This document shows positions 1 through 53,283 of a stretch of DNA of 53,283 bases, one piece after another. The notes under the pieces were generated by a model. That model was not told the origin of the DNA, searched no databases, and saw only the letters and a list, made by a program, of their open reading frames with translations. A program made the position numbers and the translations under genes. Where the stretch lies: IMG/VR virus record IMGVR_UViG_3300021090_000027, positions 1 to 53,283 of that record; one strand, given 5' to 3'. Origin of the DNA: a virus. Numbering within the stretch: the stretch's first letter is position 1; each line of letters opens with the position of its first letter.

Positions 1-152
1 GAAGCGAAAGCTACAGCTCACAATCCTATTCTGCCTGCTTTACGTCAAGCTCATGGGCGTGCTCGTGATGGTCAAATTCCGGTGGTGATCTGGCGACCTA
101 ATGGGTTCGGTCCAGCGAACGTCGCTGACTGGGTTGTTGCAACAAGAGTAAG
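1..152. repeat. Terminal direct repeat, left copy (circular overlap)
   Basis: Bases 1-152 match 53132-53283 except at one position: G at 33 and T at 53164. The difference is the third base of a leucine codon (CTG or CTT) in the nuclease gene that spans the junction. A repeat inside a gene that reads through it points to a circular or circularly permuted molecule rather than a functional terminal repeat. The silent mismatch suggests two strain variants in the sample or a sequencing error. Confidence 0.95.
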
Positions 153-207
153 CACGTTCTTCGGCCCGCTCGCTTTCCGAGCGGACTACTTTAAGGAGCT
201 ACCATGA
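1..207 (+). CDS. Holliday-junction-resolvase-like nuclease, C-terminal part
   Basis: This is the 3' part of the gene that starts at 52982 at the other end of the window; joined across the circle it encodes about 118 aa. It opens in frame at the first base, inside the E-A-K motif of the nuclease core (see the 52982 entry), and continues with a segment rich in V, I, W and R that fits the rest of a small PD-(D/E)XK fold. The TGA at 205-207 overlaps the ATG at 204 of the next small ORF. The join is supported because the reading frame matches exactly when the 152-base overlap is collapsed. Confidence 0.85.
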   Translation, partial: EAKATAHNPILPALRQAHGRARDGQIPVVIWRPNGFGPANVADWVVATRVSTFFGPLAFRADYFKELP

Positions 208-275
208 TCACACTGCTGTTGTTCTTGTATTTCGTGGCGACACTGGTATACGGGATTTACCTGTTTAATGACTGA
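204..275 (+). CDS. Tiny single-pass membrane peptide (23 aa)
   Basis: ATG at 204 follows a good ribosome binding site (AAGGAG at 193-198) and overlaps the stop of the upstream nuclease. The product is 23 aa, nearly all hydrophobic (many L, F, V, I, Y) after the first three residues, so a single transmembrane helix is likely. The stop at 273-275 overlaps the primase start at 268. Tight coupling on both sides supports translation. Function unknown. Confidence 0.6.
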   Translation: MITLLLFLYFVATLVYGIYLFND

Positions 276-672
276 TGTTCAACTGGATCTCGGGTTGATC
301 TTAGATCATTACGGGATCGATTACCGTGCGGATCGGGGTGGAGAGCAGGGCATCCGTTGCCCGGTCCATGAGGACCGGGTAGCCTCTGCCTCCTTGAATT
401 TGGACAAGCAACTATTCAATTGCCACGCGTGTGGCAAGCGAGGAGATGCGTTGACTGTTATTATGGAAAGAGAAGGGGTCGAGTATGCGACCGCTCTCGA
501 AAAGTATGAAACGATCACTGGAACTAGCGTCACTAAGGTACGCGGAGCAGTTAACTCTTCCGCTGCCGGGAGATTGTCCGGCCCTAAACTACCTGCTGGA
601 CAGGGGTATAAGCCTAGGGTCAATCGGAAGCTTCCGCCTGGGGTTCGTAAGCGAACCGATTTCGGGGCATGA
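268..672 (+). CDS. DnaG-like primase, zinc-binding (CHC2) domain
   Basis: A 134-aa ORF whose first 75 residues form a DnaG-type zinc domain: Cys31, His34, Cys52 and Cys55 in the C-x2-H...C-x2-C arrangement of CHC2 primases. From about residue 90 the sequence turns low-complexity and no longer resembles primase, while the next frame (485-1129) takes over with primase core sequence. The intact enzyme may therefore need a +1 frameshift between roughly 515 and 556, or the two domains may be made as separate chains. It lies downstream of the resolvase and helicase-like genes in the early replication block. Confidence 0.85.
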   Translation: MTDVQLDLGLILDHYGIDYRADRGGEQGIRCPVHEDRVASASLNLDKQLFNCHACGKRGDALTVIMEREGVEYATALEKYETITGTSVTKVRGAVNSSAAGRLSGPKLPAGQGYKPRVNRKLPPGVRKRTDFGA

Positions 673-1129
673 ACAGTACACGGGATGCATTAGCATCCCT
701 AGCCTTGGCCCATCTGGTGTGTACGGGCTGCGGTTTAGAAGTCTCCGAGCTGACGGACCAAAGTACTTGGGGCTTAGTGGCGCACCAACTCGCCTGTTCA
801 ACATCCGGGATATCCACTCAGCTAGTGACACGATTTGTATCACCGAAGGTGAATTAGATGCGGTCATCCTGTCTCAGTGTGGCCTGAAGGCCATTGGGGT
901 AAGCGGTGCTAACTCGTGGAAAAGGCATCATCCGAGGATGATGGCTGGTTTTGAGAAGGTGTACATTTTTGGTGATGGTGATAAGGCAGGCACAGAGTTT
1001 GCGAAACAAGTGAACGCTTCTTTGGACAACGGCGTCAGGGTCGCCTTGCCAGAGAATATGGACGTGAACGATTTTTATTTGAAAAATGGGGTATCGGCCC
1101 TGTTGGGCCTCATGTCAGAAATGAATTAG
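485..1129 (+). CDS. DnaG-like primase, core and Toprim domain
   Basis: A 214-aa ORF in the frame +1 to the zinc-domain ORF and overlapping it by 188 nt. Residues 30-55 match the N-terminal part of a DnaG core (YLLDRGI, then FRLGFV). The Toprim catalytic residues are present: Glu121 in the motif ITEGELDA and Asp164/Asp166 in FGDGD. The C-terminal helicase-binding domain of bacterial DnaG is absent, as is usual for phage primases. The ATG at 485 has a plausible ribosome binding site (AAGGGG about 6 nt upstream), so it could be made alone; residues before about 20 do not look conserved. Split primase or programmed frameshift are both possible. Confidence 0.85.
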   Translation: MRPLSKSMKRSLELASLRYAEQLTLPLPGDCPALNYLLDRGISLGSIGSFRLGFVSEPISGHEQYTGCISIPSLGPSGVYGLRFRSLRADGPKYLGLSGAPTRLFNIRDIHSASDTICITEGELDAVILSQCGLKAIGVSGANSWKRHHPRMMAGFEKVYIFGDGDKAGTEFAKQVNASLDNGVRVALPENMDVNDFYLKNGVSALLGLMSEMN

Positions 1130-1164
1130 TGGTTTCCCTAAAAAAAATCCGAGGTAAATTTGTC

Positions 1165-1335
1165 ATGATTAGTCTAGATACTGTTGTTAAGCAGGTTTTC
1201 CCACAGATCACCACAAGCCCCAAGGGCTTGGTCAAGGGTTACTTTGTCGACGGAGAGCTATGGCTCTCCTGGGAGAAGGTGAAGCCTGACGGGTCCTACG
1301 AGGACGCTATCACCTGGAAATTCGTTCACGCGTAA
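1165..1335 (+). CDS. Hypothetical protein (56 aa)
   Basis: The frame is open from a GTG at 1129 that overlaps the primase stop, but the ATG at 1165 preceded by GAGG is the more natural start. The 56-aa product has a lysine- and aromatic-rich end (LWLSWEKVKPDGSYEDA). It overlaps the next ORF by one base (TAATG). No family recognised. Confidence 0.6.
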   Translation: MISLDTVVKQVFPQITTSPKGLVKGYFVDGELWLSWEKVKPDGSYEDAITWKFVHA

Positions 1336-1496
1336 TGGTCCAGCCGGAATGGACATCCGTCCGCACAGAAGACTACCTACGCCTCCTCAGTTCAGAACGC
1401 CAATTACGCGCCCTGGAAGACATGGGCGTCGACAACTGGGATGGGTACGACGATATCGATTGGGCGAGGATCGATGAGCCTACATGGGACTATTGA
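1335..1496 (+). CDS. Hypothetical acidic protein (53 aa)
   Basis: The ATG at 1335 overlaps the upstream stop (TAATG), and the frame runs to TGA at 1494-1496. The product is acidic and rich in W, Y and D in its second half (GYDDIDWARIDEP). It overlaps the next gene by 23 nt. It is called from its coupled start and reasonable codon use; no homologue recognised. Confidence 0.5.
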   Translation: MVQPEWTSVRTEDYLRLLSSERQLRALEDMGVDNWDGYDDIDWARIDEPTWDY

Positions 1497-1770
1497 AATC
1501 AACACTGCACTCATCGGAACCTATGTAATTCGTCGCACAGAGCCACTCAATGACTACCTTGAAGAACACCATTACGAGTGGGCTGTGACCATCAATGATC
1601 AGGAAATCCACGGCGAGTGTTATCACCGTTATGAGGAGGGCGCGATCGTCCTTATCTCTAAGGTGATGCGGGAGGCAGCAGATGAGCACATCAGAATGGG
1701 AGGCACCTCCCGTTCCCCCGGATGGGTACGAGGAACAAAACCTCATGTATTGCATTCTCTGCCAGGGTGA
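1474..1770 (+). CDS. Hypothetical protein (98 aa)
   Basis: An upstream in-frame ATG exists at 1441, but the ATG at 1474 has a close GAGG and begins within the end of the preceding gene, as its neighbours do, so 1474 is preferred. The first two thirds (GTYVIRRTEPLNDY and following) look like a compact globular fold. The last about 25 residues are translated antiparallel to nothing recognisable and overlap the next ORF by 89 nt. Function unknown. Confidence 0.55.
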   Translation: MSLHGTIEINTALIGTYVIRRTEPLNDYLEEHHYEWAVTINDQEIHGECYHRYEEGAIVLISKVMREAADEHIRMGGTSRSPGWVRGTKPHVLHSLPG

Positions 1771-1816
1771 ATGCATTCTGACAGATTTCTTCTCAGGTAA
1801 AAACGACTGCGAATGA
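1682..1816 (+). CDS. Tiny Cys-rich protein (44 aa)
   Basis: The ORF begins at an ATG inside the end of the previous gene and stops with ATGA overlap to the next ORF. It has a proline-rich start followed by a Cys-x2-Cys-x3-Cys cluster (YCILCQGEC) and a late Cys, which could bind a metal. It is supported by the stop-start coupling and by a similar Cys cluster in the following gene. Function unknown. Confidence 0.45.
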   Translation: MSTSEWEAPPVPPDGYEEQNLMYCILCQGECILTDFFSGKNDCE

Positions 1817-1950
1817 AACCACGGGGAATTGAAGTAACACTCAGTGCGGACCAGGAATATATTTATATCCATACTGGCATCAACTGCAACGATTGCGGTG
1901 GGGACCATTGCCTTTGGGATGTAGAGGAGGAGGATGAGACTTCACCTTGA
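1813..1950 (+). CDS. Tiny Cys-rich protein (45 aa)
   Basis: The ATG at 1813 lies in the ATGA overlap with the previous ORF. The 45-aa product has a Cys-x2-Cys-x4-Cys cluster with a nearby His (CNDCGGDHC) and an acidic tail. A small zinc-binding fold is possible. Its end overlaps the next ORF (1934) by 17 nt. Function unknown. Confidence 0.5.
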   Translation: MKPRGIEVTLSADQEYIYIHTGINCNDCGGDHCLWDVEEEDETSP

Positions 1951-2095
1951 CTTCGGCTACTTCTGCTGGCAGCTCATCTCCGTTGTTCAACACAATCTTG
2001 AACACGACGAGGAATCTGGAGCAGACGTGCATGATATCGGATCGGAGAGCCGAATTATTGGTTTCGGCCCTAACAATGATGAAGAAGGAGATTGA
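1934..2095 (+). CDS. Hypothetical protein (53 aa)
   Basis: The ATG follows a strong purine-rich site (GAGGAGGAGG immediately upstream), and the ORF ends one base before the ATG of the next gene. The N-terminal half is hydrophobic and aromatic (FGYFCWQLISVV), the C-terminal half acidic. No family recognised. Confidence 0.55.
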   Translation: MRLHLDFGYFCWQLISVVQHNLEHDEESGADVHDIGSESRIIGFGPNNDEEGD

Positions 2096-2096
2096 A

Positions 2097-2357
2097 ATGG
2101 GAGTTTTTGATTCGTATGCGGCGGCGTGGGGAGTCTCCGGAGACTACTACGCGACCGGTCGACCGCTGGACTTGAGCCCCGGATCGGAGATCCGTATTCG
2201 CGTTCCTCAGGTAAAGACCGTGAAGGCACCGAAGTATTACCGGATCGAAAACAAGGTGTTCACCGTGTCTAACGCTGACACGACAGCGCTCACTCAGTTC
2301 GCGGTGTTGTCGACCGCGAATGAGGCGAAGGAATTCGTGAAGAGGAACAACATCTGA
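2097..2357 (+). CDS. Hypothetical protein (86 aa)
   Basis: The frame is open further upstream, but ATG 2097 is preferred: it has AAGAAGGAGA upstream and starts right after the previous stop. The protein is basic and beta-rich in appearance (IRIRVPQVKTVKAPKYYRI), and its last codon overlaps the start of the DUF2829 gene (TGATG). Function unknown. Confidence 0.65.
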   Translation: MGVFDSYAAAWGVSGDYYATGRPLDLSPGSEIRIRVPQVKTVKAPKYYRIENKVFTVSNADTTALTQFAVLSTANEAKEFVKRNNI

Positions 2358-2575
2358 TGACCTTCGATCGGGCACTACTTCACCTACGGACACATAAGAA
2401 GGTAGCCCGCGATGGTTGGAACGGAACCGGAATGTGGGTTGAACTTCAGACACCCGATACCCATTCCAAGATGACTCTTCCGTACCTTTTTATGAAAACC
2501 GCTCAGGATCACCTGATTCCATGGGTTGCATCTCATTCCGACCTTCTAGCAGGGGATTGGGTAGTGGTCGAGTAG
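2357..2575 (+). CDS. DUF2829 / Tad2-like protein (putative anti-Thoeris sponge)
   Basis: This 72-aa protein carries the hallmarks of DUF2829: an N-terminal MTFDRAL, then KVARDGWNGTGMW, a middle FMKTA segment and a C-terminal end of the type PWVASHSDLLAGDW. The family includes Tad2, a phage protein known to sequester the cyclic ADP-ribose signal made by Thoeris TIR enzymes. Many DUF2829 members are untested, so the role here is inferred from family membership. It is translationally coupled to the upstream ORF and followed two bases later by a metallophosphoesterase gene. Confidence 0.85.
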   Translation: MTFDRALLHLRTHKKVARDGWNGTGMWVELQTPDTHSKMTLPYLFMKTAQDHLIPWVASHSDLLAGDWVVVE

Positions 2576-2576
2576 C

Positions 2577-3317
2577 ATGACGGTCTATATCCCAGTCGTC
2601 AGTGATGTTCAGGCCCCACTGCACGACCCAAAGGCAGTCTCGGCGGTCTGCACATTACTGGCTGACCGGGATTTAGACTCCGTATCCGTCGGAGACCTCT
2701 CAGACAGCACCCAAATAGGGCAATGGGTGAGAGGAAAATCTGGGGAGCATGATGGTAACCTCGGAAGGCATCGTGACATTGCCGTCCGATTAATGCTTGA
2801 TCTTCGGATTAAGCATATTTCGAGGAGTAACCATGACCAGAGGCTCGAGAGGTACATCCAAGACCACGCTGGTGGTCTTGCTGGATTGCCCGAATTGCGG
2901 ACAGAAGCGTTTCTCCGTCTCGACGAACACGGCGTCACCTACCATCGGAAGCCTTTTAAGCTCGCTCCCGGCTGGCTTCTCATGCATGGTGACGAAGGGT
3001 CACTCAGCCAGAATCCGGGTGTTACCGCACTCAATCTTGCGAAAAAGTCCTTTAAGTCGGTGGTCTGTGGTCACACCCACAGACTGGGCCTCACGCACGC
3101 GCATGGAACGTATTCGGGACTGGTTCAGTCCCACCTTTGGGGGCTTGAGGTAGGCCACTTAATGGACATGCGTCAAGCTACCTACCTGAAAGGTGGCATG
3201 GGGCATTGGCAACCCGGCATAGGGATGCTCATCGTTGACGGTAAAGATGTGATCCCTATGCCGTTGCCCTACATCAACGGGAAAATCTATTTTGATGGGA
3301 AGGTTTACCGTGGTTGA
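2577..3317 (+). CDS. Calcineurin-like metallophosphoesterase
   Basis: This 246-aa protein has the ordered metal-binding motifs of the family: SDVQ near residue 9 (Gln where His is typical), GD at 39-40, SNHD near residue 104, HGDE and GHTH further on. Such enzymes use two metal ions to hydrolyse phosphomono- or diesters; in phages they are variously linked to DNA end processing or nucleotide turnover. The substrate cannot be read from sequence. Its position directly after the DUF2829 gene leaves open cleavage of a nucleotide signal, but DNA metabolism is the more ordinary guess. It overlaps the sigma-like gene by 8 nt. Confidence 0.8.
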   Translation: MTVYIPVVSDVQAPLHDPKAVSAVCTLLADRDLDSVSVGDLSDSTQIGQWVRGKSGEHDGNLGRHRDIAVRLMLDLRIKHISRSNHDQRLERYIQDHAGGLAGLPELRTEAFLRLDEHGVTYHRKPFKLAPGWLLMHGDEGSLSQNPGVTALNLAKKSFKSVVCGHTHRLGLTHAHGTYSGLVQSHLWGLEVGHLMDMRQATYLKGGMGHWQPGIGMLIVDGKDVIPMPLPYINGKIYFDGKVYRG

Positions 3318-4008
3318 GCCGGTGCTCGTACCACGGTACGTAGTGCAGAACAAAGCTGAACTTGTCTGCCGCAAGTACCGGAGGTACATAGAATTCGAGG
3401 ATGTGGAACAAATCGGGGAGCTGTGGATGCTGGAGCATCCGGAGAAACTCACAGAGTACATGGAGATGGAAGAGCCTCGCCTCGCGGCGTGGCGACTCGG
3501 GCAGGACCTATGGCGGGCTATGGAACGGTACGCCCGGAAAGAACGAGCCCACGCTGTTGGTTACAAATCAGAAGATGAAGAGTTCTACACTGAGGGGATG
3601 ATCAAACTCATCCTTCCCAGGGTCCTCAATGGTGTTATCGAACCTGATGTGAGGGCACGTGAGGAGATTAAGGCACCGAAGGACCCAGCTGAGGGCGGGG
3701 ATTACCTAGCTAGCTACCTGGATGTGCAGCGTGCGTGGCGGTTGGCGTCGTTGGCGGCAATGGAAAGAGGTGTCCTGGAGTACACGTACATTCATGGTCT
3801 CTCACAGGAGGCCATAGGATCGGTTCTGGGGCTCTCGCAGCCCACCGTGTCACGAGCGTACGACAGGGGCATTCGGAAGCTTCAGAGGTACCTTGGAGGG
3901 GCTAAGCCGGGTGATTGCCCATACTCGTGTGAGTGCCATGAAGGGAAACTCAGGGTTCGCCCCGGTACGCGGGGCAACGACAGTGGGAAACATCAACTCA
4001 TAGGATGA
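3310..4008 (+). CDS. Sigma-70-like transcription factor
   Basis: The GTG at 3310 with GGAAGG six nt upstream is the preferred start (an ATG at 3295 has a poorer site), giving 232 aa. Residues 20-80 resemble a sigma region-2 segment (EFEDVEQIGELWML). Residues about 165-200 form a clear region-4 helix-turn-helix (LSQEAIGSVLGLSQPTVSRA) followed by a basic recognition end. The tail holds a Cys cluster (CPYSCEC). A natural role would be redirecting host RNA polymerase to phage promoters. It lies near the end of the early block. Confidence 0.75.
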   Translation: MVEPVLVPRYVVQNKAELVCRKYRRYIEFEDVEQIGELWMLEHPEKLTEYMEMEEPRLAAWRLGQDLWRAMERYARKERAHAVGYKSEDEEFYTEGMIKLILPRVLNGVIEPDVRAREEIKAPKDPAEGGDYLASYLDVQRAWRLASLAAMERGVLEYTYIHGLSQEAIGSVLGLSQPTVSRAYDRGIRKLQRYLGGAKPGDCPYSCECHEGKLRVRPGTRGNDSGKHQLIG

Positions 4009-4394
4009 TGATGAAGAACATTACGGTGGACAAGGCTCAGTTGCTGGCACAGGTTCGGGAGAACCTCGACATGCATGTCCGGGAATACAGCGAAGCTGTT
4101 GTCGGTTGGCGGCAGGCTGTTTTCGATAAACTGTCTGAGCTCACACAGCTCCACGGGGCAGGCGAGAGCATCAACCTGTACCTGGGTTCGGAATTCAGTA
4201 AACCGCAGTCGTATGCGAAGTCGTACATGCGGGCTATTGAAATGCTGAAGTGGGACACCAGTTCCACTGTGACGTTGGATGAGAAAACATTCCAGCAGTT
4301 AGTGCAGGACGACTGGGAATGGTCAAGCCAATTCAAGTATTCCAGTTCCCAATACATGTCTTCTGCTTCCGCCGATGATGACGACAATTTTTAG
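4005..4394 (+). CDS. Hypothetical protein (129 aa), last early gene
   Basis: Three consecutive ATG codons follow TAGG; the first overlaps the sigma-like gene's stop. The protein is largely helical with a Trp/Ser-rich segment (DDWEWSSQFKYSSSQYMS) and ends in a strongly acidic tail (DDDDNF). The acidic tail could suggest an ssDNA-binding-like or DNA-mimic property, but this is speculation. A strong terminator follows at once. Confidence 0.7.
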   Translation: MMMKNITVDKAQLLAQVRENLDMHVREYSEAVVGWRQAVFDKLSELTQLHGAGESINLYLGSEFSKPQSYAKSYMRAIEMLKWDTSSTVTLDEKTFQQLVQDDWEWSSQFKYSSSQYMSSASADDDDNF

Positions 4395-4403
4395 GTGAAA
4401 CAC

Positions 4404-4435
4404 AGAGAGCCCCCACCGGATGGTGGGGGCTCTCT
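4404..4435. terminator. Bidirectional terminator closing early and accessory blocks
   Basis: A 14-bp perfect GC-rich stem (4404-4417 with 4422-4435) with a 4-nt GGAT loop is followed by a T-rich stretch (TCTTGTTT). It sits between the convergent ends of the plus-strand early block and the minus-strand accessory block. Confidence 0.9.
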
Positions 4436-4455
4436 TCTTGTTTACGGATGCTCCG

Positions 4456-4653
4456 TCATTTCTCGCATACCCCCACTAGCACGATCGTGGTGAGAATACC
4501 CAGGACCATCAGCAGGCAACCAAGATTGTCACCAATCTCAGTCTTCCCATGATCGCACCCGTTCAGTTTGCAGGCGTGACCGTAATAGTTCTGATCCTTC
4601 CCTGGATCAGAACCGAACAGGACCTTGATGATAGCCCACAGGTCCTTAATCAT
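4456..4653 (-). CDS. Small membrane protein (65 aa)
   Basis: The ATG at 4653 overlaps the upstream stop (ATGATTAA). A longer reading from ATG 4758 (100 aa) has a good ribosome binding site but would overlap the upstream gene by 112 nt. The 65-aa form has two Cys (ACKLNGC) and a C-terminal hydrophobic stretch of about 20 residues (LLMVLGILTTIVLVGV), likely a membrane anchor. It is the last gene of the minus block. Function unknown. Confidence 0.6.
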   Translation of the reverse strand: MIKDLWAIIKVLFGSDPGKDQNYYGHACKLNGCDHGKTEIGDNLGCLLMVLGILTTIVLVGVCEK

Positions 4654-5080
4654 TGTTGTCTGCCCATCGGGCGGACTGCCAGTCTTCGCTGATTCGCGGA
4701 GCAGCTCTTCGAGGGTTACCGTCCTGGTCCGTGTCGCAGCGTGCCTCCCGTCCTTCATAGTCGGCGCTCCTCTCCTTCATAATCGTTGCGCTGGCTTCGA
4801 TGAATCGGGGATCCCCGGGCTGCCTGAAATGGAACCGGCACCCACACTCAGCCAACGCACATTTGAAATACAGGCACGTCTCGTTGGTGGTCCCCTCCGG
4901 GCATGGTGTCCACCATGGTTCATGCGGGCACGGATCCATACTGGTCTTAAGGAAATTCCGGAACCCGAATTCTGGGGTTTCGTCGATTCCCTCTAACCAG
5001 GGTGTTGCTTTTACCGCATGGTAGAACGTTTCCTCAGTCCGCTTACGCGGGCGCCGTTTGAAAAGGTCAATGATCGCCAT
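4646..5080 (-). CDS. Cys-rich hypothetical protein (144 aa)
   Basis: The N-terminus is basic (FKRRPRKRTEETF) and is followed by a Trp/Cys-rich middle (PCPHEPWWTPCPEG, then CLYFKCALAECGCRFHF) that could bind zinc. The last 35 residues overlap an alternative frame (see 4456-4653). It lies 4 nt after the upstream gene. Function unknown. Confidence 0.65.
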   Translation of the reverse strand: MAIIDLFKRRPRKRTEETFYHAVKATPWLEGIDETPEFGFRNFLKTSMDPCPHEPWWTPCPEGTTNETCLYFKCALAECGCRFHFRQPGDPRFIEASATIMKERSADYEGREARCDTDQDGNPRRAAPRISEDWQSARWADNND

Positions 5081-5084
5081 CGTC

Positions 5085-5546
5085 TTACCCCAATCCGATG
5101 CTCTTGTAGTATTTCGCCCAGAACAGCAAGTATTCTTTCATCGTGCAGTCCTCGAACGTTAAAGGGGCCCCGTCGGGGCCCCTTACTACCATCTGTATTA
5201 CCTCTAGCGCTGCTTGTACCTTCTGCTGCGCGGCAGCGGCACGTTGCTGCGCATCATCGATTTCCTTCTGTACTCTGGCCCGGTCCTCGTCCTTACTTGA
5301 CCCCTTGACTAGCACCGTGATGATAGTTTTTGTTCCCAGGTCCAGCACTACTCCGGCTTCGCGTCCCCAATGGATGATCCCGTCTCGTCCCTTAATATCA
5401 GGCAGAGTATAAGCGGGATGGAGGACCGCCTCTTTAACCATCTCGAGAGTTATCTTCCGGTCTTCCATTTGAGACACTGCATGATTCGAGAAACCAAACT
5501 CGCCAACCTTGAAGCGCGCATTTCTCAGAAGAGGGGCTGTGGTCAT
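5085..5546 (-). CDS. DUF4258-like domain plus coiled coil (153 aa)
   Basis: Residues 17-75 have the look of a DUF4258/BrnT-like RNase-fold domain: FSNHAVSQMEDRKIT, then a loop and a beta strand ending in IITVL. Residues 85-125 are a predicted coiled coil rich in A, Q and E. The last 25 residues are aromatic. The start overlaps the upstream stop (ATGA). A toxin-like or RNA-binding role is possible from the fold, but no partner antitoxin is visible. Confidence 0.65.
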   Translation of the reverse strand: MTTAPLLRNARFKVGEFGFSNHAVSQMEDRKITLEMVKEAVLHPAYTLPDIKGRDGIIHWGREAGVVLDLGTKTIITVLVKGSSKDEDRARVQKEIDDAQQRAAAAQQKVQAALEVIQMVVRGPDGAPLTFEDCTMKEYLLFWAKYYKSIGLG

Positions 5547-5809
5547 GCTGACACATCCTGGTCTAATAGTTCATGGACAATACGAGTGGCGGCACCGACA
5601 AGAAAAACAACAACAAGGGCTTTTATTATCGGTGAGTATTCCCCGGACATTTGCATAGCGGTTGCTTTCAGGCAACCAGCTAACCAGTTCAGCGACCACC
5701 ACCGGAACGCGGTTTCCCGGCTGATCCGCCGCGTGTATTCGAGGATGATCACCACCGGTAGAGTGGTGAGAATAAACATGGTGGTGGCAGCTACAATGAA
5801 CTCGTTCAT
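5543..5809 (-). CDS. Two-pass membrane protein (88 aa)
   Basis: The start at 5809 lies in an ATGA overlap with the upstream gene; the longer frame to 5875 is an artefact of overlap. There is a hydrophobic segment near the N-terminus (FIVAATTMFILTTLPVVII) and a second near the C-terminus (ALVVVFLVGAA), with a basic, aromatic loop between. Function unknown. Confidence 0.7.
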   Translation of the reverse strand: MNEFIVAATTMFILTTLPVVIILEYTRRISRETAFRWWSLNWLAGCLKATAMQMSGEYSPIIKALVVVFLVGAATRIVHELLDQDVSA

Positions 5810-6195
5810 GCGTCTAGCTCCTGAGCTAGTTCGGTCCAATACTGTTTCGCGGCGTCCCATTGTGTTGACGGCCAATGCTCCGTGATAGCCATGCTGATTT
5901 GCATGGCCCGATTGTTTCTTCCATTTCCGAAAACCAACTTTTCCTGGAAGTCAATCCCCAGCAACAGGAAGTCACCTGTTTTGACTTGTTCATCTAGGTC
6001 CAGTTGGACCTGTGCGAGTGCCGCCCATTTGGGAATGTCATGCTCCTCGGGGCAGTCGCACAGATTTTTGATGTGTTCCAGCGCGGTCCCCGCTAGGTTC
6101 CGGTGGTCCAGGATCTGAAACGGGTCACCCTCCGTTATCCTCGAAATGAACACATCCATGTCCGAATGGTTGTCGTTGCCACATCCAGTGCACAC
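5806..6195 (-). CDS. Hypothetical protein with N-terminal CxxC (129 aa)
   Basis: The GTG at 6195 with AGAGGAGAGA upstream is chosen over a TTG at 6288, because the extra sequence would encode the hairpin at 6216-6253. The N-terminus has CTGC, and a CDC lies around residue 47. The C-terminal third is rich in W and Q (TEHWPSTQWDAAKQYW). Function unknown. Confidence 0.65.
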   Translation of the reverse strand: MCTGCGNDNHSDMDVFISRITEGDPFQILDHRNLAGTALEHIKNLCDCPEEHDIPKWAALAQVQLDLDEQVKTGDFLLLGIDFQEKLVFGNGRNNRAMQISMAITEHWPSTQWDAAKQYWTELAQELDA

Positions 6196-6215
6196 GCTGT
6201 CTCTCCTCTGTAAGG

Positions 6216-6253
6216 GCGCGATGTACCACAGTGGCAACCATGGTACATCGCGC
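6216..6253 (-). other. Perfect 13-bp hairpin between minus-strand genes
   Basis: The arms 6216-6228 and 6241-6253 are perfectly complementary, with a 12-nt loop. The hairpin lies between the end of gene 6267-6719 and the start of 5806-6195. No U-run follows, so it is more likely an RNA processing or stabilising element than a plain terminator. Confidence 0.6.
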
Positions 6254-6266
6254 CAGGTAACGGTGT

Positions 6267-6719
6267 CTATCTCTCCGTTAACACACAATTACACCGGTTG
6301 GTGTAATCCGGTTTACCGAACTGCGGGAACACTGTGCCGACCAGGCACCCACGGTCGAACCTCTTCGGCCAGTTATGAGCGAGCTTAGGATGCCCGCACA
6401 GGGCACAGATCTGCGATGGCAGAGGTGGGGTCGCATCCAGGTCCAAAAGGGCCGGAGCGTGCAACCTCGCGACGAACACACCACTGCCGAGAGTCCTTGC
6501 CCAACCGTTCGCCAGCCTGACAGCAGTCGACTTGTGGTAAACGGGCCCAAACGGGGAAGTGATGGAATCACCGAACTTGATACCAACACCCCATGAGTCC
6601 CGCTTCGTGAGGAAACCCTCCACCGTGGTTGCGACCGTTTTCAAATAGGCGTCCTCGTCAGCGAATTCCTGACCAATGAGTTCGCGGAGGGTCTCCAGTT
6701 CACCCTTGTGAAGGATCAT
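6267..6719 (-). CDS. Hypothetical protein with C-terminal zinc-ribbon-like motif (150 aa)
   Basis: The N-terminal half is helical. The C-terminal 45 residues contain CALCGHPKLAHNW, a further Cys about 15 residues on, and a final CNC, the spacing seen in small phage zinc ribbons. The start overlaps the upstream stop by ATGA. Function unknown; nucleic-acid or protein binding is likely for such a ribbon. Confidence 0.7.
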   Translation of the reverse strand: MILHKGELETLRELIGQEFADEDAYLKTVATTVEGFLTKRDSWGVGIKFGDSITSPFGPVYHKSTAVRLANGWARTLGSGVFVARLHAPALLDLDATPPLPSQICALCGHPKLAHNWPKRFDRGCLVGTVFPQFGKPDYTNRCNCVLTER

Positions 6720-7210
6720 CGCGCGGGCAGTGCTCTGATCAGATCACCAAGTTCCCGACGATCGATGATCAACCGGTCCGAGATGTAATGAAGAGGAACC
6801 CATGGTGGGTTAACCCCACCATGATGCCGGTACCGGGGAGGCAGCAACCAGTTACGTCGCTGTCTCGCCGACGGATTCACGGTGGGAGTCCGTTGGTTCA
6901 GTTTCCCCCAGTTCATGATCCGCCTAGGGAGGATCCCTGTCTCACCATCGTATTCTTTGAACAGCAAGTCCCCGGCTGTATCCTCGTCCGGGCCTCCTGG
7001 TGTCCATAACAAGCCAGCACTTCTGATATTTGGGTCGGGAATCACGCCCTCGCTGACTCCCAGCTCACAGAGGAGCCCCAGCGGGCAATAACGGAATACT
7101 CCGTCAATCCTCGCGGAGAGGAAACCCTTACCCAACGGGTAAAAATCATCCTCAACAATGTCAGCCCATGAATCACGGACAGCCTTGTCCATGGGCTCAT
7201 GTTTAATCAC
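6716..7210 (-). CDS. Hypothetical phage protein, 'YCPLGLLCEL' family (164 aa)
   Basis: It has the pattern of a conserved but uncharacterised phage/actinobacterial family: a Trp near the N-terminus, a GKGFL motif, then YCPLGLLCELGV, followed by variable loops and a C-terminal helix. It overlaps the whiB-like gene by 8 nt. Function unknown. Confidence 0.7.
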   Translation of the reverse strand: MIKHEPMDKAVRDSWADIVEDDFYPLGKGFLSARIDGVFRYCPLGLLCELGVSEGVIPDPNIRSAGLLWTPGGPDEDTAGDLLFKEYDGETGILPRRIMNWGKLNQRTPTVNPSARQRRNWLLPPRYRHHGGVNPPWVPLHYISDRLIIDRRELGDLIRALPAR

Positions 7211-7673
7211 GGTAGCCTCCTCGTATGTGCACTGGCATGTTTAGAGCCGCGCGGACCGCGTCCCCTTGACTGGTGGGATCAACCAGGACACCGGCGATAA
7301 CCCCTCTAGCGGCTGGCTCCTCGACATGAACATTTATGGTCCCTAAAAGGACCTGGCATTGTTCGAGTACCTCACAACTGCGGCACGCTTCAGCGGCCAC
7401 AGCAACCCGTTTAGCATAATGCGTATTAGCGGCACGCCTAATCAGACGCGGTCTCCCGCGTTCCGTGTTCCCTTCCTGATGAGTGCGTGTACCAAAAAGG
7501 TCAGGGTTTTCCATGCACGGGGTAACATATGGGATAGGTTTAAGATGTCGTACTCTGAAAATTTCAGCGTTCGCTTGAGTGAACGCTGAGTGTATCTCCC
7601 AGGAACCAGACCCACTAACGTAAGCTGTCCTTCCCGGGGCCGAGAGGACCAGACGGCCCGGAATCATTTTCAC
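7203..7673 (-). CDS. WhiB-like iron-sulfur transcription factor
   Basis: This 156-aa protein has four Cys in WhiB spacing: Cys53 (CMENPDLF), Cys97, Cys100 and Cys106 (CRSCEVLEQC). These bind a 4Fe-4S cluster in the family. A modified glycine turn follows (ARGVIAGV for the usual GVWGG), so the contact with the host principal sigma factor may differ. The GTG at 7673 has AAAGGG six nt upstream. Phage WhiB proteins (for example TM4 WhiBTM4) can repress host whiB genes and alter cell division or superinfection. A terminator separates it from the lsr2 group. Confidence 0.85.
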   Translation of the reverse strand: MKMIPGRLVLSAPGRTAYVSGSGSWEIHSAFTQANAEIFRVRHLKPIPYVTPCMENPDLFGTRTHQEGNTERGRPRLIRRAANTHYAKRVAVAAEACRSCEVLEQCQVLLGTINVHVEEPAARGVIAGVLVDPTSQGDAVRAALNMPVHIRGGYRD

Positions 7674-7719
7674 TTATCACCCTTTTCCTGGTTATCACGC
7701 GTGTCTGCATGATAGGAAA

Positions 7720-7756
7720 CAATCCCTACCCTCCCCTCTCATCAGGGTAGGGATTG
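7720..7756 (-). terminator. Terminator after lsr2-like group
   Basis: A 13-bp perfect stem (7720-7732 with 7744-7756) with an 11-nt loop lies just past the stop of 7761-8255 on the minus strand and is followed by GTTTCCT. It separates the lsr2 group from whiB. Confidence 0.75.
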
Positions 7757-7760
7757 CAAC

Positions 7761-8255
7761 CTAACGCCCAGACAGGAGTTCGCGGTTCTTAGCGGACGCC
7801 AGCGGGTACTCTCTCCCATCTGGTACGAACTCACCGGAATCACGGGCATCCCGGTACATCTCAGCCAACACTTCGGGGATGTTCGCTGGGTGGAACTTCA
7901 CCCCTACGGTCTTGGCGAAGGGTCCGATCCCAGGGTAGACCACCCACCGACCGGACCGGTTAAACAACCCATACTGGTGGTCGGGGTTTTCCTGTGGTCC
8001 CTCCTCGAACCGTACTTGTGCCCGCTCTATAGCGGCCTGCCCTTTTGAGGGGACGGCCACGACGGGGGATTGTTCTTCCTCAACAGCATCAAACCACGGG
8101 TTCATGACAGCCCTTAATGCGTCGTAGTTCTCATCTCCTAAATCGAACTTCTGGGTTCGCCCGTCGAAAGCAAGCAGCACACGGTGGTGTGTTGCTTCCA
8201 CTAGTTCGCCCCTGGCGAACGCAATATCATCGACGGTACGTGAAACCTTAGCCAT
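7761..8255 (-). CDS. Lsr2-like protein B
   Basis: The start at 8255 has GGAGGA eight nt upstream; the longer frame to 8285 is unlikely. The first 60 residues follow the Lsr2 dimerisation domain (MAKVSRTVDDI, then a strand with FDGRTQKFDLG and a helix of the LRAVMNPWFD type). The C-terminal 70 residues do not show the clear RGR-type DNA-binding loop of Lsr2, so DNA binding is less certain than for its paralogue at 8573. It may form mixed dimers with that paralogue or with host Lsr2. It is fourth in a coupled group. Confidence 0.75.
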   Translation of the reverse strand: MAKVSRTVDDIAFARGELVEATHHRVLLAFDGRTQKFDLGDENYDALRAVMNPWFDAVEEEQSPVVAVPSKGQAAIERAQVRFEEGPQENPDHQYGLFNRSGRWVVYPGIGPFAKTVGVKFHPANIPEVLAEMYRDARDSGEFVPDGREYPLASAKNRELLSGR

Positions 8256-8403
8256 GGGGTGGGTCCTCCAGTGTGTAGTGGTCAAACAGTTGCTTCGCGA
8301 GCTGCCAAGCCTTAGCGACGGCCCACAACGCGACTATGACAACCGCAATGGGGGGAACCGTGAAAAGGAAAAACAGCATAACGATAATGGCGAATATTTC
8401 CAT
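8248..8403 (-). CDS. Small membrane protein (51 aa)
   Basis: The ATG at 8403 has GAGGAG upstream and overlaps the previous stop (TAATG). There is one long hydrophobic stretch of about 27 residues (from IFAIIVMLFFLF to VIVALWAVA), then a short cytoplasmic-looking tail. The end overlaps the start of lsr2-like B. Function unknown. Confidence 0.7.
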   Translation of the reverse strand: MEIFAIIVMLFFLFTVPPIAVVIVALWAVAKAWQLAKQLFDHYTLEDPPHG

Positions 8404-8576
8404 TATCCGCTCCTCATTTTTTTCCGAATGTAATAGGTTGCTTCCTCGTAGAGGAAGGCTAAAAACATGACTCCGAGAAGCAACCAGCGGAGGACGGTAC
8501 CGATGACAGCGATCACCAAAGGTATACCGAGAACGATAACAATAAAACCGACGAAGAACCCTAGAATGGGGTTCAT
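8403..8576 (-). CDS. Small membrane protein (57 aa)
   Basis: The start overlaps the stop of lsr2-like A by ATGA. There are two hydrophobic segments (LGFFVGFIVIVLGIPLVIAV and LLLGVMFLAFLY) and a basic tail (YYIRKKMRSG). It is coupled on both sides within the lsr2 group. Function unknown. Confidence 0.7.
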   Translation of the reverse strand: MNPILGFFVGFIVIVLGIPLVIAVIGTVLRWLLLGVMFLAFLYEEATYYIRKKMRSG

Positions 8577-9064
8577 GCTTTCGCACGGGTCCGCTGGCGT
8601 GGGGTACGGACCCGCTTCGGTGCTGGGGGTTCCTCGGGCAGGTGAATGATGACTGGTGGGCGCAAATCTTTCCCACCCTCGGCGACAATCCAATCCATAT
8701 CAGCCTCGGTCAGAGTGTCCTGCCTGGCATACATTTCCTGGATCCGGGATTTGATCCTCCCTGTGGGTGCCACAGTGAGGCCCACGAGGCGGGACCAATC
8801 CCTGATCTGCTCCAGCAGATCAGCATGCGCCTTCTTCTCTTCAGGAGTCATCTGAGATGACCCCTTCTTCGCGGGCCGGATCGCTGCGGACAGTGCCGTC
8901 CTCGATTTCTCAATAAACGGTATGAGAACAGCAGCGAAAGCAGCACGGTTGTTCTCCGACAGGTCAATCTCGTACGCTTTACCAGCGAAAGCGAACGACA
9001 CCGTTCCGGCCGCGTCAGTGCCGTCGATGTCGTCGATCAACTGAATCTGGCGTCTCTGTACCAT
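8573..9064 (-). CDS. Lsr2 family nucleoid-associated protein A
   Basis: This is a clear Lsr2 homologue of 163 aa. Residues 8-50 form the dimerisation domain (LIDDIDGTDAAGTVSFAF, AYEIDLSENN). Residues about 86-112 match the C-terminal DNA-binding domain (IRDWSRLVGLTVAPTGRI), where the RGR-like loop (here TGR) contacts the AT-rich minor groove. A further basic tail (KRVRTPRQRTRAKA) follows. Lsr2 silences AT-rich and foreign DNA; phage copies may bind phage DNA or compete with host Lsr2. It heads a four-gene coupled group. Confidence 0.9.
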   Translation of the reverse strand: MVQRRQIQLIDDIDGTDAAGTVSFAFAGKAYEIDLSENNRAAFAAVLIPFIEKSRTALSAAIRPAKKGSSQMTPEEKKAHADLLEQIRDWSRLVGLTVAPTGRIKSRIQEMYARQDTLTEADMDWIVAEGGKDLRPPVIIHLPEEPPAPKRVRTPRQRTRAKA

Positions 9065-9158
9065 TTTCTAGCTCCCTGTGGTAGTCGGCTGGGTCAAGTC
9101 CCTGGATGGTAACCCGTGGGGCACGGCGTGTGACCCACCCATACGGGGGAGCCACCAC
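9015..9158 (-). CDS. Possible small ORF (47 aa)
   Basis: The frame starts at GTG 9158, six bases after the upstream stop, and runs 50 nt into the lsr2 gene. Its middle (VTIQGLDPADYHRELENG) looks protein-like and would fill an otherwise odd 100-nt gap. The ribosome binding site is weak and the overlap long, so this is tentative. Confidence 0.3.
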   Translation of the reverse strand: MVAPPYGWVTRRAPRVTIQGLDPADYHRELENGTETPDSVDRRHRRH

Positions 9159-9164
9159 CGAACC

Positions 9165-9551
9165 CTACGGGGGATCTTCGAGGGTTTCGTAGTCCTCTGG
9201 TGTGGCACGCCTGCTACCAGGCGGCAACTCTGGTACCGGATTTTCGCCCACCACGGGCCAACCAGGTCCGTCCTTAACCAGTGCAAGGGGCGGATTCAGC
9301 GCCCGTGCTGCGGCCTGGTCACCAGCATTCGCGCGGCGCGTCAACCGCGCATACGTGTGAGCGCCACGGGCGCGACCATTAGCCGGTTGGATCGGCTCGG
9401 CCGGATGGTAATTCTTCGGGCGTGGCCCCCCATAGTACAACCACATGCCCATCTGATAAATACCATCAGCGAATTCCTCGCCTCTATCAGTATCCATCCT
9501 AACTTCAGACATGAGTTGTTCTATTTCTTCATTAGTGCGGCGAGTAAACAC
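9165..9551 (-). CDS. Hypothetical protein (128 aa)
   Basis: GTG start with AGAGGGG six nt upstream, overlapping the previous stop by one base. The N-terminal half is helical with aromatic residues (YQMGMWLYYGGPRP), the C-terminal half Pro/Ala-rich. Function unknown. Confidence 0.65.
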   Translation of the reverse strand: MFTRRTNEEIEQLMSEVRMDTDRGEEFADGIYQMGMWLYYGGPRPKNYHPAEPIQPANGRARGAHTYARLTRRANAGDQAAARALNPPLALVKDGPGWPVVGENPVPELPPGSRRATPEDYETLEDPP

Positions 9552-9673
9552 TAATCACCCCTCTTGAAAAACTTGACCAGGACGCGGATAGCTTTACGCA
9601 TGAGAAGCCATGCGCCACCGTAAACGATGATACCGATGATGATGGTCAGTAGACCATCGATGAGGAATGCCAT
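9551..9673 (-). CDS. Small membrane protein (40 aa)
   Basis: The short ORF has an N-terminal hydrophobic helix (LLTIIIGIIVYGGAWLLM) and a basic C-terminal end (KAIRVLVKFFKRGD), an arrangement of an inner-membrane micro-protein. Its stop overlaps the next GTG start. Upstream GAAAGGGG is a little distant. Function unknown. Confidence 0.55.
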   Translation of the reverse strand: MAFLIDGLLTIIIGIIVYGGAWLLMRKAIRVLVKFFKRGD

Positions 9674-9729
9674 TAGTCGGTCGTGCCCCTTTCAGTGGTT
9701 GGTTTCATTGCTCTGCGCAACGACGGAAA

Positions 9730-9751
9730 CGCTCACACTTTCGGGTGAGCG
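9730..9751 (-). terminator. Weak hairpin terminator
   Basis: A 7-bp stem (9730-9736 with 9745-9751) followed on the minus strand by TTTCC lies just past the stop of gene 9773-10039. Confidence 0.45.
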
Positions 9752-9772
9752 CAACCGACATCATTCAACAGA

Positions 9773-10039
9773 TCATCCTACCTGCCTGACATCCACGCTA
9801 GAGATATGCGCACCGGGGCAACTTGCCCGCATGATCAGGAGCGCTCTTTCGTTAGACATCTCGGCACTAGTAATAGTGCTGGAGTTGTTGTGTGTCGGAC
9901 AATCCACATCAACATGTGCCGAGAACGGCCTTTCGATCCGCGTCTGATCGAGTATTACCTTCGGATCGAAGCCTGCCACTTGTTCAGTGGTTGGCAGCCG
10001 GTCAAAAAATGCGCTGATTCGTACGACTCCCATCGCCAT
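9773..10039 (-). CDS. Hypothetical protein (88 aa)
   Basis: The ATG at 10039 has GAAGGG six nt upstream. The sequence is beta-rich with a Ser/Thr stretch (HNNSSTITSAEMS) and ends in a V/D-rich strand. It lies 3 nt after the upstream gene. No family recognised. Confidence 0.6.
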   Translation of the reverse strand: MAMGVVRISAFFDRLPTTEQVAGFDPKVILDQTRIERPFSAHVDVDCPTHNNSSTITSAEMSNERALLIMRASCPGAHISSVDVRQVG

Positions 10040-10042
10040 TAC

Positions 10043-10522
10043 TTACCCTTCCTCTCCTGTTGCTTCGGCAATGATACGTGCCTGATCAGCCCGAAACGGA
10101 GGGTTGCGCACGTCCCGCAACGTCTCCAGCTCCACCAAAAGCTCTTGAACCGCCGTCTTCAGTGCCTCATCCCCACGATAGCGGTAGAACCCTGCAAGAG
10201 CCCGAATAGACTGCGGTGAACACTCGTCCGCCAGGGCACCCATACGGGCCTTACGGGCCCGCTCAGCAGCATCCAACGCCGCTGTAGCCGCTGTGATCCG
10301 ATCCCAAGCGGTCCGCTTGTTGTAACACCCATGCAACGACAGACCATCAGGTGCTTCCCGTTGACCTTCCGCGTTAAGGAACATCACCTTGACAGTGCTT
10401 CCCATGTCCGCTGCCTCCCATCCGAGTAAGACACCTTCTGGAATGATGCCCGCTGCCCTAGCGGCACGCTGAAAACCAGCAATAGCATTGCTGACATCCT
10501 GCGACGTAATATGTTTACCCAT
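10043..10522 (-). CDS. Hypothetical helical protein (159 aa)
   Basis: Strong ribosome binding site (GGGGAGAG) before the ATG. The protein is mostly alpha-helical, with an Ala/Arg-rich central region (AALDAAERARKARMGALA) likely to form a coiled coil and an acidic C-terminus. Function unknown. Confidence 0.7.
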   Translation of the reverse strand: MGKHITSQDVSNAIAGFQRAARAAGIIPEGVLLGWEAADMGSTVKVMFLNAEGQREAPDGLSLHGCYNKRTAWDRITAATAALDAAERARKARMGALADECSPQSIRALAGFYRYRGDEALKTAVQELLVELETLRDVRNPPFRADQARIIAEATGEEG

Positions 10523-10570
10523 CCCTACACTCTCCCCTTTTTACTTGTTGAGTCCTGATTAACTCCGGCA

Positions 10571-10602
10571 AAGCAGAACAACTAATAAAAGTTGTTCTGC
10601 TT
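10571..10602 (-). terminator. Hairpin, probable terminator
   Basis: A perfect 13-bp stem (10571-10583 with 10590-10602) with a 6-nt loop lies just past the stop of gene 10615-10785. The downstream tract is not T-rich, so termination may be partial. Confidence 0.5.
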
Positions 10603-10614
10603 CACTGCAAACAA

Positions 10615-10785
10615 TCAGAGCTTGAACGCCGATGTTTCCGTGACAATCCGATCCGACCGGCGGATAGCCGGACGCCTACCCTCCAATGCTAGGGCACGCA
10701 ACTGGTTGTAATAGTCGTCCGCCTGTTCCAGTTCACCATCGGCCAGAGCAACCAGGAATAGGCGGAGTAACCGGTCCGGGGTCAT
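10615..10785 (-). CDS. Hypothetical protein (56 aa)
   Basis: The ATG at 10785 overlaps the upstream stop (ATGA). The 56-aa product is helical and acidic in the first half (LEQADDYYNQLRALALEG) and Arg-rich in the second. It was recovered by reading the minus strand directly. Function unknown. Confidence 0.65.
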   Translation of the reverse strand: MTPDRLLRLFLVALADGELEQADDYYNQLRALALEGRRPAIRRSDRIVTETSAFKL

Positions 10786-11177
10786 GCGCAGTCACAATCA
10801 GCGGCGTCACGATCGCAGCAGGGGACCTTGACCGGACCGAACACCTGTTCCGCTTCATCGACAGGCTTCAGTAACTCCTGAATTTCCGCCATGTTCGCGT
10901 TCAACGCGTACGCACCTTCGAGGTGATCCGCTGACATATCAATCGGCAAACCTGCCTCGTACCGCCGGTAATACGTCTTGTAACCCTCCCATACACGGGT
11001 GGGGTACCGTTCGGTCAACTCAGCAATCAGAGCGGCGAAACCCTGAGCGTGCATCACGCTCTGATTCACTAACGGATTCGCTTCTTGCGCGCCGAACATG
11101 TAAAACATGGCACGGTCGTAACTCTCGGATCCGAGAGACGCCCACGCATGATAAAGGCGCGGTGAGTACTTGACCAT
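10782..11177 (-). CDS. Hypothetical protein with C-terminal Cys cluster (131 aa)
   Basis: The start at 11177 has AAAGGGGAGA upstream; the longer frame to 11327 runs through an intergenic hairpin and is rejected. The protein is mainly helical and ends in a Cys-rich tail (PCCDRDAADCDCA) that could bind metal. Function unknown. Confidence 0.7.
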   Translation of the reverse strand: MVKYSPRLYHAWASLGSESYDRAMFYMFGAQEANPLVNQSVMHAQGFAALIAELTERYPTRVWEGYKTYYRRYEAGLPIDMSADHLEGAYALNANMAEIQELLKPVDEAEQVFGPVKVPCCDRDAADCDCA

Positions 11178-11240
11178 AATATTTCTCCCCTTTTTAATTC
11201 GTGGTTGATCGTCAATCCGGTTGATCGACTTAAGCCAACG

Positions 11241-11262
11241 TTCCGGGCCCTGAAGCCCGGAA
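11241..11262 (-). other. Intergenic hairpin upstream of 10782-11177
   Basis: An 8-bp GC-rich stem (11241-11248 with 11255-11262) with a 6-nt loop sits in the gap between gene 11297-11587 and gene 10782-11177. It could be a terminator without a U-run or a transcript-stabilising element. Confidence 0.45.
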
Positions 11263-11296
11263 GATGACTTGAACCGGTCAACCCCTGTGAGCCGTT

Positions 11297-11587
11297 CTAC
11301 GGCTCGAACACAGCCACCGTGTAGCACTGCCCTAGGTGAGTGTCCGTTGGACCGTCCACGTGGACGCTACCCACGTCCCTAGGGTCACCATGCATGAACG
11401 TGTGAGCGTCAACGTAGCGGGCATCAACCGCTTCCTTATCATGGTCAAGGTCGTATTCCCCCGTCCAATCCGAGTCAAGCTCACCCACAAGATACGCCCA
11501 AGCCTCGGGGATGGTATCGAACACTGGCGGGTCATCATCCATCGGCAAATACCCGGGCTGATTGACGGTCGCAAGATATTGGGTCAT
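11297..11587 (-). CDS. Hypothetical protein (96 aa)
   Basis: The start at 11587 follows GAGGAGAAA. The sequence is acidic with repeated D/H (WTGEYDLDHDKEAVDA) and ends in a hydrophobic strand (CYTVAVFEP). Function unknown. Confidence 0.65.
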   Translation of the reverse strand: MTQYLATVNQPGYLPMDDDPPVFDTIPEAWAYLVGELDSDWTGEYDLDHDKEAVDARYVDAHTFMHGDPRDVGSVHVDGPTDTHLGQCYTVAVFEP

Positions 11588-11604
11588 GACTCTTTTCTCC
11601 TCTA

Positions 11605-12294
11605 TCAGGAATTGTTGCTTGGGTGCCAATCCCAGACCCGAACAGTCCGGGTCTCGGTTGTCCGCTCACGCGATAACCCGCCCGATGGCGTGATATCACG
11701 CACCCATGTCATTGTCTCATTGGTTGATCGCAGCTCAGAGAATGACGTGTGAATCGTGCCCGGACCATGCCCCGACCACGGATGCCCCTCGCGTCCACCG
11801 AACATGATCCGACCCCCGTAAGGGTGAGCATCGGGAATCATGTCGATGAATCCCAGTGAACCAACAGGCGCTGAATGATTGGCCCACCCCCATGGGGACG
11901 CGATACGCACGACGTCACCAGCAACCGGTAGTGGCGTGTGTGTTCCGTCCGGTTCATAGAGTCCGACACGCTCACCCTTGAGGTAGTGCTCAAGGTGCCA
12001 TTCAATCGTGCTCGCGGCCATGCCGGATGGGGCATTGCTTGACTTGATAAACTCTTCTGCTACCTCTCTCCGTTCCTCGGGCAGAGACAAGTCGTATCCG
12101 CGACTGGTACCGAACTCAGCAACAATCTTCGGGTGATACCTCATGACTTTTTCCCCTTCATTCTCTGGCTTGACTAGCCAGGCCATTACGCCGAACGTCT
12201 CATTTCCGTCTGTTACTATCCACATTTCACCCGCTAGGGTCTGGTGGCCGGTACTTACAACGTCATAGACGTTGCCACATGACCGAACTTTCAT
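11605..12294 (-). CDS. Hypothetical protein with SH3/KOW-like C-terminal region (229 aa)
   Basis: The full frame has two plausible starts. ATG 12294 has a moderate site (AAGG, 10 nt). The internal ATG 12144 (179 aa) has the block's standard strong site (GAAGGGGAAA). Residues 120-200 have alternating glycine and beta strands (VAGDVVRIASPWGW, SLGFIDMIP) like an SH3-type barrel. Two products from one frame are possible. Function unknown. Confidence 0.6.
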   Translation of the reverse strand: MKVRSCGNVYDVVSTGHQTLAGEMWIVTDGNETFGVMAWLVKPENEGEKVMRYHPKIVAEFGTSRGYDLSLPEERREVAEEFIKSSNAPSGMAASTIEWHLEHYLKGERVGLYEPDGTHTPLPVAGDVVRIASPWGWANHSAPVGSLGFIDMIPDAHPYGGRIMFGGREGHPWSGHGPGTIHTSFSELRSTNETMTWVRDITPSGGLSRERTTETRTVRVWDWHPSNNS

Positions 12295-12306
12295 AATTCT
12301 TTTGCC

Positions 12307-12576
12307 TTATCGCTTGTAGGGCTTGACCGAGTACACGCGTGCCGACGTGTCGGCATCATCGACAAGCACACGGTCCGTTGTCCGCTCATCCGCCGGTAGG
12401 TACTCCGTCCACAAGTACCGGTAACCCGCGTACCGGTCAGTGTCATGTAGCACACCTTCGATTACCTGTGCCAGAGCTAAACGTGTTTCCCTGTCGGCCG
12501 GACAATTGGCCCGTGACGCCGCGATCATCCTGTTAACCCTGTCAACAAGATCAGACACCTGCACATTCTTAAGCAT
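12307..12576 (-). CDS. Hypothetical protein (89 aa)
   Basis: The start at 12576 has a very strong purine tract upstream (AGGGGAAAGGAAGGAAAGG). The longer frame to 12678 runs through two hairpins and is rejected. The N-terminal half is helical (VSDLVDRVNRMIAASRANC), the C-terminal half carries many charged residues. Function unknown. Confidence 0.65.
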   Translation of the reverse strand: MLKNVQVSDLVDRVNRMIAASRANCPADRETRLALAQVIEGVLHDTDRYAGYRYLWTEYLPADERTTDRVLVDDADTSARVYSVKPYKR

Positions 12577-12605
12577 AACCTTTCCTTCCTTTCCCCTGAT
12601 AAATA

Positions 12606-12647
12606 GAGTGACCTGTTCACTCTCCAAACCACACACATTGTGTGTGG
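12606..12647 (-). other. Two adjacent hairpins in an intergenic gap
   Basis: Two perfect stem-loops, 12606-12622 (6-bp stem, 5-nt loop) and 12629-12647 (8-bp stem, 3-nt loop), fill the gap between gene 12666-13004 and the start region of 12307-12576. No clear U-run is present on either side. Confidence 0.55.
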
Positions 12648-12665
12648 CAAGGGCAACGAACAACG

Positions 12666-13004
12666 TCAACGCCACCACGTGTAAGCGTGGCGTGTCCCGT
12701 GCAACCGGTTACCGCACCCATCACACGATGACTGCGAGAACTCACGTTCCTCACAGTCACAATCGAACGCCTCAGCGTTCTCATCAAAACCCTCATGCTC
12801 CGGATTCTTCTCACACTCATGATTCTCCATGAACCTGCCGTGAGTAACATCGATTCCTTTCATGCGCGACCACAGACCATCGGCCGCACGCTCATTCGCG
12901 CTGTGATCTTCACAGCACTCACCGTTCTCCCGAGAGAGCATGCAACAATCACATACCCATATTTCTCCCTGCGGTTGAGTACGCTTAACAAGGTTCACTC
13001 TCAT
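12666..13004 (-). CDS. Cys-rich protein, 'CDCCML..NGEC' family (112 aa)
   Basis: The ATG at 13004 overlaps the upstream stop. The N-terminal region has WVCDCCMLSRENGECC, a motif seen in uncharacterised actinophage proteins. The second half has further Cys pairs (FDCDCEE, CDGCG) suggesting two metal sites. It is also rich in E and H. Function unknown. Confidence 0.7.
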   Translation of the reverse strand: MRVNLVKRTQPQGEIWVCDCCMLSRENGECCEDHSANERAADGLWSRMKGIDVTHGRFMENHECEKNPEHEGFDENAEAFDCDCEEREFSQSSCDGCGNRLHGTRHAYTWWR

Positions 13005-13258
13005 CACACTTTCCCCTTAATGCTCGCATCATGAATCAGAGTCACCGCAGAATGCAACGACTCACGCTTACCAGTAGCAATCCCACGGTAAAAACCACGG
13101 GTAAAAGATCCACGCAACGTGTCCGTTGCGTACATGCCTAATCCGGCCCACAGGACACCATGACAGACTTCCTCGCTGATGCGTCCATCGGCCATAGCGC
13201 GGCCGATGAACTCACCAGCATACGAGGCTTGTAGATTAGCGGGCGGAGGACCCGCCAT
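13004..13258 (-). CDS. Hypothetical protein (84 aa)
   Basis: The ATG at 13258 overlaps the upstream stop (TGATG). The sequence has small-residue-rich segments (GEFIGRAMADGRIS, VLWAGLGMYATDTLRG), a pattern of packed helices. Function unknown. Confidence 0.65.
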   Translation of the reverse strand: MAGPPPANLQASYAGEFIGRAMADGRISEEVCHGVLWAGLGMYATDTLRGSFTRGFYRGIATGKRESLHSAVTLIHDASIKGKV

Positions 13259-13713
13259 CACGTAGTCAACCGCCAAGCAACAGCCCAGCCATCGGGGCCC
13301 TCCTCGCAGGACTCATCACATTCCTCATTGCACGAATGGTGGGACTCTATGACCACGTAATACCCGGGAGTCTCGAGTATTTCATCGGCCAACCTGCCAC
13401 CGACGAACTCTGAATCATGCATGATGTGCCCACCACCCATCTGGAATGACTCACCCATCAGAGTCCACGGAACCGCGCCGAGGTAATTCGCTAGTTCGCC
13501 ATCGTTCAACTCTGGCACCCACATATCAGAATGGAGAGTGCCGTTAGCTAGTCTCCATTCTGTAAGGTCATCGCTCACGCTTCCGTCAGCGTGAACCTCA
13601 ATAATGTGATCCCATTCCATGATGTCATGCAGAGTGCGAACACCCGAACCCCCCACAAGGAACGCACGATCACCATAATGATCATGCCCTGGCATTCTCG
13701 TATATTTAGACAT
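13258..13713 (-). CDS. Hypothetical protein with Cys pairs (151 aa)
   Basis: The start at 13713 follows AAGGGGAAAGG; the frame to 13758 is a non-coding extension. The C-terminal part has C-x3-C-x3-C (SCNEECDESCEEG). The middle is acidic with Met/Gly stretches. Function unknown. Confidence 0.65.
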   Translation of the reverse strand: MSKYTRMPGHDHYGDRAFLVGGSGVRTLHDIMEWDHIIEVHADGSVSDDLTEWRLANGTLHSDMWVPELNDGELANYLGAVPWTLMGESFQMGGGHIMHDSEFVGGRLADEILETPGYYVVIESHHSCNEECDESCEEGPDGWAVAWRLTT

Positions 13714-13751
13714 TACCTTTCCCCTTCCTACGGTGAACCATTCACCATTAC

Positions 13752-13788
13752 CGTGCACCCCGTACCCTTAGAGGGTACGCAATGCACG
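13752..13788 (-). other. Two-part hairpin
   Basis: An inner 8-bp stem (13761-13768 with 13772-13779, 3-nt loop) is nested in an outer 6-bp stem (13752-13757 with 13783-13788). It lies between the 20-aa ORF and gene 13258-13713. Confidence 0.55.
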
Positions 13789-13803
13789 ATAAAAGAGACA
13801 CGT

Positions 13804-13866
13804 TCACAAGCCGCTACACGCGTCATAGATGACGAATACCAGAATCGCTATCATGATCCATGTCAT
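13804..13866 (-). CDS. Very small membrane peptide (20 aa)
   Basis: The ATG at 13866 overlaps the upstream stop (ATGA); the frame ends at TGA 13804. The peptide is one hydrophobic helix (WIMIAILVFVIY) with a Cys near its end. It resembles the other micro-membrane ORFs of this genome (204-275, 9551-9673) in layout, not sequence. Tentative because of its size. Confidence 0.4.
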   Translation of the reverse strand: MTWIMIAILVFVIYDACSGL

Positions 13867-14324
13867 CGGACACTCTCCCCACACGCTGGCTTCACACTGT
13901 ACCCACACTCACACGCCGCCACATTAAAACCAGTCAACGGGCCAGACACATAACCAACACCAACCGGTGAATCCGTGTCACACTCCTTACACAAATAACC
14001 CGTGACATTATGAGCGAAGAAATGATCATCCTCCCGCATCTGTTCCATGACATAAGCAATGGACTCACCCGACTCGATCACGGATCGGATGATCTGATCA
14101 GCATGAACCGGCCCATACAAGTGGCCGAGAACCGATTTCTCGGCCTGTTCGATGTGGTGGTACACCGTACCGGGCATCGGCCCGGAATCGTGCACGTTCA
14201 CCATGTCGCGCATGACATCCAACGTGTTCGCTAACGTCCACATTTCCTTGAACGTCATCTTGTAGTCCGGGCGGAAACGTTGCTCGTTATACGTAACGAG
14301 CGCTTCCGTATAACTACTAGACAT
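13863..14324 (-). CDS. Hypothetical protein with C-terminal zinc ribbon (153 aa)
   Basis: The start at 14324 has GGGGAGAGAAC upstream; the frame to 14396 is rejected for lack of a site. The body is helical. The C-terminus has CKECDTDS and, about 25 residues on, CECG with a late Cys, consistent with a zinc ribbon. Function unknown. Confidence 0.7.
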   Translation of the reverse strand: MSSSYTEALVTYNEQRFRPDYKMTFKEMWTLANTLDVMRDMVNVHDSGPMPGTVYHHIEQAEKSVLGHLYGPVHADQIIRSVIESGESIAYVMEQMREDDHFFAHNVTGYLCKECDTDSPVGVGYVSGPLTGFNVAACECGYSVKPACGESVR

Positions 14325-14404
14325 GTTCTCTCCCCTGGTTGGGTCACCCTGGTTGAGTAACTCATTGACTCCGCACTCATAAGGAATGCAGAGCAATCAA
14401 CCAC

Positions 14405-14740
14405 TCATCCGTAAACGATCCTGCCGTAAACAACCAGTTGAATCAGCGAATCCATAGCAACAGCGTCCGGATCATCATCCTTGAAAGCCTCATAATTGCG
14501 TGAGCCTCTCTGAATCTCCGTCTTACCCATCATGACTTTAGTAACCATGCTCCGCACAGCACCACGGGTGAAACGGAACAACCTGCGGTCCTCCTCATCC
14601 TCGGACACACCGTCATACATGAAGACCGTGTAATTCCCATCGGATATCCCGATATACGTGGCGTACCACTCCCATTGATCGGCACCAGAACCAGTCACAT
14701 GGTCATCGGTCTCTTCATCGGTCCAACGACAGATAGCCAT
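14405..14740 (-). CDS. Hypothetical protein (111 aa)
   Basis: The start at 14740 follows GGGGAGAGCTG. The protein begins with MAICRWTDEETDD and has an aromatic, beta-like middle (WEWYATYIGISDGNYTVFMY) followed by helices. No family recognised. Confidence 0.65.
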   Translation of the reverse strand: MAICRWTDEETDDHVTGSGADQWEWYATYIGISDGNYTVFMYDGVSEDEEDRRLFRFTRGAVRSMVTKVMMGKTEIQRGSRNYEAFKDDDPDAVAMDSLIQLVVYGRIVYG

Positions 14741-14750
14741 CAGCTCTCCC

Positions 14751-14897
14751 CTAACTCTCGTCATCGTGAACACAGTCAAGGACAGTAATAAACCGCCCCT
14801 CACGCTCCGTTTCCTCATCCGAGCACTTGAGGCAATAAGCATTCACATTGCCCATTGTGTAACCATGTCCTCTAAATTCAGCATCAGGACTGATCAT
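14751..14897 (-). CDS. Small Cys-containing protein (48 aa)
   Basis: The ATG at 14897 has a strong site (AAGGGGAGAGATC). The product has CLKC and a later single Cys next to His (DCVHDD), so metal binding is possible. It ends 10 nt before the next start. Function unknown. Confidence 0.6.
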   Translation of the reverse strand: MISPDAEFRGHGYTMGNVNAYCLKCSDEETEREGRFITVLDCVHDDES

Positions 14898-14908
14898 GAT
14901 CTCTCCCC

Positions 14909-15085
14909 TTAATACTTGAGTTGCCTGGCCAGTGCCTCACGGATGTCAGACTCACTCACACCCATACTGCGGAGGATCTGCTCCGCAAGCATCACCGAAA
15001 GATCAATGTCTTTCGCCGTTCCCACTTCGCACAACTCGACAACATTGACTGTGATCAGTTTCTTCTGTTGCTTAGTGAGATACAT
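14909..15085 (-). CDS. First gene of the minus block: small helical protein (58 aa)
   Basis: The ATG at 15085 follows AAGGGGAGAGAGC. The protein is basic at its N-terminus (LTKQQKKLITVNVV) and ends with a helical segment (SESDIREALARQLKY). It is the promoter-proximal gene of the accessory block. Function unknown. Confidence 0.65.
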   Translation of the reverse strand: MYLTKQQKKLITVNVVELCEVGTAKDIDLSVMLAEQILRSMGVSESDIREALARQLKY

Positions 15086-15950
15086 GCTCTCTCCCCTTGA
15101 TTGACTAACAGTGGACTGCGCAACTGATCAGCATGAGGACTTACATGGTCGTCGCCTGAGTGCATCGTGATACTGCACGTCTCTGATTCAGCCTCACAGA
15201 CAGCCGTTAGGCTGTAGGGAGACTCTTGCCGGTAAGCGCGCCTTACGCCGCTTCACCTAAGCGCGTGTCGGGGGACTGGTCACCATGTGACTCTGCCTCT
15301 CACCGGTAAACCACCGTGCCCCGCTCAATGCGGGATGGCAGTCAACCGGGTGACTCTCGCGTCTTAGCCGGTCCATTCAGTTATGAAGCATCAAGTTCAG
15401 TGCTACGGCTTACGTAGCTTCGATCCAGCTAGCTACGGCGCATCGAACGGTGGAACACCCCTGATCCTACCCCCACCAGCAACCCTGATCATCGGGTAAA
15501 CACCCGATAACAAGTCATACAATCACCCCATTGACAACACAGCGGTAGCTGTGATTAGTCCACACACAGTCACCAACACAAGATCAACAACAACAGAAAG
15601 TAACCTAAATTCACTACAATGATTAGTACAATAATCGTCTCACCATGTGAGACTGCCAGCATCAGACAGCACGCGTCAGCGTCCCAGCACTGTGCTTGCC
15701 GACCACAACCAGGCAAGCACCATCCAAGGGCGCCACAAGCGCCAGAGACAAGTAGACAGGCAACCACCCAGTTGCCTGCAATGACCCATGATTTCAATCA
15801 CCCCAATAAGACATCAGAACAAACTAGAACACGTTCTAGTTTAAAGAAAGGATAATCGACCACGGTCGATGATTAGAACAAGCGTTCAATTCATTGCATG
15901 CTGGCGCGTTGGCGCGCATTGTGGATCATGGTGGCCTGGAAGGGCCACAT
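15086..15950. other. Hairpin-rich non-coding leader of the minus block
   Basis: No ORF with a credible start is seen on either strand. The region holds many short stem-loops, including 15200-15215, 15232-15246, 15279-15291, 15320-15334, 15402-15418, 15491-15508, 15538-15553, 15637-15653, 15692-15720, 15729-15743, 15757-15778, 15821-15842, 15855-15870 and 15931-15948. Stems are 5-10 bp with mostly short loops, and the sequences differ. The direction of transcription is unknown; the minus block needs a promoter somewhere here. A structured 5' leader, non-coding RNA or replication origin are all possible. Confidence 0.7.
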
Positions 15951-16267
15951 TAGGTGATTAGTAAGTATTACAGCGTCATCTATAATGCCGGGTCAGGGCT
16001 GTACTGTATACGCGGCATACGCGCGTATATGGTGTATTACTGTGTAGTATGTTTATGGTGTACACAGCTGTGACCAGCATGGTTGTGTTTCCCAACTGTC
16101 CTCGTGGTTTGGGTGATTCCTAAAGGATCATGAGGGTTTATTAGTTGTCCTACGCTAAGTGTCCGGTTTGACCCGGGGATGCCTTATCGCCCCCCCTCTC
16201 CCCCCTCTACAATCATCAAAAATTTATCCTCCCGGTTTATTTTCATGATCATCTATGCAGGTGGGGT
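15951..16267. other. Non-coding gap with composition shifts
   Basis: No gene is seen. The stretch holds an alternating TA/GC tract near 16005-16030, a C-rich run (about 16190-16205) and an AT-rich segment before 16260. Such composition change could mark an origin or divergent promoters, but nothing definite can be assigned. Confidence 0.4.
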
Positions 16268-16660
16268 GGAAAAACTTTGAGGTTTTTCCTTGTATCAGTG
16301 CAGGTCAGAGGCTGTGTGACGGAGGTCACACAGTGGTGGTTGAATATTTGGTGTTTTTTTGTGCAGCTATATATATGAGACCTTTTGCAAAAAGGTCGAT
16401 GAGAGAAGGCAACGCCTCAGGGCGTTGCCTGATCGTCCGCGATAGCGGACTCTGGCACACCCCAAGGTGTGCCCTTACTAGTGTGAGGGCCGATCCTGAC
16501 GGATCGGCTTAATTATGGTTAGGGGAGCACTGGTGGTGCTCCCAGATTCATTCACCGCTGCTAAGCGGTTCAGCGTCAGCCGAAGCGGAACCCGGATGGG
16601 TTCCGGATACTTATACGCGCGTAAGAAACTTTTGAGGCCGTGAGCCTCCCATGGAGGCTC
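16268..16660 (+). other. Hairpin array in the late operon leader
   Basis: Consecutive perfect hairpins: 16268-16289, 16312-16333, 16380-16396, 16407-16430 (10 bp, TCAG loop), 16435-16450 (GATA loop), 16454-16473 (CCAA loop), 16489-16508 (TGAC loop), 16523-16543, 16554-16569 (GCTA loop), 16587-16604 (GGAT loop) and 16642-16660 (CAT loop). The last contains the GGAGG ribosome binding site of the first late gene in its 3' arm; an alternative stem 16634-16648 would disrupt it. This suggests a regulated leader RNA. Confidence 0.75.
16348..16375 (+). promoter_or_regulatory. Possible late promoter
   Basis: A TTGGTG element at 16348-16353 and TATATA at 16370-16375 are separated by 16 nt and lie just before the densest part of the hairpin array. 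The -35 match is imperfect, so this could also be a promoter for a phage sigma-like factor, or not a promoter. Confidence 0.35.
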
Positions 16661-16663
16661 CCC

Positions 16664-17527
16664 TTGGCAGACTTGGATACGTATTCTAGTACGATCACCG
16701 CGAACGCTCAATCGTTCGTGGTTGATACTATTTCGTGCACTGGCGCGTATGTGACAACGTTTGGTACGCATGCTGGTGTGGTTGTTGCTTTTGAGGGTAC
16801 GAACGATGGTGGTACCACGTGGTACGCGTTGAGCGCATTCACGATTAGTGCGGCTGGTGTGCCTGCGGGTACGGCGACCCTGTCTACGAATGGGTCGGCA
16901 CAGTTTTATGTGATTGTTGGTTTGGCGAAGCAGATGCGGGTTAGGTCGACGGCGTATACGTCGGGGACTGTGCAGTTGTCGGTGATGCCGGTTGAGGAAG
17001 CTGATCCGATGTTGTTGACGTCGGCGTCGACGTCGGCGTCTGCGGCGTTGCAGGATACGTTGACGAATCCGACGACGTCTCAAATTGGTGCGGACCAGAT
17101 GTTGTATAACGGGACGTCGTGGGATCGTGCCCGGAGCAATGTTTCTTCTCAGCAGGTGGAGGCGTCCGCTGCGCGGACGACTACCGCTAACGGTACAACG
17201 AACAATAACTATAACTGGCGTGGCGGTAATTTTCTTGTGAATGTGACGGCGGCGTCGGGTACGACTCCGACGTTGGTTGTTCGTTTGCAGTACACGATTA
17301 ACGGTACTGATTACCATGATTTAGATGCGACTAATGCTGTGACTGGGTCGATTACGACGACCGGTCAGCATATTCTGCGCGTGTATCCGGGGTTGACGGC
17401 GGCTGCGCCGACTGGTGGTTTGTCGGTGGCTAGTACGGTGTTGCCTCGCTTGTATCGGCCTGCTTGGGTCATTGGTGGGACTACACCGAGTTTCACTTTT
17501 TCTATTACTGCAACGTATTCTCTTTAA
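16664..17527 (+). CDS. Beta-rich virion structural protein (287 aa)
   Basis: A TTG start at 16664 is preferred because GGAGG lies six nt upstream; a GTG at 16640 lacks a site. Two beta-sandwich-like halves are visible: residues about 25-115 (GVVVAFEGTNDGGTTWYALS, a pattern common in phage surface proteins) and 180-287. Thr, Ser, Ala and Gly dominate, as in decoration or appendage proteins. Its place before the terminase is unusual. Possible roles are head decoration, head fibre or tail appendage. Confidence 0.65.
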   Translation: MADLDTYSSTITANAQSFVVDTISCTGAYVTTFGTHAGVVVAFEGTNDGGTTWYALSAFTISAAGVPAGTATLSTNGSAQFYVIVGLAKQMRVRSTAYTSGTVQLSVMPVEEADPMLLTSASTSASAALQDTLTNPTTSQIGADQMLYNGTSWDRARSNVSSQQVEASAARTTTANGTTNNNYNWRGGNFLVNVTAASGTTPTLVVRLQYTINGTDYHDLDATNAVTGSITTTGQHILRVYPGLTAAAPTGGLSVASTVLPRLYRPAWVIGGTTPSFTFSITATYSL

Positions 17528-17538
17528 GGATTTCATTC

Positions 17539-17760
17539 ATGGCTGATAACGCGTATAACACTCCAACTCCTGGTCCTTTGGGTGAGAAGCCGTTTGGTGC
17601 TGATTGGGATGCTGCGGTTACTACGCAGCCTTTCATTTTGGTGTCTGAGGCTGGTGTGATCAACACTATTTGGGTTGATGCTACTGGTGATCTTCGGATT
17701 AAGCAGACGACGGCTCCGACGTCGGGCACCGATGGTACTGTGATTGGTACTCAGGCGTAA
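17539..17760 (+). CDS. Small probable structural protein (73 aa)
   Basis: The ATG at 17539 follows AAGGATTTC and lies 11 nt after the previous stop. The product has a Pro/Gly-rich N-terminus and a beta-rich second half (VINTIWVDATGDLRI) ending in a T/G repeat. It overlaps the terminase start by one base. Possibly a decoration or fibre base protein. Confidence 0.6.
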   Translation: MADNAYNTPTPGPLGEKPFGADWDAAVTTQPFILVSEAGVINTIWVDATGDLRIKQTTAPTSGTDGTVIGTQA

Positions 17761-19652
17761 TGGCTAATCCGGCGGGGATCAGCCGGAAGCTTGAGGCGCA
17801 GGAAGTTGTTCTCCGGGAAATCAGTCTGGGGAAAACTGTTGCTGAGGCGTGTGAGACTGCCGGTAGGTCCGTAAAGAGTTATGAGAACTGGCGGTCTGAG
17901 GACCCTGCCTTCGCTGGCAGGGTTGATGAGGCCCGGTCTAACCGGAACTTCATGAAGAAGACTGGTGTGTCGAAAGACAATGTTCGGATGTCTTTCGAGG
18001 AGTGGCGTTTTAAGTTTTTGGGTCGTGAGACGTATCCGCATCAGCGGATGTGGATTGATATTATTGAGGGTCGGGAGCCGACGGATTTGCATCCGTCGAT
18101 GGTGTATGAACCGGCCAGACCGAACCGGTTGCTGATTAACACTCCTCCGTTCCATGCTAAGTCCACGATTATTACGCAGGAGTATGTTGCGTACCGTATT
18201 TGTATGAAGGCCACGGTACGTGTATGTATCGTTTCTAAAACACAGCAGAAGGCCAAAAAATTTTTATATAGCGTGAAAAAGATGCTGACGTCTCGCCAGT
18301 ATGCTCCGATGCAGGCGGCGTATGCACCGCCTGATGGTTTCAGGCATCCGGATTTCCCGTGGACTGCTACCATGATTTACGTTGATAACCCTGAGGGGTC
18401 CGAGAAGGATCCCACGGTGGAAGTCCTCGGGATCAGGGGAGACATCTATGGTGGCCGGTACGACCTGATCATCCTTGATGACTGTGTCACGAAGGAGAAC
18501 TGTAGCGAGTGGGAGAAGCAACTTGACTGGATCAACCAGGAGGTTTCTTCCCGGCTCTACAAGGGCAAGCTCATCGTGGTGGGTACACGAGTCGCTAGCA
18601 CGGACCTTTACAGCGAACTGCGGAATCCAGACAACTTCACGTCAGGCGTTTCCGCCTGGACGTACTTGTCGCAACCAGCGGTGCTACAGTTCGCTGATGA
18701 CCCTCAGGACTGGACGACGCTGTGGCCCCGATCGAATGCCCCGCTTGATGCGGAGGACGCGGGAGAACCAGATGCAGACGGTTTGTATGCGGCTTGGGAC
18801 GGACCTGCGCTCCGTGAAGTACGCGATGCTATTCGTCTCTCCACCTGGTCTCTTGTCTACATGCAACAACAGGTGGCTGACGATGCGGTATTTAATCCGG
18901 AGTGCGTACGTGCCTGCGTCAACCGTATCCGGAAACCGGGCCCGCTGATAGCTGGTGCTTTCGGTCATCTCCGTCAGGGGATGGAGGGCCAGTACATTAT
19001 TGCGAGTATGGACCCGGCGATGACCGGGGAAACATTCACCCTCGTGTATGCGGTGGATAAGAACGATAAGAAGCGTAGGGTGTTGAATTGTTGGGCGAAG
19101 GCTTCGCCTACGCCCGCATATATTCGGGATATGATCCAGGCGGTCACTGAAGAGTACGGTGTTCATGAATGGGTTATTGAGCAGAACGCTTTCCAGTTGT
19201 TCCTGATTCATGATGAACGTATTCGCGCGTATTGTAATTCGCGTGGGGTGAAGATCACCCCACACTACACCAGTAGGAATAAGATTGACCCTGATTTTGG
19301 GGTTGCGTCTGTGGCCCCGTTGTTCGGGTCCTTGAAGGTACGCGATGACGGGCGCAGGACAGGTCTTGACCATAATGGGGATAACTTCATTGAGCTCCCT
19401 TTGAACAACAATGAGGGTATCAAAGCCCTCATTGACCAGTTGATTACCTGGGAACCAGGGAAGCTGGGGAAGAATTTGAAGCAGGACGGCCCTATGGCTC
19501 TGTGGTTCGCGGAACTTCGCGCAAGAGCCATACTGGGAGACGGCCGTCCGAAGCGTCTTCACTTTGTGGAGAATCCCTATCTAAGTCGTGGGGATCGGAA
19601 GCAGCAGGTGGTTGTTCCTGCTGGGTCGTTCCGGACGGTTCTGACTCTGTAG
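17760..19652 (+). CDS. terL: Terminase large subunit
   Basis: This 630-aa protein has an N-terminal helix-turn-helix-like region (residues 15-60), then an ATPase domain with a degenerate P-loop (TPPFHAKST at 128-136) and a Walker B (LIILDD at 236-241). A nuclease domain begins around residue 415 (ASMDPAMTG, with the first acidic metal ligand). Together these drive DNA packaging into the procapsid with ATP and cut the concatemer. No separate small subunit is identified; the N-terminal HTH may supply DNA recognition or the small subunit may be unrecognised. Confidence 0.9.
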   Translation: MANPAGISRKLEAQEVVLREISLGKTVAEACETAGRSVKSYENWRSEDPAFAGRVDEARSNRNFMKKTGVSKDNVRMSFEEWRFKFLGRETYPHQRMWIDIIEGREPTDLHPSMVYEPARPNRLLINTPPFHAKSTIITQEYVAYRICMKATVRVCIVSKTQQKAKKFLYSVKKMLTSRQYAPMQAAYAPPDGFRHPDFPWTATMIYVDNPEGSEKDPTVEVLGIRGDIYGGRYDLIILDDCVTKENCSEWEKQLDWINQEVSSRLYKGKLIVVGTRVASTDLYSELRNPDNFTSGVSAWTYLSQPAVLQFADDPQDWTTLWPRSNAPLDAEDAGEPDADGLYAAWDGPALREVRDAIRLSTWSLVYMQQQVADDAVFNPECVRACVNRIRKPGPLIAGAFGHLRQGMEGQYIIASMDPAMTGETFTLVYAVDKNDKKRRVLNCWAKASPTPAYIRDMIQAVTEEYGVHEWVIEQNAFQLFLIHDERIRAYCNSRGVKITPHYTSRNKIDPDFGVASVAPLFGSLKVRDDGRRTGLDHNGDNFIELPLNNNEGIKALIDQLITWEPGKLGKNLKQDGPMALWFAELRARAILGDGRPKRLHFVENPYLSRGDRKQQVVVPAGSFRTVLTL

Positions 19653-19800
19653 GCCCGTCCCATGAACCGGTTACTCTTACCGTTGCGCACCAGGATTCGC
19701 TGTTCCTGGTGCCGAATGCTTTCGGCCGGTGAAAGCAGAACGGCCATTGGGCTAGTCTCCCGCACGTCCGGCAGACGTCGATGAGCCAGGTTTGTTTCAT
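19492..19800 (-). CDS. Antisense Cys-rich ORF between terminase and portal (102 aa)
   Basis: The terminase-portal gap (19653-19850) has no plus-strand ORF, unlike the tight packing elsewhere. On the minus strand an ORF starts at ATG 19800 with a CRTCGRLAQWPFCFHRP cluster resembling a zinc knuckle, and continues 160 nt antisense to the terminase. The last third looks like antisense sequence. The ribosome binding site is weak (GGGAAAG). It may be a moron; moderate to low confidence. Confidence 0.45.
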   Translation of the reverse strand: MKQTWLIDVCRTCGRLAQWPFCFHRPKAFGTRNSESWCATVRVTGSWDGPTESEPSGTTQQEQPPAASDPHDLDRDSPQSEDASDGRLPVWLLREVPRTTEP

Positions 19801-19850
19801 TCGGTCACACTTTCCCAGATGCTTTGATCCATAACATAAGAGGATACCAG

Positions 19851-21680
19851 ATGTACGATGCCCACGATTTGGGTGATATCCCCGCAAGGGTAGACGCCCT
19901 GAGGGCTCGCTACACGCTGTCTGATAGCAGGGCTGCGGAGATCCAAGCGGTCCGCCGTGGTGACTTTGAGGCGATTGCCCCGGACCTTTTCAGTGACCAG
20001 TTTAAACGCCCTGTTGTGGCGAATATGATTGACACAGCAGCGAGGGATATGGCTGCAATGCTGGCACCCTTGCCAGCATTCAACTGCTCCTCAAGTAGCA
20101 TGTTGTCTGAGCGGGCCAGGAACTTCGCTGACAAGCGAACGAAGATCGCTAGGGATTATGTGTCGTCGTCTGAGGTTGAGTTGCAGATGGCGGATCGTGG
20201 CGCCGACAACTACAACAGTTATGGCATGCTGGTTGGGTGTGTTGAACCCGACTTTGAGAACAAAACACCCTATATTCGGATCGAATCCAGTGTGGGTGCG
20301 TACCCGGTATGGAATGACCGGGGTGAGACGGTAGAGTTCGCTCGTGTCTACTACCGAGACTGGTTCTCCATCGAAGCCGACTACCCCCACCTTGCCAGTC
20401 TTAAGTCCAAGTACCCTATGGGCGTGCATTCCAACGAACAGGTGGAATGCGTCAAATACGTCAGCGCTAAACGATGCCTCACATATCTTCCTAGGATGGG
20501 AAACTGTCCTCTTGAGGACTTCCCAAACCCTATGGGAAAATGTTACTACTACGTCGCTAAGCGACCCAACGCTGAAGAGGGCGGTATCAAGGGCGCTTAT
20601 GATGATGTCGTCTGGATTCAGCTTGCGCGCCACCGTATTCAAATGCTTCTCATGGAAGGTATTGATAAGAGCGTTCGCGCTCCAATCATCGTCCCCCCTG
20701 ACGTGGATGATGTTTCCCTCGGACCTGATGGGATCATTCACACTGCGGGCGGTGCCGCGAGCGTTGGGCGCGCACGGCTCGAAATGCCAGCACAAGCATT
20801 CGGGGCTGTTGAGCAGCTAAAGGCTGAGGTGCAGGTGGGCTCGATGAGCCCTGAAGCACGCTCAGGTAGTAGTGACGCAAGCCAGATCACCGGTCGTGGT
20901 TTGCAGGAACTCGCAGCTGGTTTCTCTTCGCAGATCAGTGTTGCCCAAACGGTGTTCAAGGCATGGTTTAAGAAGATCATCGCTGGTTGTTTCGAGATGG
21001 ACGAGAAACTATTCCCGTCCAAGAGTAAGGAAATCCGGGGGAACGATGCCGGTGTCCCTTATTCGATTACCTATTCTCCGGCGAAGGATATCAATGGTGA
21101 TCACTCCATTGATATCACGTATGGTTTCGCTGCTGGTCTTGACCCTAACCGGGCTTTGGTGTTCCTACTCCAGGCTGATGGTGCGGGGCTGGTGTCCAAA
21201 GACTACGTGCGGCGTTCACTCCCCGTAGACCTGAACGCCGTTGAGGAAGAGAAGAAGATTGTTGTTGAGCAATCACGGCAATCTATTATTCTTGCGTTCT
21301 CTGCGCTAGCGCAGAGCATACCACAAATGGCTGCGTCGGGTATGGACCCGACTGTGGTGATCTCACAGCAAGCTAAATTCATTATGCTTCTACAAAAGGG
21401 TAAAACAGTGGAGGAGGCTGCGACGGAAGCGTTAGCTCCACCTGAACCGCCTCCTGGTGCACCGGTTGATGAAGCTGGTGCCGCTGCTCCTGGTGCACCG
21501 GGAGGTGCCCCGGCTGGTTTTGAATCTAGTGGGTTGCCTGCTGGTCTGGAGATGGGTGCAGCTACGGAGGGCCCTCAGGGCCGCCCTGACCTATCTCAAA
21601 TGTTCGCCGGTCTTAGCGCTAGCGGTGCTCCCCAATTGTCCGGCGGCGTGAGCCGTCAGGCTCCCGTTGTGAATGGATAA
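19851..21680 (+). CDS. Portal protein
   Basis: The ATG at 19851 follows GAGGATACC; the frame to 19824 is an extension. The 609-aa protein follows terminase and has the feel of a phage portal: helical N-terminus (DIPARVDALRARYTLSD), a beta-rich stem region in the middle (YIRIESSVGAYPVWNDRGE), then long helices (ITGRGLQELAAGFSSQISVA). The C-terminal 90 residues are Pro/Gly/Ala-rich, as in several podovirus-type portals with a disordered barrel. It forms the dodecameric ring for DNA entry and exit. Confidence 0.8.
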   Translation: MYDAHDLGDIPARVDALRARYTLSDSRAAEIQAVRRGDFEAIAPDLFSDQFKRPVVANMIDTAARDMAAMLAPLPAFNCSSSSMLSERARNFADKRTKIARDYVSSSEVELQMADRGADNYNSYGMLVGCVEPDFENKTPYIRIESSVGAYPVWNDRGETVEFARVYYRDWFSIEADYPHLASLKSKYPMGVHSNEQVECVKYVSAKRCLTYLPRMGNCPLEDFPNPMGKCYYYVAKRPNAEEGGIKGAYDDVVWIQLARHRIQMLLMEGIDKSVRAPIIVPPDVDDVSLGPDGIIHTAGGAASVGRARLEMPAQAFGAVEQLKAEVQVGSMSPEARSGSSDASQITGRGLQELAAGFSSQISVAQTVFKAWFKKIIAGCFEMDEKLFPSKSKEIRGNDAGVPYSITYSPAKDINGDHSIDITYGFAAGLDPNRALVFLLQADGAGLVSKDYVRRSLPVDLNAVEEEKKIVVEQSRQSIILAFSALAQSIPQMAASGMDPTVVISQQAKFIMLLQKGKTVEEAATEALAPPEPPPGAPVDEAGAAAPGAPGGAPAGFESSGLPAGLEMGAATEGPQGRPDLSQMFAGLSASGAPQLSGGVSRQAPVVNG

Positions 21681-22121
21681 ATGATGGCTAGTGGTGGCTA
21701 CCGTAAACCCGCTAACCCAGCGCCCGTGAGCGGGCCTGGTAAGTACTCACGGCGTACGGATGGTCAACCGACGATGGACCTACCGAACGCACAATATGGT
21801 GAGAACGCTTCCTTTAGGGAAGCACAACAGGGAGCTTCGCTCTCTTCTGATTCTTCCGCATCGGCAGGGTCGTCCTCTGCGTCGGCTCCGTCATTTGTAG
21901 GCATGGGGGCTCCATCCCAAGAGCCGGGCACGCCGGTCACTGCTGGTGCGGACATGGGTGCCGGTCCAGGGCTTGAGGCTCTGGGCATCCGTGGGGCTGC
22001 ATCAGAAGACTCTGAGTCTCTTAGAAAGTATTTGCCGACACTGATTGAGATCGCCCAACGTGATGACACGTTGCCTGGTACGAAACGTTGGCTACGAAAT
22101 GTGATCGCTAACCTTAGCTGA
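21681..22121 (+). CDS. Low-complexity linker protein (146 aa)
   Basis: It begins one base after the portal stop. The N-terminal 115 residues are rich in S, A, G and P (including SSASAPSFVGMGAPSQ). The C-terminal 35 are an ordered helical end (LRKYLPTLIEIAQRDDTLPG). Its place between portal and the giant virion protein suggests a small internal virion or assembly protein. Unknown function. Confidence 0.65.
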   Translation: MMASGGYRKPANPAPVSGPGKYSRRTDGQPTMDLPNAQYGENASFREAQQGASLSSDSSASAGSSSASAPSFVGMGAPSQEPGTPVTAGADMGAGPGLEALGIRGAASEDSESLRKYLPTLIEIAQRDDTLPGTKRWLRNVIANLS

Positions 22122-22131
22122 GGGAAACATA

Positions 22132-25100
22132 ATGTCGTTCTTTGACCGAGTAGGTGAAGCGTTTGATGAATTCACCCACTGGAAAATGAGCGATGCCCCC
22201 GGTGATATCGGTTCAGCTATTGGTGGTGCCTGGTCTTCTGCGGCTAACTGGAAAGTTGACCGGGATTCCTGGTTTCATAAACCAGCAGAGGGTATCGCGT
22301 GGGCGACATCACCTATTACTGATGCGTCAACGGACCTTGTTAAGGGTGCCGGTGAGGCCCTGAATTGGGCTTACTCGTACGGGCTTGCCCGCCCGTTGAG
22401 TACAGGCTTTCAGCAAGAGACGAATCTTTTCAATGGGCAGTTCAGTAAGCTGTCTTCCGCTGATGCGTGGAATGAAGCGTGGAACAGGTCTGAGGAAATC
22501 AGCCCTGGCCAATCTGTTGTGACCCTTGCCACGAACATTTGGGAACCTGTGGTCCAGGTTGGTCCTGACTGGATGACTGAGTCCCCGGACCCTTACGCCC
22601 CGATGTTGGCGAAGGACCGTGAGGACTTCTTCCGGAACACGTTCTGGGGAAAAATGTCCTCAGGAACAATTGATGCCCTGGGTGTTATCGCCGCTGATCC
22701 TGGTTATCTTGCGTTGAAGGTGGCGCGTAAAGCGCAGCTTGCTAAGGTCACCGTGGCCTCTGATGATATCCCTGATGTGATCGCGAAAGCGGTCAAGACG
22801 GATAACCTGAAGGGCAGTCAAGGGTTCGATTATGGTGTCCGCCCGGACACTGCACCGGTGACTGGTACTACCCGTTTGTCAGCGAAGAAAGCTGATCAGG
22901 CGCAACGCCTGTCTCAAATGTTCGACAGGATCGATAACACGCCACGGCGTGAACTTCAGTTCATGCCGGAGCTACGCGGCCATGAGGACGCGAACAGTCT
23001 GGCGGTACTTTTTACTAGGGCGAAAACGGAACACGCTGACGACGCTGTAGAGCGCCGTAAGGCGTTCGGTGACATCATTGGTACCGCGTGGGGTGACGCG
23101 GCGTCTATGGCCCGTCTGACGGCCCGCAAGGACGGGCTAGCGACTGACTTCGAGCGTCTATCGACTGCACCTCCACAGAATCTGTGGATGTGGCGCGGGT
23201 CGGCCTGGGAACCGGATACTGCTGCGAACCTTGCTGCGGAACGCGCGGTCAAGGAACAGTTGGAAACGATGAACGACCAGCTGACTCGCATGGATGATGT
23301 GATCAACTGGTCAGGGCAGGGCGCTGGCCCCACCCGTGTGGGTAGCACATTCTTTGAACGGTCGCAGCAAGCGACCGCGCTTAAAGCTATCAACGAGTCC
23401 TGGTCAACATCTGGGCTCGCTTCTGCACCAATCCGGATTGTGACCGCTCATGCGGGTACCCGCATCCCCAGTCATATCAACATCAAGGACCCCGTTGCCG
23501 GGGCCGATGACCTGGTTAATGTTCTGCGGCTGATGAGGTATACGGACGCTAAGGCGAAGCAGAAGCTGATGGACGGGTTTGTTCGTGCCAGCACAGTCGA
23601 TCAGCGGATGAGTGTTGTTGATGGTGTCCGCAATCAGATCGTCGCTGACGCGGCGAGGAAATACGGGCTGACTCCTGATCAGGCTAAGAAGCTGATCGCC
23701 GCCGGGAATTACCGGATGGAAACTGTCCGAAACTCGCTGAAGAAACGCTTGTACTCAGCTGCTGGTGATGAACGGTATGTGGTCTTCGCTGATCCCGAAG
23801 ACGATATCATCCACATGTTTGATAAGCCTTTCCTGAAGTCTCAACTTGAGGACTCTCATCCGATCATTGATCCACGGGAAGTGGATCACGCGGTAAAGAT
23901 TGCGTCTCGTTCACGGCTCCTCGACCATGCTGGTCGTGCCGGAGAAGTTACCGCTGATAGTTTCGGTGCTCTACGGGACCTCGGTTTCGATGCCATGAAT
24001 ATGGCAACGAAGCTGTGGAAAACCAGTGCTCTGGCCCGTGGCGCTTACCCGTTTCGTATTCAGACGGACAGCCAGTTCAGGCAGGCTGTCCACATGGAAA
24101 CAATGCAGTTCCTTGCAACCCGGTATACCGTCGTTAAGGGTGTTAAAAAGTATTTGATCAGCTCGAAAGACGGCGGGTCTGACACATGGTTCAACATGTT
24201 CAAGGAAGGCGATATTGAAAAAGGTCTCATTGACACGTTGACCCGCGACCTTGGTCATGGGTCACGCTGGAATCTGACCGCTGATGATGTGGAACCGATC
24301 GCCCGGCAAATCGTCGCCACTGGTGGTGGCCCGGCTGACCTAGCTAACGAGCTAGCTAACAGGGTCCTGACGAAGCGTCGCACAGGTGACTATAGTGCGA
24401 TCCCACCGACTCATCCTGACTGGGCTGAGTCGTATCTGCGGGTTGTGAACCAACAGATTTTCAATTCGCCGATTGCTATGGCCGCGTTGGAGAACCCGAA
24501 CATCCCGGATCTTCTCCGGTTGATCCGGACGGTTCCCGCGCTCCGTAAGGAATACCATGAGGTTGGGGTAAGGTTCGATAACGAAACCGAATGGTTGCGG
24601 GCAGTGATCATGAACAATGATCATTATATTCCGAACGCGAAAATGCGTCGGACTATTCTCCGTCAGGTCCCCACTGATGATATTAAAAGAGTCAATGCTG
24701 CCCTGAATGAGATCCGCACCCAGTTGAAAGCTCTTCCCAGGAAGAAAGCTGACCGGACTCCGGAACAGGAACTTGAACGTCAGCAGTTGGTTAAGTTTCG
24801 TTTCAAGATGAACGGTGTCCTGACGCGGGCTAAAGAACGCGGTGACAGCACGGTTATTAAACCGACCCGGGTTGACGCCCGGGAGCTGATGGATTTGTTC
24901 AAGGGTTCTAAGCCCAAGGTGAAGCCGATGCCGGTCCACGGTGAAGGCTTCTCCGTTATTGAACAGTCTAAGATTGTTGCCTCATACAATGGGCTCCGCA
25001 ATGGGTTCTTCAAATATGCGGCTGACGTGCCGGAAACAATCATGGCGCGCAGCCCACTATTCTGGGACTCTTACCGGCAACAGATCGGGTTGGCTCTTGA

Positions 25101-26772
25101 ACGTCTCGACGAAGATCAGATAGCGCAAATCGGTGTAGATCAGATCCGTCAGAACGCGATGCGGCAGGCCCGGAAACAGGTCGGGCAGATCCTCTTCGAT
25201 TCGTCGCATAGTTCGAACATGGCATCATCGATGAAGTTCCTGAGCCCGTTCTTCTCCGCGTGGGAAGACACCATGACTAAATGGTCCAAGCTCATGTACA
25301 ACAACCCTCAGTTGATTGCCCGCGTCAACCAGGGTTTGCAGGTCGCCGGTGATACCGGTTCCCTCCAGGACGAACAGGGGAACCGTATTGATGCGCGTGG
25401 GCATGTCTTCAATGAAGACGGCGAACGGATCGACGACAACCCGGACTACCGGGAGTCGTCAGGGTACATTCTGCTACCGAAGGCGTTGACAAAATATACG
25501 CCGTTGCGGCTCCTCGTCGATGAGAGTGATTCAAAGAACAAGGAAGCTAAGTCTCGTGGTGGGCGGATCAGAATCCGTAAGGATTCGATCAACAGTGTTA
25601 TTCAGGGTGAACCGTGGTGGTTGCCCGGGTTCGGTCCGATGGTGGCCGTCCCCACGAACCATGTTGTTCGGGAGATGTTCCCGAAGGAAATTGATCACCC
25701 GATCCTGAAATGGATCCTCCCTTACGGGACAACCACGGAAAGTGACCTGACACAGCTTCTCCCGAAGTATGCGAAGACGTGGAAGAACGCCCTCGGGAAT
25801 ACCCGCCAATACAATGATAAGTATAAAGTGTATTTAGCTGAAGCTGTCATTGATGAACGTAACGGTGGGAAACCCGTTGACCTGGATAAGATCGCGAACA
25901 AGACCAGGAACTTCTTCATCCTGAAGGGGTTCGTTGACAACGTGTCCCCGGTGAGTATCAACCCGTCAGCTAAGAACCAGTTCTATCTTGACAAGGCCAG
26001 GGAGTACCGGTCGGACAAATCCCGTAAGGATTGGTCCGCTGACTTCGACAGAGATTTCCCCGGTTTCGGGGAAATGAAACTCGAACTGTCAACAAACGAA
26101 ACAGGTATTCAGGCCACGGACATGGCCTGGGATGCTCAGAAACGTTTCCGGAAAATCATCAACGCTGACCCTGATAATGGGTGGCTGTACCTTGGCCCCT
26201 CGAACGCCCCTGGTGTGTTCAGTGGTGGCGTGTATGACTGGCAGGTTTCGCAGGGTTTCCGAACTCAGAAGAAACCACAGGAAGCGCTTGAGGACCTTCA
26301 GGTTGAACAGGGTTGGGACAAGTACAATAAATTCCGTGTCGCTGTGAATCTGCTTCTTGAAGAGCGGGGCCTCGTTTCGACCCAGCAGAAAGGCGCCGAA
26401 GATCTAGCGTTCGCTGTGAAGGGATACCGGCAACTTCTCGCTGAGCAGAACCCCGCGTGGGAGGAAGCTCAAGGCGCTTCCGGTGGTGGGAACCGCCCAC
26501 AGGTGATGTTACGTAAAGCTGAAGAGTTCATGGAAAAGTATCCGTCAGAGCGTTCACGCCCTGACATGGTTGCTTTGCAAAAGTATGTGAACATGCGTAA
26601 CGCTATTAAGGCAACGCTCGCGACCCGCGATAATAAGAGTTTACAGTATAACCCGGATCTCAAGTTCGCTTTGGATGCTTACGCTCAAATTCTGGTCAAG
26701 GACAATTTTGGTTTCGAGACCATGTATAACCGTGTTCTCGAATACGATAACCTTGAGAAAGACTTGAGCTGA
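22132..26772 (+). CDS. Giant internal virion / ejection-type protein (1546 aa)
   Basis: This single frame occupies 9% of the genome. It is mostly helical with charged segments and no signal peptide. A region near residues 640-665 (RGAYPFRIQTDSQFRQA) resembles a motif in large virion proteins of other actinophages. It lacks the long hydrophobic repeats of a tape measure, and it lies next to the portal together with an NlpC/P60 hydrolase, as internal core proteins do in short-tailed phages (compare T7 gp16). An enzymatic domain cannot be excluded. It overlaps the next gene by one base (TGATGG). Confidence 0.6.
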   Translation: MSFFDRVGEAFDEFTHWKMSDAPGDIGSAIGGAWSSAANWKVDRDSWFHKPAEGIAWATSPITDASTDLVKGAGEALNWAYSYGLARPLSTGFQQETNLFNGQFSKLSSADAWNEAWNRSEEISPGQSVVTLATNIWEPVVQVGPDWMTESPDPYAPMLAKDREDFFRNTFWGKMSSGTIDALGVIAADPGYLALKVARKAQLAKVTVASDDIPDVIAKAVKTDNLKGSQGFDYGVRPDTAPVTGTTRLSAKKADQAQRLSQMFDRIDNTPRRELQFMPELRGHEDANSLAVLFTRAKTEHADDAVERRKAFGDIIGTAWGDAASMARLTARKDGLATDFERLSTAPPQNLWMWRGSAWEPDTAANLAAERAVKEQLETMNDQLTRMDDVINWSGQGAGPTRVGSTFFERSQQATALKAINESWSTSGLASAPIRIVTAHAGTRIPSHINIKDPVAGADDLVNVLRLMRYTDAKAKQKLMDGFVRASTVDQRMSVVDGVRNQIVADAARKYGLTPDQAKKLIAAGNYRMETVRNSLKKRLYSAAGDERYVVFADPEDDIIHMFDKPFLKSQLEDSHPIIDPREVDHAVKIASRSRLLDHAGRAGEVTADSFGALRDLGFDAMNMATKLWKTSALARGAYPFRIQTDSQFRQAVHMETMQFLATRYTVVKGVKKYLISSKDGGSDTWFNMFKEGDIEKGLIDTLTRDLGHGSRWNLTADDVEPIARQIVATGGGPADLANELANRVLTKRRTGDYSAIPPTHPDWAESYLRVVNQQIFNSPIAMAALENPNIPDLLRLIRTVPALRKEYHEVGVRFDNETEWLRAVIMNNDHYIPNAKMRRTILRQVPTDDIKRVNAALNEIRTQLKALPRKKADRTPEQELERQQLVKFRFKMNGVLTRAKERGDSTVIKPTRVDARELMDLFKGSKPKVKPMPVHGEGFSVIEQSKIVASYNGLRNGFFKYAADVPETIMARSPLFWDSYRQQIGLALERLDEDQIAQIGVDQIRQNAMRQARKQVGQILFDSSHSSNMASSMKFLSPFFSAWEDTMTKWSKLMYNNPQLIARVNQGLQVAGDTGSLQDEQGNRIDARGHVFNEDGERIDDNPDYRESSGYILLPKALTKYTPLRLLVDESDSKNKEAKSRGGRIRIRKDSINSVIQGEPWWLPGFGPMVAVPTNHVVREMFPKEIDHPILKWILPYGTTTESDLTQLLPKYAKTWKNALGNTRQYNDKYKVYLAEAVIDERNGGKPVDLDKIANKTRNFFILKGFVDNVSPVSINPSAKNQFYLDKAREYRSDKSRKDWSADFDRDFPGFGEMKLELSTNETGIQATDMAWDAQKRFRKIINADPDNGWLYLGPSNAPGVFSGGVYDWQVSQGFRTQKKPQEALEDLQVEQGWDKYNKFRVAVNLLLEERGLVSTQQKGAEDLAFAVKGYRQLLAEQNPAWEEAQGASGGGNRPQVMLRKAEEFMEKYPSERSRPDMVALQKYVNMRNAIKATLATRDNKSLQYNPDLKFALDAYAQILVKDNFGFETMYNRVLEYDNLEKDLS

Positions 26773-27563
26773 TGGCGTATACAGCAGATGATGCGGTTGT
26801 TGATCCGGCTGCGATGGACGCACTCCGGGATTTGGTGGGCCAATACAATGGTCCCACCGGAACACAGACCGCGAATGATGAACCAAAAGTTTGGTTTGGT
26901 TACAGTTCACACCCATCCCGGACTGATGACACACAGTCGTTGACGATGGCGAAGAACAACATTTTTACGTGGTCTCCCAGTGAACAGCAAGCATGGGTTA
27001 ATAAACTGTACCGTGCTGGGCTCATTAATGACCCAAGTAATTTTGATGCTGCAATCGCCCAGTGGAGCAGTGCTGTTGATTTCGCTGCCGGGCAGTACAC
27101 GTACGGTGGGAAGAAGGTCACCCCATGGGACGTCATACAAGACCGTCTGGGCCTGTCGAAACTTAACGGCAAGGGCAACGGTCCGAGGACGACGACGAGT
27201 ACGTCTACGGCTGCGCAGGTCCTTTCCAATGGGGACGCTGACACGATGATCAAAGCAATGTTTCAGAACCAGTTGGGGCGTGACCCTGATAAGGGTGAAC
27301 TGTCGCGTTACCGGTCGATGCTGATCAACCATGTGAGTGATAACCCAACGGTAACGAAAACAACTCAGACCGTGGATGCTAAGGGTAACTCAACGTCAAA
27401 TACTACATCTTCTGGTGGGACGAGCGAGAGCGAACTCTCCGGAATGGTGTCGTCCCGGAATACCGCTGACCCCGAATGGGGTGCCTACCAGGCTGCTACC
27501 TCCTACATGGGAGCCCTGGAGGGGCTCCTCGGGGCGGGGACACCGGATCTGACAGGTGGGTAA
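26772..27563 (+). CDS. Virion-associated protein (263 aa)
   Basis: It starts at an ATG overlapping the stop of the giant protein and ends at a TAATG overlap with the hydrolase. The N-terminal 150 residues are aromatic and helical (QAWVNKLYRAGLINDPSNF); the C-terminal half is Thr/Ser-rich. The segment FQNQLGRDPDKGELSRYRSM recalls a structural helix found in actinophage virion proteins. Probable internal virion protein; the function is inferred from position. Confidence 0.6.
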   Translation: MAYTADDAVVDPAAMDALRDLVGQYNGPTGTQTANDEPKVWFGYSSHPSRTDDTQSLTMAKNNIFTWSPSEQQAWVNKLYRAGLINDPSNFDAAIAQWSSAVDFAAGQYTYGGKKVTPWDVIQDRLGLSKLNGKGNGPRTTTSTSTAAQVLSNGDADTMIKAMFQNQLGRDPDKGELSRYRSMLINHVSDNPTVTKTTQTVDAKGNSTSNTTSSGGTSESELSGMVSSRNTADPEWGAYQAATSYMGALEGLLGAGTPDLTGG

Positions 27564-28165
27564 TGGCTGACACTATTATCAGTGGTGCCGGGCAGGCGCT
27601 GGGAACTAAAGCTGCTGGTGTAGACCTCGGTGATTCTGCGGCTGACCCGATGGGTTTGTTTAACGCACCAGACCTACCACTTACCACTGCAACATTCGAC
27701 CAGTTCAATGGTGCTTTCAATTCCTCTGAGAATCCGTTGAACTTTTCCGGTTTCTTGAAGGACGCACCCGAGGCTGACACTGGTGGTGGGGGTGGTCGTG
27801 AGGACGTTGTTCAGTTCGCTAAAAAATTCCTCGGTATGCAGTACACGTGGGGTGGTAGCACCCCAAGTACAAGTTTCGACTGTTCAGGATTCACCAAATA
27901 TGTGTTGAGTAAGTTCGGTGTCCAGCTCCCCAGGGTCAGCTACCAGCAAGCCAATTACGGGAAACGTACCTCGATTGGGAGCCTCACGGCTGGTGATTTG
28001 GTCGCGTGGGATAACAGTTCCCGTAACAACGGTGCCGACCATATTGCGTTGTATATCGGTAATGGTCGGATCATGGAATTTTATAGTCGTGGTAAACCAA
28101 GCCGTATTCGTCGGCTTGGTAAGAATGAGGGCGCCTGGGGCGTGAAGATCAATTACCCGAAGTAG
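27563..28165 (+). CDS. NlpC/P60-family peptidoglycan hydrolase
   Basis: This 200-aa protein has a low-complexity N-terminus with a glycine run (residues 74-78), followed by an NlpC/P60 domain. The catalytic Cys107 lies in SFDCSGF and His160 in ADHIALYIG. Such enzymes cleave D-Glu-mDAP (or related) bonds in the cell-wall peptide. Its location inside the virion gene block suggests a wall-boring hydrolase delivered during infection rather than the lysis enzyme, which is better matched by 38476-39189. Confidence 0.85.
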   Translation: MADTIISGAGQALGTKAAGVDLGDSAADPMGLFNAPDLPLTTATFDQFNGAFNSSENPLNFSGFLKDAPEADTGGGGGREDVVQFAKKFLGMQYTWGGSTPSTSFDCSGFTKYVLSKFGVQLPRVSYQQANYGKRTSIGSLTAGDLVAWDNSSRNNGADHIALYIGNGRIMEFYSRGKPSRIRRLGKNEGAWGVKINYPK

Positions 28166-28172
28166 GTGAATT

Positions 28173-29042
28173 ATGCCGGACCCCGGTAAATCTGGGAGAC
28201 AGCTAGCCGAGGATTACGGTTACGCCTACAGTTTCCTGAAGTCTGATAAAAGTCTTTGGGCGAAGTTCCTGGAAGCAGTCAAGGGTAATTGGACGGCGCA
28301 GAAGTTTCAGGCTGAGGTAAAAACCACAGCCTGGTATAAGAAGAACGCGGATAGTGTCCGCGCTTACCAGTATTTGAAGACCACGAACCCTGGTGAGTTC
28401 GCAGCACAGAAGATCGCCCTGAAAGCGCAGTTACAGGATAAGGCTGCGGCGTTGGGTGCCACCATATCGAGTGTCACGTTGGCCCGACTCACCGATAACG
28501 CCATGAAGTATGGGTGGAACGAATCACAGATTCAGAACACCCTTGCCGATTATGTTCGAGTCACGAATGGTGTGTACAAGGGGTCTACGGGTAACGACAT
28601 TGAATCAGTACGCCAGACCGCGTACCGGAATGGTGTGAAGATCTCGAAGGCAACCGAGAATGGTTGGGCTCATGCGATAGCCGCTGGGAGTATCACAGCG
28701 GAGTCTCTTCAAAGGCAGGTCCGGCAGATGGCGAAGAGCCTGGCCCCTGGGTACGCTCAGGAGTTGGATGCTGGTATGGACTTGCAGGATATTGTTTCCC
28801 CATACATTGAGTCTAAGGCGAAGATTCTAGAAATGAATCCAGCTGATATTGACCTTTTCGATAATGACATCCGTAAGGCTGTTAGCGGCGTAGGGAAAGA
28901 CGGGAAGCCCGCTTCTAAAACGTTGTGGCAGTTTGAGCAGGAAATGCGTCAGGATCCGAGATGGTTGAAGACTCAGAATTCGCAGGATTCGCTGATGTCT
29001 GTTGGTCACTCCGTGTTGAAAGATATGGGGTTTAAGACATGA
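28173..29042 (+). CDS. Helical internal virion protein (289 aa)
   Basis: Strongly alpha-helical and rich in A, K and Q, without hydrophobic segments (for example IALKAQLQDKAAALGATISS). It sits in the internal-virion block and overlaps the next start by 4 nt. Its length and composition fit an ejection or core protein. No enzymatic motif seen. Confidence 0.6.
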   Translation: MPDPGKSGRQLAEDYGYAYSFLKSDKSLWAKFLEAVKGNWTAQKFQAEVKTTAWYKKNADSVRAYQYLKTTNPGEFAAQKIALKAQLQDKAAALGATISSVTLARLTDNAMKYGWNESQIQNTLADYVRVTNGVYKGSTGNDIESVRQTAYRNGVKISKATENGWAHAIAAGSITAESLQRQVRQMAKSLAPGYAQELDAGMDLQDIVSPYIESKAKILEMNPADIDLFDNDIRKAVSGVGKDGKPASKTLWQFEQEMRQDPRWLKTQNSQDSLMSVGHSVLKDMGFKT

Positions 29043-30046
29043 GCATAGGTATCCCGGAGAATGAGTCTGGTGGGGCTGGTTCCCCCTACGGGACGATCGG
29101 GATTTTCCCGGGCGAGTCTGGGGGGAACCCCACACCACGTTCGGGTACTAGCCCACCTCCTAATGAAACTGCTGCGCAGAAGAAACTACGCGAAAAGTTA
29201 GCGGCTGCTAGGACAGCTGACCCGTATGGTGGTCTTGATGGTGCGAACCGTGATTCCGCTATTGCTCTTACTGCTTTGTTCAAGCAGTATGGCTTAGAGT
29301 CGTTAGCACCGCAGATCATTAAAATGATCCAGAATGGTTTCAGCCCGGATACGATTGCTATCCTGTTGCAGGATACGAAAGAGTATAAGCTGAGGTTCGC
29401 AGCGAATGAGGCCCGCCTCAAAGCGGGTCTACCTGTTCTGTCGCCTGCTGAGTACATCAGTACGGAGCAGGCGTATAGACAAGTTATGAGCGCTGCGGGA
29501 CTTCCAATTGGGTTTTACGATTCGACAAGTGACTTCACTAAGTTCTTGTCTCAGGATGTGAGCCCGACTGAGGTTAAGTCGAGGGTTGATGCGGTTTCTG
29601 AGGCTATCTATAGGGCACCGCAAGCAACGAAGGACATTTTTAAGCAGTGGTATTCAACGGGCGACATGATCGCTTACGCCTTGGACCCGAAGATCGCTAG
29701 CCCACTGATTGAGCAACGTATTCGTGCCGCTGAGGCGGCTGCTGTTGCACGTCAACAGGGATTGGCGTTGTCGCAGATGTCTGCGGAACGGCTCGGTGTA
29801 ACTGGTTCGTCGTTGGATGACATTCAGACTGGGTTCTCATTCATTGCTCAGGAGAAACCAACAACTGACAAACTGTCAGCTTTGTATGGTGGTGCCCTTA
29901 GCCAGGATGACCTTGTTGCGGAAGTGTTCGACAAAGACGCGAACGCCACGCTCAAGAGGCGTGGTCTTGCTTCTCGTGAGCGTGGCGTGTTCGCTGGTTC
30001 GTCTGGTCAGGCCAAGGGATCCCTTGGTAAGGAATCGACCGTTTAG
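29039..30046 (+). CDS. Internal virion protein, 'GLPIGFYD' family (335 aa)
   Basis: Overlaps the previous gene by ATGA. The N-terminal 60 residues are Gly/Pro-rich. The remainder is helical and carries a motif I associate with a recurring actinophage virion family (AGLPIGFYDSTSDFTKFLS and DVSPTEVKSRV). The end meets the convergent minus gene 30043-30336. Role inferred from family feel and context. Confidence 0.65.
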   Translation: MSIGIPENESGGAGSPYGTIGIFPGESGGNPTPRSGTSPPPNETAAQKKLREKLAAARTADPYGGLDGANRDSAIALTALFKQYGLESLAPQIIKMIQNGFSPDTIAILLQDTKEYKLRFAANEARLKAGLPVLSPAEYISTEQAYRQVMSAAGLPIGFYDSTSDFTKFLSQDVSPTEVKSRVDAVSEAIYRAPQATKDIFKQWYSTGDMIAYALDPKIASPLIEQRIRAAEAAAVARQQGLALSQMSAERLGVTGSSLDDIQTGFSFIAQEKPTTDKLSALYGGALSQDDLVAEVFDKDANATLKRRGLASRERGVFAGSSGQAKGSLGKESTV

Positions 30047-30336
30047 ACGTGGTTCTTGTTCCGGTCGAACCACTCGGAGAATTCCTTGGTGCCGGGCTCT
30101 GGTGGCATTTCCTTAGCATCAAAACCGTGCTTCGCCTTCAGGTGATCACGGACGCACTTAAAGGCGTCGTGCTCGGTGCAGCCCTTACCTGTAGTCACAT
30201 ACGGGCAGTAGCTGCATCGAGCACGGTGCATGTTCCCACCAGAGAAGTAGTGATACTCCTCCATGATGTAGTGGCCCATGCCCATGTGCGAGATAGCGCC
30301 AGGGATATTCCGGCGCTCTAGCTCATCACGTTCCAT
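30043..30336 (-). CDS. Moron with C2H2-like zinc motif (97 aa)
   Basis: The minus-strand ATG at 30336 has AGGAG five nt upstream. The protein contains a Cys/His cluster (CSYCPYVTTGKGC, then HDAFKCVRDHLKAKH) resembling a zinc finger. It lies between the last internal virion gene and the tRNAs and is transcribed against the late operon, so it probably has its own promoter on the antisense side of the tRNA genes. Function unknown; DNA or RNA binding possible. Confidence 0.65.
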   Translation of the reverse strand: MERDELERRNIPGAISHMGMGHYIMEEYHYFSGGNMHRARCSYCPYVTTGKGCTEHDAFKCVRDHLKAKHGFDAKEMPPEPGTKEFSEWFDRNKNHV

Positions 30337-30346
30337 CTTCACTCCT

Positions 30347-30419
30347 AGCGGGATAGCGCAGTGGTCAGCGCGACGGGCCCATAACCCGGAGGTCGCAGGT
30401 CCGAATCCTGCTCCCGCTA
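30347..30419 (+). tRNA. tRNA-Met (CAU)
   Basis: The cloverleaf has a 7-bp acceptor stem (30347-30353 with 30412-30418), D arm, anticodon loop CCCATAA reading CAU, and a 5-bp T arm with TCCGAAT. The anticodon stem has three G-C pairs (GGG/CCC) adjacent to the loop, a feature of initiator tRNAs, but the acceptor is fully paired. CAU could also be tRNA-Ile2 after lysidine modification. No CCA is encoded. Confidence 0.85.
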
Positions 30420-30420
30420 C

Positions 30421-30492
30421 GCCTTTATAGCTCAACTGGTAGAGCAACTATCTTGTAAATAGTAGCACGGGGTTCGAGTCCTCGTAAAGGCT
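30421..30492 (+). tRNA. tRNA-Thr (UGU)
   Basis: It starts one base after the tRNA-Met. The acceptor GCCTTTA pairs with TAAAGGC; the anticodon stem ACTAT/ATAGT encloses the loop CTTGTAA with anticodon TGT. The T loop has TTCGAGT. The discriminator is T and CCA is not encoded. Reads ACA codons. Confidence 0.85.
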
Positions 30493-30604
30493 CTTCCCTG
30501 ACGGATCAACCGGCCCCGTCAGGCGTATTGACCGGTACTGGGAGCAGCCACCGCAACCCCTAGCGGATGGTTCGGCCTGGGAAAAACTTATGGGAGATAA
30601 AGAA

Positions 30605-31144
30605 ATGCCCGAATGGGACGACGATGATGACGACAATGACTCCAACCTTGTCAAGGATCTGCGGAAGCAGATTAAAGACATGAAAGCAGCTAAAGCTGTG
30701 GTGGATACGGAACTTAGCACGCTGCGTCCGCAGGTGCGGAAGAGTTCTCTGTCTCAGATTCTGTCAGAGATCGGTGCTAACCCGAAGATTGCAGCTCTGC
30801 TGCCTGATTCGGTTGGGACTGATAAGGAAGCTGTGACGAAGTGGTTGGATGAGTACGGTGATCTGTTCAACATTAAACCTGTTGAAAAAGTTGGTGAGAC
30901 CGTTGATGGGGTTGAGAAGCCACCGGAGACCGTTGAGCTTGCGGGACAGAAAACTGAGCTGACGATCACTCCTGACATTCAGGAACAGTGGACGCGCCTA
31001 CAGAACGAAAGCTCTCAGGGTACGGCGTCACCGGACCTGGAAAAGCAGCAGATTGCCCAGTTGGGCAGAGCGGTTGCCGCATCAGCGGGCAGCTTTGATT
31101 CTTTTGTGGAACTCCTGCGAGGAGATAAACCACTCCCTAGTTAA
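30605..31144 (+). CDS. Capsid scaffolding protein (179 aa)
   Basis: ATG 30605 has GGGAGATAAAG upstream; ATG 30590 is alternative. The N-terminus is very acidic (WDDDDDDND), followed by a basic, coiled-coil helix (DLRKQIKDMKAAKAVVDTEL). An extended acidic middle and helical C-terminus follow. Acidic, helical and directly before the major capsid is the classic scaffold profile. It guides procapsid assembly and is normally lost or cleaved. Confidence 0.75.
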   Translation: MPEWDDDDDDNDSNLVKDLRKQIKDMKAAKAVVDTELSTLRPQVRKSSLSQILSEIGANPKIAALLPDSVGTDKEAVTKWLDEYGDLFNIKPVEKVGETVDGVEKPPETVELAGQKTELTITPDIQEQWTRLQNESSQGTASPDLEKQQIAQLGRAVAASAGSFDSFVELLRGDKPLPS

Positions 31145-31157
31145 AGGATGTTAAGAC

Positions 31158-32114
31158 GTGGCTAATCAGTACACGTCAATTGCGACTACACCAGGTCTCA
31201 GTGATAACACTGTTAAACTGATGTACGATTTCGCGATTGGTATGGTCTTCCGGGAGACCAGTATTTATCGGCAGTGGACCGATAAACGCCCGGAGCGTGT
31301 GAATGGTCCAGCTCAGACCATTCAGTTGCAGAAGCAGGATTTCTTTGATACTGCTGCTGTGACTGCGGCTAAGACTCCGCTCAATGAAGAGCAGGACGTT
31401 GACTCAACGAAGCTGCCTCCGACCATCACTGTTAACCTGACGGTTAACGAGTATGGTGCGGCTGTCACTAAGACCAAGATTCTCCGCTACTTCAGCTTCG
31501 CTGATGTGGATGCGATTGCGGCTCGTACTGTGGGTACGCACATGGCTGAGGTTTTGGATGAACTGGTTCAGGATGTGATGGCTACTGGTACGCAGGTGTT
31601 GCGTGCCCAGAACCGTGCTAGCACGGTCACTGTCACTGCGACTGACTACATTCGTGCGACTGATGTCCGTAAGGCCGTCACGAAGCTACGAGTGAACAAG
31701 GTCCCGGATTTCAATGGGTTTTACATGGCGGGTATTCACCCGCATGTGATCCATGATCTGCGGGAAGAGACCGGTTCTGGTTCGTGGCGTGTCCCGTCTG
31801 AGTACGGTACGTCGCAGGCGATGATCTGGAACGGCGAGTTTGGTGTCTTCGAGGGTATGCGTTTCGTTCAGAACACGCGTACGCGTACGGCTTTGGACGG
31901 AGCGAGCTCCGGGAAGGTTTACCGGACGTGGATTCTCGGTCGTGAGGCTATCGCCGAAAAGGTTGTAGAAGAGCCGAGTTCCGTGGTTGCCCCAGTAATT
32001 GATAAATTGCAACGTTTCTCCACGATTGGGTGGTATGGGGTCCTAGGTTGGTGCCTCTACCGTGATGAGTCGATCGTCCGGTTCGAGTCCAGCTCGAGTG
32101 TTGCTGCTCTGTAA
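31158..32114 (+). CDS. Major capsid protein (N4 gp56-like)
   Basis: This 318-aa protein starts at GTG 31158 after AAAGGATG. The N-terminal part matches the N4 gp56-type major capsid pattern: an early FAIGMVFRETSIYRQW segment, a PAQTIQLQKQDFF strand, then VNEYGAAVTKT. Its size, position after scaffold, and HK97-like alternation of helix and strands support capsid. An attenuator-like hairpin follows at 32124-32161. Confidence 0.8.
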   Translation: MANQYTSIATTPGLSDNTVKLMYDFAIGMVFRETSIYRQWTDKRPERVNGPAQTIQLQKQDFFDTAAVTAAKTPLNEEQDVDSTKLPPTITVNLTVNEYGAAVTKTKILRYFSFADVDAIAARTVGTHMAEVLDELVQDVMATGTQVLRAQNRASTVTVTATDYIRATDVRKAVTKLRVNKVPDFNGFYMAGIHPHVIHDLREETGSGSWRVPSEYGTSQAMIWNGEFGVFEGMRFVQNTRTRTALDGASSGKVYRTWILGREAIAEKVVEEPSSVVAPVIDKLQRFSTIGWYGVLGWCLYRDESIVRFESSSSVAAL

Positions 32115-32123
32115 GTGAAAGCA

Positions 32124-32161
32124 CGGAAGGCCCCAAGGTGATCAACCCTTGGGGCCTTCCG
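32124..32161 (+). terminator. Hairpin after major capsid gene
   Basis: A long GC-rich stem (about 14 bp, arms near 32124-32138 and 32147-32161) lies 10 nt after the capsid stop. There is no U-run, so it is likely a partial terminator or an RNA-stability element raising capsid expression over the genes downstream. Confidence 0.65.
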
Positions 32162-32266
32162 CTGCTACCTCAGTTTGGTCTTCCTCGCACATTTGTGCAG
32201 TTAGCTGAACGAGAATCCTCACCATCAATCCCTTACTGCACCGGGCGTAGCCCTGAAGGGTACCAC

Positions 32267-32383
32267 ATGGCCGACTTTACGGCTGACCTCACGGCCATCG
32301 TGACGGCCGAAGCAACACACCCCACAGAACTTTCCAGTGCGCAGCGCGCACACCTTGGCCTGCCACTTGAAAGTGACGAGTAA
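32267..32383 (+). CDS. Small protein after capsid (38 aa)
   Basis: ATG 32267 with GAAGGG six nt upstream is preferred over a frame from 32138. The product is helical (FTADLTAIVTAEATHP) and ends with an acidic tail. One-base overlap with the next start. It may be a tiny head or decoration protein; unknown. Confidence 0.6.
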   Translation: MADFTADLTAIVTAEATHPTELSSAQRAHLGLPLESDE

Positions 32384-32760
32384 TGACCGCTGGTCTATCA
32401 GCCGCAAAAGCGGCATCAATCCTGAACACTTACCGTGCAACGGCTTACAGTGCCGTTGACGGGTTCGTGAAACTCCATACCGGTGACCCTGGTTCAGCCG
32501 GTGCTTCAGCTGCTTCAGCTGTAACTACCCGGAACGCCATCACTTTCAACGCCCCATCCGGTGGGGCGATGACCCTGCTTGCGTTGGCATCGTTTGCGAT
32601 GACAACCACCGAAACCATCACCCATATTTCGATTTGGGATGCCAACGCCGCTGGTAACTTCCTTGAGTCGTGGCCTCTGACCGCGCCTGTCCCGGTGATT
32701 AACGGTTCGACTCTGACTTTCAGTTCTTTCACTCTGAGCTATACGCCGATCGCGGCCTAA
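32383..32760 (+). CDS. Virion protein, 'LHTGDPG' family (125 aa)
   Basis: A recognisable small phage structural fold: N-terminal helix, then KLHTGDPGSAGA, a hydrophobic core with ALASFAMTTTETITHISIWD and a final beta strand. Related proteins sit among tail or decoration genes in many phages. Here it follows the capsid gene, so a head decoration or tail-fibre-like role is possible. Confidence 0.65.
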   Translation: MTAGLSAAKAASILNTYRATAYSAVDGFVKLHTGDPGSAGASAASAVTTRNAITFNAPSGGAMTLLALASFAMTTTETITHISIWDANAAGNFLESWPLTAPVPVINGSTLTFSSFTLSYTPIAA

Positions 32761-32776
32761 AACAAAGGATTCCCTT

Positions 32777-33256
32777 ATGGCAAAGGCCGGATACGCCGTC
32801 CGTACCTCAGCTGCTGTCGCGCTCAGCGCGGCCACTGCGAAGACAATTCTCATGGTCATGTCTCCAGCATCTTTCGGTGTAGACCTGAAGAAATTCAAAC
32901 TGTCCTTCGACGGTATTACCGCTTCAGCGGTTCCCGTCCTGGTGGAACTGGTCACATCTACGAACGCGTCGAACAGTACCCCTGGTACTGGGAACACGAA
33001 TGAGAACACGAATATCAACCAGTTGTACGGTCGCGCTATCGTCGCTGGTTTCACCGCTTTCTCTGCTTCTACATCGGAGCCTACCGTTCTGACCGTGGTT
33101 GATTCTTTCCTGATCACCCCCACGGGTGGGACCGTGTTCTACGATTACCCGCTGGGCGATACCCCGGATACTGCTGTGTCGGCGGGTATTGGTCTGCGTG
33201 TGACTGCCCCGGCTACGGTGAACTGCCGGGCAACCATGACGTTCGAGCGTAACTAA
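32777..33256 (+). CDS. Virion decoration-like protein (159 aa)
   Basis: The protein starts after AAAGGATTCCC and is beta-rich (FDGITASAVPVLVELVTST, then LRVTAPATVNCRATMTF) with a Thr/Asn linker. The pattern matches surface-exposed phage structural proteins. Overlaps the next ORF by one base. Function inferred from composition and position. Confidence 0.6.
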   Translation: MAKAGYAVRTSAAVALSAATAKTILMVMSPASFGVDLKKFKLSFDGITASAVPVLVELVTSTNASNSTPGTGNTNENTNINQLYGRAIVAGFTAFSASTSEPTVLTVVDSFLITPTGGTVFYDYPLGDTPDTAVSAGIGLRVTAPATVNCRATMTFERN

Positions 33257-33348
33257 TGGTCATCATTGTTAGGACGCATATCATTAGCGAACCCACTGGT
33301 GGTGGGTTCGGCGTCGCCGCATTTGGTGAAGCGAACTTTGGAGAGTAG
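33256..33348 (+). CDS. Gly/Phe-tailed small protein (30 aa)
   Basis: The ATG overlaps the previous stop (TAATG). The 30-aa product ends in a G-F-G/A repeat (GGGFGVAAFGEANFGE), similar in type to the Gly/Tyr tail of gene 35744-36445. It may be an adaptor peptide in an appendage or a remnant of a larger fibre gene. Tentative. Confidence 0.5.
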   Translation: MVIIVRTHIISEPTGGGFGVAAFGEANFGE

Positions 33349-33357
33349 GGAAACCTC

Positions 33358-34611
33358 GTGGCCTATCCGCTGCCAGTGTCAGGAGATGGCAACGCCAACG
33401 GTCAGCCGTGGGCCTCTAAACTCCTGTTCGCTATTAACGACTTGGATTCTCGTGCCGGAGTCCTGGAGAGCACCACGGAGACGGGTCTCCCAGGGTATGC
33501 ACTGTTGAGTACGTTCTCTGGTGCTGATTCGACAGCGAAAATGCGTAATGCCCTCGCCACGTTGGCGGTGGAAACAGCCGGTACACGCCGGTCTCTGATC
33601 ATCGAGTCTGGTACCACGCTGGCACCAGGTAGCGACCCGTTCCAACTGTCGAACGGTATTGTGATCGTTGGTGGGATTGTTCCCACCACAGAGTTCGCCT
33701 ACCAGGCGAGGGTGACTATTTCGGGTGCCTGCCCGAACGGTGTGTTTCAGATTAAGAAGAACTCAGGAGTGAACCCTGAGGGTGGGACTAACCCATCCTC
33801 AGGTACACAAACCCGTGGTGTGATCATCTCAAATATTGCGTGGGAAGGACCCGGGTCGAGTGTCACCTGCGATTTCTTTGAACGGAACTTTACCGAGCAA
33901 CTCGCTTATTCCTTGTTCCATGGGTGCTCGTTCGACAACTTTACCGGTGTCCTGCATCAACGGTTGCTTGGGTTCGTGTGGTCCGGTGTGGGTTATTGCA
34001 ACAACTCCACAGATACACCCTTCAGGTTCTCTGGATCCGACTGGAAAGTATTCACCGATGGGTACTTCCTTGATTCTCCGAACCTGACCGATGAGAAGTA
34101 TCTCCTAGAGATTGTCTCAGGGAACAAAGTGTATGTCGGCCCCATGTTTATCACCGGTGACGGGCCAACGCCCGTCCGGGTAACCGCTGGGCAAATGGTT
34201 CGCCTCGCTAGCCTAGAAATGGAATCCGAAGGTGTCCCACGTCGTACTGCTGGTGCTGGTCTACTTGTCACTGGTGGGAACGTTGTCGTTGATAACGCCT
34301 GGTTCTTTAGGTCGATGGCTAACCCAACATCAGCTGCTCTTCTGGCTGCTAGCCGGACTGATAACGGGGTGGTTCATGTAACCGGTGGGCATGTCAGATT
34401 ACACAATGCGACATTCGGTGAATACAATAACTCAGAAACCCACACCGAGAATCATATCTCCTGTACTGGTGGGCGGGTCATCTCCGACAACTCGTTGGTA
34501 TGGAACCTCGAGGCGAACAGTGGGACTGGTGGTATCAGTGCACGCGCACTGGCTATCGCCCATTCCGGGTCTGGATCGGTTTACACCGTTGACACGACTG
34601 TAGTTCCCTAA
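33358..34611 (+). CDS. Beta-helix tail spike (417 aa)
   Basis: GTG start with GGAAACC upstream. After an N-terminal virion-binding segment (residues 1-60), the protein has short repeating strands and glycine turns typical of a right-handed parallel beta-helix (for example NVVVDNAWFF, VVHVTGGHVRLHNATF). Such spikes bind and often cleave host surface polysaccharide; no catalytic residues can be assigned by eye. The end is coupled to the next gene (TAATG). Confidence 0.7.
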   Translation: MAYPLPVSGDGNANGQPWASKLLFAINDLDSRAGVLESTTETGLPGYALLSTFSGADSTAKMRNALATLAVETAGTRRSLIIESGTTLAPGSDPFQLSNGIVIVGGIVPTTEFAYQARVTISGACPNGVFQIKKNSGVNPEGGTNPSSGTQTRGVIISNIAWEGPGSSVTCDFFERNFTEQLAYSLFHGCSFDNFTGVLHQRLLGFVWSGVGYCNNSTDTPFRFSGSDWKVFTDGYFLDSPNLTDEKYLLEIVSGNKVYVGPMFITGDGPTPVRVTAGQMVRLASLEMESEGVPRRTAGAGLLVTGGNVVVDNAWFFRSMANPTSAALLAASRTDNGVVHVTGGHVRLHNATFGEYNNSETHTENHISCTGGRVISDNSLVWNLEANSGTGGISARALAIAHSGSGSVYTVDTTVVP

Positions 34612-35327
34612 TGGCTGCTGTCGCGCTGACAGGCGCGGGGAACGTTACCTCAGCCACGGTCACCTCAGGTACGTCCCTGGTTGTTAACAAACCAGGGAAC
34701 GTCGCTGATGGGGACTATTTTGTTGCGTTGATCCATTATTCTATTTCTGCTGGCACAATGTCCACCCCTTCAGGGTGGACTCAACAGCAGGGTGAAAACA
34801 CTTCTCGTTCGTTTTATGTGTTCACGAAACCAATCCCGGTTGCTTCGTCTGAATCAGCAACCGATTACACATGGAACATGACTGGTGGCGCTGGTCGGTT
34901 GTGTGGGCTCATCACCCGTGTCACGGGTGCTCATGCGAGCACACCCTTGGACGCTAACGGGACTGCCACCACAACGGGCGTAGGTTCCACTGTGGCGCCC
35001 TCGATTACCGCTGTCGGCACAGACTGTCTACTCCTCGGTTTCTACTTCACCTGTGACTCTTCAGTGACTTCGGTGATCACCCAACCAGGGGCTATGAGTT
35101 CGGTCGCTACGGTCACGGTCGCTCCGGCTGCCACATCAACGATTCTTATCGCTCAGGAACAACTTAGTTCGTCCGGGGCCACTGGTACGCGTACGGCGTC
35201 CAATGCTCCCGGCGCTTCATCTGGTGTCGGTGGGATGCTCATGACGATTCTTCCCGCACTTGTTGTTAAGCCTCCGGTCGCTAGTGTTTTCCCTAGCTTG
35301 GCGGCATCCCAAGCCGCTATCTGGTAG
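34611..35327 (+). CDS. Beta-sandwich appendage protein (238 aa)
   Basis: Rich in T, S, A, G and V with regularly spaced strands (TSGTSLVVNKPGNVADGDYF, then GWTQQQGENTSRSFYVFTKP). The layout recalls carbohydrate-binding or collar-type domains. It lies among spike and fibre genes. Probable surface appendage. Confidence 0.6.
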   Translation: MAAVALTGAGNVTSATVTSGTSLVVNKPGNVADGDYFVALIHYSISAGTMSTPSGWTQQQGENTSRSFYVFTKPIPVASSESATDYTWNMTGGAGRLCGLITRVTGAHASTPLDANGTATTTGVGSTVAPSITAVGTDCLLLGFYFTCDSSVTSVITQPGAMSSVATVTVAPAATSTILIAQEQLSSSGATGTRTASNAPGASSGVGGMLMTILPALVVKPPVASVFPSLAASQAAIW

Positions 35328-35333
35328 GTCTAT

Positions 35334-35744
35334 ATGAGTCAGATCGGGCGACGTAAACCGAACGTATCTGTACTCCTGCGTACCGTGGTACCTAAAACTT
35401 ACCTGATCCCTCAGGTAGGTGATGCCACAGCGTCAGGGACCATTACCGCTACCCGTAGTGATTCTGGTGCTGTCGCAGGTGCCGCAACAGCGGCATCAAC
35501 CGTTGGTGTGCAAAGCGTGTTCTTCGCTGACGTTGCAGGCACAGTCACTGCTGGCGCGGAAGCGTCAGCTGGGCAAGGGCAACTAGCGAATGTTGCTGGC
35601 GTTGTTACCATTATCGCTACGAGCGCGTTCACACGCGAGGACCTCGTAGCGGTCAATGGGGCTGTGACAGCCCATGGTGTGATATTAGCGAAGTTTTACC
35701 AACCAGATCAGCGCATTAGGCGCTTCCCCCAAGGGAGGTACTAA
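35334..35744 (+). CDS. Ala/Thr-rich appendage protein, paralogue 1 (136 aa)
   Basis: Begins MSQIGRRKPN and continues with alternating VTA/GTITA-type strands, suggesting beta repeats. Its N-terminus resembles that of the following gene (MSRLGRRVAN), so the two are probably paralogues. Ends in a basic segment (RIRRFPQGRY). Likely a virion appendage component. Confidence 0.6.
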   Translation: MSQIGRRKPNVSVLLRTVVPKTYLIPQVGDATASGTITATRSDSGAVAGAATAASTVGVQSVFFADVAGTVTAGAEASAGQGQLANVAGVVTIIATSAFTREDLVAVNGAVTAHGVILAKFYQPDQRIRRFPQGRY

Positions 35745-36445
35745 TGAGTCGCCTCGGTCGGCGGGTAGCTAACCAACCACAGTTCTTTGCCACACCTCTA
35801 CTCATTGTGGACCCACAGGTTGTGGGTATCACGACAGCTGCCGCTTCGGTGACAGCATCAGTTACCGCGTCGAGTGTTTATTCTCGGACGGTCATTTACA
35901 CGTACCGGAGCAGAGACGAAACATACCGGCTCCGCCGGGGCCCGGTCGTTACTGTTGTTTACGGTGTTGAACCCGGCGACGTTGACCCAGCTAACCTGTC
36001 GATTCAATCACAGGTTGTTGCGCTTGTTGAGATTACCGCTGACGCGGGTATCCATCTTGTTGGTGAAACCACAGCTTCAGCATTAGTCACCGCGCTGATG
36101 GTCCCTGAACCGGTGTTCTATTTCACTACGCCGACAGTACGGGAACGACGCTACCTGCGTCGTCACCGTTTGTGGGATCGAATGTATTTGGATCGTGGGT
36201 TGTCAATTCTAAGGTTCGGTACGTCGTATCAGCAGATTGATAATCCTTCTACGGATGAGATGGAGACCGCTGACGCGCTCTTTATCGGGGGAAGAACATA
36301 CCTCATTGATGAGGAAGAAGCAGGGCGTTTGATCTCTGCTGGTTATGGTCATTGGGTTAACGATAACCCTGATGATCCTATTGATGAGATTGACTTTTCC
36401 CAATACGGGGCCGGTGCGTATGGCTCCGGACCCTACGGAGCCTAG
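35744..36445 (+). CDS. Appendage protein, paralogue 2, Gly/Tyr tail (233 aa)
   Basis: Overlaps the previous gene by one base. It shares the GRR-x3-N start and Val/Thr/Ala strands with 35334-35744. A basic stretch (RERRYLRRHRLWDRMYL) follows, and the C-terminus is a Gly/Tyr tail (YGAGAYGSGPYGA). The tail may mediate contacts in a fibre. Function inferred from context. Confidence 0.6.
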   Translation: MSRLGRRVANQPQFFATPLLIVDPQVVGITTAAASVTASVTASSVYSRTVIYTYRSRDETYRLRRGPVVTVVYGVEPGDVDPANLSIQSQVVALVEITADAGIHLVGETTASALVTALMVPEPVFYFTTPTVRERRYLRRHRLWDRMYLDRGLSILRFGTSYQQIDNPSTDEMETADALFIGGRTYLIDEEEAGRLISAGYGHWVNDNPDDPIDEIDFSQYGAGAYGSGPYGA

Positions 36446-36446
36446 A

Positions 36447-38270
36447 ATGCCTATCGACCTTCCTGATCCAAGCGAATTGATTGATGTGTGGGGTGAACAA
36501 CTCAACACTGCGATCGAATCTGTGGAGTCAACTGCGGAAGCAGCTGCTGCGGCTGCTGCTTCTAACGTTAACGCTAGCGATGATGTTGACGGGAACCTTG
36601 TCCTCGACTATGGGGCCAACACAGCAACCGTTCTGAAAACGACAGCGGTCGGTGCAGCGAATGGTGTGGCGTCTCTTGATAACGCCGGGCAGGTCCCGTT
36701 AAGCCAGTTGGGTAACCCCACGTTCGGTGATGTGGGTGCTGCTGCCGCATCACATACTCATAGTGGGTCGGATCTTCCCCAGGTTGCTTTAGAGTTGAAC
36801 TCGGCTCCGGCTATCGCACAGTTCAATACGACCACCCAGCAGTGGCCTTTCCGTACGGATATTACGTCGTCCCCATCGAAAACAGTTATTTGGATGGGTG
36901 ATGCTGCGATCCCCACCTACGCTGTGCCTGGGGTGGATTTCTTTTTTGGTCCTCGTAAGTCCGGTACGACTACGGAAACACCGGACCCACCGGATGAACC
37001 AACAGTGCTACCGGACGCCAATGGTGTAACCTTGTCGCTACCGGTTGTTACCGTTTCGGGTTCGGCGTACAACATTGCAGCTAATGTGACAACGAATAGT
37101 AATCTGACGTTCACGTATTTGCAGTTCGCGGTTCGCGGTCCGAACGGTGAAGCACAGGACACCGCGTATAACAATAACCGGGTTGTTAATACAACAACGA
37201 TTCCTATTGCTGGTTCGGGGAACGCAACTACCACTGGTAACTGGACTGTGCGTTTGGCGTACAATATTACTGGTGGTAGTGCTCAAGCGAATTGGGTTGA
37301 TGGTCCGAGCGCAACATTTAATATCGCTGACCTTGGTGGTGTCCCCGCTGGGGAGATCCCTGTCCTTGGCCGTAGCGGCCTGACATGGAACAGTGGGGTC
37401 TTCTTCAATGCCGGTTCAGTGACTTCCGCTGAACAGTTCTTCAGTTGGCGTAACCGTCCCGGTGACGCCATCATGTATTTCGTTGGCCGTGGCACCTTCG
37501 ATGAGATGCGGTGGTTGCGTGATGACCTCACCGCATGGCCCGGGTACCGGGTTCTGTCTCTGCCGACACAGCCTGCATCACAGTCGAACGCTGCGACAGC
37601 GGCAGGAACTAATAATGGTTTCTGGACACAGTATGGTCTCGACCTGAAGAACAAGGGTTGGGATGATGGTAGGACTATTCTCAGGTTGAACTGGGAAGCT
37701 AACGGCAACTGGTATAACTGGGCGTGGGTTAATGGTGGTCCAGCACAGTTCGTGAATGCGTATAAGAACGCAGTGAATTCGGTGCGTATTCATGCACCGA
37801 ATACTAAGTTTGTGTTCAACATGAACCGTGGGAATCATTATGATGACACGGTGTGGCAGACACAAATAGCTGACCCACTGCTGAACCATATCGATATTAT
37901 TGGTATCGACTCGTACGACCATGCCCCAGCTCAGAACACTGAATCGTCGTGGACTTCGACGCTAACCCAGAACCCTGGACTGACTTCGGTCGCGACGTAC
38001 TGTCGCGCTAATGGTCTGAAAATGTCTTTGGATGAGTGGGGTGCCAGTGGTGGTGTCCCTGGTTCATACACTGGTGGTGGTGATAACCCGTTCTACATTA
38101 ATAAAATGTGGGAATGGTTCAACGCTAACGATGATGTGGTTGCCCTCGAATATTACTACAATGATAATGGTGCACCGGATACGTTGCGTCACAAAATTTT
38201 CTCTCCGACTACGGATCGACCGAACGCGTCGGCTGCTTACAATTCTACGTCTCGTTGGAGGAAGCCCTAA
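36447..38270 (+). CDS. Tail fibre with C-terminal GH26-like glycoside hydrolase (607 aa)
   Basis: ATG 36447 with GGAG six nt upstream is the start. Residues 1-170 are fibre-like (Ala-rich coiled part and a QLGNPTFGDVGAAAASHTHS segment); 180-300 form beta domains. Residues about 310-607 resemble a beta/alpha-barrel glycosidase: LRLNWEANGNWYNW with candidate acid Glu417 and KMSLDEWG with candidate nucleophile Glu530, in GH26 (mannanase-like) order. It would digest a host surface polysaccharide during adsorption. The substrate is not known. Confidence 0.75.
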   Translation: MPIDLPDPSELIDVWGEQLNTAIESVESTAEAAAAAAASNVNASDDVDGNLVLDYGANTATVLKTTAVGAANGVASLDNAGQVPLSQLGNPTFGDVGAAAASHTHSGSDLPQVALELNSAPAIAQFNTTTQQWPFRTDITSSPSKTVIWMGDAAIPTYAVPGVDFFFGPRKSGTTTETPDPPDEPTVLPDANGVTLSLPVVTVSGSAYNIAANVTTNSNLTFTYLQFAVRGPNGEAQDTAYNNNRVVNTTTIPIAGSGNATTTGNWTVRLAYNITGGSAQANWVDGPSATFNIADLGGVPAGEIPVLGRSGLTWNSGVFFNAGSVTSAEQFFSWRNRPGDAIMYFVGRGTFDEMRWLRDDLTAWPGYRVLSLPTQPASQSNAATAAGTNNGFWTQYGLDLKNKGWDDGRTILRLNWEANGNWYNWAWVNGGPAQFVNAYKNAVNSVRIHAPNTKFVFNMNRGNHYDDTVWQTQIADPLLNHIDIIGIDSYDHAPAQNTESSWTSTLTQNPGLTSVATYCRANGLKMSLDEWGASGGVPGSYTGGGDNPFYINKMWEWFNANDDVVALEYYYNDNGAPDTLRHKIFSPTTDRPNASAAYNSTSRWRKP

Positions 38271-38476
38271 TGCCTAGTTATGTGCTTCAGCCCATCGGGG
38301 CTGGCCCGGCCGTCACAGCGTTCGATCCGCAGATCCGGTACGTCGGTTCATCGGTCCCCGTTCCGGGGACCACATGGGCGACCAGTGACCTGTGGATCGA
38401 CACATTGGATGAGGGCACTACGGGTCATGTGATCCGCCGTTGGAATGGTACCGTTTTTGTCCCTGCGAGGCCCTAA
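38270..38476 (+). CDS. Small protein between fibre and endolysin (68 aa)
   Basis: ATG 38270 overlaps the fibre stop (TAATG). The protein is beta-rich with a central WATSDLWIDTLDEGTTG and ends in RWNGTVFVPARP, a pattern of small fibre-tip or chaperone-like domains. Coupled to the endolysin gene by one base. Function unknown. Confidence 0.6.
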   Translation: MPSYVLQPIGAGPAVTAFDPQIRYVGSSVPVPGTTWATSDLWIDTLDEGTTGHVIRRWNGTVFVPARP

Positions 38477-39189
38477 TGCAATTCTCTGATAATGGTTGGC
38501 CAGGTATTGAAGACCGGGCTGACACTGAACGTTCACTCGTCCCGGGGACGTCGTGGACGATTCAGACGGCACCTGGTGCCGCGTGGATTCTCACGGAGTT
38601 TACCCGACGGTTCAACAAGGAAGTTGAACCGATCGCGGGTAACCAGTTGGACGACTGGTCTTATGCGTGGCGGCCGGTGCGAGGGAGTACGAAACTGTCA
38701 TGCCACGCAAGTGGTACGGCAGTGGATTTGAACGCGTTGATACACCCTCGGGGTGTGCGGGGAACCCTTGATAGGAAAGCGAAGCAGAGGCTTCGGGTCC
38801 TGTTGGATGAGTTCACTGATTTCAAAACAGGTCAGGTTGTTATCAAGTGGGGTGGTGATTTCGGTTACCCGTCCATTGTTGATGAAATGCATTTCCAGAT
38901 CCGGGGGGATCAGGACGCATTGGATCGTGTGAAGACCCGACTGACCCAGGTTGCTGAGGAAGAGGACGACATGTCTTTCAAGGAGCGTCATGTTTTAACG
39001 GAAGCGGACGTTGCCGCGTACGGCAGTGATGAACTGGAACCGGGGAAAGACAGCAAATCTTATGATGAGTTGCTGCGTTTCCCTCCAGGTGTTGCACGGT
39101 TGCGGCGTGAGATGGTTGAGCGTGATAAGAAGTTGTCCGCTCAGATCGTTGCACTGCAAGCTGCTGTTGCAGAGCTCGCTAAGAAGTGA
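38476..39189 (+). CDS. M15-family peptidase endolysin
   Basis: This 237-aa protein has the M15/VanY zinc peptidase signature: SCHASGTAVDLNA with His77 and Asp84, and DEMHF with Glu137 and His139. M15 lysins cut D-Ala or L-Ala-D-Glu bonds in peptidoglycan stem peptides. A linker and helical tail of about 70 residues (from residue 165) follows and may be a cell-wall binding or oligomerising part. It is followed directly by holin-like genes, which fits a lysis cassette. Confidence 0.85.
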   Translation: MQFSDNGWPGIEDRADTERSLVPGTSWTIQTAPGAAWILTEFTRRFNKEVEPIAGNQLDDWSYAWRPVRGSTKLSCHASGTAVDLNALIHPRGVRGTLDRKAKQRLRVLLDEFTDFKTGQVVIKWGGDFGYPSIVDEMHFQIRGDQDALDRVKTRLTQVAEEEDDMSFKERHVLTEADVAAYGSDELEPGKDSKSYDELLRFPPGVARLRREMVERDKKLSAQIVALQAAVAELAKK

Positions 39190-39446
39190 TGCACGCCGCG
39201 AGTATCGCGGCTGATACTGGGATAACGGGGGTTTTCCTGCAATTCGGTGTTCTGGGTGCTTTCGCGCTTCTCGCGCTCTGGTTTTTCTTAACAGTTTATA
39301 AGCGTGAGGTTTCACGCGCGGACGCTGCTGAAGCAGCGTTAGCTGTTTTGAATGCTGATCTCCGGGACAAGGTAATCCCTGCTCTCCATGACACGATACG
39401 TGTCAACCAAGAGCTTAAGGAAATCCTCAGGGAGCAGCGGCGATGA
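39189..39446 (+). CDS. Holin-like membrane protein (85 aa)
   Basis: The start overlaps the endolysin stop. There is a hydrophobic segment near residues 15-38 (FGVLGAFALLALWFFLTV), then a charged coiled-coil-like cytoplasmic tail. One transmembrane helix plus a tail, next to the endolysin, suggests a holin or spanin-like partner; the lack of a second helix makes this uncertain. Confidence 0.65.
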   Translation: MHAASIAADTGITGVFLQFGVLGAFALLALWFFLTVYKREVSRADAAEAALAVLNADLRDKVIPALHDTIRVNQELKEILREQRR

Positions 39447-39577
39447 CCGAGAAGGAAGTTGAGGCTGTTCGTGTTGACTTGAACAGATTCACTATGGCCA
39501 TTGAACAGACAGTGGCCGATCTCTATGAGGAGATAAGGCTCTTGCGAGAGAAGGCCACTGATGGATCGAATGAGTGA
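39443..39577 (+). CDS. Small helical protein in lysis cassette (44 aa)
   Basis: The ATG overlaps the holin-like stop (ATGA). The product is an amphipathic, Glu-rich helix (IEQTVADLYEEIRLLREK) that could form a coiled coil with its neighbours' tails. Overlaps the next ORF by 17 nt. Function unknown; perhaps a lysis regulator. Confidence 0.55.
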   Translation: MTEKEVEAVRVDLNRFTMAIEQTVADLYEEIRLLREKATDGSNE

Positions 39578-39878
39578 GCTGAAGGCATCCGTTGACCGGT
39601 TGTCGAGTGAGGCAAGAGATATCCGCAGAGAGATGAAGCGGAAGACCAATACTATTTGGGTTGCTATGCTCGCTGGGGGTATCGCTTTATTGACGACGAT
39701 GGCTGCCGCTTACACGGTGACCATAAATAATGCTGAAGCGATCGACACTAATAACCGCAAGTTTTGTCCTGTGATTGAGATTCTCCTACCATTAAAAGGA
39801 GACGATGCCCCTACCACTGAGCGTGGTAGAGACATCGTTGCCAGAGCTGAGAAGGTTGCTCGTGAACTCCACTGCTGA
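39561..39878 (+). CDS. Second holin-like membrane protein (105 aa)
   Basis: ATG 39561 is used (ATG 39570 is also possible). An N-terminal helical region precedes a single hydrophobic segment (IWVAMLAGGIALLTTMAAAY), then a periplasm-facing-looking tail with two Cys. It has the reverse arrangement of the first holin-like protein. Together they may form a two-component holin/antiholin system. Confidence 0.6.
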   Translation: MDRMSELKASVDRLSSEARDIRREMKRKTNTIWVAMLAGGIALLTTMAAAYTVTINNAEAIDTNNRKFCPVIEILLPLKGDDAPTTERGRDIVARAEKVARELHC

Positions 39879-40107
39879 AGAGTGCCCATGTGGTTGTACG
39901 TCTTACGGTCAGCACCTCCGGAATAAGGGGATCAGCGTTGGGTACGCTAATAGTGTTAAGGGCTGGGATTATTCCAAGCAGCAGAAGTGGGATAGGGAGT
40001 TATCCCGTTACCGGGATTTGACGGCGTCGGGGGTTGAACCTGAGGGGACCACGCATCGGGAGATGGATCAGGCTGAGCGTGCCCGAACTAAGGACGCGTA
40101 TAGCTGA
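39862..40107 (+). CDS. Zinc-ribbon protein, 'YRD..ASG..PEGTT' family (81 aa)
   Basis: GTG 39862 with GAAGG six nt upstream is preferred. The N-terminus has CPCGC (residues 8-12), followed by a helical domain with the sequence ELSRYRDLTASGVEPEGTT, a pattern recurring in actinophage proteins of unknown function. Ends convergent with the minus gene 40000-40284, overlapping it by 108 nt. Confidence 0.65.
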   Translation: MNSTAEECPCGCTSYGQHLRNKGISVGYANSVKGWDYSKQQKWDRELSRYRDLTASGVEPEGTTHREMDQAERARTKDAYS

Positions 40108-40284
40108 CCGGCGGTCAGCTGCCCAGTATTCGGTGTCGAGTGTCCGATGGCATTGCCCTGGATGTACGAAGCATTCAAAGCCGATGTGTCTGAGTTCTGT
40201 TGGTGTCCCGCAGATGACACAGGAACGCATCTCTTTGCCTCCCCAAATAAAGGAGCCGAGGGTTTCCCAGTCGCGGTCAGTCAT
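40000..40284 (-). CDS. Minus-strand moron with CxxC motif (94 aa)
   Basis: ATG 40284 overlaps the upstream stop (ATGACTGA). The middle has CVICGTPTELRHIGFECF and a further Cys (GQC), a candidate zinc site. The last 35 residues are antisense to the plus gene 39862-40107 and less protein-like. It is the last gene of a three-gene minus cassette. Confidence 0.55.
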   Translation of the reverse strand: MTDRDWETLGSFIWGGKEMRSCVICGTPTELRHIGFECFVHPGQCHRTLDTEYWAADRRSAIRVLSSGTLSLIHLPMRGPLRFNPRRRQIPVTG

Positions 40285-40624
40285 TGGTCGTCCCGGTTTG
40301 CATGATGTAGTTGCTGAGATTTGTGATGAACGCTTCAAAGTGTTCAGCGCTCATCCCGTCTGCTACCGCAGCTTCTTTCATCCCTGGTAGGACATCACCA
40401 AGGGTTAGCTGGTACTTGTCCCGCCATTGCATGAGGTGCATGATACAAATGCTTTTCACGTTTTCGTTGTTTAACCTGAATTCTTGGGTAGGAACGGAAA
40501 ACCATGAGCGGCACCCACACTCAGTGGCGTGTTCGAGGGTGCTACCTTTCGCCCGTATGTCTTGGATGAAGTCCCGGTAAGGCCATACCACAATCAGGTT
40601 CGGTGGGTTTGCTTTGTTGTTCAC
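40277..40624 (-). CDS. Minus-strand moron protein (115 aa)
   Basis: It overlaps both neighbours by ATGA-type junctions. The N-terminal half includes CGCRSWF with adjacent charged residues; the C-terminal half is helical (MKEAAVADGMSAEHFEAFIT). No family recognised. Confidence 0.65.
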   Translation of the reverse strand: MNNKANPPNLIVVWPYRDFIQDIRAKGSTLEHATECGCRSWFSVPTQEFRLNNENVKSICIMHLMQWRDKYQLTLGDVLPGMKEAAVADGMSAEHFEAFITNLSNYIMQTGTTND

Positions 40625-40875
40625 AGGTCACCCTTGTAAATGTTAGTGACCCCAATAACGAGTGCGTCAGCCCCTGAGAACGCCACATCCACATCACAGT
40701 CTAGACCGGTTGGTTTTCCGAGCATGAGCCCGTGGGGTCGGCAGAGAAGAATGGTCTGGTTCAGGCACGCAACCGCGACGACGGTTGCGACCTGCTCACA
40801 TTCGTTCTCGGGTTCTCCGGGGATGAGCCCTGTTCGGCCCTGCTGACACATCAACTTCTCTTCAATGTAAGCCAT
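40621..40875 (-). CDS. Minus-strand moron protein with Cys pairs (84 aa)
   Basis: ATG 40875 is the first codon of the cassette and has no ribosome binding site; a TACTCT element lies six nt upstream, so the mRNA may be leaderless. The protein has several Cys (MCQQG, ECEQV, CLNQTILLC, CDVD) with a His near the middle (CRPHG), consistent with metal binding. Function unknown. Confidence 0.65.
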   Translation of the reverse strand: MAYIEEKLMCQQGRTGLIPGEPENECEQVATVVAVACLNQTILLCRPHGLMLGKPTGLDCDVDVAFSGADALVIGVTNIYKGDL

Positions 40876-40881
40876 GCACAG

Positions 40882-40887
40882 AGAGTA
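40882..40887 (-). promoter_or_regulatory. Possible leaderless promoter -10 of minus moron cassette
   Basis: The minus strand reads TACTCT with six nt to the ATG at 40875, the spacing expected of a leaderless actinobacterial promoter. No clear -35 is seen. It lies in the 26-nt gap between the divergent starts at 40875 and 40902. Confidence 0.4.
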
Positions 40888-40901
40888 CCAGAGGATCACC
40901 G

Positions 40902-41801
40902 ATGGGTTACCCTACCAGCGACACGTTTTCGAGTCTGATAGATGAAGTAATCACAAGTCTGTCCGGGTTCGGGACTGAGAATGACGCTGTGTGCACACTC
41001 CTCGAACCGGTCACAGCATCAAGTGTTGTCCTCAGTGTGGATGACACAGACGATGTCAGTCGTGGGCTCCTCGAAATCGAGGAGGAAATCCTTTATGTGA
41101 ATAGTGCCGAGAACGGCACGGTTACACTCCAGTCGTGGGGTCGTGGGTATAAAGGCACCACTGCTGTAGCCCATGCTGCTGGTACACCGGTGTTCGTGGC
41201 TCCGACGTGGCCTCGCGCTGTCGTCGCGAGGGAAGTGAACAACACCATTCGTGCCGTGTACCCGAACTTGTGGGCTATCGGAACGAATGACTTTTCTTCT
41301 TCCCCTACCACATGGCAATACGTGATGCCAGCTGCTGTTGAGCGTGTCCTGTCCGTTGAGTGGCGTTGGACCACTGACCTTGACGGGTGGATGCCTATCA
41401 CCGGATGGGAGTTGATCCAATCTGCGAACGTCACAGACTTCGCAACAGGAAAAGCGTTACTGATTAGTGAACCTTTACCTGCTGGTTGTCGTATCCATGT
41501 GACGTACGCGAAAGCCCCCACGTTCCTCTCGTTGCCCACTGATACGTACGCATCAACGGGGCTTCCCTCATCGAGTAGAGACGTGATCGTTTATGGTGCC
41601 GCTTCACGGCTCCTCCCATGGCAAGACACTGGTCGTATCCCTGTTACTGCTGTTTCTTCTGATGTTCAGGATTCGTTGAAACCTGTCGGCAACGGGATAG
41701 TGTTGTCGAAAGAACTACGTAACTTGTATGTCACTCGTCTCGCTGATGAACGTCGCGCTCTGTTGGAGCGCTACCCCACAAGAACTCATAGGGTCCGCTA
41801 A
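40902..41801 (+). CDS. Head-tail adaptor / tail tube-like protein (299 aa)
   Basis: This 299-aa protein has an N-terminal helical part (TFSSLIDEVITSLSGFG), a beta domain with alternating Val/Thr strands (GTVTLQSWGRGYKGTTAVAH), then helices with a EVNNTIRAVYPNLW motif. The arrangement resembles tail adaptor proteins of short-tailed phages that sit under the portal. Start follows GAGGATCACCG. Role inferred from context and shape. Confidence 0.55.
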   Translation: MGYPTSDTFSSLIDEVITSLSGFGTENDAVCTLLEPVTASSVVLSVDDTDDVSRGLLEIEEEILYVNSAENGTVTLQSWGRGYKGTTAVAHAAGTPVFVAPTWPRAVVAREVNNTIRAVYPNLWAIGTNDFSSSPTTWQYVMPAAVERVLSVEWRWTTDLDGWMPITGWELIQSANVTDFATGKALLISEPLPAGCRIHVTYAKAPTFLSLPTDTYASTGLPSSSRDVIVYGAASRLLPWQDTGRIPVTAVSSDVQDSLKPVGNGIVLSKELRNLYVTRLADERRALLERYPTRTHRVR

Positions 41802-43021
41802 TGGCTGCTAGGAATTACTCTTCTGTTGCGCGCCTAGCGTCTCTAACTGCTGGCGTGAACGCCTCAACAACAACATTCGCTGTTGACCAGACAACTGGTT
41901 TCCCAACGATCCCTTTCACAGCTGTTGTGGATGCTGGTCGTACTGCTGAAGAAATCGTTACTGTCACTTCTGTGGTCGGACTTATCCTCACAGTAATTAG
42001 GGGTGAGGATGGGACCGCTGGGCAACCACATGATGCTGCCGCTGAAGTGCGGCACATGGCCACGGCGAGGGATTACCGTGAACCAGCAGAGCATATCGCT
42101 CAAACGTCTGGGGTTCATGGCACTACGGGTCTCCTGGTAGACGCTAACTCTACTCAGTCTCTCGACAATAAAACGTTCACTCCTGCTACTACTGATCATG
42201 TTCCGGTGAAACTGCTGGCTGCCTCTGGGCAGACCGCGAATCTCCTTGATGTTCTGTCGGCTGGGTCTGTGGTTCTGGCGTCTGTGTCGGTCACTGGTCG
42301 TCTCTCAACCCCTGGTGTTGATGGTACATCGTCGTCTACTTTCACTGCTGGTACAGCTGCTACTGTCGCAGCGATCGTTAAGGGCGCTGCTTCACAGTCA
42401 GCGAACCTATTGAGTGTTAGGAATGATGCGAACACTGAGGTGGCGTCTATCGGTCCCTCGGGGACCGTGACTGCACCCATTGTGAGCGGTGGAACAATCA
42501 ATGGTTCCGCATCGGTGAATACCCCTACAGTGAATGGGACTACTCAGTCAATATTCACTACACCAGTGCTTGGTACTACTCCTCTGATTGTGAAGCAACC
42601 GACAGGGCAGACCGTTCCGAGTTTGGTTGTTCGTGATGTTGCTGATGTGAATCGTGCTGGTGTCACTGGTGAGACCGGTGGGTTCCAGTTGTTCCACGGT
42701 TCGGCAACGAACCTGGTTCCTTTCCGGATCCATGCTGGATCGGAGCAGGTGACGATGCTCACTGGTGCAAGCTCCCAGGGTGGGAGCATTGATATCACCT
42801 CGTATGGTTTTAATACGAGCCCGTTGGTGATGCTAACGGTTCGTCAGGAAAATGAGTCGTCGGTTAAACGACGTGTGTTCGTTAATATTGAGGGTGCCCC
42901 AACGACCACGGCTATCCCGTTCCGGGTGGTTCAGTCGGCTGACCAGAACCTCCCGGATGACACCACGTACAGGGTCCATTGGATGGCTATTCAGATGACG
43001 CCGACTACGGCGGCTGGGTAA
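41801..43021 (+). CDS. Tail appendage protein with beta repeats (406 aa)
   Basis: It begins with TAATG overlap. The N-terminal 100 residues resemble an attachment domain (STTTFAVDQTTGFP, GLILTVIRGEDGT); a HGTTGLLVDANSTQSLDNKTF segment recurs in phage fibre stalks, and many Thr/Val/Gly strands follow, including a late beta domain. Probable fibre or appendage attached to the tail tip. Ends with TAATG overlap to the nozzle-like gene. Confidence 0.6.
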   Translation: MAARNYSSVARLASLTAGVNASTTTFAVDQTTGFPTIPFTAVVDAGRTAEEIVTVTSVVGLILTVIRGEDGTAGQPHDAAAEVRHMATARDYREPAEHIAQTSGVHGTTGLLVDANSTQSLDNKTFTPATTDHVPVKLLAASGQTANLLDVLSAGSVVLASVSVTGRLSTPGVDGTSSSTFTAGTAATVAAIVKGAASQSANLLSVRNDANTEVASIGPSGTVTAPIVSGGTINGSASVNTPTVNGTTQSIFTTPVLGTTPLIVKQPTGQTVPSLVVRDVADVNRAGVTGETGGFQLFHGSATNLVPFRIHAGSEQVTMLTGASSQGGSIDITSYGFNTSPLVMLTVRQENESSVKRRVFVNIEGAPTTTAIPFRVVQSADQNLPDDTTYRVHWMAIQMTPTTAAG

Positions 43022-44955
43022 TGACTTCTTCTTTCCTTGAACCGGTTCCACCGGATATTACTGAAACTATTCCTACGCACATTAGTGCACGGATCAGTAA
43101 CCCGGTGTATGTTAACCGGACGACACGCGCTGACGTGTCGATTAATGATCTTGCGTTCCAGTTCGCTATCAGTGACTCGAATGTGTATCAGCGGGAGACC
43201 GCTGAGTTCCGTCGTGAACAGATTGATACGTCACGGGAGCCTGGTGAGCAGTCACTGAATCAGTGGTGGGTGCGTGACCAGGACTCGTGGCACAAGGGTG
43301 CCGGTATCAACTTTTATGAGCCTGGTAGTGTCGAGACAACACAATATCGTTTTGACTCCAGTATGGGAGTAGATGTATGGACCGAGGGGCAAGTGAGTCT
43401 CCTGAAGAGGTGCCCTCTTCTGGAGAGTGCGAGCGTAGGTCAGGCTGCCTTTGCGACATCAGCGGTCGTATCCGGGGTCAATGTTTTTATTGGCGTGGTC
43501 GGCGGAACCCTGTTCCGCCACGACGGGACAACGAGGACTAACTACACCGGATACACTGGGTTCTCTTCTGAGCCGGTGATCACCGGCGCTAAGGTCCTCT
43601 GTGCTGGCACGAACGGCCTGTGGGTTGGGGACGTCGGTGGGACCACTGTTACTAACCTGTGGACTACAGCCTTGGGCACACAGTGCCGGGCATGGTGGGT
43701 CAAATCGAGGATTATCGCTTCTCAGGGTCATAAACTGTGGGACCTCACCCTTGCCGGTGGGTCCTTGGATTCTACAACACCATTGTTCGCTCACCCGTCA
43801 GCAACGTGGACATGGACGGGTGTCGCTGAAGCCCCCGGGGCTATCCTCGCTGCCGGGTATGACAACGGTTATGGTTATGTTTATAAGTTTGTCCTTGATG
43901 ATGCTGGTGCGGGGCTATCGCCCACGCTTGGTTCACCGATTCAGGTCGCGGACTTTCCCCCTGGCGAGGAAGTCCATTCACTGAGGTCTTACCTGAGTAC
44001 GTATGTTGCGATTGGTACAAGCCGGGGCATTCGTGTTGGGATCATGGATAACACGGGGACCATCCAATATGGTCCTCTTCTCGTTGAAACTACTTTGCCG
44101 GTGCGTGCACTGGGTGCACGTGACCGGTTTGTTTATGCAGGCATCGAAGCTGACTTAGATGGTTTCTCCGGGCTTGCCCGGATTGATCTCTCTCAGGCAA
44201 TCGCTGACCTAAGGTATGCTTGGGCTTATGATGCACAAGCCCACGTCACCGGACGAGTCCAATCAGTCACCTTCCTCGGTGTTAGTGACCGAGTTGTGTT
44301 TGGCATTCTTGGAGCAGGCATATTTCAGCAATCCGGCACGCTATATGAGAGCACTGGATATGTTACCTCCGGAAAGATTCGTTACGGCACTAGCGAACCC
44401 AAAACGTACAATCTGTTAAAGGTTCGTGCGTCTATCCCTGACCAGTGCACCATTTCGATTAATACGATCAGCCATCAGGGGACGAACACGTTCCTGAATA
44501 CACTGGGTTCAGCGTGGGACACTGATGAGGATGTGACGTTGCGTACGCTGGCTGATTTCGGTCAGCCGTATGCGTCGATCATGTTGACGTTGGCACCTAA
44601 TACGGCAACCACTGTGACCCCTGTGTTGCAGTCGTATCAGGTTAAGGCGACTCCTCAGCCGAAGATCCAACGCAACATTAAGATGCCGTTGCGGCTTGTT
44701 GATGTGGAGCAGGACAGGAATGGGATTAAGCAGGGCCGTACTGGTTCTGCTGCGTCACGGTTGGCTCTGCTGGAACAGATGGAACAAGAGCATACGGTGG
44801 TGTTGGTGCAGGACTACACGGCAAGGGATATTGATGGGAACCCTGAGGCGTATACAGCTCAGATCCGACAGGTCCAGTTTATCCGGGATACCCCGACGTC
44901 CCGTAATCGCCGTAATTTCGGTGGTATTGTTAACGTCTCATTGCTGAAACTCTAA
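43021..44955 (+). CDS. Tail nozzle-like beta-propeller protein (644 aa)
   Basis: ATG 43021 is used because it overlaps the previous stop. The first 130 residues form mixed strands, then a run of seven to eight blade-like repeats with G-x-x-L/V patterns (ASQGHKLWDLTLAGG, then GAILAAGYDNGYGYVYKFVL) suggests a beta-propeller. A C-terminal beta domain ends in a conserved-looking INVSLLKL-type strand (VNVSLLKL). T7-like nozzle proteins have this architecture. Inferred by fold pattern only. Confidence 0.55.
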   Translation: MTSSFLEPVPPDITETIPTHISARISNPVYVNRTTRADVSINDLAFQFAISDSNVYQRETAEFRREQIDTSREPGEQSLNQWWVRDQDSWHKGAGINFYEPGSVETTQYRFDSSMGVDVWTEGQVSLLKRCPLLESASVGQAAFATSAVVSGVNVFIGVVGGTLFRHDGTTRTNYTGYTGFSSEPVITGAKVLCAGTNGLWVGDVGGTTVTNLWTTALGTQCRAWWVKSRIIASQGHKLWDLTLAGGSLDSTTPLFAHPSATWTWTGVAEAPGAILAAGYDNGYGYVYKFVLDDAGAGLSPTLGSPIQVADFPPGEEVHSLRSYLSTYVAIGTSRGIRVGIMDNTGTIQYGPLLVETTLPVRALGARDRFVYAGIEADLDGFSGLARIDLSQAIADLRYAWAYDAQAHVTGRVQSVTFLGVSDRVVFGILGAGIFQQSGTLYESTGYVTSGKIRYGTSEPKTYNLLKVRASIPDQCTISINTISHQGTNTFLNTLGSAWDTDEDVTLRTLADFGQPYASIMLTLAPNTATTVTPVLQSYQVKATPQPKIQRNIKMPLRLVDVEQDRNGIKQGRTGSAASRLALLEQMEQEHTVVLVQDYTARDIDGNPEAYTAQIRQVQFIRDTPTSRNRRNFGGIVNVSLLKL

Positions 44956-44975
44956 CCCGGTTAGAGTGCTAGTAT
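44950..44975 (+). promoter_or_regulatory. Palindrome plus leaderless promoter before moron pair
   Basis: An 8-bp inverted repeat (44950-44957 with 44959-44966) overlaps the nozzle stop codon. A -10 element TAGTAT at 44970-44975 lies seven nt upstream of the ATG at 44983, which has no ribosome binding site. This matches a leaderless actinobacterial promoter with an operator or hairpin just upstream. Confidence 0.5.
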
Positions 44976-44982
44976 TCATACC

Positions 44983-45513
44983 ATGGACTCTCCCATCGAG
45001 GTCACAACTGACCCTGTGTTGTTGCGTGCGTGGAAGCTCCCCGCATCCCGGTACCGCGTCCCGCTCCCTCCTGGGGTGTGGGATAACGAACCTGACAAAA
45101 TCCAATGGGTGGACGACAAGACAGACTTGGACTGTCTGATGCTCCGTTCCCGTTTCGGTAACTGGTGTGGGTATGTTGGCGTGGCACGCCGACACCCGTT
45201 CCACGGCATCGATTACCAGATGATCAACGTGGATGTCCACGGTGGCTTGACCTTCGCTGGCCTGTGCACGCCTGGTGAACCGATCGACGGTATCTGCCAT
45301 ATCGCCGAACCCGGTCGTGAGACCGAGCCCTGGTGGCTGGGATTCGACTGTGGCCATTACATGGATTACCAGCCGGGGATGGCTGCGACCATGGCTGAGG
45401 TTCTCAAGGAACCCACGTACCGCGACCTGTACGAGACAGGTCATTACCGCACTGTTGAATACGTGCGGAACGAAGTGACCGAGTTAGCCCGTCAACTTTG
45501 GGAATGCCGATGA
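44983..45513 (+). CDS. Conserved phage protein, 'VHGGLTF...WWLGFDCGH' family (176 aa)
   Basis: This protein matches a widespread uncharacterised phage family by its ordered motifs: LDCLMLRS, WCGYVGVA, VHGGLTFAGLC, ICHIAEPG, WWLGFDCGHYMD. The conserved Cys, His and Asp residues suggest a metal or catalytic site, but the activity is unknown to me. It has its own probable leaderless promoter after the tail genes and overlaps the next ORF by ATGA, features of an accessory moron. Confidence 0.75.
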   Translation: MDSPIEVTTDPVLLRAWKLPASRYRVPLPPGVWDNEPDKIQWVDDKTDLDCLMLRSRFGNWCGYVGVARRHPFHGIDYQMINVDVHGGLTFAGLCTPGEPIDGICHIAEPGRETEPWWLGFDCGHYMDYQPGMAATMAEVLKEPTYRDLYETGHYRTVEYVRNEVTELARQLWECR

Positions 45514-45947
45514 CCCCACTGTGGTTTAAACGAACCATCATCCTGGGTATGACTGGCCCGGACGTTGACATTGTGCGGAACAAGTTCGGCCTGGAACCAG
45601 GCCCTTACGATCGAACAACGATGGAATTGGTGAGAGGCTTGGCTAGGAAACGGCACATCGAAACTGATGGTGAAATCGATCAGGTTGTAGCTGTGGCTCT
45701 CGGCCCTGCTGCCGACGAGGACATTGCACCAACCTGGTTTGAACGTGAACTGTCCCTCTGGTGCGAGGGCGAAGACGTCAGGTTGTTCCGTTGGGCTATC
45801 GGGTTCAAGGACAACGACAATAGGTTCCATCCTGAGGAAGAAGCAGCCGTCAGACGGCTGCAATCTCAACGTGACCTGGTCGTGACCGGTCGAGTCGATG
45901 AAGCTCTTGCAAAATATATTGGTGAAGCACCACGAGAACGAAGATAA
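45510..45947 (+). CDS. Peptidoglycan-binding-domain-like protein (145 aa)
   Basis: ATG 45510 overlaps the previous stop. Two repeats of the PG_binding_1 pattern can be seen: GPDVDIVRNKFGLEPG...ELVRGLA...DGEID (residues about 16-55) and GEDVRLFRWAIGF...AAVRRLQ...VTGRVDEALA (about 90-135). No catalytic domain is attached. It may bind cell wall, or be an accessory protein co-expressed with the upstream gene. A strong terminator follows. Confidence 0.65.
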   Translation: MTPLWFKRTIILGMTGPDVDIVRNKFGLEPGPYDRTTMELVRGLARKRHIETDGEIDQVVAVALGPAADEDIAPTWFERELSLWCEGEDVRLFRWAIGFKDNDNRFHPEEEAAVRRLQSQRDLVVTGRVDEALAKYIGEAPRERR

Positions 45948-45956
45948 ACAAAGGAA

Positions 45957-45998
45957 ACCCTCGCTCAACCTCCCCAGGTTGAGCGAGGGTCCTTTTTT
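45957..45998 (+). terminator. Strong terminator at end of late block
   Basis: A perfect 15-bp stem (45957-45971 with 45976-45990), CCCC loop, and a T run at 45993-45998. It ends the plus-strand late transcript and may also act on the convergent minus genes. Confidence 0.9.
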
Positions 45999-46037
45999 CG
46001 TTTAGGTCAACGACCCCGTTCCGCAGACGGAGGTGAC

Positions 46038-46373
46038 TTAAACGAAAACTGCAACCGGGTCAGGAGGCTCGGTGGTCTCCCCTGACCCGGTTTGATCGTG
46101 TGCCGACAATAGCATGTCCACCGTTCCCGGAGGAAGAGGATGAGTCATTTGCTTGATTGTGGGGGGAAGACGGAAGCCCGCTGAGTAAACCTGCCCGGCT
46201 GCAAGAGCACGGTAGTTGTCGCACGCCGGGGAGCATTCCGCATAAGCCATATCGTCAGGAAGAGGCACACCATCAGCTTTGTAGCAGTAGGCAGACACAT
46301 GTGGGATAACCTCCATCAGTCGTTGTCGGGTAACGAGCTCGATATGAGTGAGGAGATCAGGGTCGGAATTCAT
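46038..46373 (-). CDS. Hypothetical protein (111 aa)
   Basis: It begins in an ATGA overlap with the SLOG gene. A Cys/Tyr region (SAYCYKADGVPLPDDMAYAE, then CSPACDNY) precedes a Pro-rich acidic tail. It is co-transcribed with the SLOG gene and may work with it. No family recognised. Confidence 0.65.
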   Translation of the reverse strand: MNSDPDLLTHIELVTRQRLMEVIPHVSAYCYKADGVPLPDDMAYAECSPACDNYRALAAGQVYSAGFRLPPTIKQMTHPLPPGTVDMLLSAHDQTGSGETTEPPDPVAVFV

Positions 46374-46960
46374 GGGGCCTCAATTTCTGGTGGTAGGAAT
46401 GGTCGCAGGTGGGACGGGCGATCATCGGGAGGTTTAATGGGCCACATCGTGGGCACGATTTGAGGGGCGGCTCCGGTATATCGTTCTTTGTATCCGTTGG
46501 ATTTGATTCGGTGGGTGAGGATTCGTGCTGCATTGGCTCTGCCCATCATGTCTAGTGTGCCAGATGATCTAACACCGTTGTCAAACCAGGGGAACCCTAG
46601 GCATTCGTTGCCTCCTAGGTCAGCCATTAACTGGTTACGGCGGGGCCCTGCCGCTGGGCAGAAACCGTTATTCACTTGTTTATGAGTACAGTTTTTGTCG
46701 CATTCCCGTGCCCAGTCAGCTGGGTACGGTTCGCATGTGCCTCCCTGTTCTACCCAGAATTTGGCTGCGAAGTAGTCGAATCCGGCGATGATCCCGCCGT
46801 CACGGTTCCGCCTTGGTGGGCAGGCACCGTGTACCAGGATGTATTGGTCACTGTTGTTCTTGTTGACGTCTTTGAGGTAAGGCGAGAGGACTGCGTGAAT
46901 TGTCGTTGCTCTGATTGCCGGGTATTCCCGGCTGCCTGCGACGATAAGCCGAATACCCAT
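46370..46960 (-). CDS. SLOG-domain protein (DUF2493 / YspA-like)
   Basis: The ATG at 46960 is preferred over 46978. The N-terminus has the SLOG/YspA pattern RLIVAGSREYP, followed by a helix, LVHGACPP, an FDYFAAKFW segment and a PADWARECD stretch with several Cys. A GPRRNQLMADLGG motif follows, then LGFPW and GTLDMMGRANAA. SLOG folds bind nucleotide-derived ligands; some sense immune signals (the Thoeris effector ThsA carries one). Whether this protein sequesters or senses a host signal is not known. Confidence 0.75.
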   Translation of the reverse strand: MGIRLIVAGSREYPAIRATTIHAVLSPYLKDVNKNNSDQYILVHGACPPRRNRDGGIIAGFDYFAAKFWVEQGGTCEPYPADWARECDKNCTHKQVNNGFCPAAGPRRNQLMADLGGNECLGFPWFDNGVRSSGTLDMMGRANAARILTHRIKSNGYKERYTGAAPQIVPTMWPIKPPDDRPSHLRPFLPPEIEAP

Positions 46961-47257
46961 GGTCAACAACCTATACACAGGGAGTGAAGGGCTACAAGCC
47001 CTTCTAAGCCATCAGTTTGGGGGAGGTGACTCTCACCCCTATGGGTGTGGTGTTAGGCGCTTAGAACGTGACTCAGCCCCTCCCAGGACGGTTGCTGTGT
47101 GAGAGCCAACCGCGTCAGATGCCCTGGGAGGGGCTGAGTACTGTATGTCCAAGCGGTGACCTCCACGCGCTAATTTCAAGCGCGCGTATTCACCGACGCT
47201 GGACGAGTGGCGTCCCCACCTAGCACCCCGGGTGCTCGGATGGATCGAACCAGGAAG

Positions 47258-47295
47258 CAAACTACCACAGCCCCCGATGGGACGGGGGCTGTGGT
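47258..47295. repeat. Repeated hairpin unit 1
   Basis: Contains the shared unit CAAACTACCACAGCCC (47258-47273), forming a 12-bp stem (47264-47275 with 47284-47295) and 8-nt loop. Units 2 and 3 share the same 5' half. Confidence 0.85.
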
Positions 47296-47369
47296 GGAGG
47301 AACCACGACCGGCAGGGTCGCTATCAACTCTGGCCCGGACCTGTAAGGAGCAAGCAGCGGGCGTGGGCA

Positions 47370-47407
47370 CAAACTACCACAGCCCACGGGGCAATCCGTG
47401 GGCTGTG
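47370..47407. repeat. Repeated hairpin unit 2
   Basis: Shared unit at 47370-47385; stem 47378-47389 with 47396-47407 (12 bp), 6-nt loop. The stem differs from unit 1 by a compensated base pair, so the structure is conserved along with the sequence. Confidence 0.85.
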
Positions 47408-47439
47408 TCCTCCGTTGCTCGCTGCTAAGAAGGTGCCTG

Positions 47440-47479
47440 CAAACTACCACAGCCCCCAGCAGGGGTACCGGGGGCTGTG
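47440..47479. repeat. Repeated hairpin unit 3
   Basis: Shared unit at 47440-47455; stem 47448-47457 with 47470-47479 (10 bp), 12-nt loop. Spacing from unit 2 is 70 nt, from unit 1 to 2 it is 112 nt. Confidence 0.85.
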
Positions 47480-47539
47480 TACTCGCTCCAGTGGGGGTAG
47501 GTCACCACTAGGACCAACCGGAGCGAGGTAGAGGCAACG

Positions 47540-48760
47540 TTACACGACGTGCAGTCTCCGGACCTTCCTGGGGGCACCTGTGGCCGCTGGCGCGGTCATG
47601 TGCTCGGGCTTGCGCCTGAGCTCGATCATCCGTCTCCCTTCAGTGACCGTATTGAGGGCGACCCTGCTGACTTCGATACCAATGTAATCTTCTGTGACGT
47701 CTTGAGATTTATGACCTAGAAGGGCCATCGTCAATCGGATCGGACTGTCCGGGAGAACCTCGAACCCTCCTGCGGGTCCTGCCCGCATCACCAGTTCATC
47801 GTGGAAAGCGCGTGCCGCGCTGCGGCGTAGGCAGTGCATGGCGTTCTTAAAGGTGGGGAAACCCAGTTTATGAAGGGCAGTCTGGACGAATACCCCACAA
47901 TGCCCGATGGGTTTCGCGTAGTTCAGAGTCCGAACCATCACGAACTTCCCGTCCGGGCCTTGCACGACCCGCCCGTTGCCCTGACGGTAGGCGGGCATAA
48001 GCGGCCAGTCCATATCAATATGGAACACACCCTGACTCGCCAGGTTCTGCCGGTAGAATTTTGTCCACCGTTCGAGTTCCTCCTGGAACTCGATGACCTG
48101 GTTGATGTGATGCCGGATCATCGGCGCATTCCTTTGGGTGCTCTTCTCCCGGTTGATCCACAGACCGGGGATCCGCTTCCCGGTCTGGTTAACGGTCTCG
48201 TCCAAGTCAGACCATTTAGACAACCGGATCTCTCCGGTACGTTGTGCTGTGTACAGGCCGACAGCGATCAACCACCGGTGCAGCGGATCAGTCGCCGAGT
48301 CCAGTAGGTCAGGCCATTCCTCGGATGGAACCCGGAGAAGCCCGGAGCTTCCGGAGTTCACACGCTTGACCTTTAGCTCTGCGGCGGGGCTGACCTTGGT
48401 CAGCTTGAATTTCTTCCCCGTTTCAGGGTCTTCGACCCCGAACGTCCTGGTCCATGCGAAAAAAGATTTAATAACTCGAACGTCAGCGTTCAACGTGGAT
48501 GGTGACAATGGCACCATTTTCCCGTTCCGCATGATCCTGGCCTGGGATCGGTGGGTACGCCACGCGGTGACGTGGTGCAGGTCAACCGTGTTGATGTCGA
48601 TCTTGCCACCAGGCAAGCCCTTGGTGACGTCGGCACGGAACGAGTTGATCATCGACCGATCCTTGTCGAGTGTCCCGTCCTTCATGTCGTCGAAGTGCTC
48701 ACGGTGCTCTAGCCACTGGTCGATGGCGTCTGCGAGATCAACGTTCGGTTGCCTGGCCAT
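47540..48760 (-). CDS. int: Tyrosine integrase
   Basis: ATG 48760 with AGGGGAG upstream is chosen over 48832. The 406-aa protein has an N-terminal DNA-binding region (residues 5-130) and a catalytic domain with Arg174 (TAQRTGEIRLSKW), His309 and Arg312 (HCLRRSAARAF), His350 and Tyr359 (LGHKSQDVTEDYIG). These are the tyrosine recombinase active-site residues. It would integrate the phage at an attB site, so the phage is likely temperate. The stop codon overlaps an ACGTTAC motif that recurs in the region upstream of the gene. Confidence 0.9.
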   Translation of the reverse strand: MARQPNVDLADAIDQWLEHREHFDDMKDGTLDKDRSMINSFRADVTKGLPGGKIDINTVDLHHVTAWRTHRSQARIMRNGKMVPLSPSTLNADVRVIKSFFAWTRTFGVEDPETGKKFKLTKVSPAAELKVKRVNSGSSGLLRVPSEEWPDLLDSATDPLHRWLIAVGLYTAQRTGEIRLSKWSDLDETVNQTGKRIPGLWINREKSTQRNAPMIRHHINQVIEFQEELERWTKFYRQNLASQGVFHIDMDWPLMPAYRQGNGRVVQGPDGKFVMVRTLNYAKPIGHCGVFVQTALHKLGFPTFKNAMHCLRRSAARAFHDELVMRAGPAGGFEVLPDSPIRLTMALLGHKSQDVTEDYIGIEVSRVALNTVTEGRRMIELRRKPEHMTAPAATGAPRKVRRLHVV

Positions 48761-49000
48761 GATGATCAACTCCCCTGGTGTGGTGGTCTCCAGGTCGATC
48801 GTAACGTGACCGTTTAGCAATGACAACCCCACAGGCCAAACTGGCCTCTGACCAGTAACGTTACGACTTTCAGGTAATAAGTAAGTATCCCGTGATACTT
48901 ATGGGGCCATCCACCTGCGGTTTTGCACGGGTCGTACGTACCAGAAGTGTTCTTGGGTGAGGGTCTAGTCTCATCGTGCACACTGAGGTAACGTGGACTC
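48761..49000. promoter_or_regulatory. Divergent control region between int and regulator
   Basis: The 240-nt gap between the divergent genes holds three GTAACGT motifs (48801, 48855 within the palindrome GTAACGTTAC, and 48988), an 8-bp hairpin or operator at 48882-48901, and a 5-bp inverted repeat at 48833-48847. These are good candidates for repressor or integrase/excisionase sites. Confidence 0.6.
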
Positions 49001-49504
49001 ATGCCAAGTCCACGAAAGTCACCGGGCCGAGTGCGGGCCGAAGAGCTGCTGCTGATCAACCCTCGACCGCTTGCGGCGTTCGAGGTGCTGAAGGAGGAGG
49101 GTTTCACGACGACGTTGGGTCATGTGAGGCAGATCAAGCAGAAGATGGGGAACATTCCCACTGTCAACGGGAACCATCATGAGACCCTGCCCTGGGTCCT
49201 TGCCAGGCAGCATCAGAACCACTACCCGGCGTTGATGTTGAGGGCGCTGTCGCGCCGTCAGCAGGGTCTGCCGTTGGCGTCGGACCCGAGTAAGGCGGTG
49301 GTCATCGGTGGGAAACTGGATCGTTGGCTGGCGACCTTGGCCCGCCAGGACAAGGTCATTCACTACACCAAGGAAGATGGGTTCGTGCTTGTCCCTCGTC
49401 GGTACGCTCTGAATAAGTGGGATGAGAGGGAACCGGTTGATCCGCCTTGGATAAGATTGCCTCAACTGCCTGGTTTGGAGGAGGATTTTATCCTTTGTAA
49501 GTGA
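49001..49504 (+). CDS. Putative regulator divergent from integrase (167 aa)
   Basis: The N-terminal 50 residues are basic and look like a helix-turn-helix (FEVLKEEGFTTTLGHVRQIK). The middle is helical with many Arg/Gln, and the C-terminal part has W-rich sequence (LNKWDEREPVDPPWIRLP). Its divergent position from int, the operator-like motifs between, and the terminator after it fit a lysogeny regulator or repressor. No family recognised with certainty. Confidence 0.55.
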   Translation: MPSPRKSPGRVRAEELLLINPRPLAAFEVLKEEGFTTTLGHVRQIKQKMGNIPTVNGNHHETLPWVLARQHQNHYPALMLRALSRRQQGLPLASDPSKAVVIGGKLDRWLATLARQDKVIHYTKEDGFVLVPRRYALNKWDEREPVDPPWIRLPQLPGLEEDFILCK

Positions 49505-49509
49505 TCAAG

Positions 49510-49544
49510 AGAGCCCCCGGTCCGAAGACCGGGGGCTCTTCTTT
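49510..49544 (+). terminator. Terminator after putative regulator
   Basis: A perfect 13-bp GC-rich stem (49510-49522 with 49527-49539), CGAA loop, followed by TCTTT. It ends the regulator transcript and separates it from the early block. Confidence 0.85.
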
Positions 49545-49781
49545 GCACCGGATGATGAGTAGTAGTTATTATATATAATAGTATAGACCGGCCGAAGCCG
49601 GTCTATTTATAGTACATATCTATCAAATCAAGTGATTAAGAATTCAGTATACACAGTTCATCTTCCGGTGTCAACCTATTAAAGGTCATCCGAAGGGATG
49701 ACCTTGTTTTCTGCACTACCCGTAGATAGCCCGGCGATGCCGGGCATATTATGTTCATGTAAGCACAACCGAAGGGTTGGA
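49545..49781 (+). other. AT-rich early leader with hairpins
   Basis: The first part is very AT-rich (around 49565-49585). Hairpins: 49583-49606 (10 bp, CGAA loop), 49682-49705 (10 bp, GAAG loop, followed by a T-rich tract, so terminator-like), 49729-49745 (7 bp, GAT loop) and 49766-49779 (5 bp, GAAG loop, placing the ribosome binding site in and beside the loop). Promoters for the early block probably lie here, but no consensus pair is certain. Confidence 0.6.
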
Positions 49782-50012
49782 ATGAAACTTAATAACTACA
49801 TTAGACCAGCAAATGGGGCAGTTAGTATTATATATCCCCCATCAGGCATATGCCTGATGGTTGACACTCGCCTTGAATTAGATCCATTAGATTGGGATGA
49901 GTGCGTAACGCTTTGTTACGCACAGGGGTACGAGCTTCTCTCCGATGAACCCACCACGGTCAGTGGACCGTGGGAGTTCTGGGATATGCATCCCCTGCCT
50001 GAGGCAGCATGA
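49782..50012 (+). CDS. First early gene, AT-richer hypothetical protein (76 aa)
   Basis: ATG 49782 follows AAGGG; the frame to 49698 is not used. The protein has Cys residues (GICLM, DECVTLC) and ends with a Trp/Asp-rich segment (PWEFWDMHP). Its codons are more AT-rich than those of neighbouring genes, and three stem-loops lie within the coding sequence (49840-49859, 49901-49923, 49954-49973). Function unknown. Confidence 0.6.
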   Translation: MKLNNYIRPANGAVSIIYPPSGICLMVDTRLELDPLDWDECVTLCYAQGYELLSDEPTTVSGPWEFWDMHPLPEAA

Positions 50013-50842
50013 CAGGTCCAAGTCACCTGAGCTATTCAGGACTCAGTACGTACAAGGAATGCGGCGAAAAGTTTCGGCTGACCCGCCTCGTCAAGGTCCC
50101 GGAAGTGCCCGGTTGGGCACTCATCGGCGGTAGTGCAGTGCACACCGCCACGGAAAACCTCGACAGAGTACTCATGGGTGTTGAGGCCACAGGGCCAACA
50201 ACATTCATGGAAGCATTCGAGGAAGAGATCCGTAAAAGGATCGATTCCACTGGTACACCTGAGTCAGAGTTCAGGATCAGCGGTAAAAAGTCGGTCGCTT
50301 GGCCGAACAAGGAAGACAGAATGTGGTGGCAATACCACGGGCAGTCTTTCGTAGAAAACTATGTGCAATGGCAGCAACGGTACACCGGCACCATTTGGAT
50401 CACCCCTGAGGGTGTTCCAGCTATCGAGATTTCTGTGGATGCAAACTACGGCGGTGCCGTAGTCCCTGGATACATAGACAGGATCTTTGAAGAGGTAAAT
50501 CCACGGACCAGACGTAAAACTCTGCGCGTGATAGACCTCAAAGCAGGACGTACGACACCCACCGATCCCCTTCAGCTCGCGGTTTATGCGTGGGGCCTAC
50601 CAAACCTCTGGCCACGTCCAGTAATAGGTTCCTACTTTATGGCCCGGGACGGGATGCTCGTTGGGAACTATGACCTGACTGATAGCTTGGGAATGCTTCA
50701 GTACGAATTCGGTGGCGCTTGGAAAGCTATCCAGGCAGGGTATTTCCCTGCAAGGCAGTCATTCATGTGTAACTATTGTTCGGTCCGGGACTTCTGTTGG
50801 GCTAAAGAAGGTGACCTCTCGGAACAGGTGAAACCCTTTTGA
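50009..50842 (+). CDS. Cas4/RecB-like PD-(D/E)XK exonuclease
   Basis: The 277-aa protein has the nuclease motifs: His near AVHTAT, GYIDRIFEE (Asp), RVIDLKAG (D-x-K) and QLAVYAW (Q-x3-Y). Cys18 plus Cys254, Cys257 and Cys263 (CNYCSVRDFC) are placed to hold a 4Fe-4S cluster as in Cas4 and AddB. It would resect DNA ends for recombination or replication. It overlaps the preceding gene by 4 nt. A defence or anti-defence role cannot be read from sequence. Confidence 0.85.
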   Translation: MTGPSHLSYSGLSTYKECGEKFRLTRLVKVPEVPGWALIGGSAVHTATENLDRVLMGVEATGPTTFMEAFEEEIRKRIDSTGTPESEFRISGKKSVAWPNKEDRMWWQYHGQSFVENYVQWQQRYTGTIWITPEGVPAIEISVDANYGGAVVPGYIDRIFEEVNPRTRRKTLRVIDLKAGRTTPTDPLQLAVYAWGLPNLWPRPVIGSYFMARDGMLVGNYDLTDSLGMLQYEFGGAWKAIQAGYFPARQSFMCNYCSVRDFCWAKEGDLSEQVKPF

Positions 50843-51201
50843 ATGAAAAAGAATTCGATCTAGAAGCTACATGGGTTACCGCGCTTCTCGACGTGGGTGT
50901 CCTCAGAGTTGAACTGGAACGTTCAGCTGTAGCTGAGGGTTACCGTTGGTATGGTGACGGAAAAGTAGACGACCTTCAGGACAGTACAAAATATGCGACT
51001 GCTTTGCAGTCGGTGTACGCACAGTACTGTCGGCAACCTACCTCGTGGACTCGGTTGCTGTCGTACCTCGCTAACTCCACCATGTTCTCGGAGAACGAGG
51101 AAGCATTGAGAGAGAACCTGATCAAGATCGCAGCAATGACTGTGGCCTGGGTTGAAGATATTGACCGCCGTTCACGTAACGGCGCTAAGGATGGTAAATA
51201 A
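50839..51201 (+). CDS. Hypothetical helical protein (120 aa)
   Basis: TTG 50839 is in frame and overlaps the upstream stop; the nearby ATG at 50843 is in a short frame and unlikely. The protein is helical throughout (TSWTRLLSYLANSTMFSE, then LIKIAAMTVAWVEDIDRR). It sits in the recombination block. A MazG-like or pyrophosphohydrolase-like fold is a weak possibility. Confidence 0.6.
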   Translation: MNEKEFDLEATWVTALLDVGVLRVELERSAVAEGYRWYGDGKVDDLQDSTKYATALQSVYAQYCRQPTSWTRLLSYLANSTMFSENEEALRENLIKIAAMTVAWVEDIDRRSRNGAKDGK

Positions 51202-51588
51202 ATGGCTGAAGACTGGTCGTTGCAAGTGAACTTCAAGATTGGGCAGGACCTGATTAACGTCCGTGCAGCGGACGGACCAGAGTTGCAGGGTCTGCTTGAT
51301 GAGTTGGGTGATGCTGCACCGAAGATCACCGATACAGCGAAGCTGTTGGGTGCCGTACAGGTCACCAGTACCGTTCTCGGGGGGCAGCAACCCACCTATG
51401 GCACACCAGGGCCTGCACCTGGTCCTAGCCCTGTGCAGGATGGTCCTCCGCCTGCTGGGGCGGAGTTCTGCCAGCACGGTCAGATGGTGTTCAAGTCTGG
51501 GATCAGTACGAAGGGCAACGCGTTCGCGTTGCATGAGTGCCCGGTCAAGGACCCGAACTGTCAAACCAAGTGGGCTAAGCGCCGGTAA
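51202..51588 (+). CDS. Recombination-block protein with C-terminal Cys/His motif (128 aa)
   Basis: The N-terminal 60 residues are helical and beta-like (WSLQVNFKIGQDLINVRA); a Pro/Gly-rich linker (residues 66-83) follows. The C-terminal part has CQHGQMVFKSG...LHECPVKD...C, a compact metal-binding motif found in proteins near RecA/primase genes in actinophages. ssDNA binding is a reasonable guess. Confidence 0.65.
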   Translation: MAEDWSLQVNFKIGQDLINVRAADGPELQGLLDELGDAAPKITDTAKLLGAVQVTSTVLGGQQPTYGTPGPAPGPSPVQDGPPPAGAEFCQHGQMVFKSGISTKGNAFALHECPVKDPNCQTKWAKRR

Positions 51589-51842
51589 TGGAATACGGAG
51601 AGCTCAGGGCGGACCCTAAAGGCCCATCGGTATACGCTCTTGGTCCTGGTCAATCTCTCACGATCATTTCCACGGTGAAGTACGAGGAAGCATACGTGGC
51701 AGTGATTGAAGGGCTGGAGAGCAGGATAAGTGGCTTACAGGCCACATGCACGAGGCGGCTGGCAGAGGTCACATACAAGGACGGCCTCATTGAAGAACTA
51801 AGAGGGCAGTTGAATGCTGACGGCATCAAGAGCCTTACATAA
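51588..51842 (+). CDS. Hypothetical coiled-coil protein (84 aa)
   Basis: Starts by TAATG overlap. After a strand-rich N-terminus, residues 40-80 form a charged helix (YVAVIEGLESRISGLQ, LIEELRGQLNADG) likely to be a coiled coil. Overlaps the ATPase start by 29 nt. Function unknown. Confidence 0.6.
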   Translation: MEYGELRADPKGPSVYALGPGQSLTIISTVKYEEAYVAVIEGLESRISGLQATCTRRLAEVTYKDGLIEELRGQLNADGIKSLT

Positions 51843-52611
51843 GGCTAAGGATGCTACCCCACTCCCGGTGGTGGCAGAACTTCAGGCATTGCATGAGCTT
51901 GGAGTTCTGCCCCGTCTGGGGCAGATGCTGATGATCGTTGGTCAACCAGGTGCTGGTAAATCAACGTTCGCATTGTGGTACGCATTCAAGTTGGGTTTAC
52001 CTACCTTGTATTTCTCCGCTGACATGGCAGCACATACCGCTATCACTAGGCTCGGTGCGTTGAGCACCGGGTTGACAGTGAGCGCAGTGTCTGATGCTAT
52101 TGAATACGGTGGGTTGGAATACATTCAGGAAGAATTGGATGGGTCACCCATCCAATGGTGTTTCGATTCCAGTCCGTCATTGCAGGACATCGCGGATGAA
52201 CTCGACTCCTATGTAGAATTGTGGGACGCGTACCCGAAGATAATTATTGTTGATAACGCAATGAATGTGGAGGGGGCATCCGGTGAAGACGTTGGCGGGA
52301 TTCGATTTGTTTTACAGGAACTTCACCGCCTGGCAAGGGAAACCGGTTGTGCTGTGCTCGTTCTTCATCATGCACGAGAAGAGGGTAATCCATTGGAGCC
52401 TTCAGCGCGTGAAAAGATTCAAGGTAAAGTTGCGCAACTGCCAGAGCTAATTCTGACTGTTGCTCTCGACGGAGAGCAATTTAAGATAGCACCGGTGAAG
52501 AACAGGAATGGGTATCAGGATCCGTCTGGGAAAAACTGCCGACGTTTGTTGGCGGACCCGGAAAGGGCAACGTTCGGGCATTACGTTCCCAAGATTTATG
52601 GAGGTTACTAA
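51814..52611 (+). CDS. RecA-fold / DnaB-like ATPase (helicase)
   Basis: This 265-aa protein has a Walker A (GQPGAGKST at 43-51), a Walker B (IIIVDN, residues about 145-150) and a later strand with LVLHHAREE. This is the single-domain RecA-type core of small phage DnaB-like helicases or RecA-like ATPases. The C-terminal segment with KNRNGYQDPSG resembles a DNA-binding loop. Likely the replicative helicase or recombination ATPase, next to nuclease and primase genes. Confidence 0.8.
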   Translation: MLTASRALHKAKDATPLPVVAELQALHELGVLPRLGQMLMIVGQPGAGKSTFALWYAFKLGLPTLYFSADMAAHTAITRLGALSTGLTVSAVSDAIEYGGLEYIQEELDGSPIQWCFDSSPSLQDIADELDSYVELWDAYPKIIIVDNAMNVEGASGEDVGGIRFVLQELHRLARETGCAVLVLHHAREEGNPLEPSAREKIQGKVAQLPELILTVALDGEQFKIAPVKNRNGYQDPSGKNCRRLLADPERATFGHYVPKIYGGY

Positions 52612-52802
52612 TGGTTAGCCCCATTCTCAAGTACTTTGAATACGGACACCTGCCAGAGAAGCTACGTGTTGTGTCGGCTCACGTTGGCACTGTTGCCATG
52701 ATCATGGAAGATGCTCTCCCGGATGGTCCGGAGAAATCGGCCGGTCTTCGGAAGCTACTCGAGGCTAAGGATGCGTTCGTTAGGGCGGCACTCGATGACT
52801 GA
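52611..52802 (+). CDS. Conserved small actinophage protein (63 aa)
   Basis: TAATG overlap with the ATPase. The sequence follows a small actinophage family: YFEYGHLPEKLRVVSAHV, then a helix ending LRKLLEAKDAFVRAAL. Common in actinophage genomes, function unknown. Confidence 0.7.
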   Translation: MVSPILKYFEYGHLPEKLRVVSAHVGTVAMIMEDALPDGPEKSAGLRKLLEAKDAFVRAALDD

Positions 52803-53022
52803 TGAACCTAAGATCAAGTTCCGGGTTCACATCCCAGCACAGAATCAGTACTTCGAGTACACCAGGTTCGATTGGGAACTCGCGGTAGACACGGACGAAA
52901 TTGATTTCCTCATCGATACGGACGTGTCGGATATGGAAATTGACATGCAGTATTTCGTGGGCGATGAGGAGGTTTACCCTTATGGTGGTGCCCCGAAGAT
53001 CACGGATCAACCGGGGCCGTGA
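52795..53022 (+). CDS. Hypothetical acidic protein (75 aa)
   Basis: ATG 52795 begins within the end of the upstream gene (the frame to 52711 is rejected). The product has a beta-like N-terminus and a very acidic middle (VDTDEIDFLIDTDVSDMEID). It overlaps the nuclease start at 52982 by 41 nt. Function unknown; the acidity recalls DNA mimics but that is speculation. Confidence 0.6.
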   Translation: MTDEPKIKFRVHIPAQNQYFEYTRFDWELAVDTDEIDFLIDTDVSDMEIDMQYFVGDEEVYPYGGAPKITDQPGP

Positions 53023-53283
53023 AACAGAATTCATCCTGGCCGAGTACTTGCAAGCGTACTGGCCTGAAGCTCACGCGACAGGTAAGAGCGCACCTGGTGA
53101 TGACATTGTGGGTACTGGAGTGTTGGCTATCGAAGCGAAAGCTACAGCTCACAATCCTATTCTTCCTGCTTTACGTCAAGCTCATGGGCGTGCTCGTGAT
53201 GGTCAAATTCCGGTGGTGATCTGGCGACCTAATGGGTTCGGTCCAGCGAACGTCGCTGACTGGGTTGTTGCAACAAGAGTAAG
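52982..53283 (+). CDS. Holliday-junction-resolvase-like nuclease, N-terminal part
   Basis: ATG 52982 follows GAGGAGG with nine nt spacing. The gene continues at base 1 across the circle. Residues include FILAEYLQAYWP, GKSAPGDDIVG (acidic) and VLAIEAKAT (E-x-K), together a small PD-(D/E)XK-type core like phage junction resolvases. It would resolve branched DNA before packaging. The full protein is about 118 aa after collapsing the repeat. Confidence 0.8.
   Translation, partial: MVVPRRSRINRGRETEFILAEYLQAYWPEAHATGKSAPGDDIVGTGVLAIEAKATAHNPILPALRQAHGRARDGQIPVVIWRPNGFGPANVADWVVATRV
53132..53283. repeat. Terminal direct repeat, right copy (circular overlap)
   Basis: Matches 1-152 except T at 53164 versus G at 33. 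The codon is leucine in both. See the left-copy entry. Confidence 0.95.

Follow-up and report, generated by a model that had tools for sequence, protein, structure and literature searches.

What does an 865-nt stretch of phage DNA, filled with short perfect stem-loops, do at the head of an operon: does it fold as RNA, act as DNA, or record template switching during replication? The stretch lies at 15086..15950 (presumed minus strand) of the window, by which we mean the whole of the analysed DNA, the 53,283-nt virus record IMGVR_UViG_3300021090_000027. Comparison of the window with itself showed that positions 1-152 and 53132-53283 are identical (152 nt), and the record is thus circularly permuted (circular or terminally overlapping) and appears to represent the complete genome of a phage, about 53.1 kb long. 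Profile searches identified the large terminase (TerL, 17760-19652), portal, major head protein, integrase, exonuclease, a DnaB-like helicase and a sigma factor, and the closest named relatives were the Streptomyces cluster BF podoviruses (Beephvirinae; TerL about 42% identical over 96%). In one related contig TerL is interrupted in frame by about 310 extra codons, which may be an intein (L004:4543-5496). No DNA resembling the junction or the region, near or distant, was matched in the phage record collection, no relatives were found for the two leftward proteins near the region, and GTDB prophages searched with an alignment query were distant ones only. Rfam 15 covariance models at the gathering score matched only two tRNAs in the window, so the suggestion of a non-coding RNA, made in the original prediction, found no known family to attach to.

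The region forms the left half of a 1.55-kb non-coding divergent junction (15086-16640) between a leftward operon and the late operon. Directly downstream of it is the first gene of the leftward block (14909..15085, minus strand; 58 aa), which has a strong SD sequence (AAGGGGAGAGAGCATG, arranged as AAGGGGAGAGAGC-ATG), and the CTCTCTCCC(C)TTG context upstream of this gene is common to the window and the cluster-BF phages. On the other side the late operon starts (16640..19652, plus strand) with a 295-aa protein, a 98-aa protein and the large terminase, which is the first large gene on this side. As had been proposed, the region holds no credible ORF: the longest inside it, 75 and 78 aa, overlap on opposite strands, and no support was found for either. 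Our best explanation, to which we give about an even chance, is that this half of the junction of a cluster BF-related phage is most likely the long 5' leader or control region of the leftward operon, adjoining a predicted end of the direct terminal repeat (DTR). Both transcripts would start near the conserved core described below and extend away from it through series of short stem-loops, which might protect the 5' region of the mRNA against nucleases or adjust early translation and termination; under this mechanism the sequences could drift freely because only the folding would matter. A long structured leader was among the functions originally suggested and best fits the position immediately ahead of the first leftward gene, but the strand and G-U tests reported below gave no RNA signal on the left side, and a search of 15000-16700 for a sigma-70-like promoter, which found none on either strand, also weighs against a leader.

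Hairpins were counted as non-overlapping perfect stem-loops with loops of 3-8 nt and stems of at least 5 bp, with dinucleotide shuffles (200) as the control. At least fourteen short stem-loops in about 865 nt had been claimed, and a density above that of shuffled sequence had been set beforehand as the test; we counted 17, against 3.9±1.9 in the shuffles (0/200 reached 17), with 9 against 0.8±0.9 for stems of at least 6 bp and 4 against 0.3 for stems of at least 7 bp. Perfect hairpins in the region, none assigned to a strand, include ATCGGGT-aaac-ACCCGAT (15491..15508), GTCTCAC-cat-GTGAGAC (15637..15653), CAGGCAAC-caccca-GTTGCCTG (15757..15778), AAACTAGAA-cacg-TTCTAGTTT (15821..15842), ATCGAC-cacg-GTCGAT (15855..15870) and GTGGCC-tggaag-GGCCAC (15931..15948). 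However, shuffles alone overstate the region, since the coding DNA of this phage also carries about four times as many hairpins of at least 6 bp as its shuffles, a point that tells against the leader reading, and the true local excess is about twofold. When 865-nt segments of the same phage outside the junction served as the control (n=501), none reached 17 stems of at least 5 bp (mean 8.5, maximum 16) and the 9 stems of at least 6 bp (mean 4.4) placed the region in the top 0.4%, whereas the 4 stems of at least 7 bp (mean 2.3) were equalled by 15% of the segments; the local surplus is made of 5-6 bp stems. The hairpin density is real, but a large share of its surplus over shuffles is a property of the whole genome.

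The stems of at least 6 bp are unevenly spread, with 8 in 15400-15950 (0.5 expected) and 1 in 15086-15400 (0.4 expected), and the strongest hairpin spot of the genome lies slightly further to the right, at 15801-16665. Folding z-scores of 200-nt segments in 15600-15999 went down to -5.4 on the plus strand and -3.3 on the minus strand, against about -7.7 on the late side. Across most of 15400-15999 it is the plus strand, not the presumed transcript strand, that folds better relative to its own shuffles, which again counts against a leftward leader. In the early coding regions of four freshwater relatives (L093, L106, L110 and L129; upstream of TerL), perfect hairpins of at least 7 bp, mostly with 3-4 nt loops, reached 14-25 times the shuffles, and in their late regions, where present, just 3-5 times.

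The junction contains a conserved core (16157..16245, plus strand) comprising TTGACCCGGGGATG, a C-tract, CTACAATC and AAATTTATCC. It was placed at 16168 in the window and at 295 in L003, 2392 in L004, 1364 in L067 and 2604 in L068, and these five cores have in common TTGACCCGGG(G/C)ATGCTTAA, slightly varied between them, a C-tract, an AAATTT-like stretch and CTACTATC, which reads CTACAATC in the window; when viral contigs were scanned for the core, four more were added (L148-L151), with L148 a near copy of L068. The anatomy of the junction (core, GCAGGTCAGAG, TATATA(A)GTGAGAG, hairpins, late operon) was found in the window, L067 and L068, and partly in L003 and L004. To the left of the core the window has a palindrome, TATACGCG-gcatacg-CGCGTATA (16007..16029, no strand assigned), and L003 and L068 have GTATAC-type sites at a similar distance. 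Distant relatives (L047, L049, L027-L029, L062, L063, L070, L122 and L142) likewise have a TTGACCCGGG-like element 0.4-1.1 kb upstream of TerL; its plus-strand form is about 6-fold more frequent there than in the rest of the loci, and its reverse complement is also frequent (16 vs 11).

The core appears to align with the right DTR boundary of three cluster-BF phages, a possibility that the original prediction had not raised. Exact DTRs of 276, 275 and 253 bp were found at this junction in three BF genomes (DTRs of 253 and 265 bp have been reported for BF phages; PMC9753666, PMC13097060); in the Abafar record the repeat is 396 bp long and its ends are set differently. In Manuel, Immanuel3 and FlowerPower a core-like GACCC..GGGG.TGTTAA stands 41-42 nt before the DTR end; the alignment is short (GACCC-GGGG-TG-TTAA) and syntenic, and in the whole Manuel genome it gave two loose hits, both of them DTR copies. 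Judged from this alignment, the genome end of the window phage probably lies near 16210, with a boundary element at about 16168-16215, and part of the hairpin region may be inside the DTR; whereas the DTRs of the three BF genomes are exact, this end is predicted from sequence.

Relatives keep hairpins on both sides of the core without conserving their sequence. Left of the core, stems of at least 6 bp numbered 9 in the window (0.8 in shuffles), 10 in L067 (2.0), 5 in L068 (1.0), 8 in L004 (1.5) and 4 in L003 (0.4), and L150 has 11 hairpins in the 445 nt left of its core; among the relatives compared, no long shared sequence was found on this side. These left hairpins mirror those of the late-operon leader across the same core. 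The named BF phages (Manuel, Immanuel3, FlowerPower) resemble the window in having a leftward operon, a long non-coding leader (1.35-1.74 kb left of the core-like element), a probable equivalent of the core, and TerL, in this order. However, their left leaders hold 3.3-6.0 hairpins/kb (at least 6 bp), near the normal level of their own genomes, whereas that of the window is enriched, and this difference speaks against the leader reading. The BF genomes tested have a single 7-9 bp hairpin (three in Manuel), varying in sequence, about 75 nt or less from the first leftward start. Unlike those of cluster BF, the replication genes of the window phage run rightward.

On the late side, the core is followed by the conserved GCAGGTCAGAG with a palindrome, by TATATA(A)GTGAGAG and then by a hairpin array of unrelated sequence. 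In the window these are GCAGGTCAGAG and CTGTGTGAC-ggag-GTCACACAG (GTGTGAC..GTCACAC; 16300..16333, plus strand), a probable regulator site; TATATATATGAGA (16367..16380, plus strand; TATATAAGTGAGAG in relatives), the presumed -10 region or late transcript start; and eight perfect hairpins (16379..16605, plus strand), the presumed late-mRNA leader, to which the folding score of about -7.7 belongs. Because the right-side arrays begin just past TATATA(A)GTGAGAG, they are probably the leader of the late mRNA, and the elements right of the core would together make up the promoter and leader of the late operon. Upstream of TerL, freshwater relatives (L005-L024, L050) have four tandem hairpins that hold their positions while the paired bases of the stems change together (GTGCCCC/GGGGCAC becoming GAGCGCC/GGCGCTC, for example; G-U intermediates were not seen), and such paired changes at fixed places indicate that on the late side the hairpins as such are kept. 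Like those of the window, these are short perfect hairpins in tandem in a late leader; they differ in being confined to the late side, in their sequence conservation within the clade and in their T-rich loops.

The same hairpin style, and one mechanism, had been proposed for three operon leaders. The style recurs at 16379-16605, and in relatives the left and right arrays of the junction flank one conserved element, but the likeness does not extend to the site at 49.5 kb, which looks terminator-like, several of its stems matching the terminator pattern. That site comprises a tight group of perfect hairpins (49510-49745), several terminator-like by scan, and the minus strand at 49674-49646 has an 11/12 promoter match (TTGACA-17-TATACT).

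Strand and pairing tests bear on whether the left hairpins act as RNA. Neither loop energy nor loop bases gave a strand preference for the left-side hairpins; with eight genomes pooled, left loops had 14 purine-purine and 15 pyrimidine-pyrimidine ends, and right-side loop ends showed a weak purine bias (19:6, p=0.015 uncorrected). Perfect stems were strongly enriched (26 vs 1.6 expected on the left, 37 vs 1.4 on the right), whereas G-U-interrupted stems were not (2 and 1; on the left side, 2 with G-U and 1 with A-C), and stems broken by G-U were no commoner than those broken by A-C. The left-side loop and G-U results argue against selection on RNA, and with neither a strand preference nor a G-U bias an RNA function of the left hairpins is plausible at most. 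Template-switch repair, in which a single event can produce perfect stems (PMC8794818), is also compatible with the strict pairing and the double changes. The main rival of the leader reading is accordingly a mutational one, in which template switching during replication keeps creating and repairing perfect inverted repeats that pile up where no protein constrains them, so that the left hairpins have no function. The genome-wide surplus, the strictly Watson-Crick stems, the strand-neutral left loops and the unrelated hairpin sequences of relatives are all in its favour. Yet the junction has the highest hairpin density of the genome, the BF left leaders are equally non-coding and not enriched, and the four hairpins of the freshwater relatives hold their place while their pairs change; we regard this explanation as somewhat unlikely. 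Less likely still is a reading in which both arrays are selected for folding alone and renewed by template switching, as a sequence-free cis element that marks or protects either the ends of the genome or the two leaders.

The strand-neutral, strictly Watson-Crick pairing on the left would also suit palindromes that serve as single- or double-stranded DNA signals at the terminase cut or DTR boundary, in concatemer processing, packaging or end replication. Hairpins flank on both sides the element aligned with the BF boundary, and several related contigs (L148, L003, L150, L002) end close to the core, but BF phages with mapped DTRs do without dense arrays and the right arrays begin just past a promoter-like motif, and we think such a terminus structure quite improbable. 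Streptomyces telomeres (PMC4513846) offer a likeness in their short palindromes closely packed near DNA ends, whereas the BF relatives of the window use direct repeats. That the leftward transcript carries a cluster of intrinsic terminators or attenuators is very unlikely: two minus-strand stems (15653-15637, 15870-15855) have U-rich tails, but most stems, though short stem-loops like those of terminators, lack the T-run that follows the GC-rich stem of an intrinsic terminator, and the three terminator-like sites in 15000-16700 are no enrichment over shuffles (1.2±1.1). N4-type hairpin promoters, which have 3-nt loops and an injected polymerase, were considered and rejected, as no Pfam hit was obtained for the 1546-aa protein and the hairpins have no sequence in common. 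The least probable reading, and a remote one, is a replication origin with iterons or binding palindromes, which had also been suggested. The cumulative GC-skew minimum does fall here, near 15.9 kb, but it coincides with the change in gene direction and carries no independent information, and because skew follows gene orientation we dropped it as evidence. Within about 400 nt, four 9-mers resembling TGATTAGT share one orientation (15551, 15619, 15869, 15954), several directly after a hairpin, and would suit an origin, but there is no strong iteron family and the direct repeats form short, weak families only.

Whichever reading holds, the core provides a handle (TTGACCCGGGSATGCYTWA) with which to search for such junctions. 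If the hairpins are by-products, the junction would preserve a clean natural record of how template switching mutates phage DNA. If they are functional, they would constitute a cis element conserved in position and folding though not in sequence, which ordinary homology searches would miss, and this element would lie where a widespread phage family has its main control and probable packaging junction.

What the first reader, a model, noticed from the sequence alone, without database searches (positions are those of the whole stretch)
16268..16660. Array of eleven perfect hairpins in the late leader, last one covering the ribosome binding site
Eleven perfect stem-loops of 6-10 bp stand in 390 nt, several with exactly 4-nt loops and 4-nt gaps (16407-16430, 16435-16450, 16454-16473). 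Their sequences are unrelated, so the structure, not the sequence, seems selected. The last hairpin (16642-16660) sequesters the GGAGG of the first late gene and competes with 16634-16648. A put-like antitermination RNA (as in HK022), or a leader that times late expression, would explain it.
Basis: partly seen in the sequence, partly recalled or inferred. Interest (0 to 1): 0.85.

Follow-up and report, generated by a model that had tools for sequence, protein, structure and literature searches.

The report
Hairpin array in phage late leader
Just upstream of its virion-building genes this actinobacterial virus carries a tightly packed row of perfect RNA-type hairpins that distant relatives keep in shape but not in sequence, and its whole genome, genes included, holds several times more such hairpins than chance, an unexplained trait of this virus family.

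Summary
Confirmed: 11 perfect hairpins (6-10 bp) at 16268-16660; 1000 shuffles give 0.4 on average (maximum 3), fold-energy z = -9.4. The reading needs revision. The first two palindromes lie upstream of a conserved late promoter: 16312-16333 contains the window's only TGTGA-N6-TCACA (Crp-type) site, 53 bp before TATATATA (16368), a layout shared with Streptomyces phages. The other nine lie in the inferred leader. Homologous leaders in Streptomyces podophages (Beephvirinae) and many freshwater/soil relatives carry 2-14 hairpins of unrelated sequence; pairing is kept by double compensatory changes (0/500 shuffles in two groups). The hairpins are not terminators (7 of 82 have U-rich tails). The last one pairs the ribosome-binding site of the first gene (TTG at 16664) and persists in two relatives. 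Put-like antitermination is not supported: no shared sequence, no Rfam match. Unexpected: such hairpins are 2.6-3.7-fold over-represented in coding genes across this family (synonymous-codon control), but not in phiC31, R4, lambda or T7. Best guess: a sequence-independent structural shield of late mRNA (against 5' exonuclease or Rho), plus a closed start site; function is inferred. A DNA-level role or a mutational generator of palindromes is not excluded.

The parts
16170..16186 (+). Conserved element GACCC-n(4-6)-(A/T)TG-n-TTA; in Streptomyces relatives it starts about 39 nt before the right end of the direct terminal repeat (packaging terminus). Terminal-repeat end in the window inferred at about 16208.
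   Evidence: Same element in L005, L006, L080, L083, L174, freshwater group; exact terminal repeats of 254, 276 and 263 bp in Dennebes, Manuel, Stella end 39 nt after the motif start
16268..16289 (.). Palindrome 1 (GGAAAAAC/GTTTTTCC), upstream of the inferred promoter; role unknown, possible DNA operator
   Evidence: position relative to the -10
16300..16308 (+). GCAGGTCAG motif, single copy in the window, also in the late promoter regions of L005, L006 and L174
16312..16333 (.). Palindrome 2 = Crp/FNR-type operator TGTGACGGAGGTCACA, the only TGTGA-N6-TCACA site in 53 kb
   Evidence: site-to-TATATATA start distance 53 (window), 51 (Dennebes), 50 (Manuel), 51 (Stella), 51 (L083)
16368..16375 (+). 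Inferred -10 element TATATATA of the late promoter; transcript start inferred near 16380
   Evidence: same element before the hairpins in Dennebes, Manuel, Stella, L080, L083, freshwater group (TATATATGTAGG); no transcript data
16379..16397 (+). Leader hairpin 1 (8 bp, loop 3), at or near the inferred 5' end
16407..16430 (+). Leader hairpin 2 (10 bp, loop 4)
16435..16450 (+). Leader hairpin 3 (6 bp, loop 4)
16454..16473 (+). Leader hairpin 4 (8 bp, loop 4)
16489..16508 (+). Leader hairpin 5 (8 bp, loop 4)
16523..16543 (+). Leader hairpin 6 (8 bp, loop 5)
16554..16569 (+). Leader hairpin 7 (6 bp, loop 4)
16586..16605 (+). Leader hairpin 8 (8 bp, loop 4); the contig of the close relative (L002/L004) begins inside it
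16642..16660 (+). Leader hairpin 9, pairs the Shine-Dalgarno GGAGG (16653-16657); kept in L004 with a changed loop and in L080 with a different stem
16634..16648 (+). Alternative 5-bp stem GAGGC/GCCTC that would free the GGAGG; weaker than hairpin 9
16664..17527 (+). First late gene, TTG start (287 aa, unknown function); GTG at 16640 is not conserved
17760..19652 (+). Terminase large subunit, anchor used to find relatives
3292..4008 (+). Phage-encoded sigma factor, candidate reader of the late promoter
   Evidence: phrog_3512, 7.8e-12; phrog_354, 1.3e-6

Best explanation
The feature is the 5' leader of the late (virion) operon of an actinobacterial podophage of the Beephvirinae-like lineage. 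Transcription starts (inferred) at a late promoter with a TATATATA -10 box and an upstream Crp-type operator, just past the packaging terminus. The roughly 285-nt leader then folds, as it is made, into nine independent stable hairpins (pairing supported by fold energy and, in relatives, by compensatory changes). Because neither sequence, number nor spacing is conserved, the hairpins most likely work as a mechanical, sequence-independent shield: they leave no long single-stranded stretch in an untranslated leader, so that 5' exonuclease or endonuclease attack, Rho loading or re-annealing to the template is blocked and abundant, lasting late mRNA results. The last hairpin closes the ribosome-binding site of the first gene and lowers or gates its translation. 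The shielding and gating steps are inferred.
For: Excess and stability far beyond chance. Same architecture (terminal-repeat end, often a Crp-type site, TATATATA-like box, hairpins, first late gene) in Streptomyces phages, freshwater relatives and other metagenomic relatives with unrelated hairpin sequences. Compensatory changes: freshwater group 12 both-side cells vs 4.0 shuffled, covariation 0.119 vs 0.037; Streptomyces group 9 of 18 pairs change on both sides, 18 cells vs 5.8, covariation 0.413 vs 0.163; 0/500 shuffles reach these. Only 7 of 82 hairpins have U-rich tails, so they are not a terminator string. In coding genes, where hairpins are also in excess, one-wobble stems on the sense strand favour G-U (127 seen, 81.5 expected) over A-C (85 vs 77.6), as expected for mRNA. 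5' obstacles stabilise long untranslated mRNA where the 5' exonuclease RNase J works (PMC3997798).
Against: In the leaders themselves no G-U preference is seen (10 G-U vs 10 A-C one-wobble stems) and both strands fold about equally well, so an RNA rather than DNA role is not proven there. Some relatives have equally dense palindromes on the far side of the terminal-repeat element, outside the late leader (L074-L077, L061). No transcript, half-life or structure-probing data exist here. The promoter is inferred from conservation only. Compensatory change could not be tested on the window's own hairpins 1-8.
Confidence: 0.42

Rival explanations
1. DNA-level palindromes: the hairpins act in single-stranded or supercoiled DNA next to the terminal repeat (replication, concatemer processing, packaging or protein binding), as packed palindromes do at Streptomyces telomeres.
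For: Strict Watson-Crick stems with no strand preference; dense arrays on both sides of the terminal-repeat element in L074-L077 and L061; palindrome 2 looks like a DNA operator; Streptomyces telomeres are tightly packed palindromes in about 300-nt 3' overhangs (PMC4513846).
Against: In freshwater and Streptomyces phages the conserved hairpins stand downstream of the inferred promoter and, in Streptomyces phages, outside the terminal repeat; no conserved loop or stem sequence that a protein could read; the last hairpin tracks the ribosome-binding site; sense-strand G-U preference in genes.
Confidence: 0.2
2. Mutational by-product: replication of these phages often makes short perfect hairpins (template switching, arm correction) all over the genome; they pile up where no protein is encoded, i.e. 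in the leader.
For: Genome-wide excess also in genes, mostly confined to loops of 3-8 nt; coding hairpins turn over fast between relatives (33 of 86 still perfect at 16% divergence); perfect stems are enriched far more than one-mismatch stems.
Against: Stems in the freshwater leader are nearly invariant while loops vary; coding stems evolve slower than matched controls in the window pair (0.129 vs 0.171 +/- 0.013), though not in Streptomyces pairs; no one-arm rewriting signature (2 of 28 and 0 of 24).
Confidence: 0.15
3. Processive antitermination or anti-pausing RNA that works like put of HK022: the leader modifies RNA polymerase so that the long late operon is read through.
For: Position just after the promoter of a long operon; terminator-like hairpins with U-rich tails close to the first gene in some relatives (L027, L080, and L006 with a TTTTT tail).
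Against: put needs specific residues and a conserved two-stem fold (PMC9378689), whereas no sequence or number is conserved here; no Rfam match; the window leader has no terminator to read through.
Confidence: 0.1
4. Timing or attenuation leader: alternative folding (16634-16648 vs 16642-16660) switches the ribosome-binding site of the first late gene.
For: Two exclusive stems; SD hairpin present in L004 and L080 with different sequence.
Against: The rival stem does not appear in any minimum-free-energy fold; explains one hairpin, not the array; most relatives have no perfect hairpin over the SD.
Confidence: 0.1

Closest known systems
put elements of phage HK022
   Same: Structured RNA shortly downstream of a phage promoter, acting in cis
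   Different: put is ~70 nt, two stem-loops, conserved residues that bind RNA polymerase, early genes (PMC9378689). Here 2-14 short hairpins of free sequence, late genes; no antitermination shown
5' stabiliser hairpins and 5' roadblocks of bacterial mRNA (general class; ompA and T7 gene 10 leaders recalled from memory)
   Same: Stem-loops in an untranslated leader; sequence-independent effect expected
   Different: Known cases have one or a few stem-loops; here an array of nine, and up to fourteen in L005
Streptomyces telomere palindromes
   Same: Tightly packed perfect short palindromes at a replicon end, actinobacterial
   Different: Telomere palindromes are conserved in sequence, bound by Tap, need terminal protein (PMC4513846); here sequence is free, relatives' ends are direct terminal repeats, and the array lies outside the repeat
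Highly expressed non-coding RNAs at the left end of actinobacteriophage genomes (Rhodococcus phage WC1, mycobacteriophages)
   Same: Untranslated transcribed region near the genome end and the structural operon
   Different: No hairpin array is described there in the text found (PMC10986025); different phages
Beephvirinae Streptomyces phages (Dennebes, Manuel, Stella, Abafar)
   Same: Homologous late operon, terminal-repeat element, Crp-type sites, TATATATA, leader hairpins with compensatory changes
   Different: Two main leader hairpins instead of nine; hairpins not mentioned in the Abafar paper (PMC11536984)

Membership tests
put antitermination RNA | about 70-nt element with two long stem-loops and conserved residues | tested here: not met
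   nine short hairpins, sequences unrelated between relatives; no Rfam match
put antitermination RNA | suppresses pausing and termination by RNA polymerase in cis | not testable with these tools
   needs transcription assays
Intrinsic terminator string / attenuator | GC-rich hairpin followed by a U tract | tested here: not met
   7 of 82 leader hairpins have >=5 T in 8 nt; none in the window
Structured RNA leader (covarying hairpins) | base pairs kept by compensatory changes | tested here: met
   on homologous leaders of relatives; not on the window's own hairpins 1-8, for which no close relative was found
Structured RNA leader (covarying hairpins) | pairing acts in RNA of the coding strand (G-U tolerated, strand preference) | tested here: inconclusive
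   leaders: G-U 10, A-C 10, both strands about equal; coding hairpins: G-U favoured
Streptomyces-type telomere | sequence-conserved palindromes at the physical end with terminal protein | tested here: not met
   relatives have direct terminal repeats of 254-276 bp and the array lies outside them; no conserved palindrome sequence; terminal protein not searched
Crp/FNR-regulated promoter | TGTGA-N6-TCACA operator at fixed distance from the -10 | tested here: met
   only site in the window; 50-53 bp before TATATATA in five phages, allowing one deviating base in L083 and the second Streptomyces sites; protein binding not tested
Beephvirinae-like podophage | homologous terminase, portal and capsid, divergent early operon, sigma factor | tested here: met
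   terminase about 42% identical over 96%; sigma factor, metallophosphoesterase, DnaB-like helicase, primase; formal taxonomy not tested

The most novel reading that the evidence does not exclude
This phage family has hairpin-studded transcripts: selection (or a dedicated replication mechanism) keeps several-fold more perfect short hairpins in all its mRNAs, coding regions of both operons included, and the late leader is only the densest stretch. The hairpins would be a sequence-free, genome-wide armour of phage RNA or DNA, a kind of genome property not described for double-stranded DNA phages as far as I know.
Probability: 0.3. Interest if true: 0.85.

Novelty: new variant of a known kind. 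Interest (0 to 1): 0.62.

Why it matters
It shows a large, mostly uncultured phage family in which untranslated leaders are built from interchangeable hairpins, with cultured Streptomyces members (Dennebes, Manuel, Abafar) in which the role can be tested directly. The coding-region excess, absent from lambda, T7, phiC31 and R4, is a measurable genome trait that either reveals selection on phage mRNA structure or a palindrome-making mutation process; both would be new handles on phage RNA survival and genome evolution. It also gives a late-promoter model (Crp-type site plus phage sigma factor) for these phages.

Tried and rejected
Rfam scans at gathering and at E<=1: only tRNAs, and a sub-threshold whalefall-1 hit on the minus strand. 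DNA search of the leader region in the phage collection: no match. TTTGACCCGGGGATG was first taken for a promoter; it proved to be the terminal-repeat end element. Terminator string: rejected. Strand asymmetry by fold energy and by wobble type in leaders: no signal. Template-switch signature (one arm rewritten): not seen. A scan with an early protein to recover the close relative's leader found nothing; its contig starts inside hairpin 8, so compensatory changes could not be tested on the window's own hairpins 1-8. L056, L058, L059, L060, L062, L063 are chance matches of the 15-mer. An E. coli terminator control for the wobble test was too small to use.

Full report
OBSERVATION. The window is a 53,283-base virus record. 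A mechanical scan finds exactly the eleven perfect stem-loops reported, in the densest 400 nt of the window. In 1000 dinucleotide-preserving shuffles the same stretch gives 0.4 such hairpins on average and never more than 3; the fold energy is -185.9 against -131.4 +/- 5.8 kcal/mol, z = -9.4.

WHOSE GENOME. The record encodes a terminase large subunit (17760-19652), portal (19824-21680), capsid (31158-32114), a sigma factor (3292-4008), primase, DnaB-like helicase, metallophosphoesterase and PD-(D/E)XK nuclease. The terminase is about 42% identical over 96% of its length to Streptomyces podophages of the Beephvirinae and 41-66% to many metagenomic contigs. The close relative L004 (93% in the first late protein, 98% in the terminase) begins inside hairpin 8, so the rest of its leader is missing.

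ANATOMY. In Dennebes, Manuel and Stella an exact direct terminal repeat of 254, 276 and 263 bp ends 39 nt after the start of a motif ACCC-n-TTGTTAA. The same element, GACCC-n-ATG-n-TTA, stands at 16170-16186 of the window and in L005, L006, L080, L083, L174 and, in variant form, the freshwater group, so the packaging terminus of the window phage lies (inferred) near 16208, just before the region in question. Next come, in several of these phages, a TGTGA-N6-TCACA palindrome and a TATATATA box. In the window this palindrome is 'hairpin 2' (16312-16333) and is the only such site in 53 kb; start-to-start distances to TATATATA are 53, 51, 50, 51 and 51 bp in window, Dennebes, Manuel, Stella and L083 (in the last four the site deviates by one base). 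This is the layout of a Crp/FNR-type activator site upstream of a -10 (general knowledge; binding not tested). So the first two 'hairpins' are upstream of the inferred late promoter and the leader proper, from about 16380 to 16663, holds nine. The first gene starts at TTG 16664: its GGAGG is spaced 6 nt, and the GTG at 16640 is absent from the relative.

RELATIVES KEEP THE SHAPE, NOT THE SEQUENCE. Freshwater phages carry four hairpins after TATATATGTAGG, others three, two or one; L080, L083, L005 and L006 carry seven to fourteen, all with different sequences; Streptomyces phages carry two or three. In 14 distinct freshwater leaders 99.0% of cells pair (shuffled 94.0%), 12 cells have changes on both sides (shuffled 4.0), covariation 0.119 (0.037), none of 500 shuffles as high. 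In seven Streptomyces leaders nine of 18 pairs have changes on both sides, 18 cells vs 5.8, covariation 0.413 vs 0.163, again 0/500. Related sequences can inflate such shuffles, but sliding the partners by 1-3 columns all but abolishes the signal in both. The hairpin over the ribosome-binding site is present in L004 with a shortened stem and new loop, and in L080, whose first protein is 47% identical, with another stem (GCCTCCGT/ACGGAGGC), again with GGAGG in the 3' arm and a TTG start.

NOT TERMINATORS, NOT put. Only 7 of 82 leader hairpins are followed by a U-rich tail, none in the window. put RNA is about 70 nt with two stem-loops and many inactivating point mutations (PMC9378689); the arrays here share no sequence, and no Rfam family matches.

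RNA OR DNA. Perfect palindromes fold equally on both strands. In 22 leaders, stems with one wobble are no commoner as G-U than as A-C (10 and 10; 5.6 expected each), while perfect stems are 119 against 15 expected; fold energy does not prefer the coding strand. So the leader by itself does not prove an RNA role. Streptomyces-borne relatives L074-L077 and L061 have still denser arrays on both sides of the terminal-repeat element.

UNEXPECTED GENOME-WIDE TRAIT. With the leader region left out, the window still has 280 perfect hairpins of at least 6 bp against 68 expected, 62 against 6.3 at 8 bp or more; Dennebes 226/76 and 51/7; freshwater relatives 2.3-3.3-fold; phiC31 0.90, T7 0.85, lambda 1.43, E. 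coli 1.33-1.44. In genes, against shuffles that keep protein and codon use, the excess is 3.7-fold in the window, 2.6 in Dennebes, 2.9 in L006, 3.2 in L005, and 0.84, 1.0 and 0.66 in phiC31, lambda and T7; it is largely confined to loops of 3-8 nt. A second run gives z = 15 (window), 9-13 (Dennebes, Manuel, Stella late genes) and 5-7 (their early genes), against 1.5 in R4 and -0.4 in phiC31; sense-strand G-U stems are enriched (127 vs 81.5, summed over the family), A-C are not (85 vs 77.6). Coding hairpins turn over fast: 33 of 86 are still perfect at 16% divergence; stems are somewhat slower than matched controls in the window pair (0.129 vs 0.171 +/- 0.013) but not in Streptomyces pairs; pairing-preserving double changes in genes are in mild excess (138 vs 89 summed over twelve non-independent comparisons). 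Whether weak selection or a palindrome-making mutation process drives this is open; no one-arm rewriting was seen.

MECHANISM. Shown: the hairpins, their significance, their recurrence at one place in the operon, compensatory evolution in relatives, the ribosome-binding-site hairpin. Inferred: the promoter, the transcript, co-transcriptional folding, shielding of the leader from 5' attack or Rho, and gating of the first gene. A sequence-free shield fits best because nothing but pairing is kept; 5' obstacles are known to stabilise long untranslated mRNA where RNase J works (PMC3997798, which also mentions the RNase J of Mycobacterium).

NOVELTY. Structured leaders are known; arrays of 9-14 interchangeable hairpins across a phage family, and the genome-wide hairpin excess, were not found described in the open papers searched. 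I file the leader as a new variant of a known kind and give the genome-wide reading separately.

Noticed in passing
window 1-15100 and 16664-53283: Genome-wide excess of perfect short-loop hairpins, also in coding genes (3.7-fold over a synonymous-codon null), shared by Beephvirinae relatives but not by phiC31, R4, lambda, T7 or E. coli.
   Followed up: partly
window 15637-15948: Five more perfect hairpins on the far (early-operon) side of the divergent region; z = -8.2 on + and -3.6 on - strand.
   Followed up: partly
L074-L077 (Streptomyces isolates) and L061: 20-36 perfect hairpins in about 1-1.8 kb of mostly intergenic DNA on both sides of the terminal-repeat element in L074-L077, and a similar dense array in L061; L076 lies on a 46-kb contig at coverage 273, which may be an unintegrated phage.
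   Followed up: partly
window 16312-16333; L055 284-299 and 339-354; L064 306-321 and 363-378: Crp-type operators at the late promoter, nearly unique in each genome, suggesting control of late genes by a Crp/FNR-family regulator of host or phage.
   Followed up: partly
window 16300-16308; L160 45556; L163 44499; L005 490; L006 2475: Conserved GCAGGTCAG motif, once or twice per genome, mostly in the late promoter or the terminal divergent region; function unknown.
   Followed up: no
L018 6139-6240 and other freshwater loci: Cluster of TGTGGATAA/TTATCCACA (DnaA-box-like) repeats just upstream of the terminal-repeat element, a possible replication origin.
   Followed up: no
L002/L004 position 1: The metagenomic contig of the close relative ends inside a leader hairpin, suggesting that such arrays break assemblies and are under-represented in databases.
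   Followed up: no
window 30347-30493: Two tRNA genes (Met CAT, Thr TGT) among the late genes, where Dennebes carries a cluster of 22 tRNAs.
   Followed up: no

Follow-up and report, generated by a model that had tools for sequence, protein, structure and literature searches.

The attachment site of a phage, attP, usually lies beside the integrase gene. In sib-type control as known from phage lambda, RNase III processing of a hairpin lowers int expression, an effect that is lost on integration. The immunity RNA of P4 is a short processed RNA with complementary partners, made by a satellite phage that carries no virion genes of its own. In an attP of the lambda/L5 type, arm-type sites flank a core that is identical to the attB of the host, and arm-less systems of the Brujita kind are marked by an immunity that depends on integration.

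The int gene of lambda is retroregulated by the downstream element sib (PMC5300877), and clusters of hairpins that lack a strong U tract have been described as termination units (PMC8355165). The integrase of phage Brujita is described as having no N-terminal domain, arm-type sites or directionality factor, and the repressor gene of Brujita-type systems contains attP (PMC7194413). Here, a stretch of viral DNA of 53,283 nt (an IMG/VR record at its full length, hereafter the window) was analysed, in which a cluster of repeated hairpins adjoins the gene of an apparently arm-less tyrosine integrase.

Phage genome and gene neighbourhood

The first and last 152 nt of the window (1-152 and 53132-53283) form a direct repeat with 99% identity, so the record probably represents an entire phage genome, either circular or terminally redundant. 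Its terminase shares 42% identity with those of Streptomyces phages of the Beephvirinae, and many genes match these phages and Caudovirales sp. ct2KA10. The phage is a temperate, actinobacteria-type virus that is distantly Beephvirinae-like. Its nearest IMG/VR contig, G001, has a terminase with 66% identity; an integrase match was looked for in this contig and none was found.

Several other features of the genome were recorded. Genes for tRNA-Met (CAT) and tRNA-Thr (TGT) are adjacent at 30347-30493, and tRNA-dependent lysogeny has been described elsewhere (PMC10865867). This one phage encodes a sigma-factor-like protein (3292-4008), a WhiB-like protein (7203-7673) and two Lsr2-like proteins (7761-8285 and 8573-9064). 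Its DNA primase (268-1129) is split between an ORF at 268-672 and a second one, overlapping the first, at 485-1129; the primase of Streptomyces phage Dennebes (31377-30504) is divided in the same way. A near-perfect palindrome, AAACTAGAACACGTTCTAGTTT, is located at 15821-15842 within a region (14842-16478) that contains no ORF of at least 100 aa; it resembles an operator, and the region a control region.

Leftward from the integrase gene, the order is int, the hairpin array, a YAcAr/SLOG-family gene, a 111-aa ORF and a terminator-like hairpin (Table 1). The SLOG gene product itself falls below the Pfam cut-off, and its 41% identical relative in G001 lies above it. The array had previously been placed beside an integrase gene, and this is borne out by the integrase ORF, which ends directly to its right.

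Table 1. Features of the integrase locus, from left to right (positions of the window)
Feature	Position	Strand	Description
Strong bidirectional terminator-like hairpin	45957-45990		Closes off both the leftward gene group and the late genes read rightward
YAcAr/SLOG-family gene	46370-46978	-	Next gene leftward past the array; probable ATG start 46960
Separate 17-bp stem	47071-47139 (arms 47071-47087/47123-47139)		35-nt loop; does not contain the 16-nt unit
Imperfect nested dyad	47147-47203		AT-rich centre (ACGCGC TAATTTCAA GCGCGCGT); z -3.9
Hairpin unit 1	47258-47295		Foot CAAACTAC and 13-bp perfect stem (47264-47295), 6-nt loop
Hairpin unit 2	47370-47407		Foot and 12-bp perfect stem (47378-47407), 6-nt loop; has the single compensated pair (A-T for C-G)
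Hairpin unit 3	47440-47479		Foot and 10-bp perfect stem (47448-47479), 12-nt loop
8-bp stem CTCGCTCC/GGAGCGAG with inner pairing	47482-47527		Right of unit 3 and left of the integrase end; z -3.4
Tyrosine integrase gene, predicted to lack the arm-binding domain	47540-48760	-	406 aa; ATG 48760, GGGGAG upstream
Promoter-like site upstream of int	48798-48826	-	TTGTCA, 17 nt, TACGAT; consensus match only
Repressor-like gene	49001-49504		Next to int and divergent from it

A hairpin unit in three copies

The 16-mer CAAACTACCACAGCCC occurs on the + strand at 47258, 47370 and 47440, exactly where an earlier note on this DNA had located it. It is the sole 16-mer with three occurrences in the genome, and no further copy with up to 3 mismatches was found in the whole genome. 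Each copy forms the 5' arm of a stem, as the earlier note had proposed, although the stems measure 10-13 bp rather than the 10-12 bp given there; the 17-bp long-range stem that it reported upstream is exact. Within a 555-nt region, three stems of at least 10 bp were observed, compared with 0.007 per dinucleotide shuffle and a maximum of 1, and folding of the whole region against shuffles yielded z scores of -8.2 (+ strand) and -8.9 (- strand). The hairpin array is real and strongly non-random.

Three parts of the unit are kept in all copies, namely the foot CAAACTAC (8 nt, identical throughout) and the two half-arms of the lower stem, CACAGCCC and the complementary GGGCTGTG. Conservation of the stem by compensated pairs had been claimed, and this holds for one pair of the shared stem, directly after CACAGCCC, which reads C-G, A-T and C-G in units 1, 2 and 3; the remaining differences between the arms are confined to the apical stem and the loop. 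Loops, linkers and flanks are unrelated between copies (6-12 of 30 flank positions identical), which argues against a recent large duplication. The half-arms CACAGCCC and GGGCTGTG are separated by 12, 14 and 16 nt, giving outer lengths of 28, 30 and 32 nt, with pairing kept in every case, and the copy-to-copy distances correspond to 10.67, 6.67 and 17.33 helical turns, that is, there is no phasing.

Such a sliding spacing would not readily be tolerated by a duplex-bound dimer or by a recombinase with a fixed spacer of 6-8 bp. A folded single strand would tolerate it, which suggests that folding suits the data better than dimer binding to duplex. Since the spacing varies while pairing is kept, and since helical phasing is absent, we infer a constraint at the level of the strand; from its three copies, the array looks selected as a folded strand. 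Other classes of repeat were considered and rejected. The copies fall in three different frames of the overlapping ORFs with spacings of 112 and 70, which are not multiples of 3, so a coding repeat is excluded and the constraint does not act on protein; a PHROG match to the small ORFs over the array was sought and none was found. As a duplex dyad for a dimer or a recombinase core, units 1 and 2 resemble 13-6-13 and 12-6-12 arrangements, but the half-arm register is not fixed. A CRISPR-like array is not indicated either, given the irregular spacing and unrelated linkers.

Searches for related arrays

In IMG/VR, from which records very close to the window may be missing, searches for the unit as a hairpin, with the exact 16-mer and with relaxed hairpin patterns, returned unrelated single matches only. 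In a collection of genomes from 84,980 species, the exact 16-mer gave 30 single matches, none of which (0/30) was accompanied by a repeat or a hairpin, a number no greater than the chance expectation in 257 billion bases. No such array was found in G001, including the locus of its SLOG-gene relative, and nine loci with a distantly related integrase (26-30% identity) show at most a single long hairpin beyond int, and no such repeats. A tblastn search of the integrase against phages and plasmids gave nothing solid, and no description of such an array was found in the literature. Because the unit was absent elsewhere in these searches, the array is assigned to this phage or to others closely related to it; as far as the collections searched indicate, it belongs to no known family.

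A different structure was observed in the relatives G021 and G025, where int is followed by a stem of about 18 bp whose loop measures 41 nt (locus L159, about 2052-2128; the same element at L157). A single base change in G025 disrupts one of the pairs on one strand, whereas the strand opposite int retains G-U pairing at that place, a hint of an RNA made from the lysis-gene side.

An integrase predicted to lack the arm-binding domain

The integrase matches the PHROG integrase family (E 4e-23), and R174, K206, H309, R312, H350 and Y359 are invariant in an alignment of four integrases (that of the phage and three relatives with 29-31% identity). With the catalytic R, K, H-x-x-R, H and Y all present, the protein is, by its sequence, a genuine tyrosine recombinase. 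An alternative start at GTG 48832 would give 430 aa, 24 residues more. For the predicted structure, whose pLDDT is 58-80 in the N-terminal part and poor elsewhere, the alignment with lambda Int starts at residue 4, paired with lambda residue 69, and extends over 91 residues with an rmsd of 2.2 and a Z of 9.4. Foldseek with the whole model gave weak matches, none with E <0.001; the structure of the Brujita integrase (PDB 5vfz) was among the structural matches. The protein is thus modelled to begin directly at the helical core-binding domain, and three related integrases likewise begin at this domain or nearly so. Related arm-less integrases in the IMG/VR contigs G021, G024 and G025 adjoin a divergent repressor homologue, as is the case here.

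With no arm-binding domain predicted, arm sites for the integrase are not expected. The proposal of the earlier note that the repeats are such sites is therefore not supported: there is no space in the protein for the domain, the copies are unphased and the half-arm spacing is variable. The locus resembles attP of the lambda/L5 type in having direct repeats beside a tyrosine integrase gene. However, the N-terminal arm-binding domain that goes with arm sites in those phages is absent from the model, and the repeats are hairpins, unphased and widely spaced. The likeness to Brujita-type integrases is in the start at the core-binding domain; the two differ in that attP lies within the repressor gene in those systems, whereas this phage has its repressor-like gene in divergent orientation to int.

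A candidate RNA element downstream of int

Our leading reading, held tentatively and with somewhat less than even confidence, is that the array is a cluster of RNA hairpins with which the leftward int transcript ends, and that these hairpins serve as weak terminators in tandem or as a stability element, insulating the SLOG gene. Transcription from the int side would produce three stable hairpins in a row, with the tail GUAGUUUG behind each of them. Together, these hairpins might work as weak factor-independent terminators or as 3'-end stability elements that end or protect int mRNA, and the downstream SLOG gene would be insulated from int transcription, in a role comparable to that of lambda sib. 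That int transcription passes through the hairpins and that they affect the resulting RNA is what we infer from the arrangement described below.

This reading is favoured because the array comes immediately after the 3' end of int when the gene is followed in its own direction, with a promoter-like site upstream of int, because a scan revealed no promoter-like site inside the array, and because the hairpins are stable on the int strand (-24.6 to -28.7 kcal/mol) within a strongly folding region. It is further favoured by the tail, which is identical in the three copies and follows the stem on the int strand only, by the terminator-like scan, which units 1 and 2 pass on the int strand and no unit passes on the other strand, and by the variable half-arm spacing with pairing kept and no phasing. 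As in intrinsic terminators, a G+C-rich hairpin is found downstream of a gene. Clustered-hairpin terminators (PMC8355165) are similar in that several stable hairpins occupy an inter-operon region with no strong U tract; the hairpins of those clusters are less than 15 nt apart, whereas the copies here are 32-74 nt apart, and the first hairpin near the int stop here, unit 3, is at about 60 nt. Lambda sib is likewise a hairpin-forming element downstream of int that is expected to act on int mRNA, but it contains one RNase III site and the present phage has three short repeated hairpins.

Several observations point the other way. An intrinsic terminator has a U-rich tail right behind its stem; here, the tail GTAGTTTG after each hairpin on the int strand scores 1.0-1.1, around the 75th percentile of the genome, below the 2.2-2.8 of the phage's likely terminators. 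Termination, including that by clusters of the kind just described, does not require the 8-nt foot and the lower stem to be the same in every copy; termination alone thus leaves the exact foot unexplained, which gives room for a protein or RNA partner. Folding does not clearly favour the int strand: G-U pairs add to the + strand in units 1 and 2 and to the - strand in unit 3, which on the - strand reaches 14 bp including two G-U pairs, with a 4-nt loop. In addition, the array is absent from the relatives examined, which include distant integrase relatives with 26-31% identity.

Alternative explanations

Less probable, though the strongest of the rivals, is a separate structured regulatory RNA, made from either strand, whose repeated hairpin binds a phage or host protein or RNA in an immunity or riboregulatory role. 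The folding of the 555-nt region, far better than that of shuffles on both strands, would fit such an RNA, as would the apparent strand-level constraint, and a foot and lower stem that stay the same while the loops vary freely look like a recognition element; against it are the lack of a promoter-like site in the region, the repressor-family gene already next to int and the lack of an Rfam family. A search of Rfam 15 at gathering score found only two tRNAs elsewhere in the genome, and matches in the array region were weak and far below gathering. A comparison with the immunity RNA of P4 had been suggested, and the likeness would consist in a structured phage RNA with repeated elements; no specific resemblance emerged, as this phage encodes its own terminase, portal and capsid homologues together with the repressor-family gene, and the array gave no Rfam match at gathering score.

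Sites in attP for an excisionase or a host factor, with the hairpin shape secondary, are unlikely. The array adjoins int in the usual place of attP, its direct repeats share one orientation, and an AT-rich dyad lies nearby (47147-47203), which as a candidate att core is only a guess. This main DNA-level alternative is weakened because the integrase appears to have no arm-binding domain; the absence of phasing, the varying half-arm spacing and the nine loci of distant integrases that carry no such repeats also count against it, and in comparison with a small tRNA set no tRNA-like att core beyond chance was found. A tRNA-like match at 47242-47253 (CTGGTTCGATCC, - strand), one base longer than shuffles reach, was rejected as a tRNA-derived att core: the motif is a common T-loop motif and the T-stem is unpaired.

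It is more doubtful still that the hairpins act in single-stranded DNA, as signals for primase or replication initiation or as sites nicked by an enzyme of the HUH type. A conserved foot beside a stem with a free loop would suit this role, and a primase and a DnaB-like helicase are among the phage's proteins, but the array adjoins int rather than replication genes, no relative has it, and no HUH, transposase or relaxase match was found among the proteins scanned, which represent part of the ORFs.

Quite improbable are three tandem leftward promoters, in which TGGTAGTTT (- strand) would be an extended -10 element and the dyad an operator: the sequence fits TGnTAnnnT at all three units and the phage encodes a sigma-like protein, but there is no common -35, the absence of further genome copies with up to 3 mismatches speaks against a regulon, and the conserved 5' stem arm would be left unexplained. 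A host-derived repetitive palindrome of the REP/BIME kind that landed in the phage, compatible with a small hairpin bearing a conserved foot and with the G+C content of the region (61% versus about 53% for the phage), is highly improbable, since such elements occur in many copies in a bacterial genome and the 30 matches of the exact 16-mer in the genome collection are single and without hairpins, although the true host may be absent from that collection.

Implications for arm-less integrases

For tyrosine integrases of the arm-less kind, it is a question how integration and excision can be controlled when arm sites are lacking. If read as an RNA element that closes the int transcript, the strongly constrained hairpin array directly downstream of this apparently arm-less integrase gene provides a testable candidate for control via integrase mRNA. 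There is also a slim chance that the three-copy hairpin is specific to the phage and has a dedicated factor that recognises it, as RNA or as single-stranded DNA, and thereby links the expression or directionality of the integrase to the genome's state. If true, a hairpin with its own dedicated factor would be a new way of giving direction to a simple arm-less recombinase.
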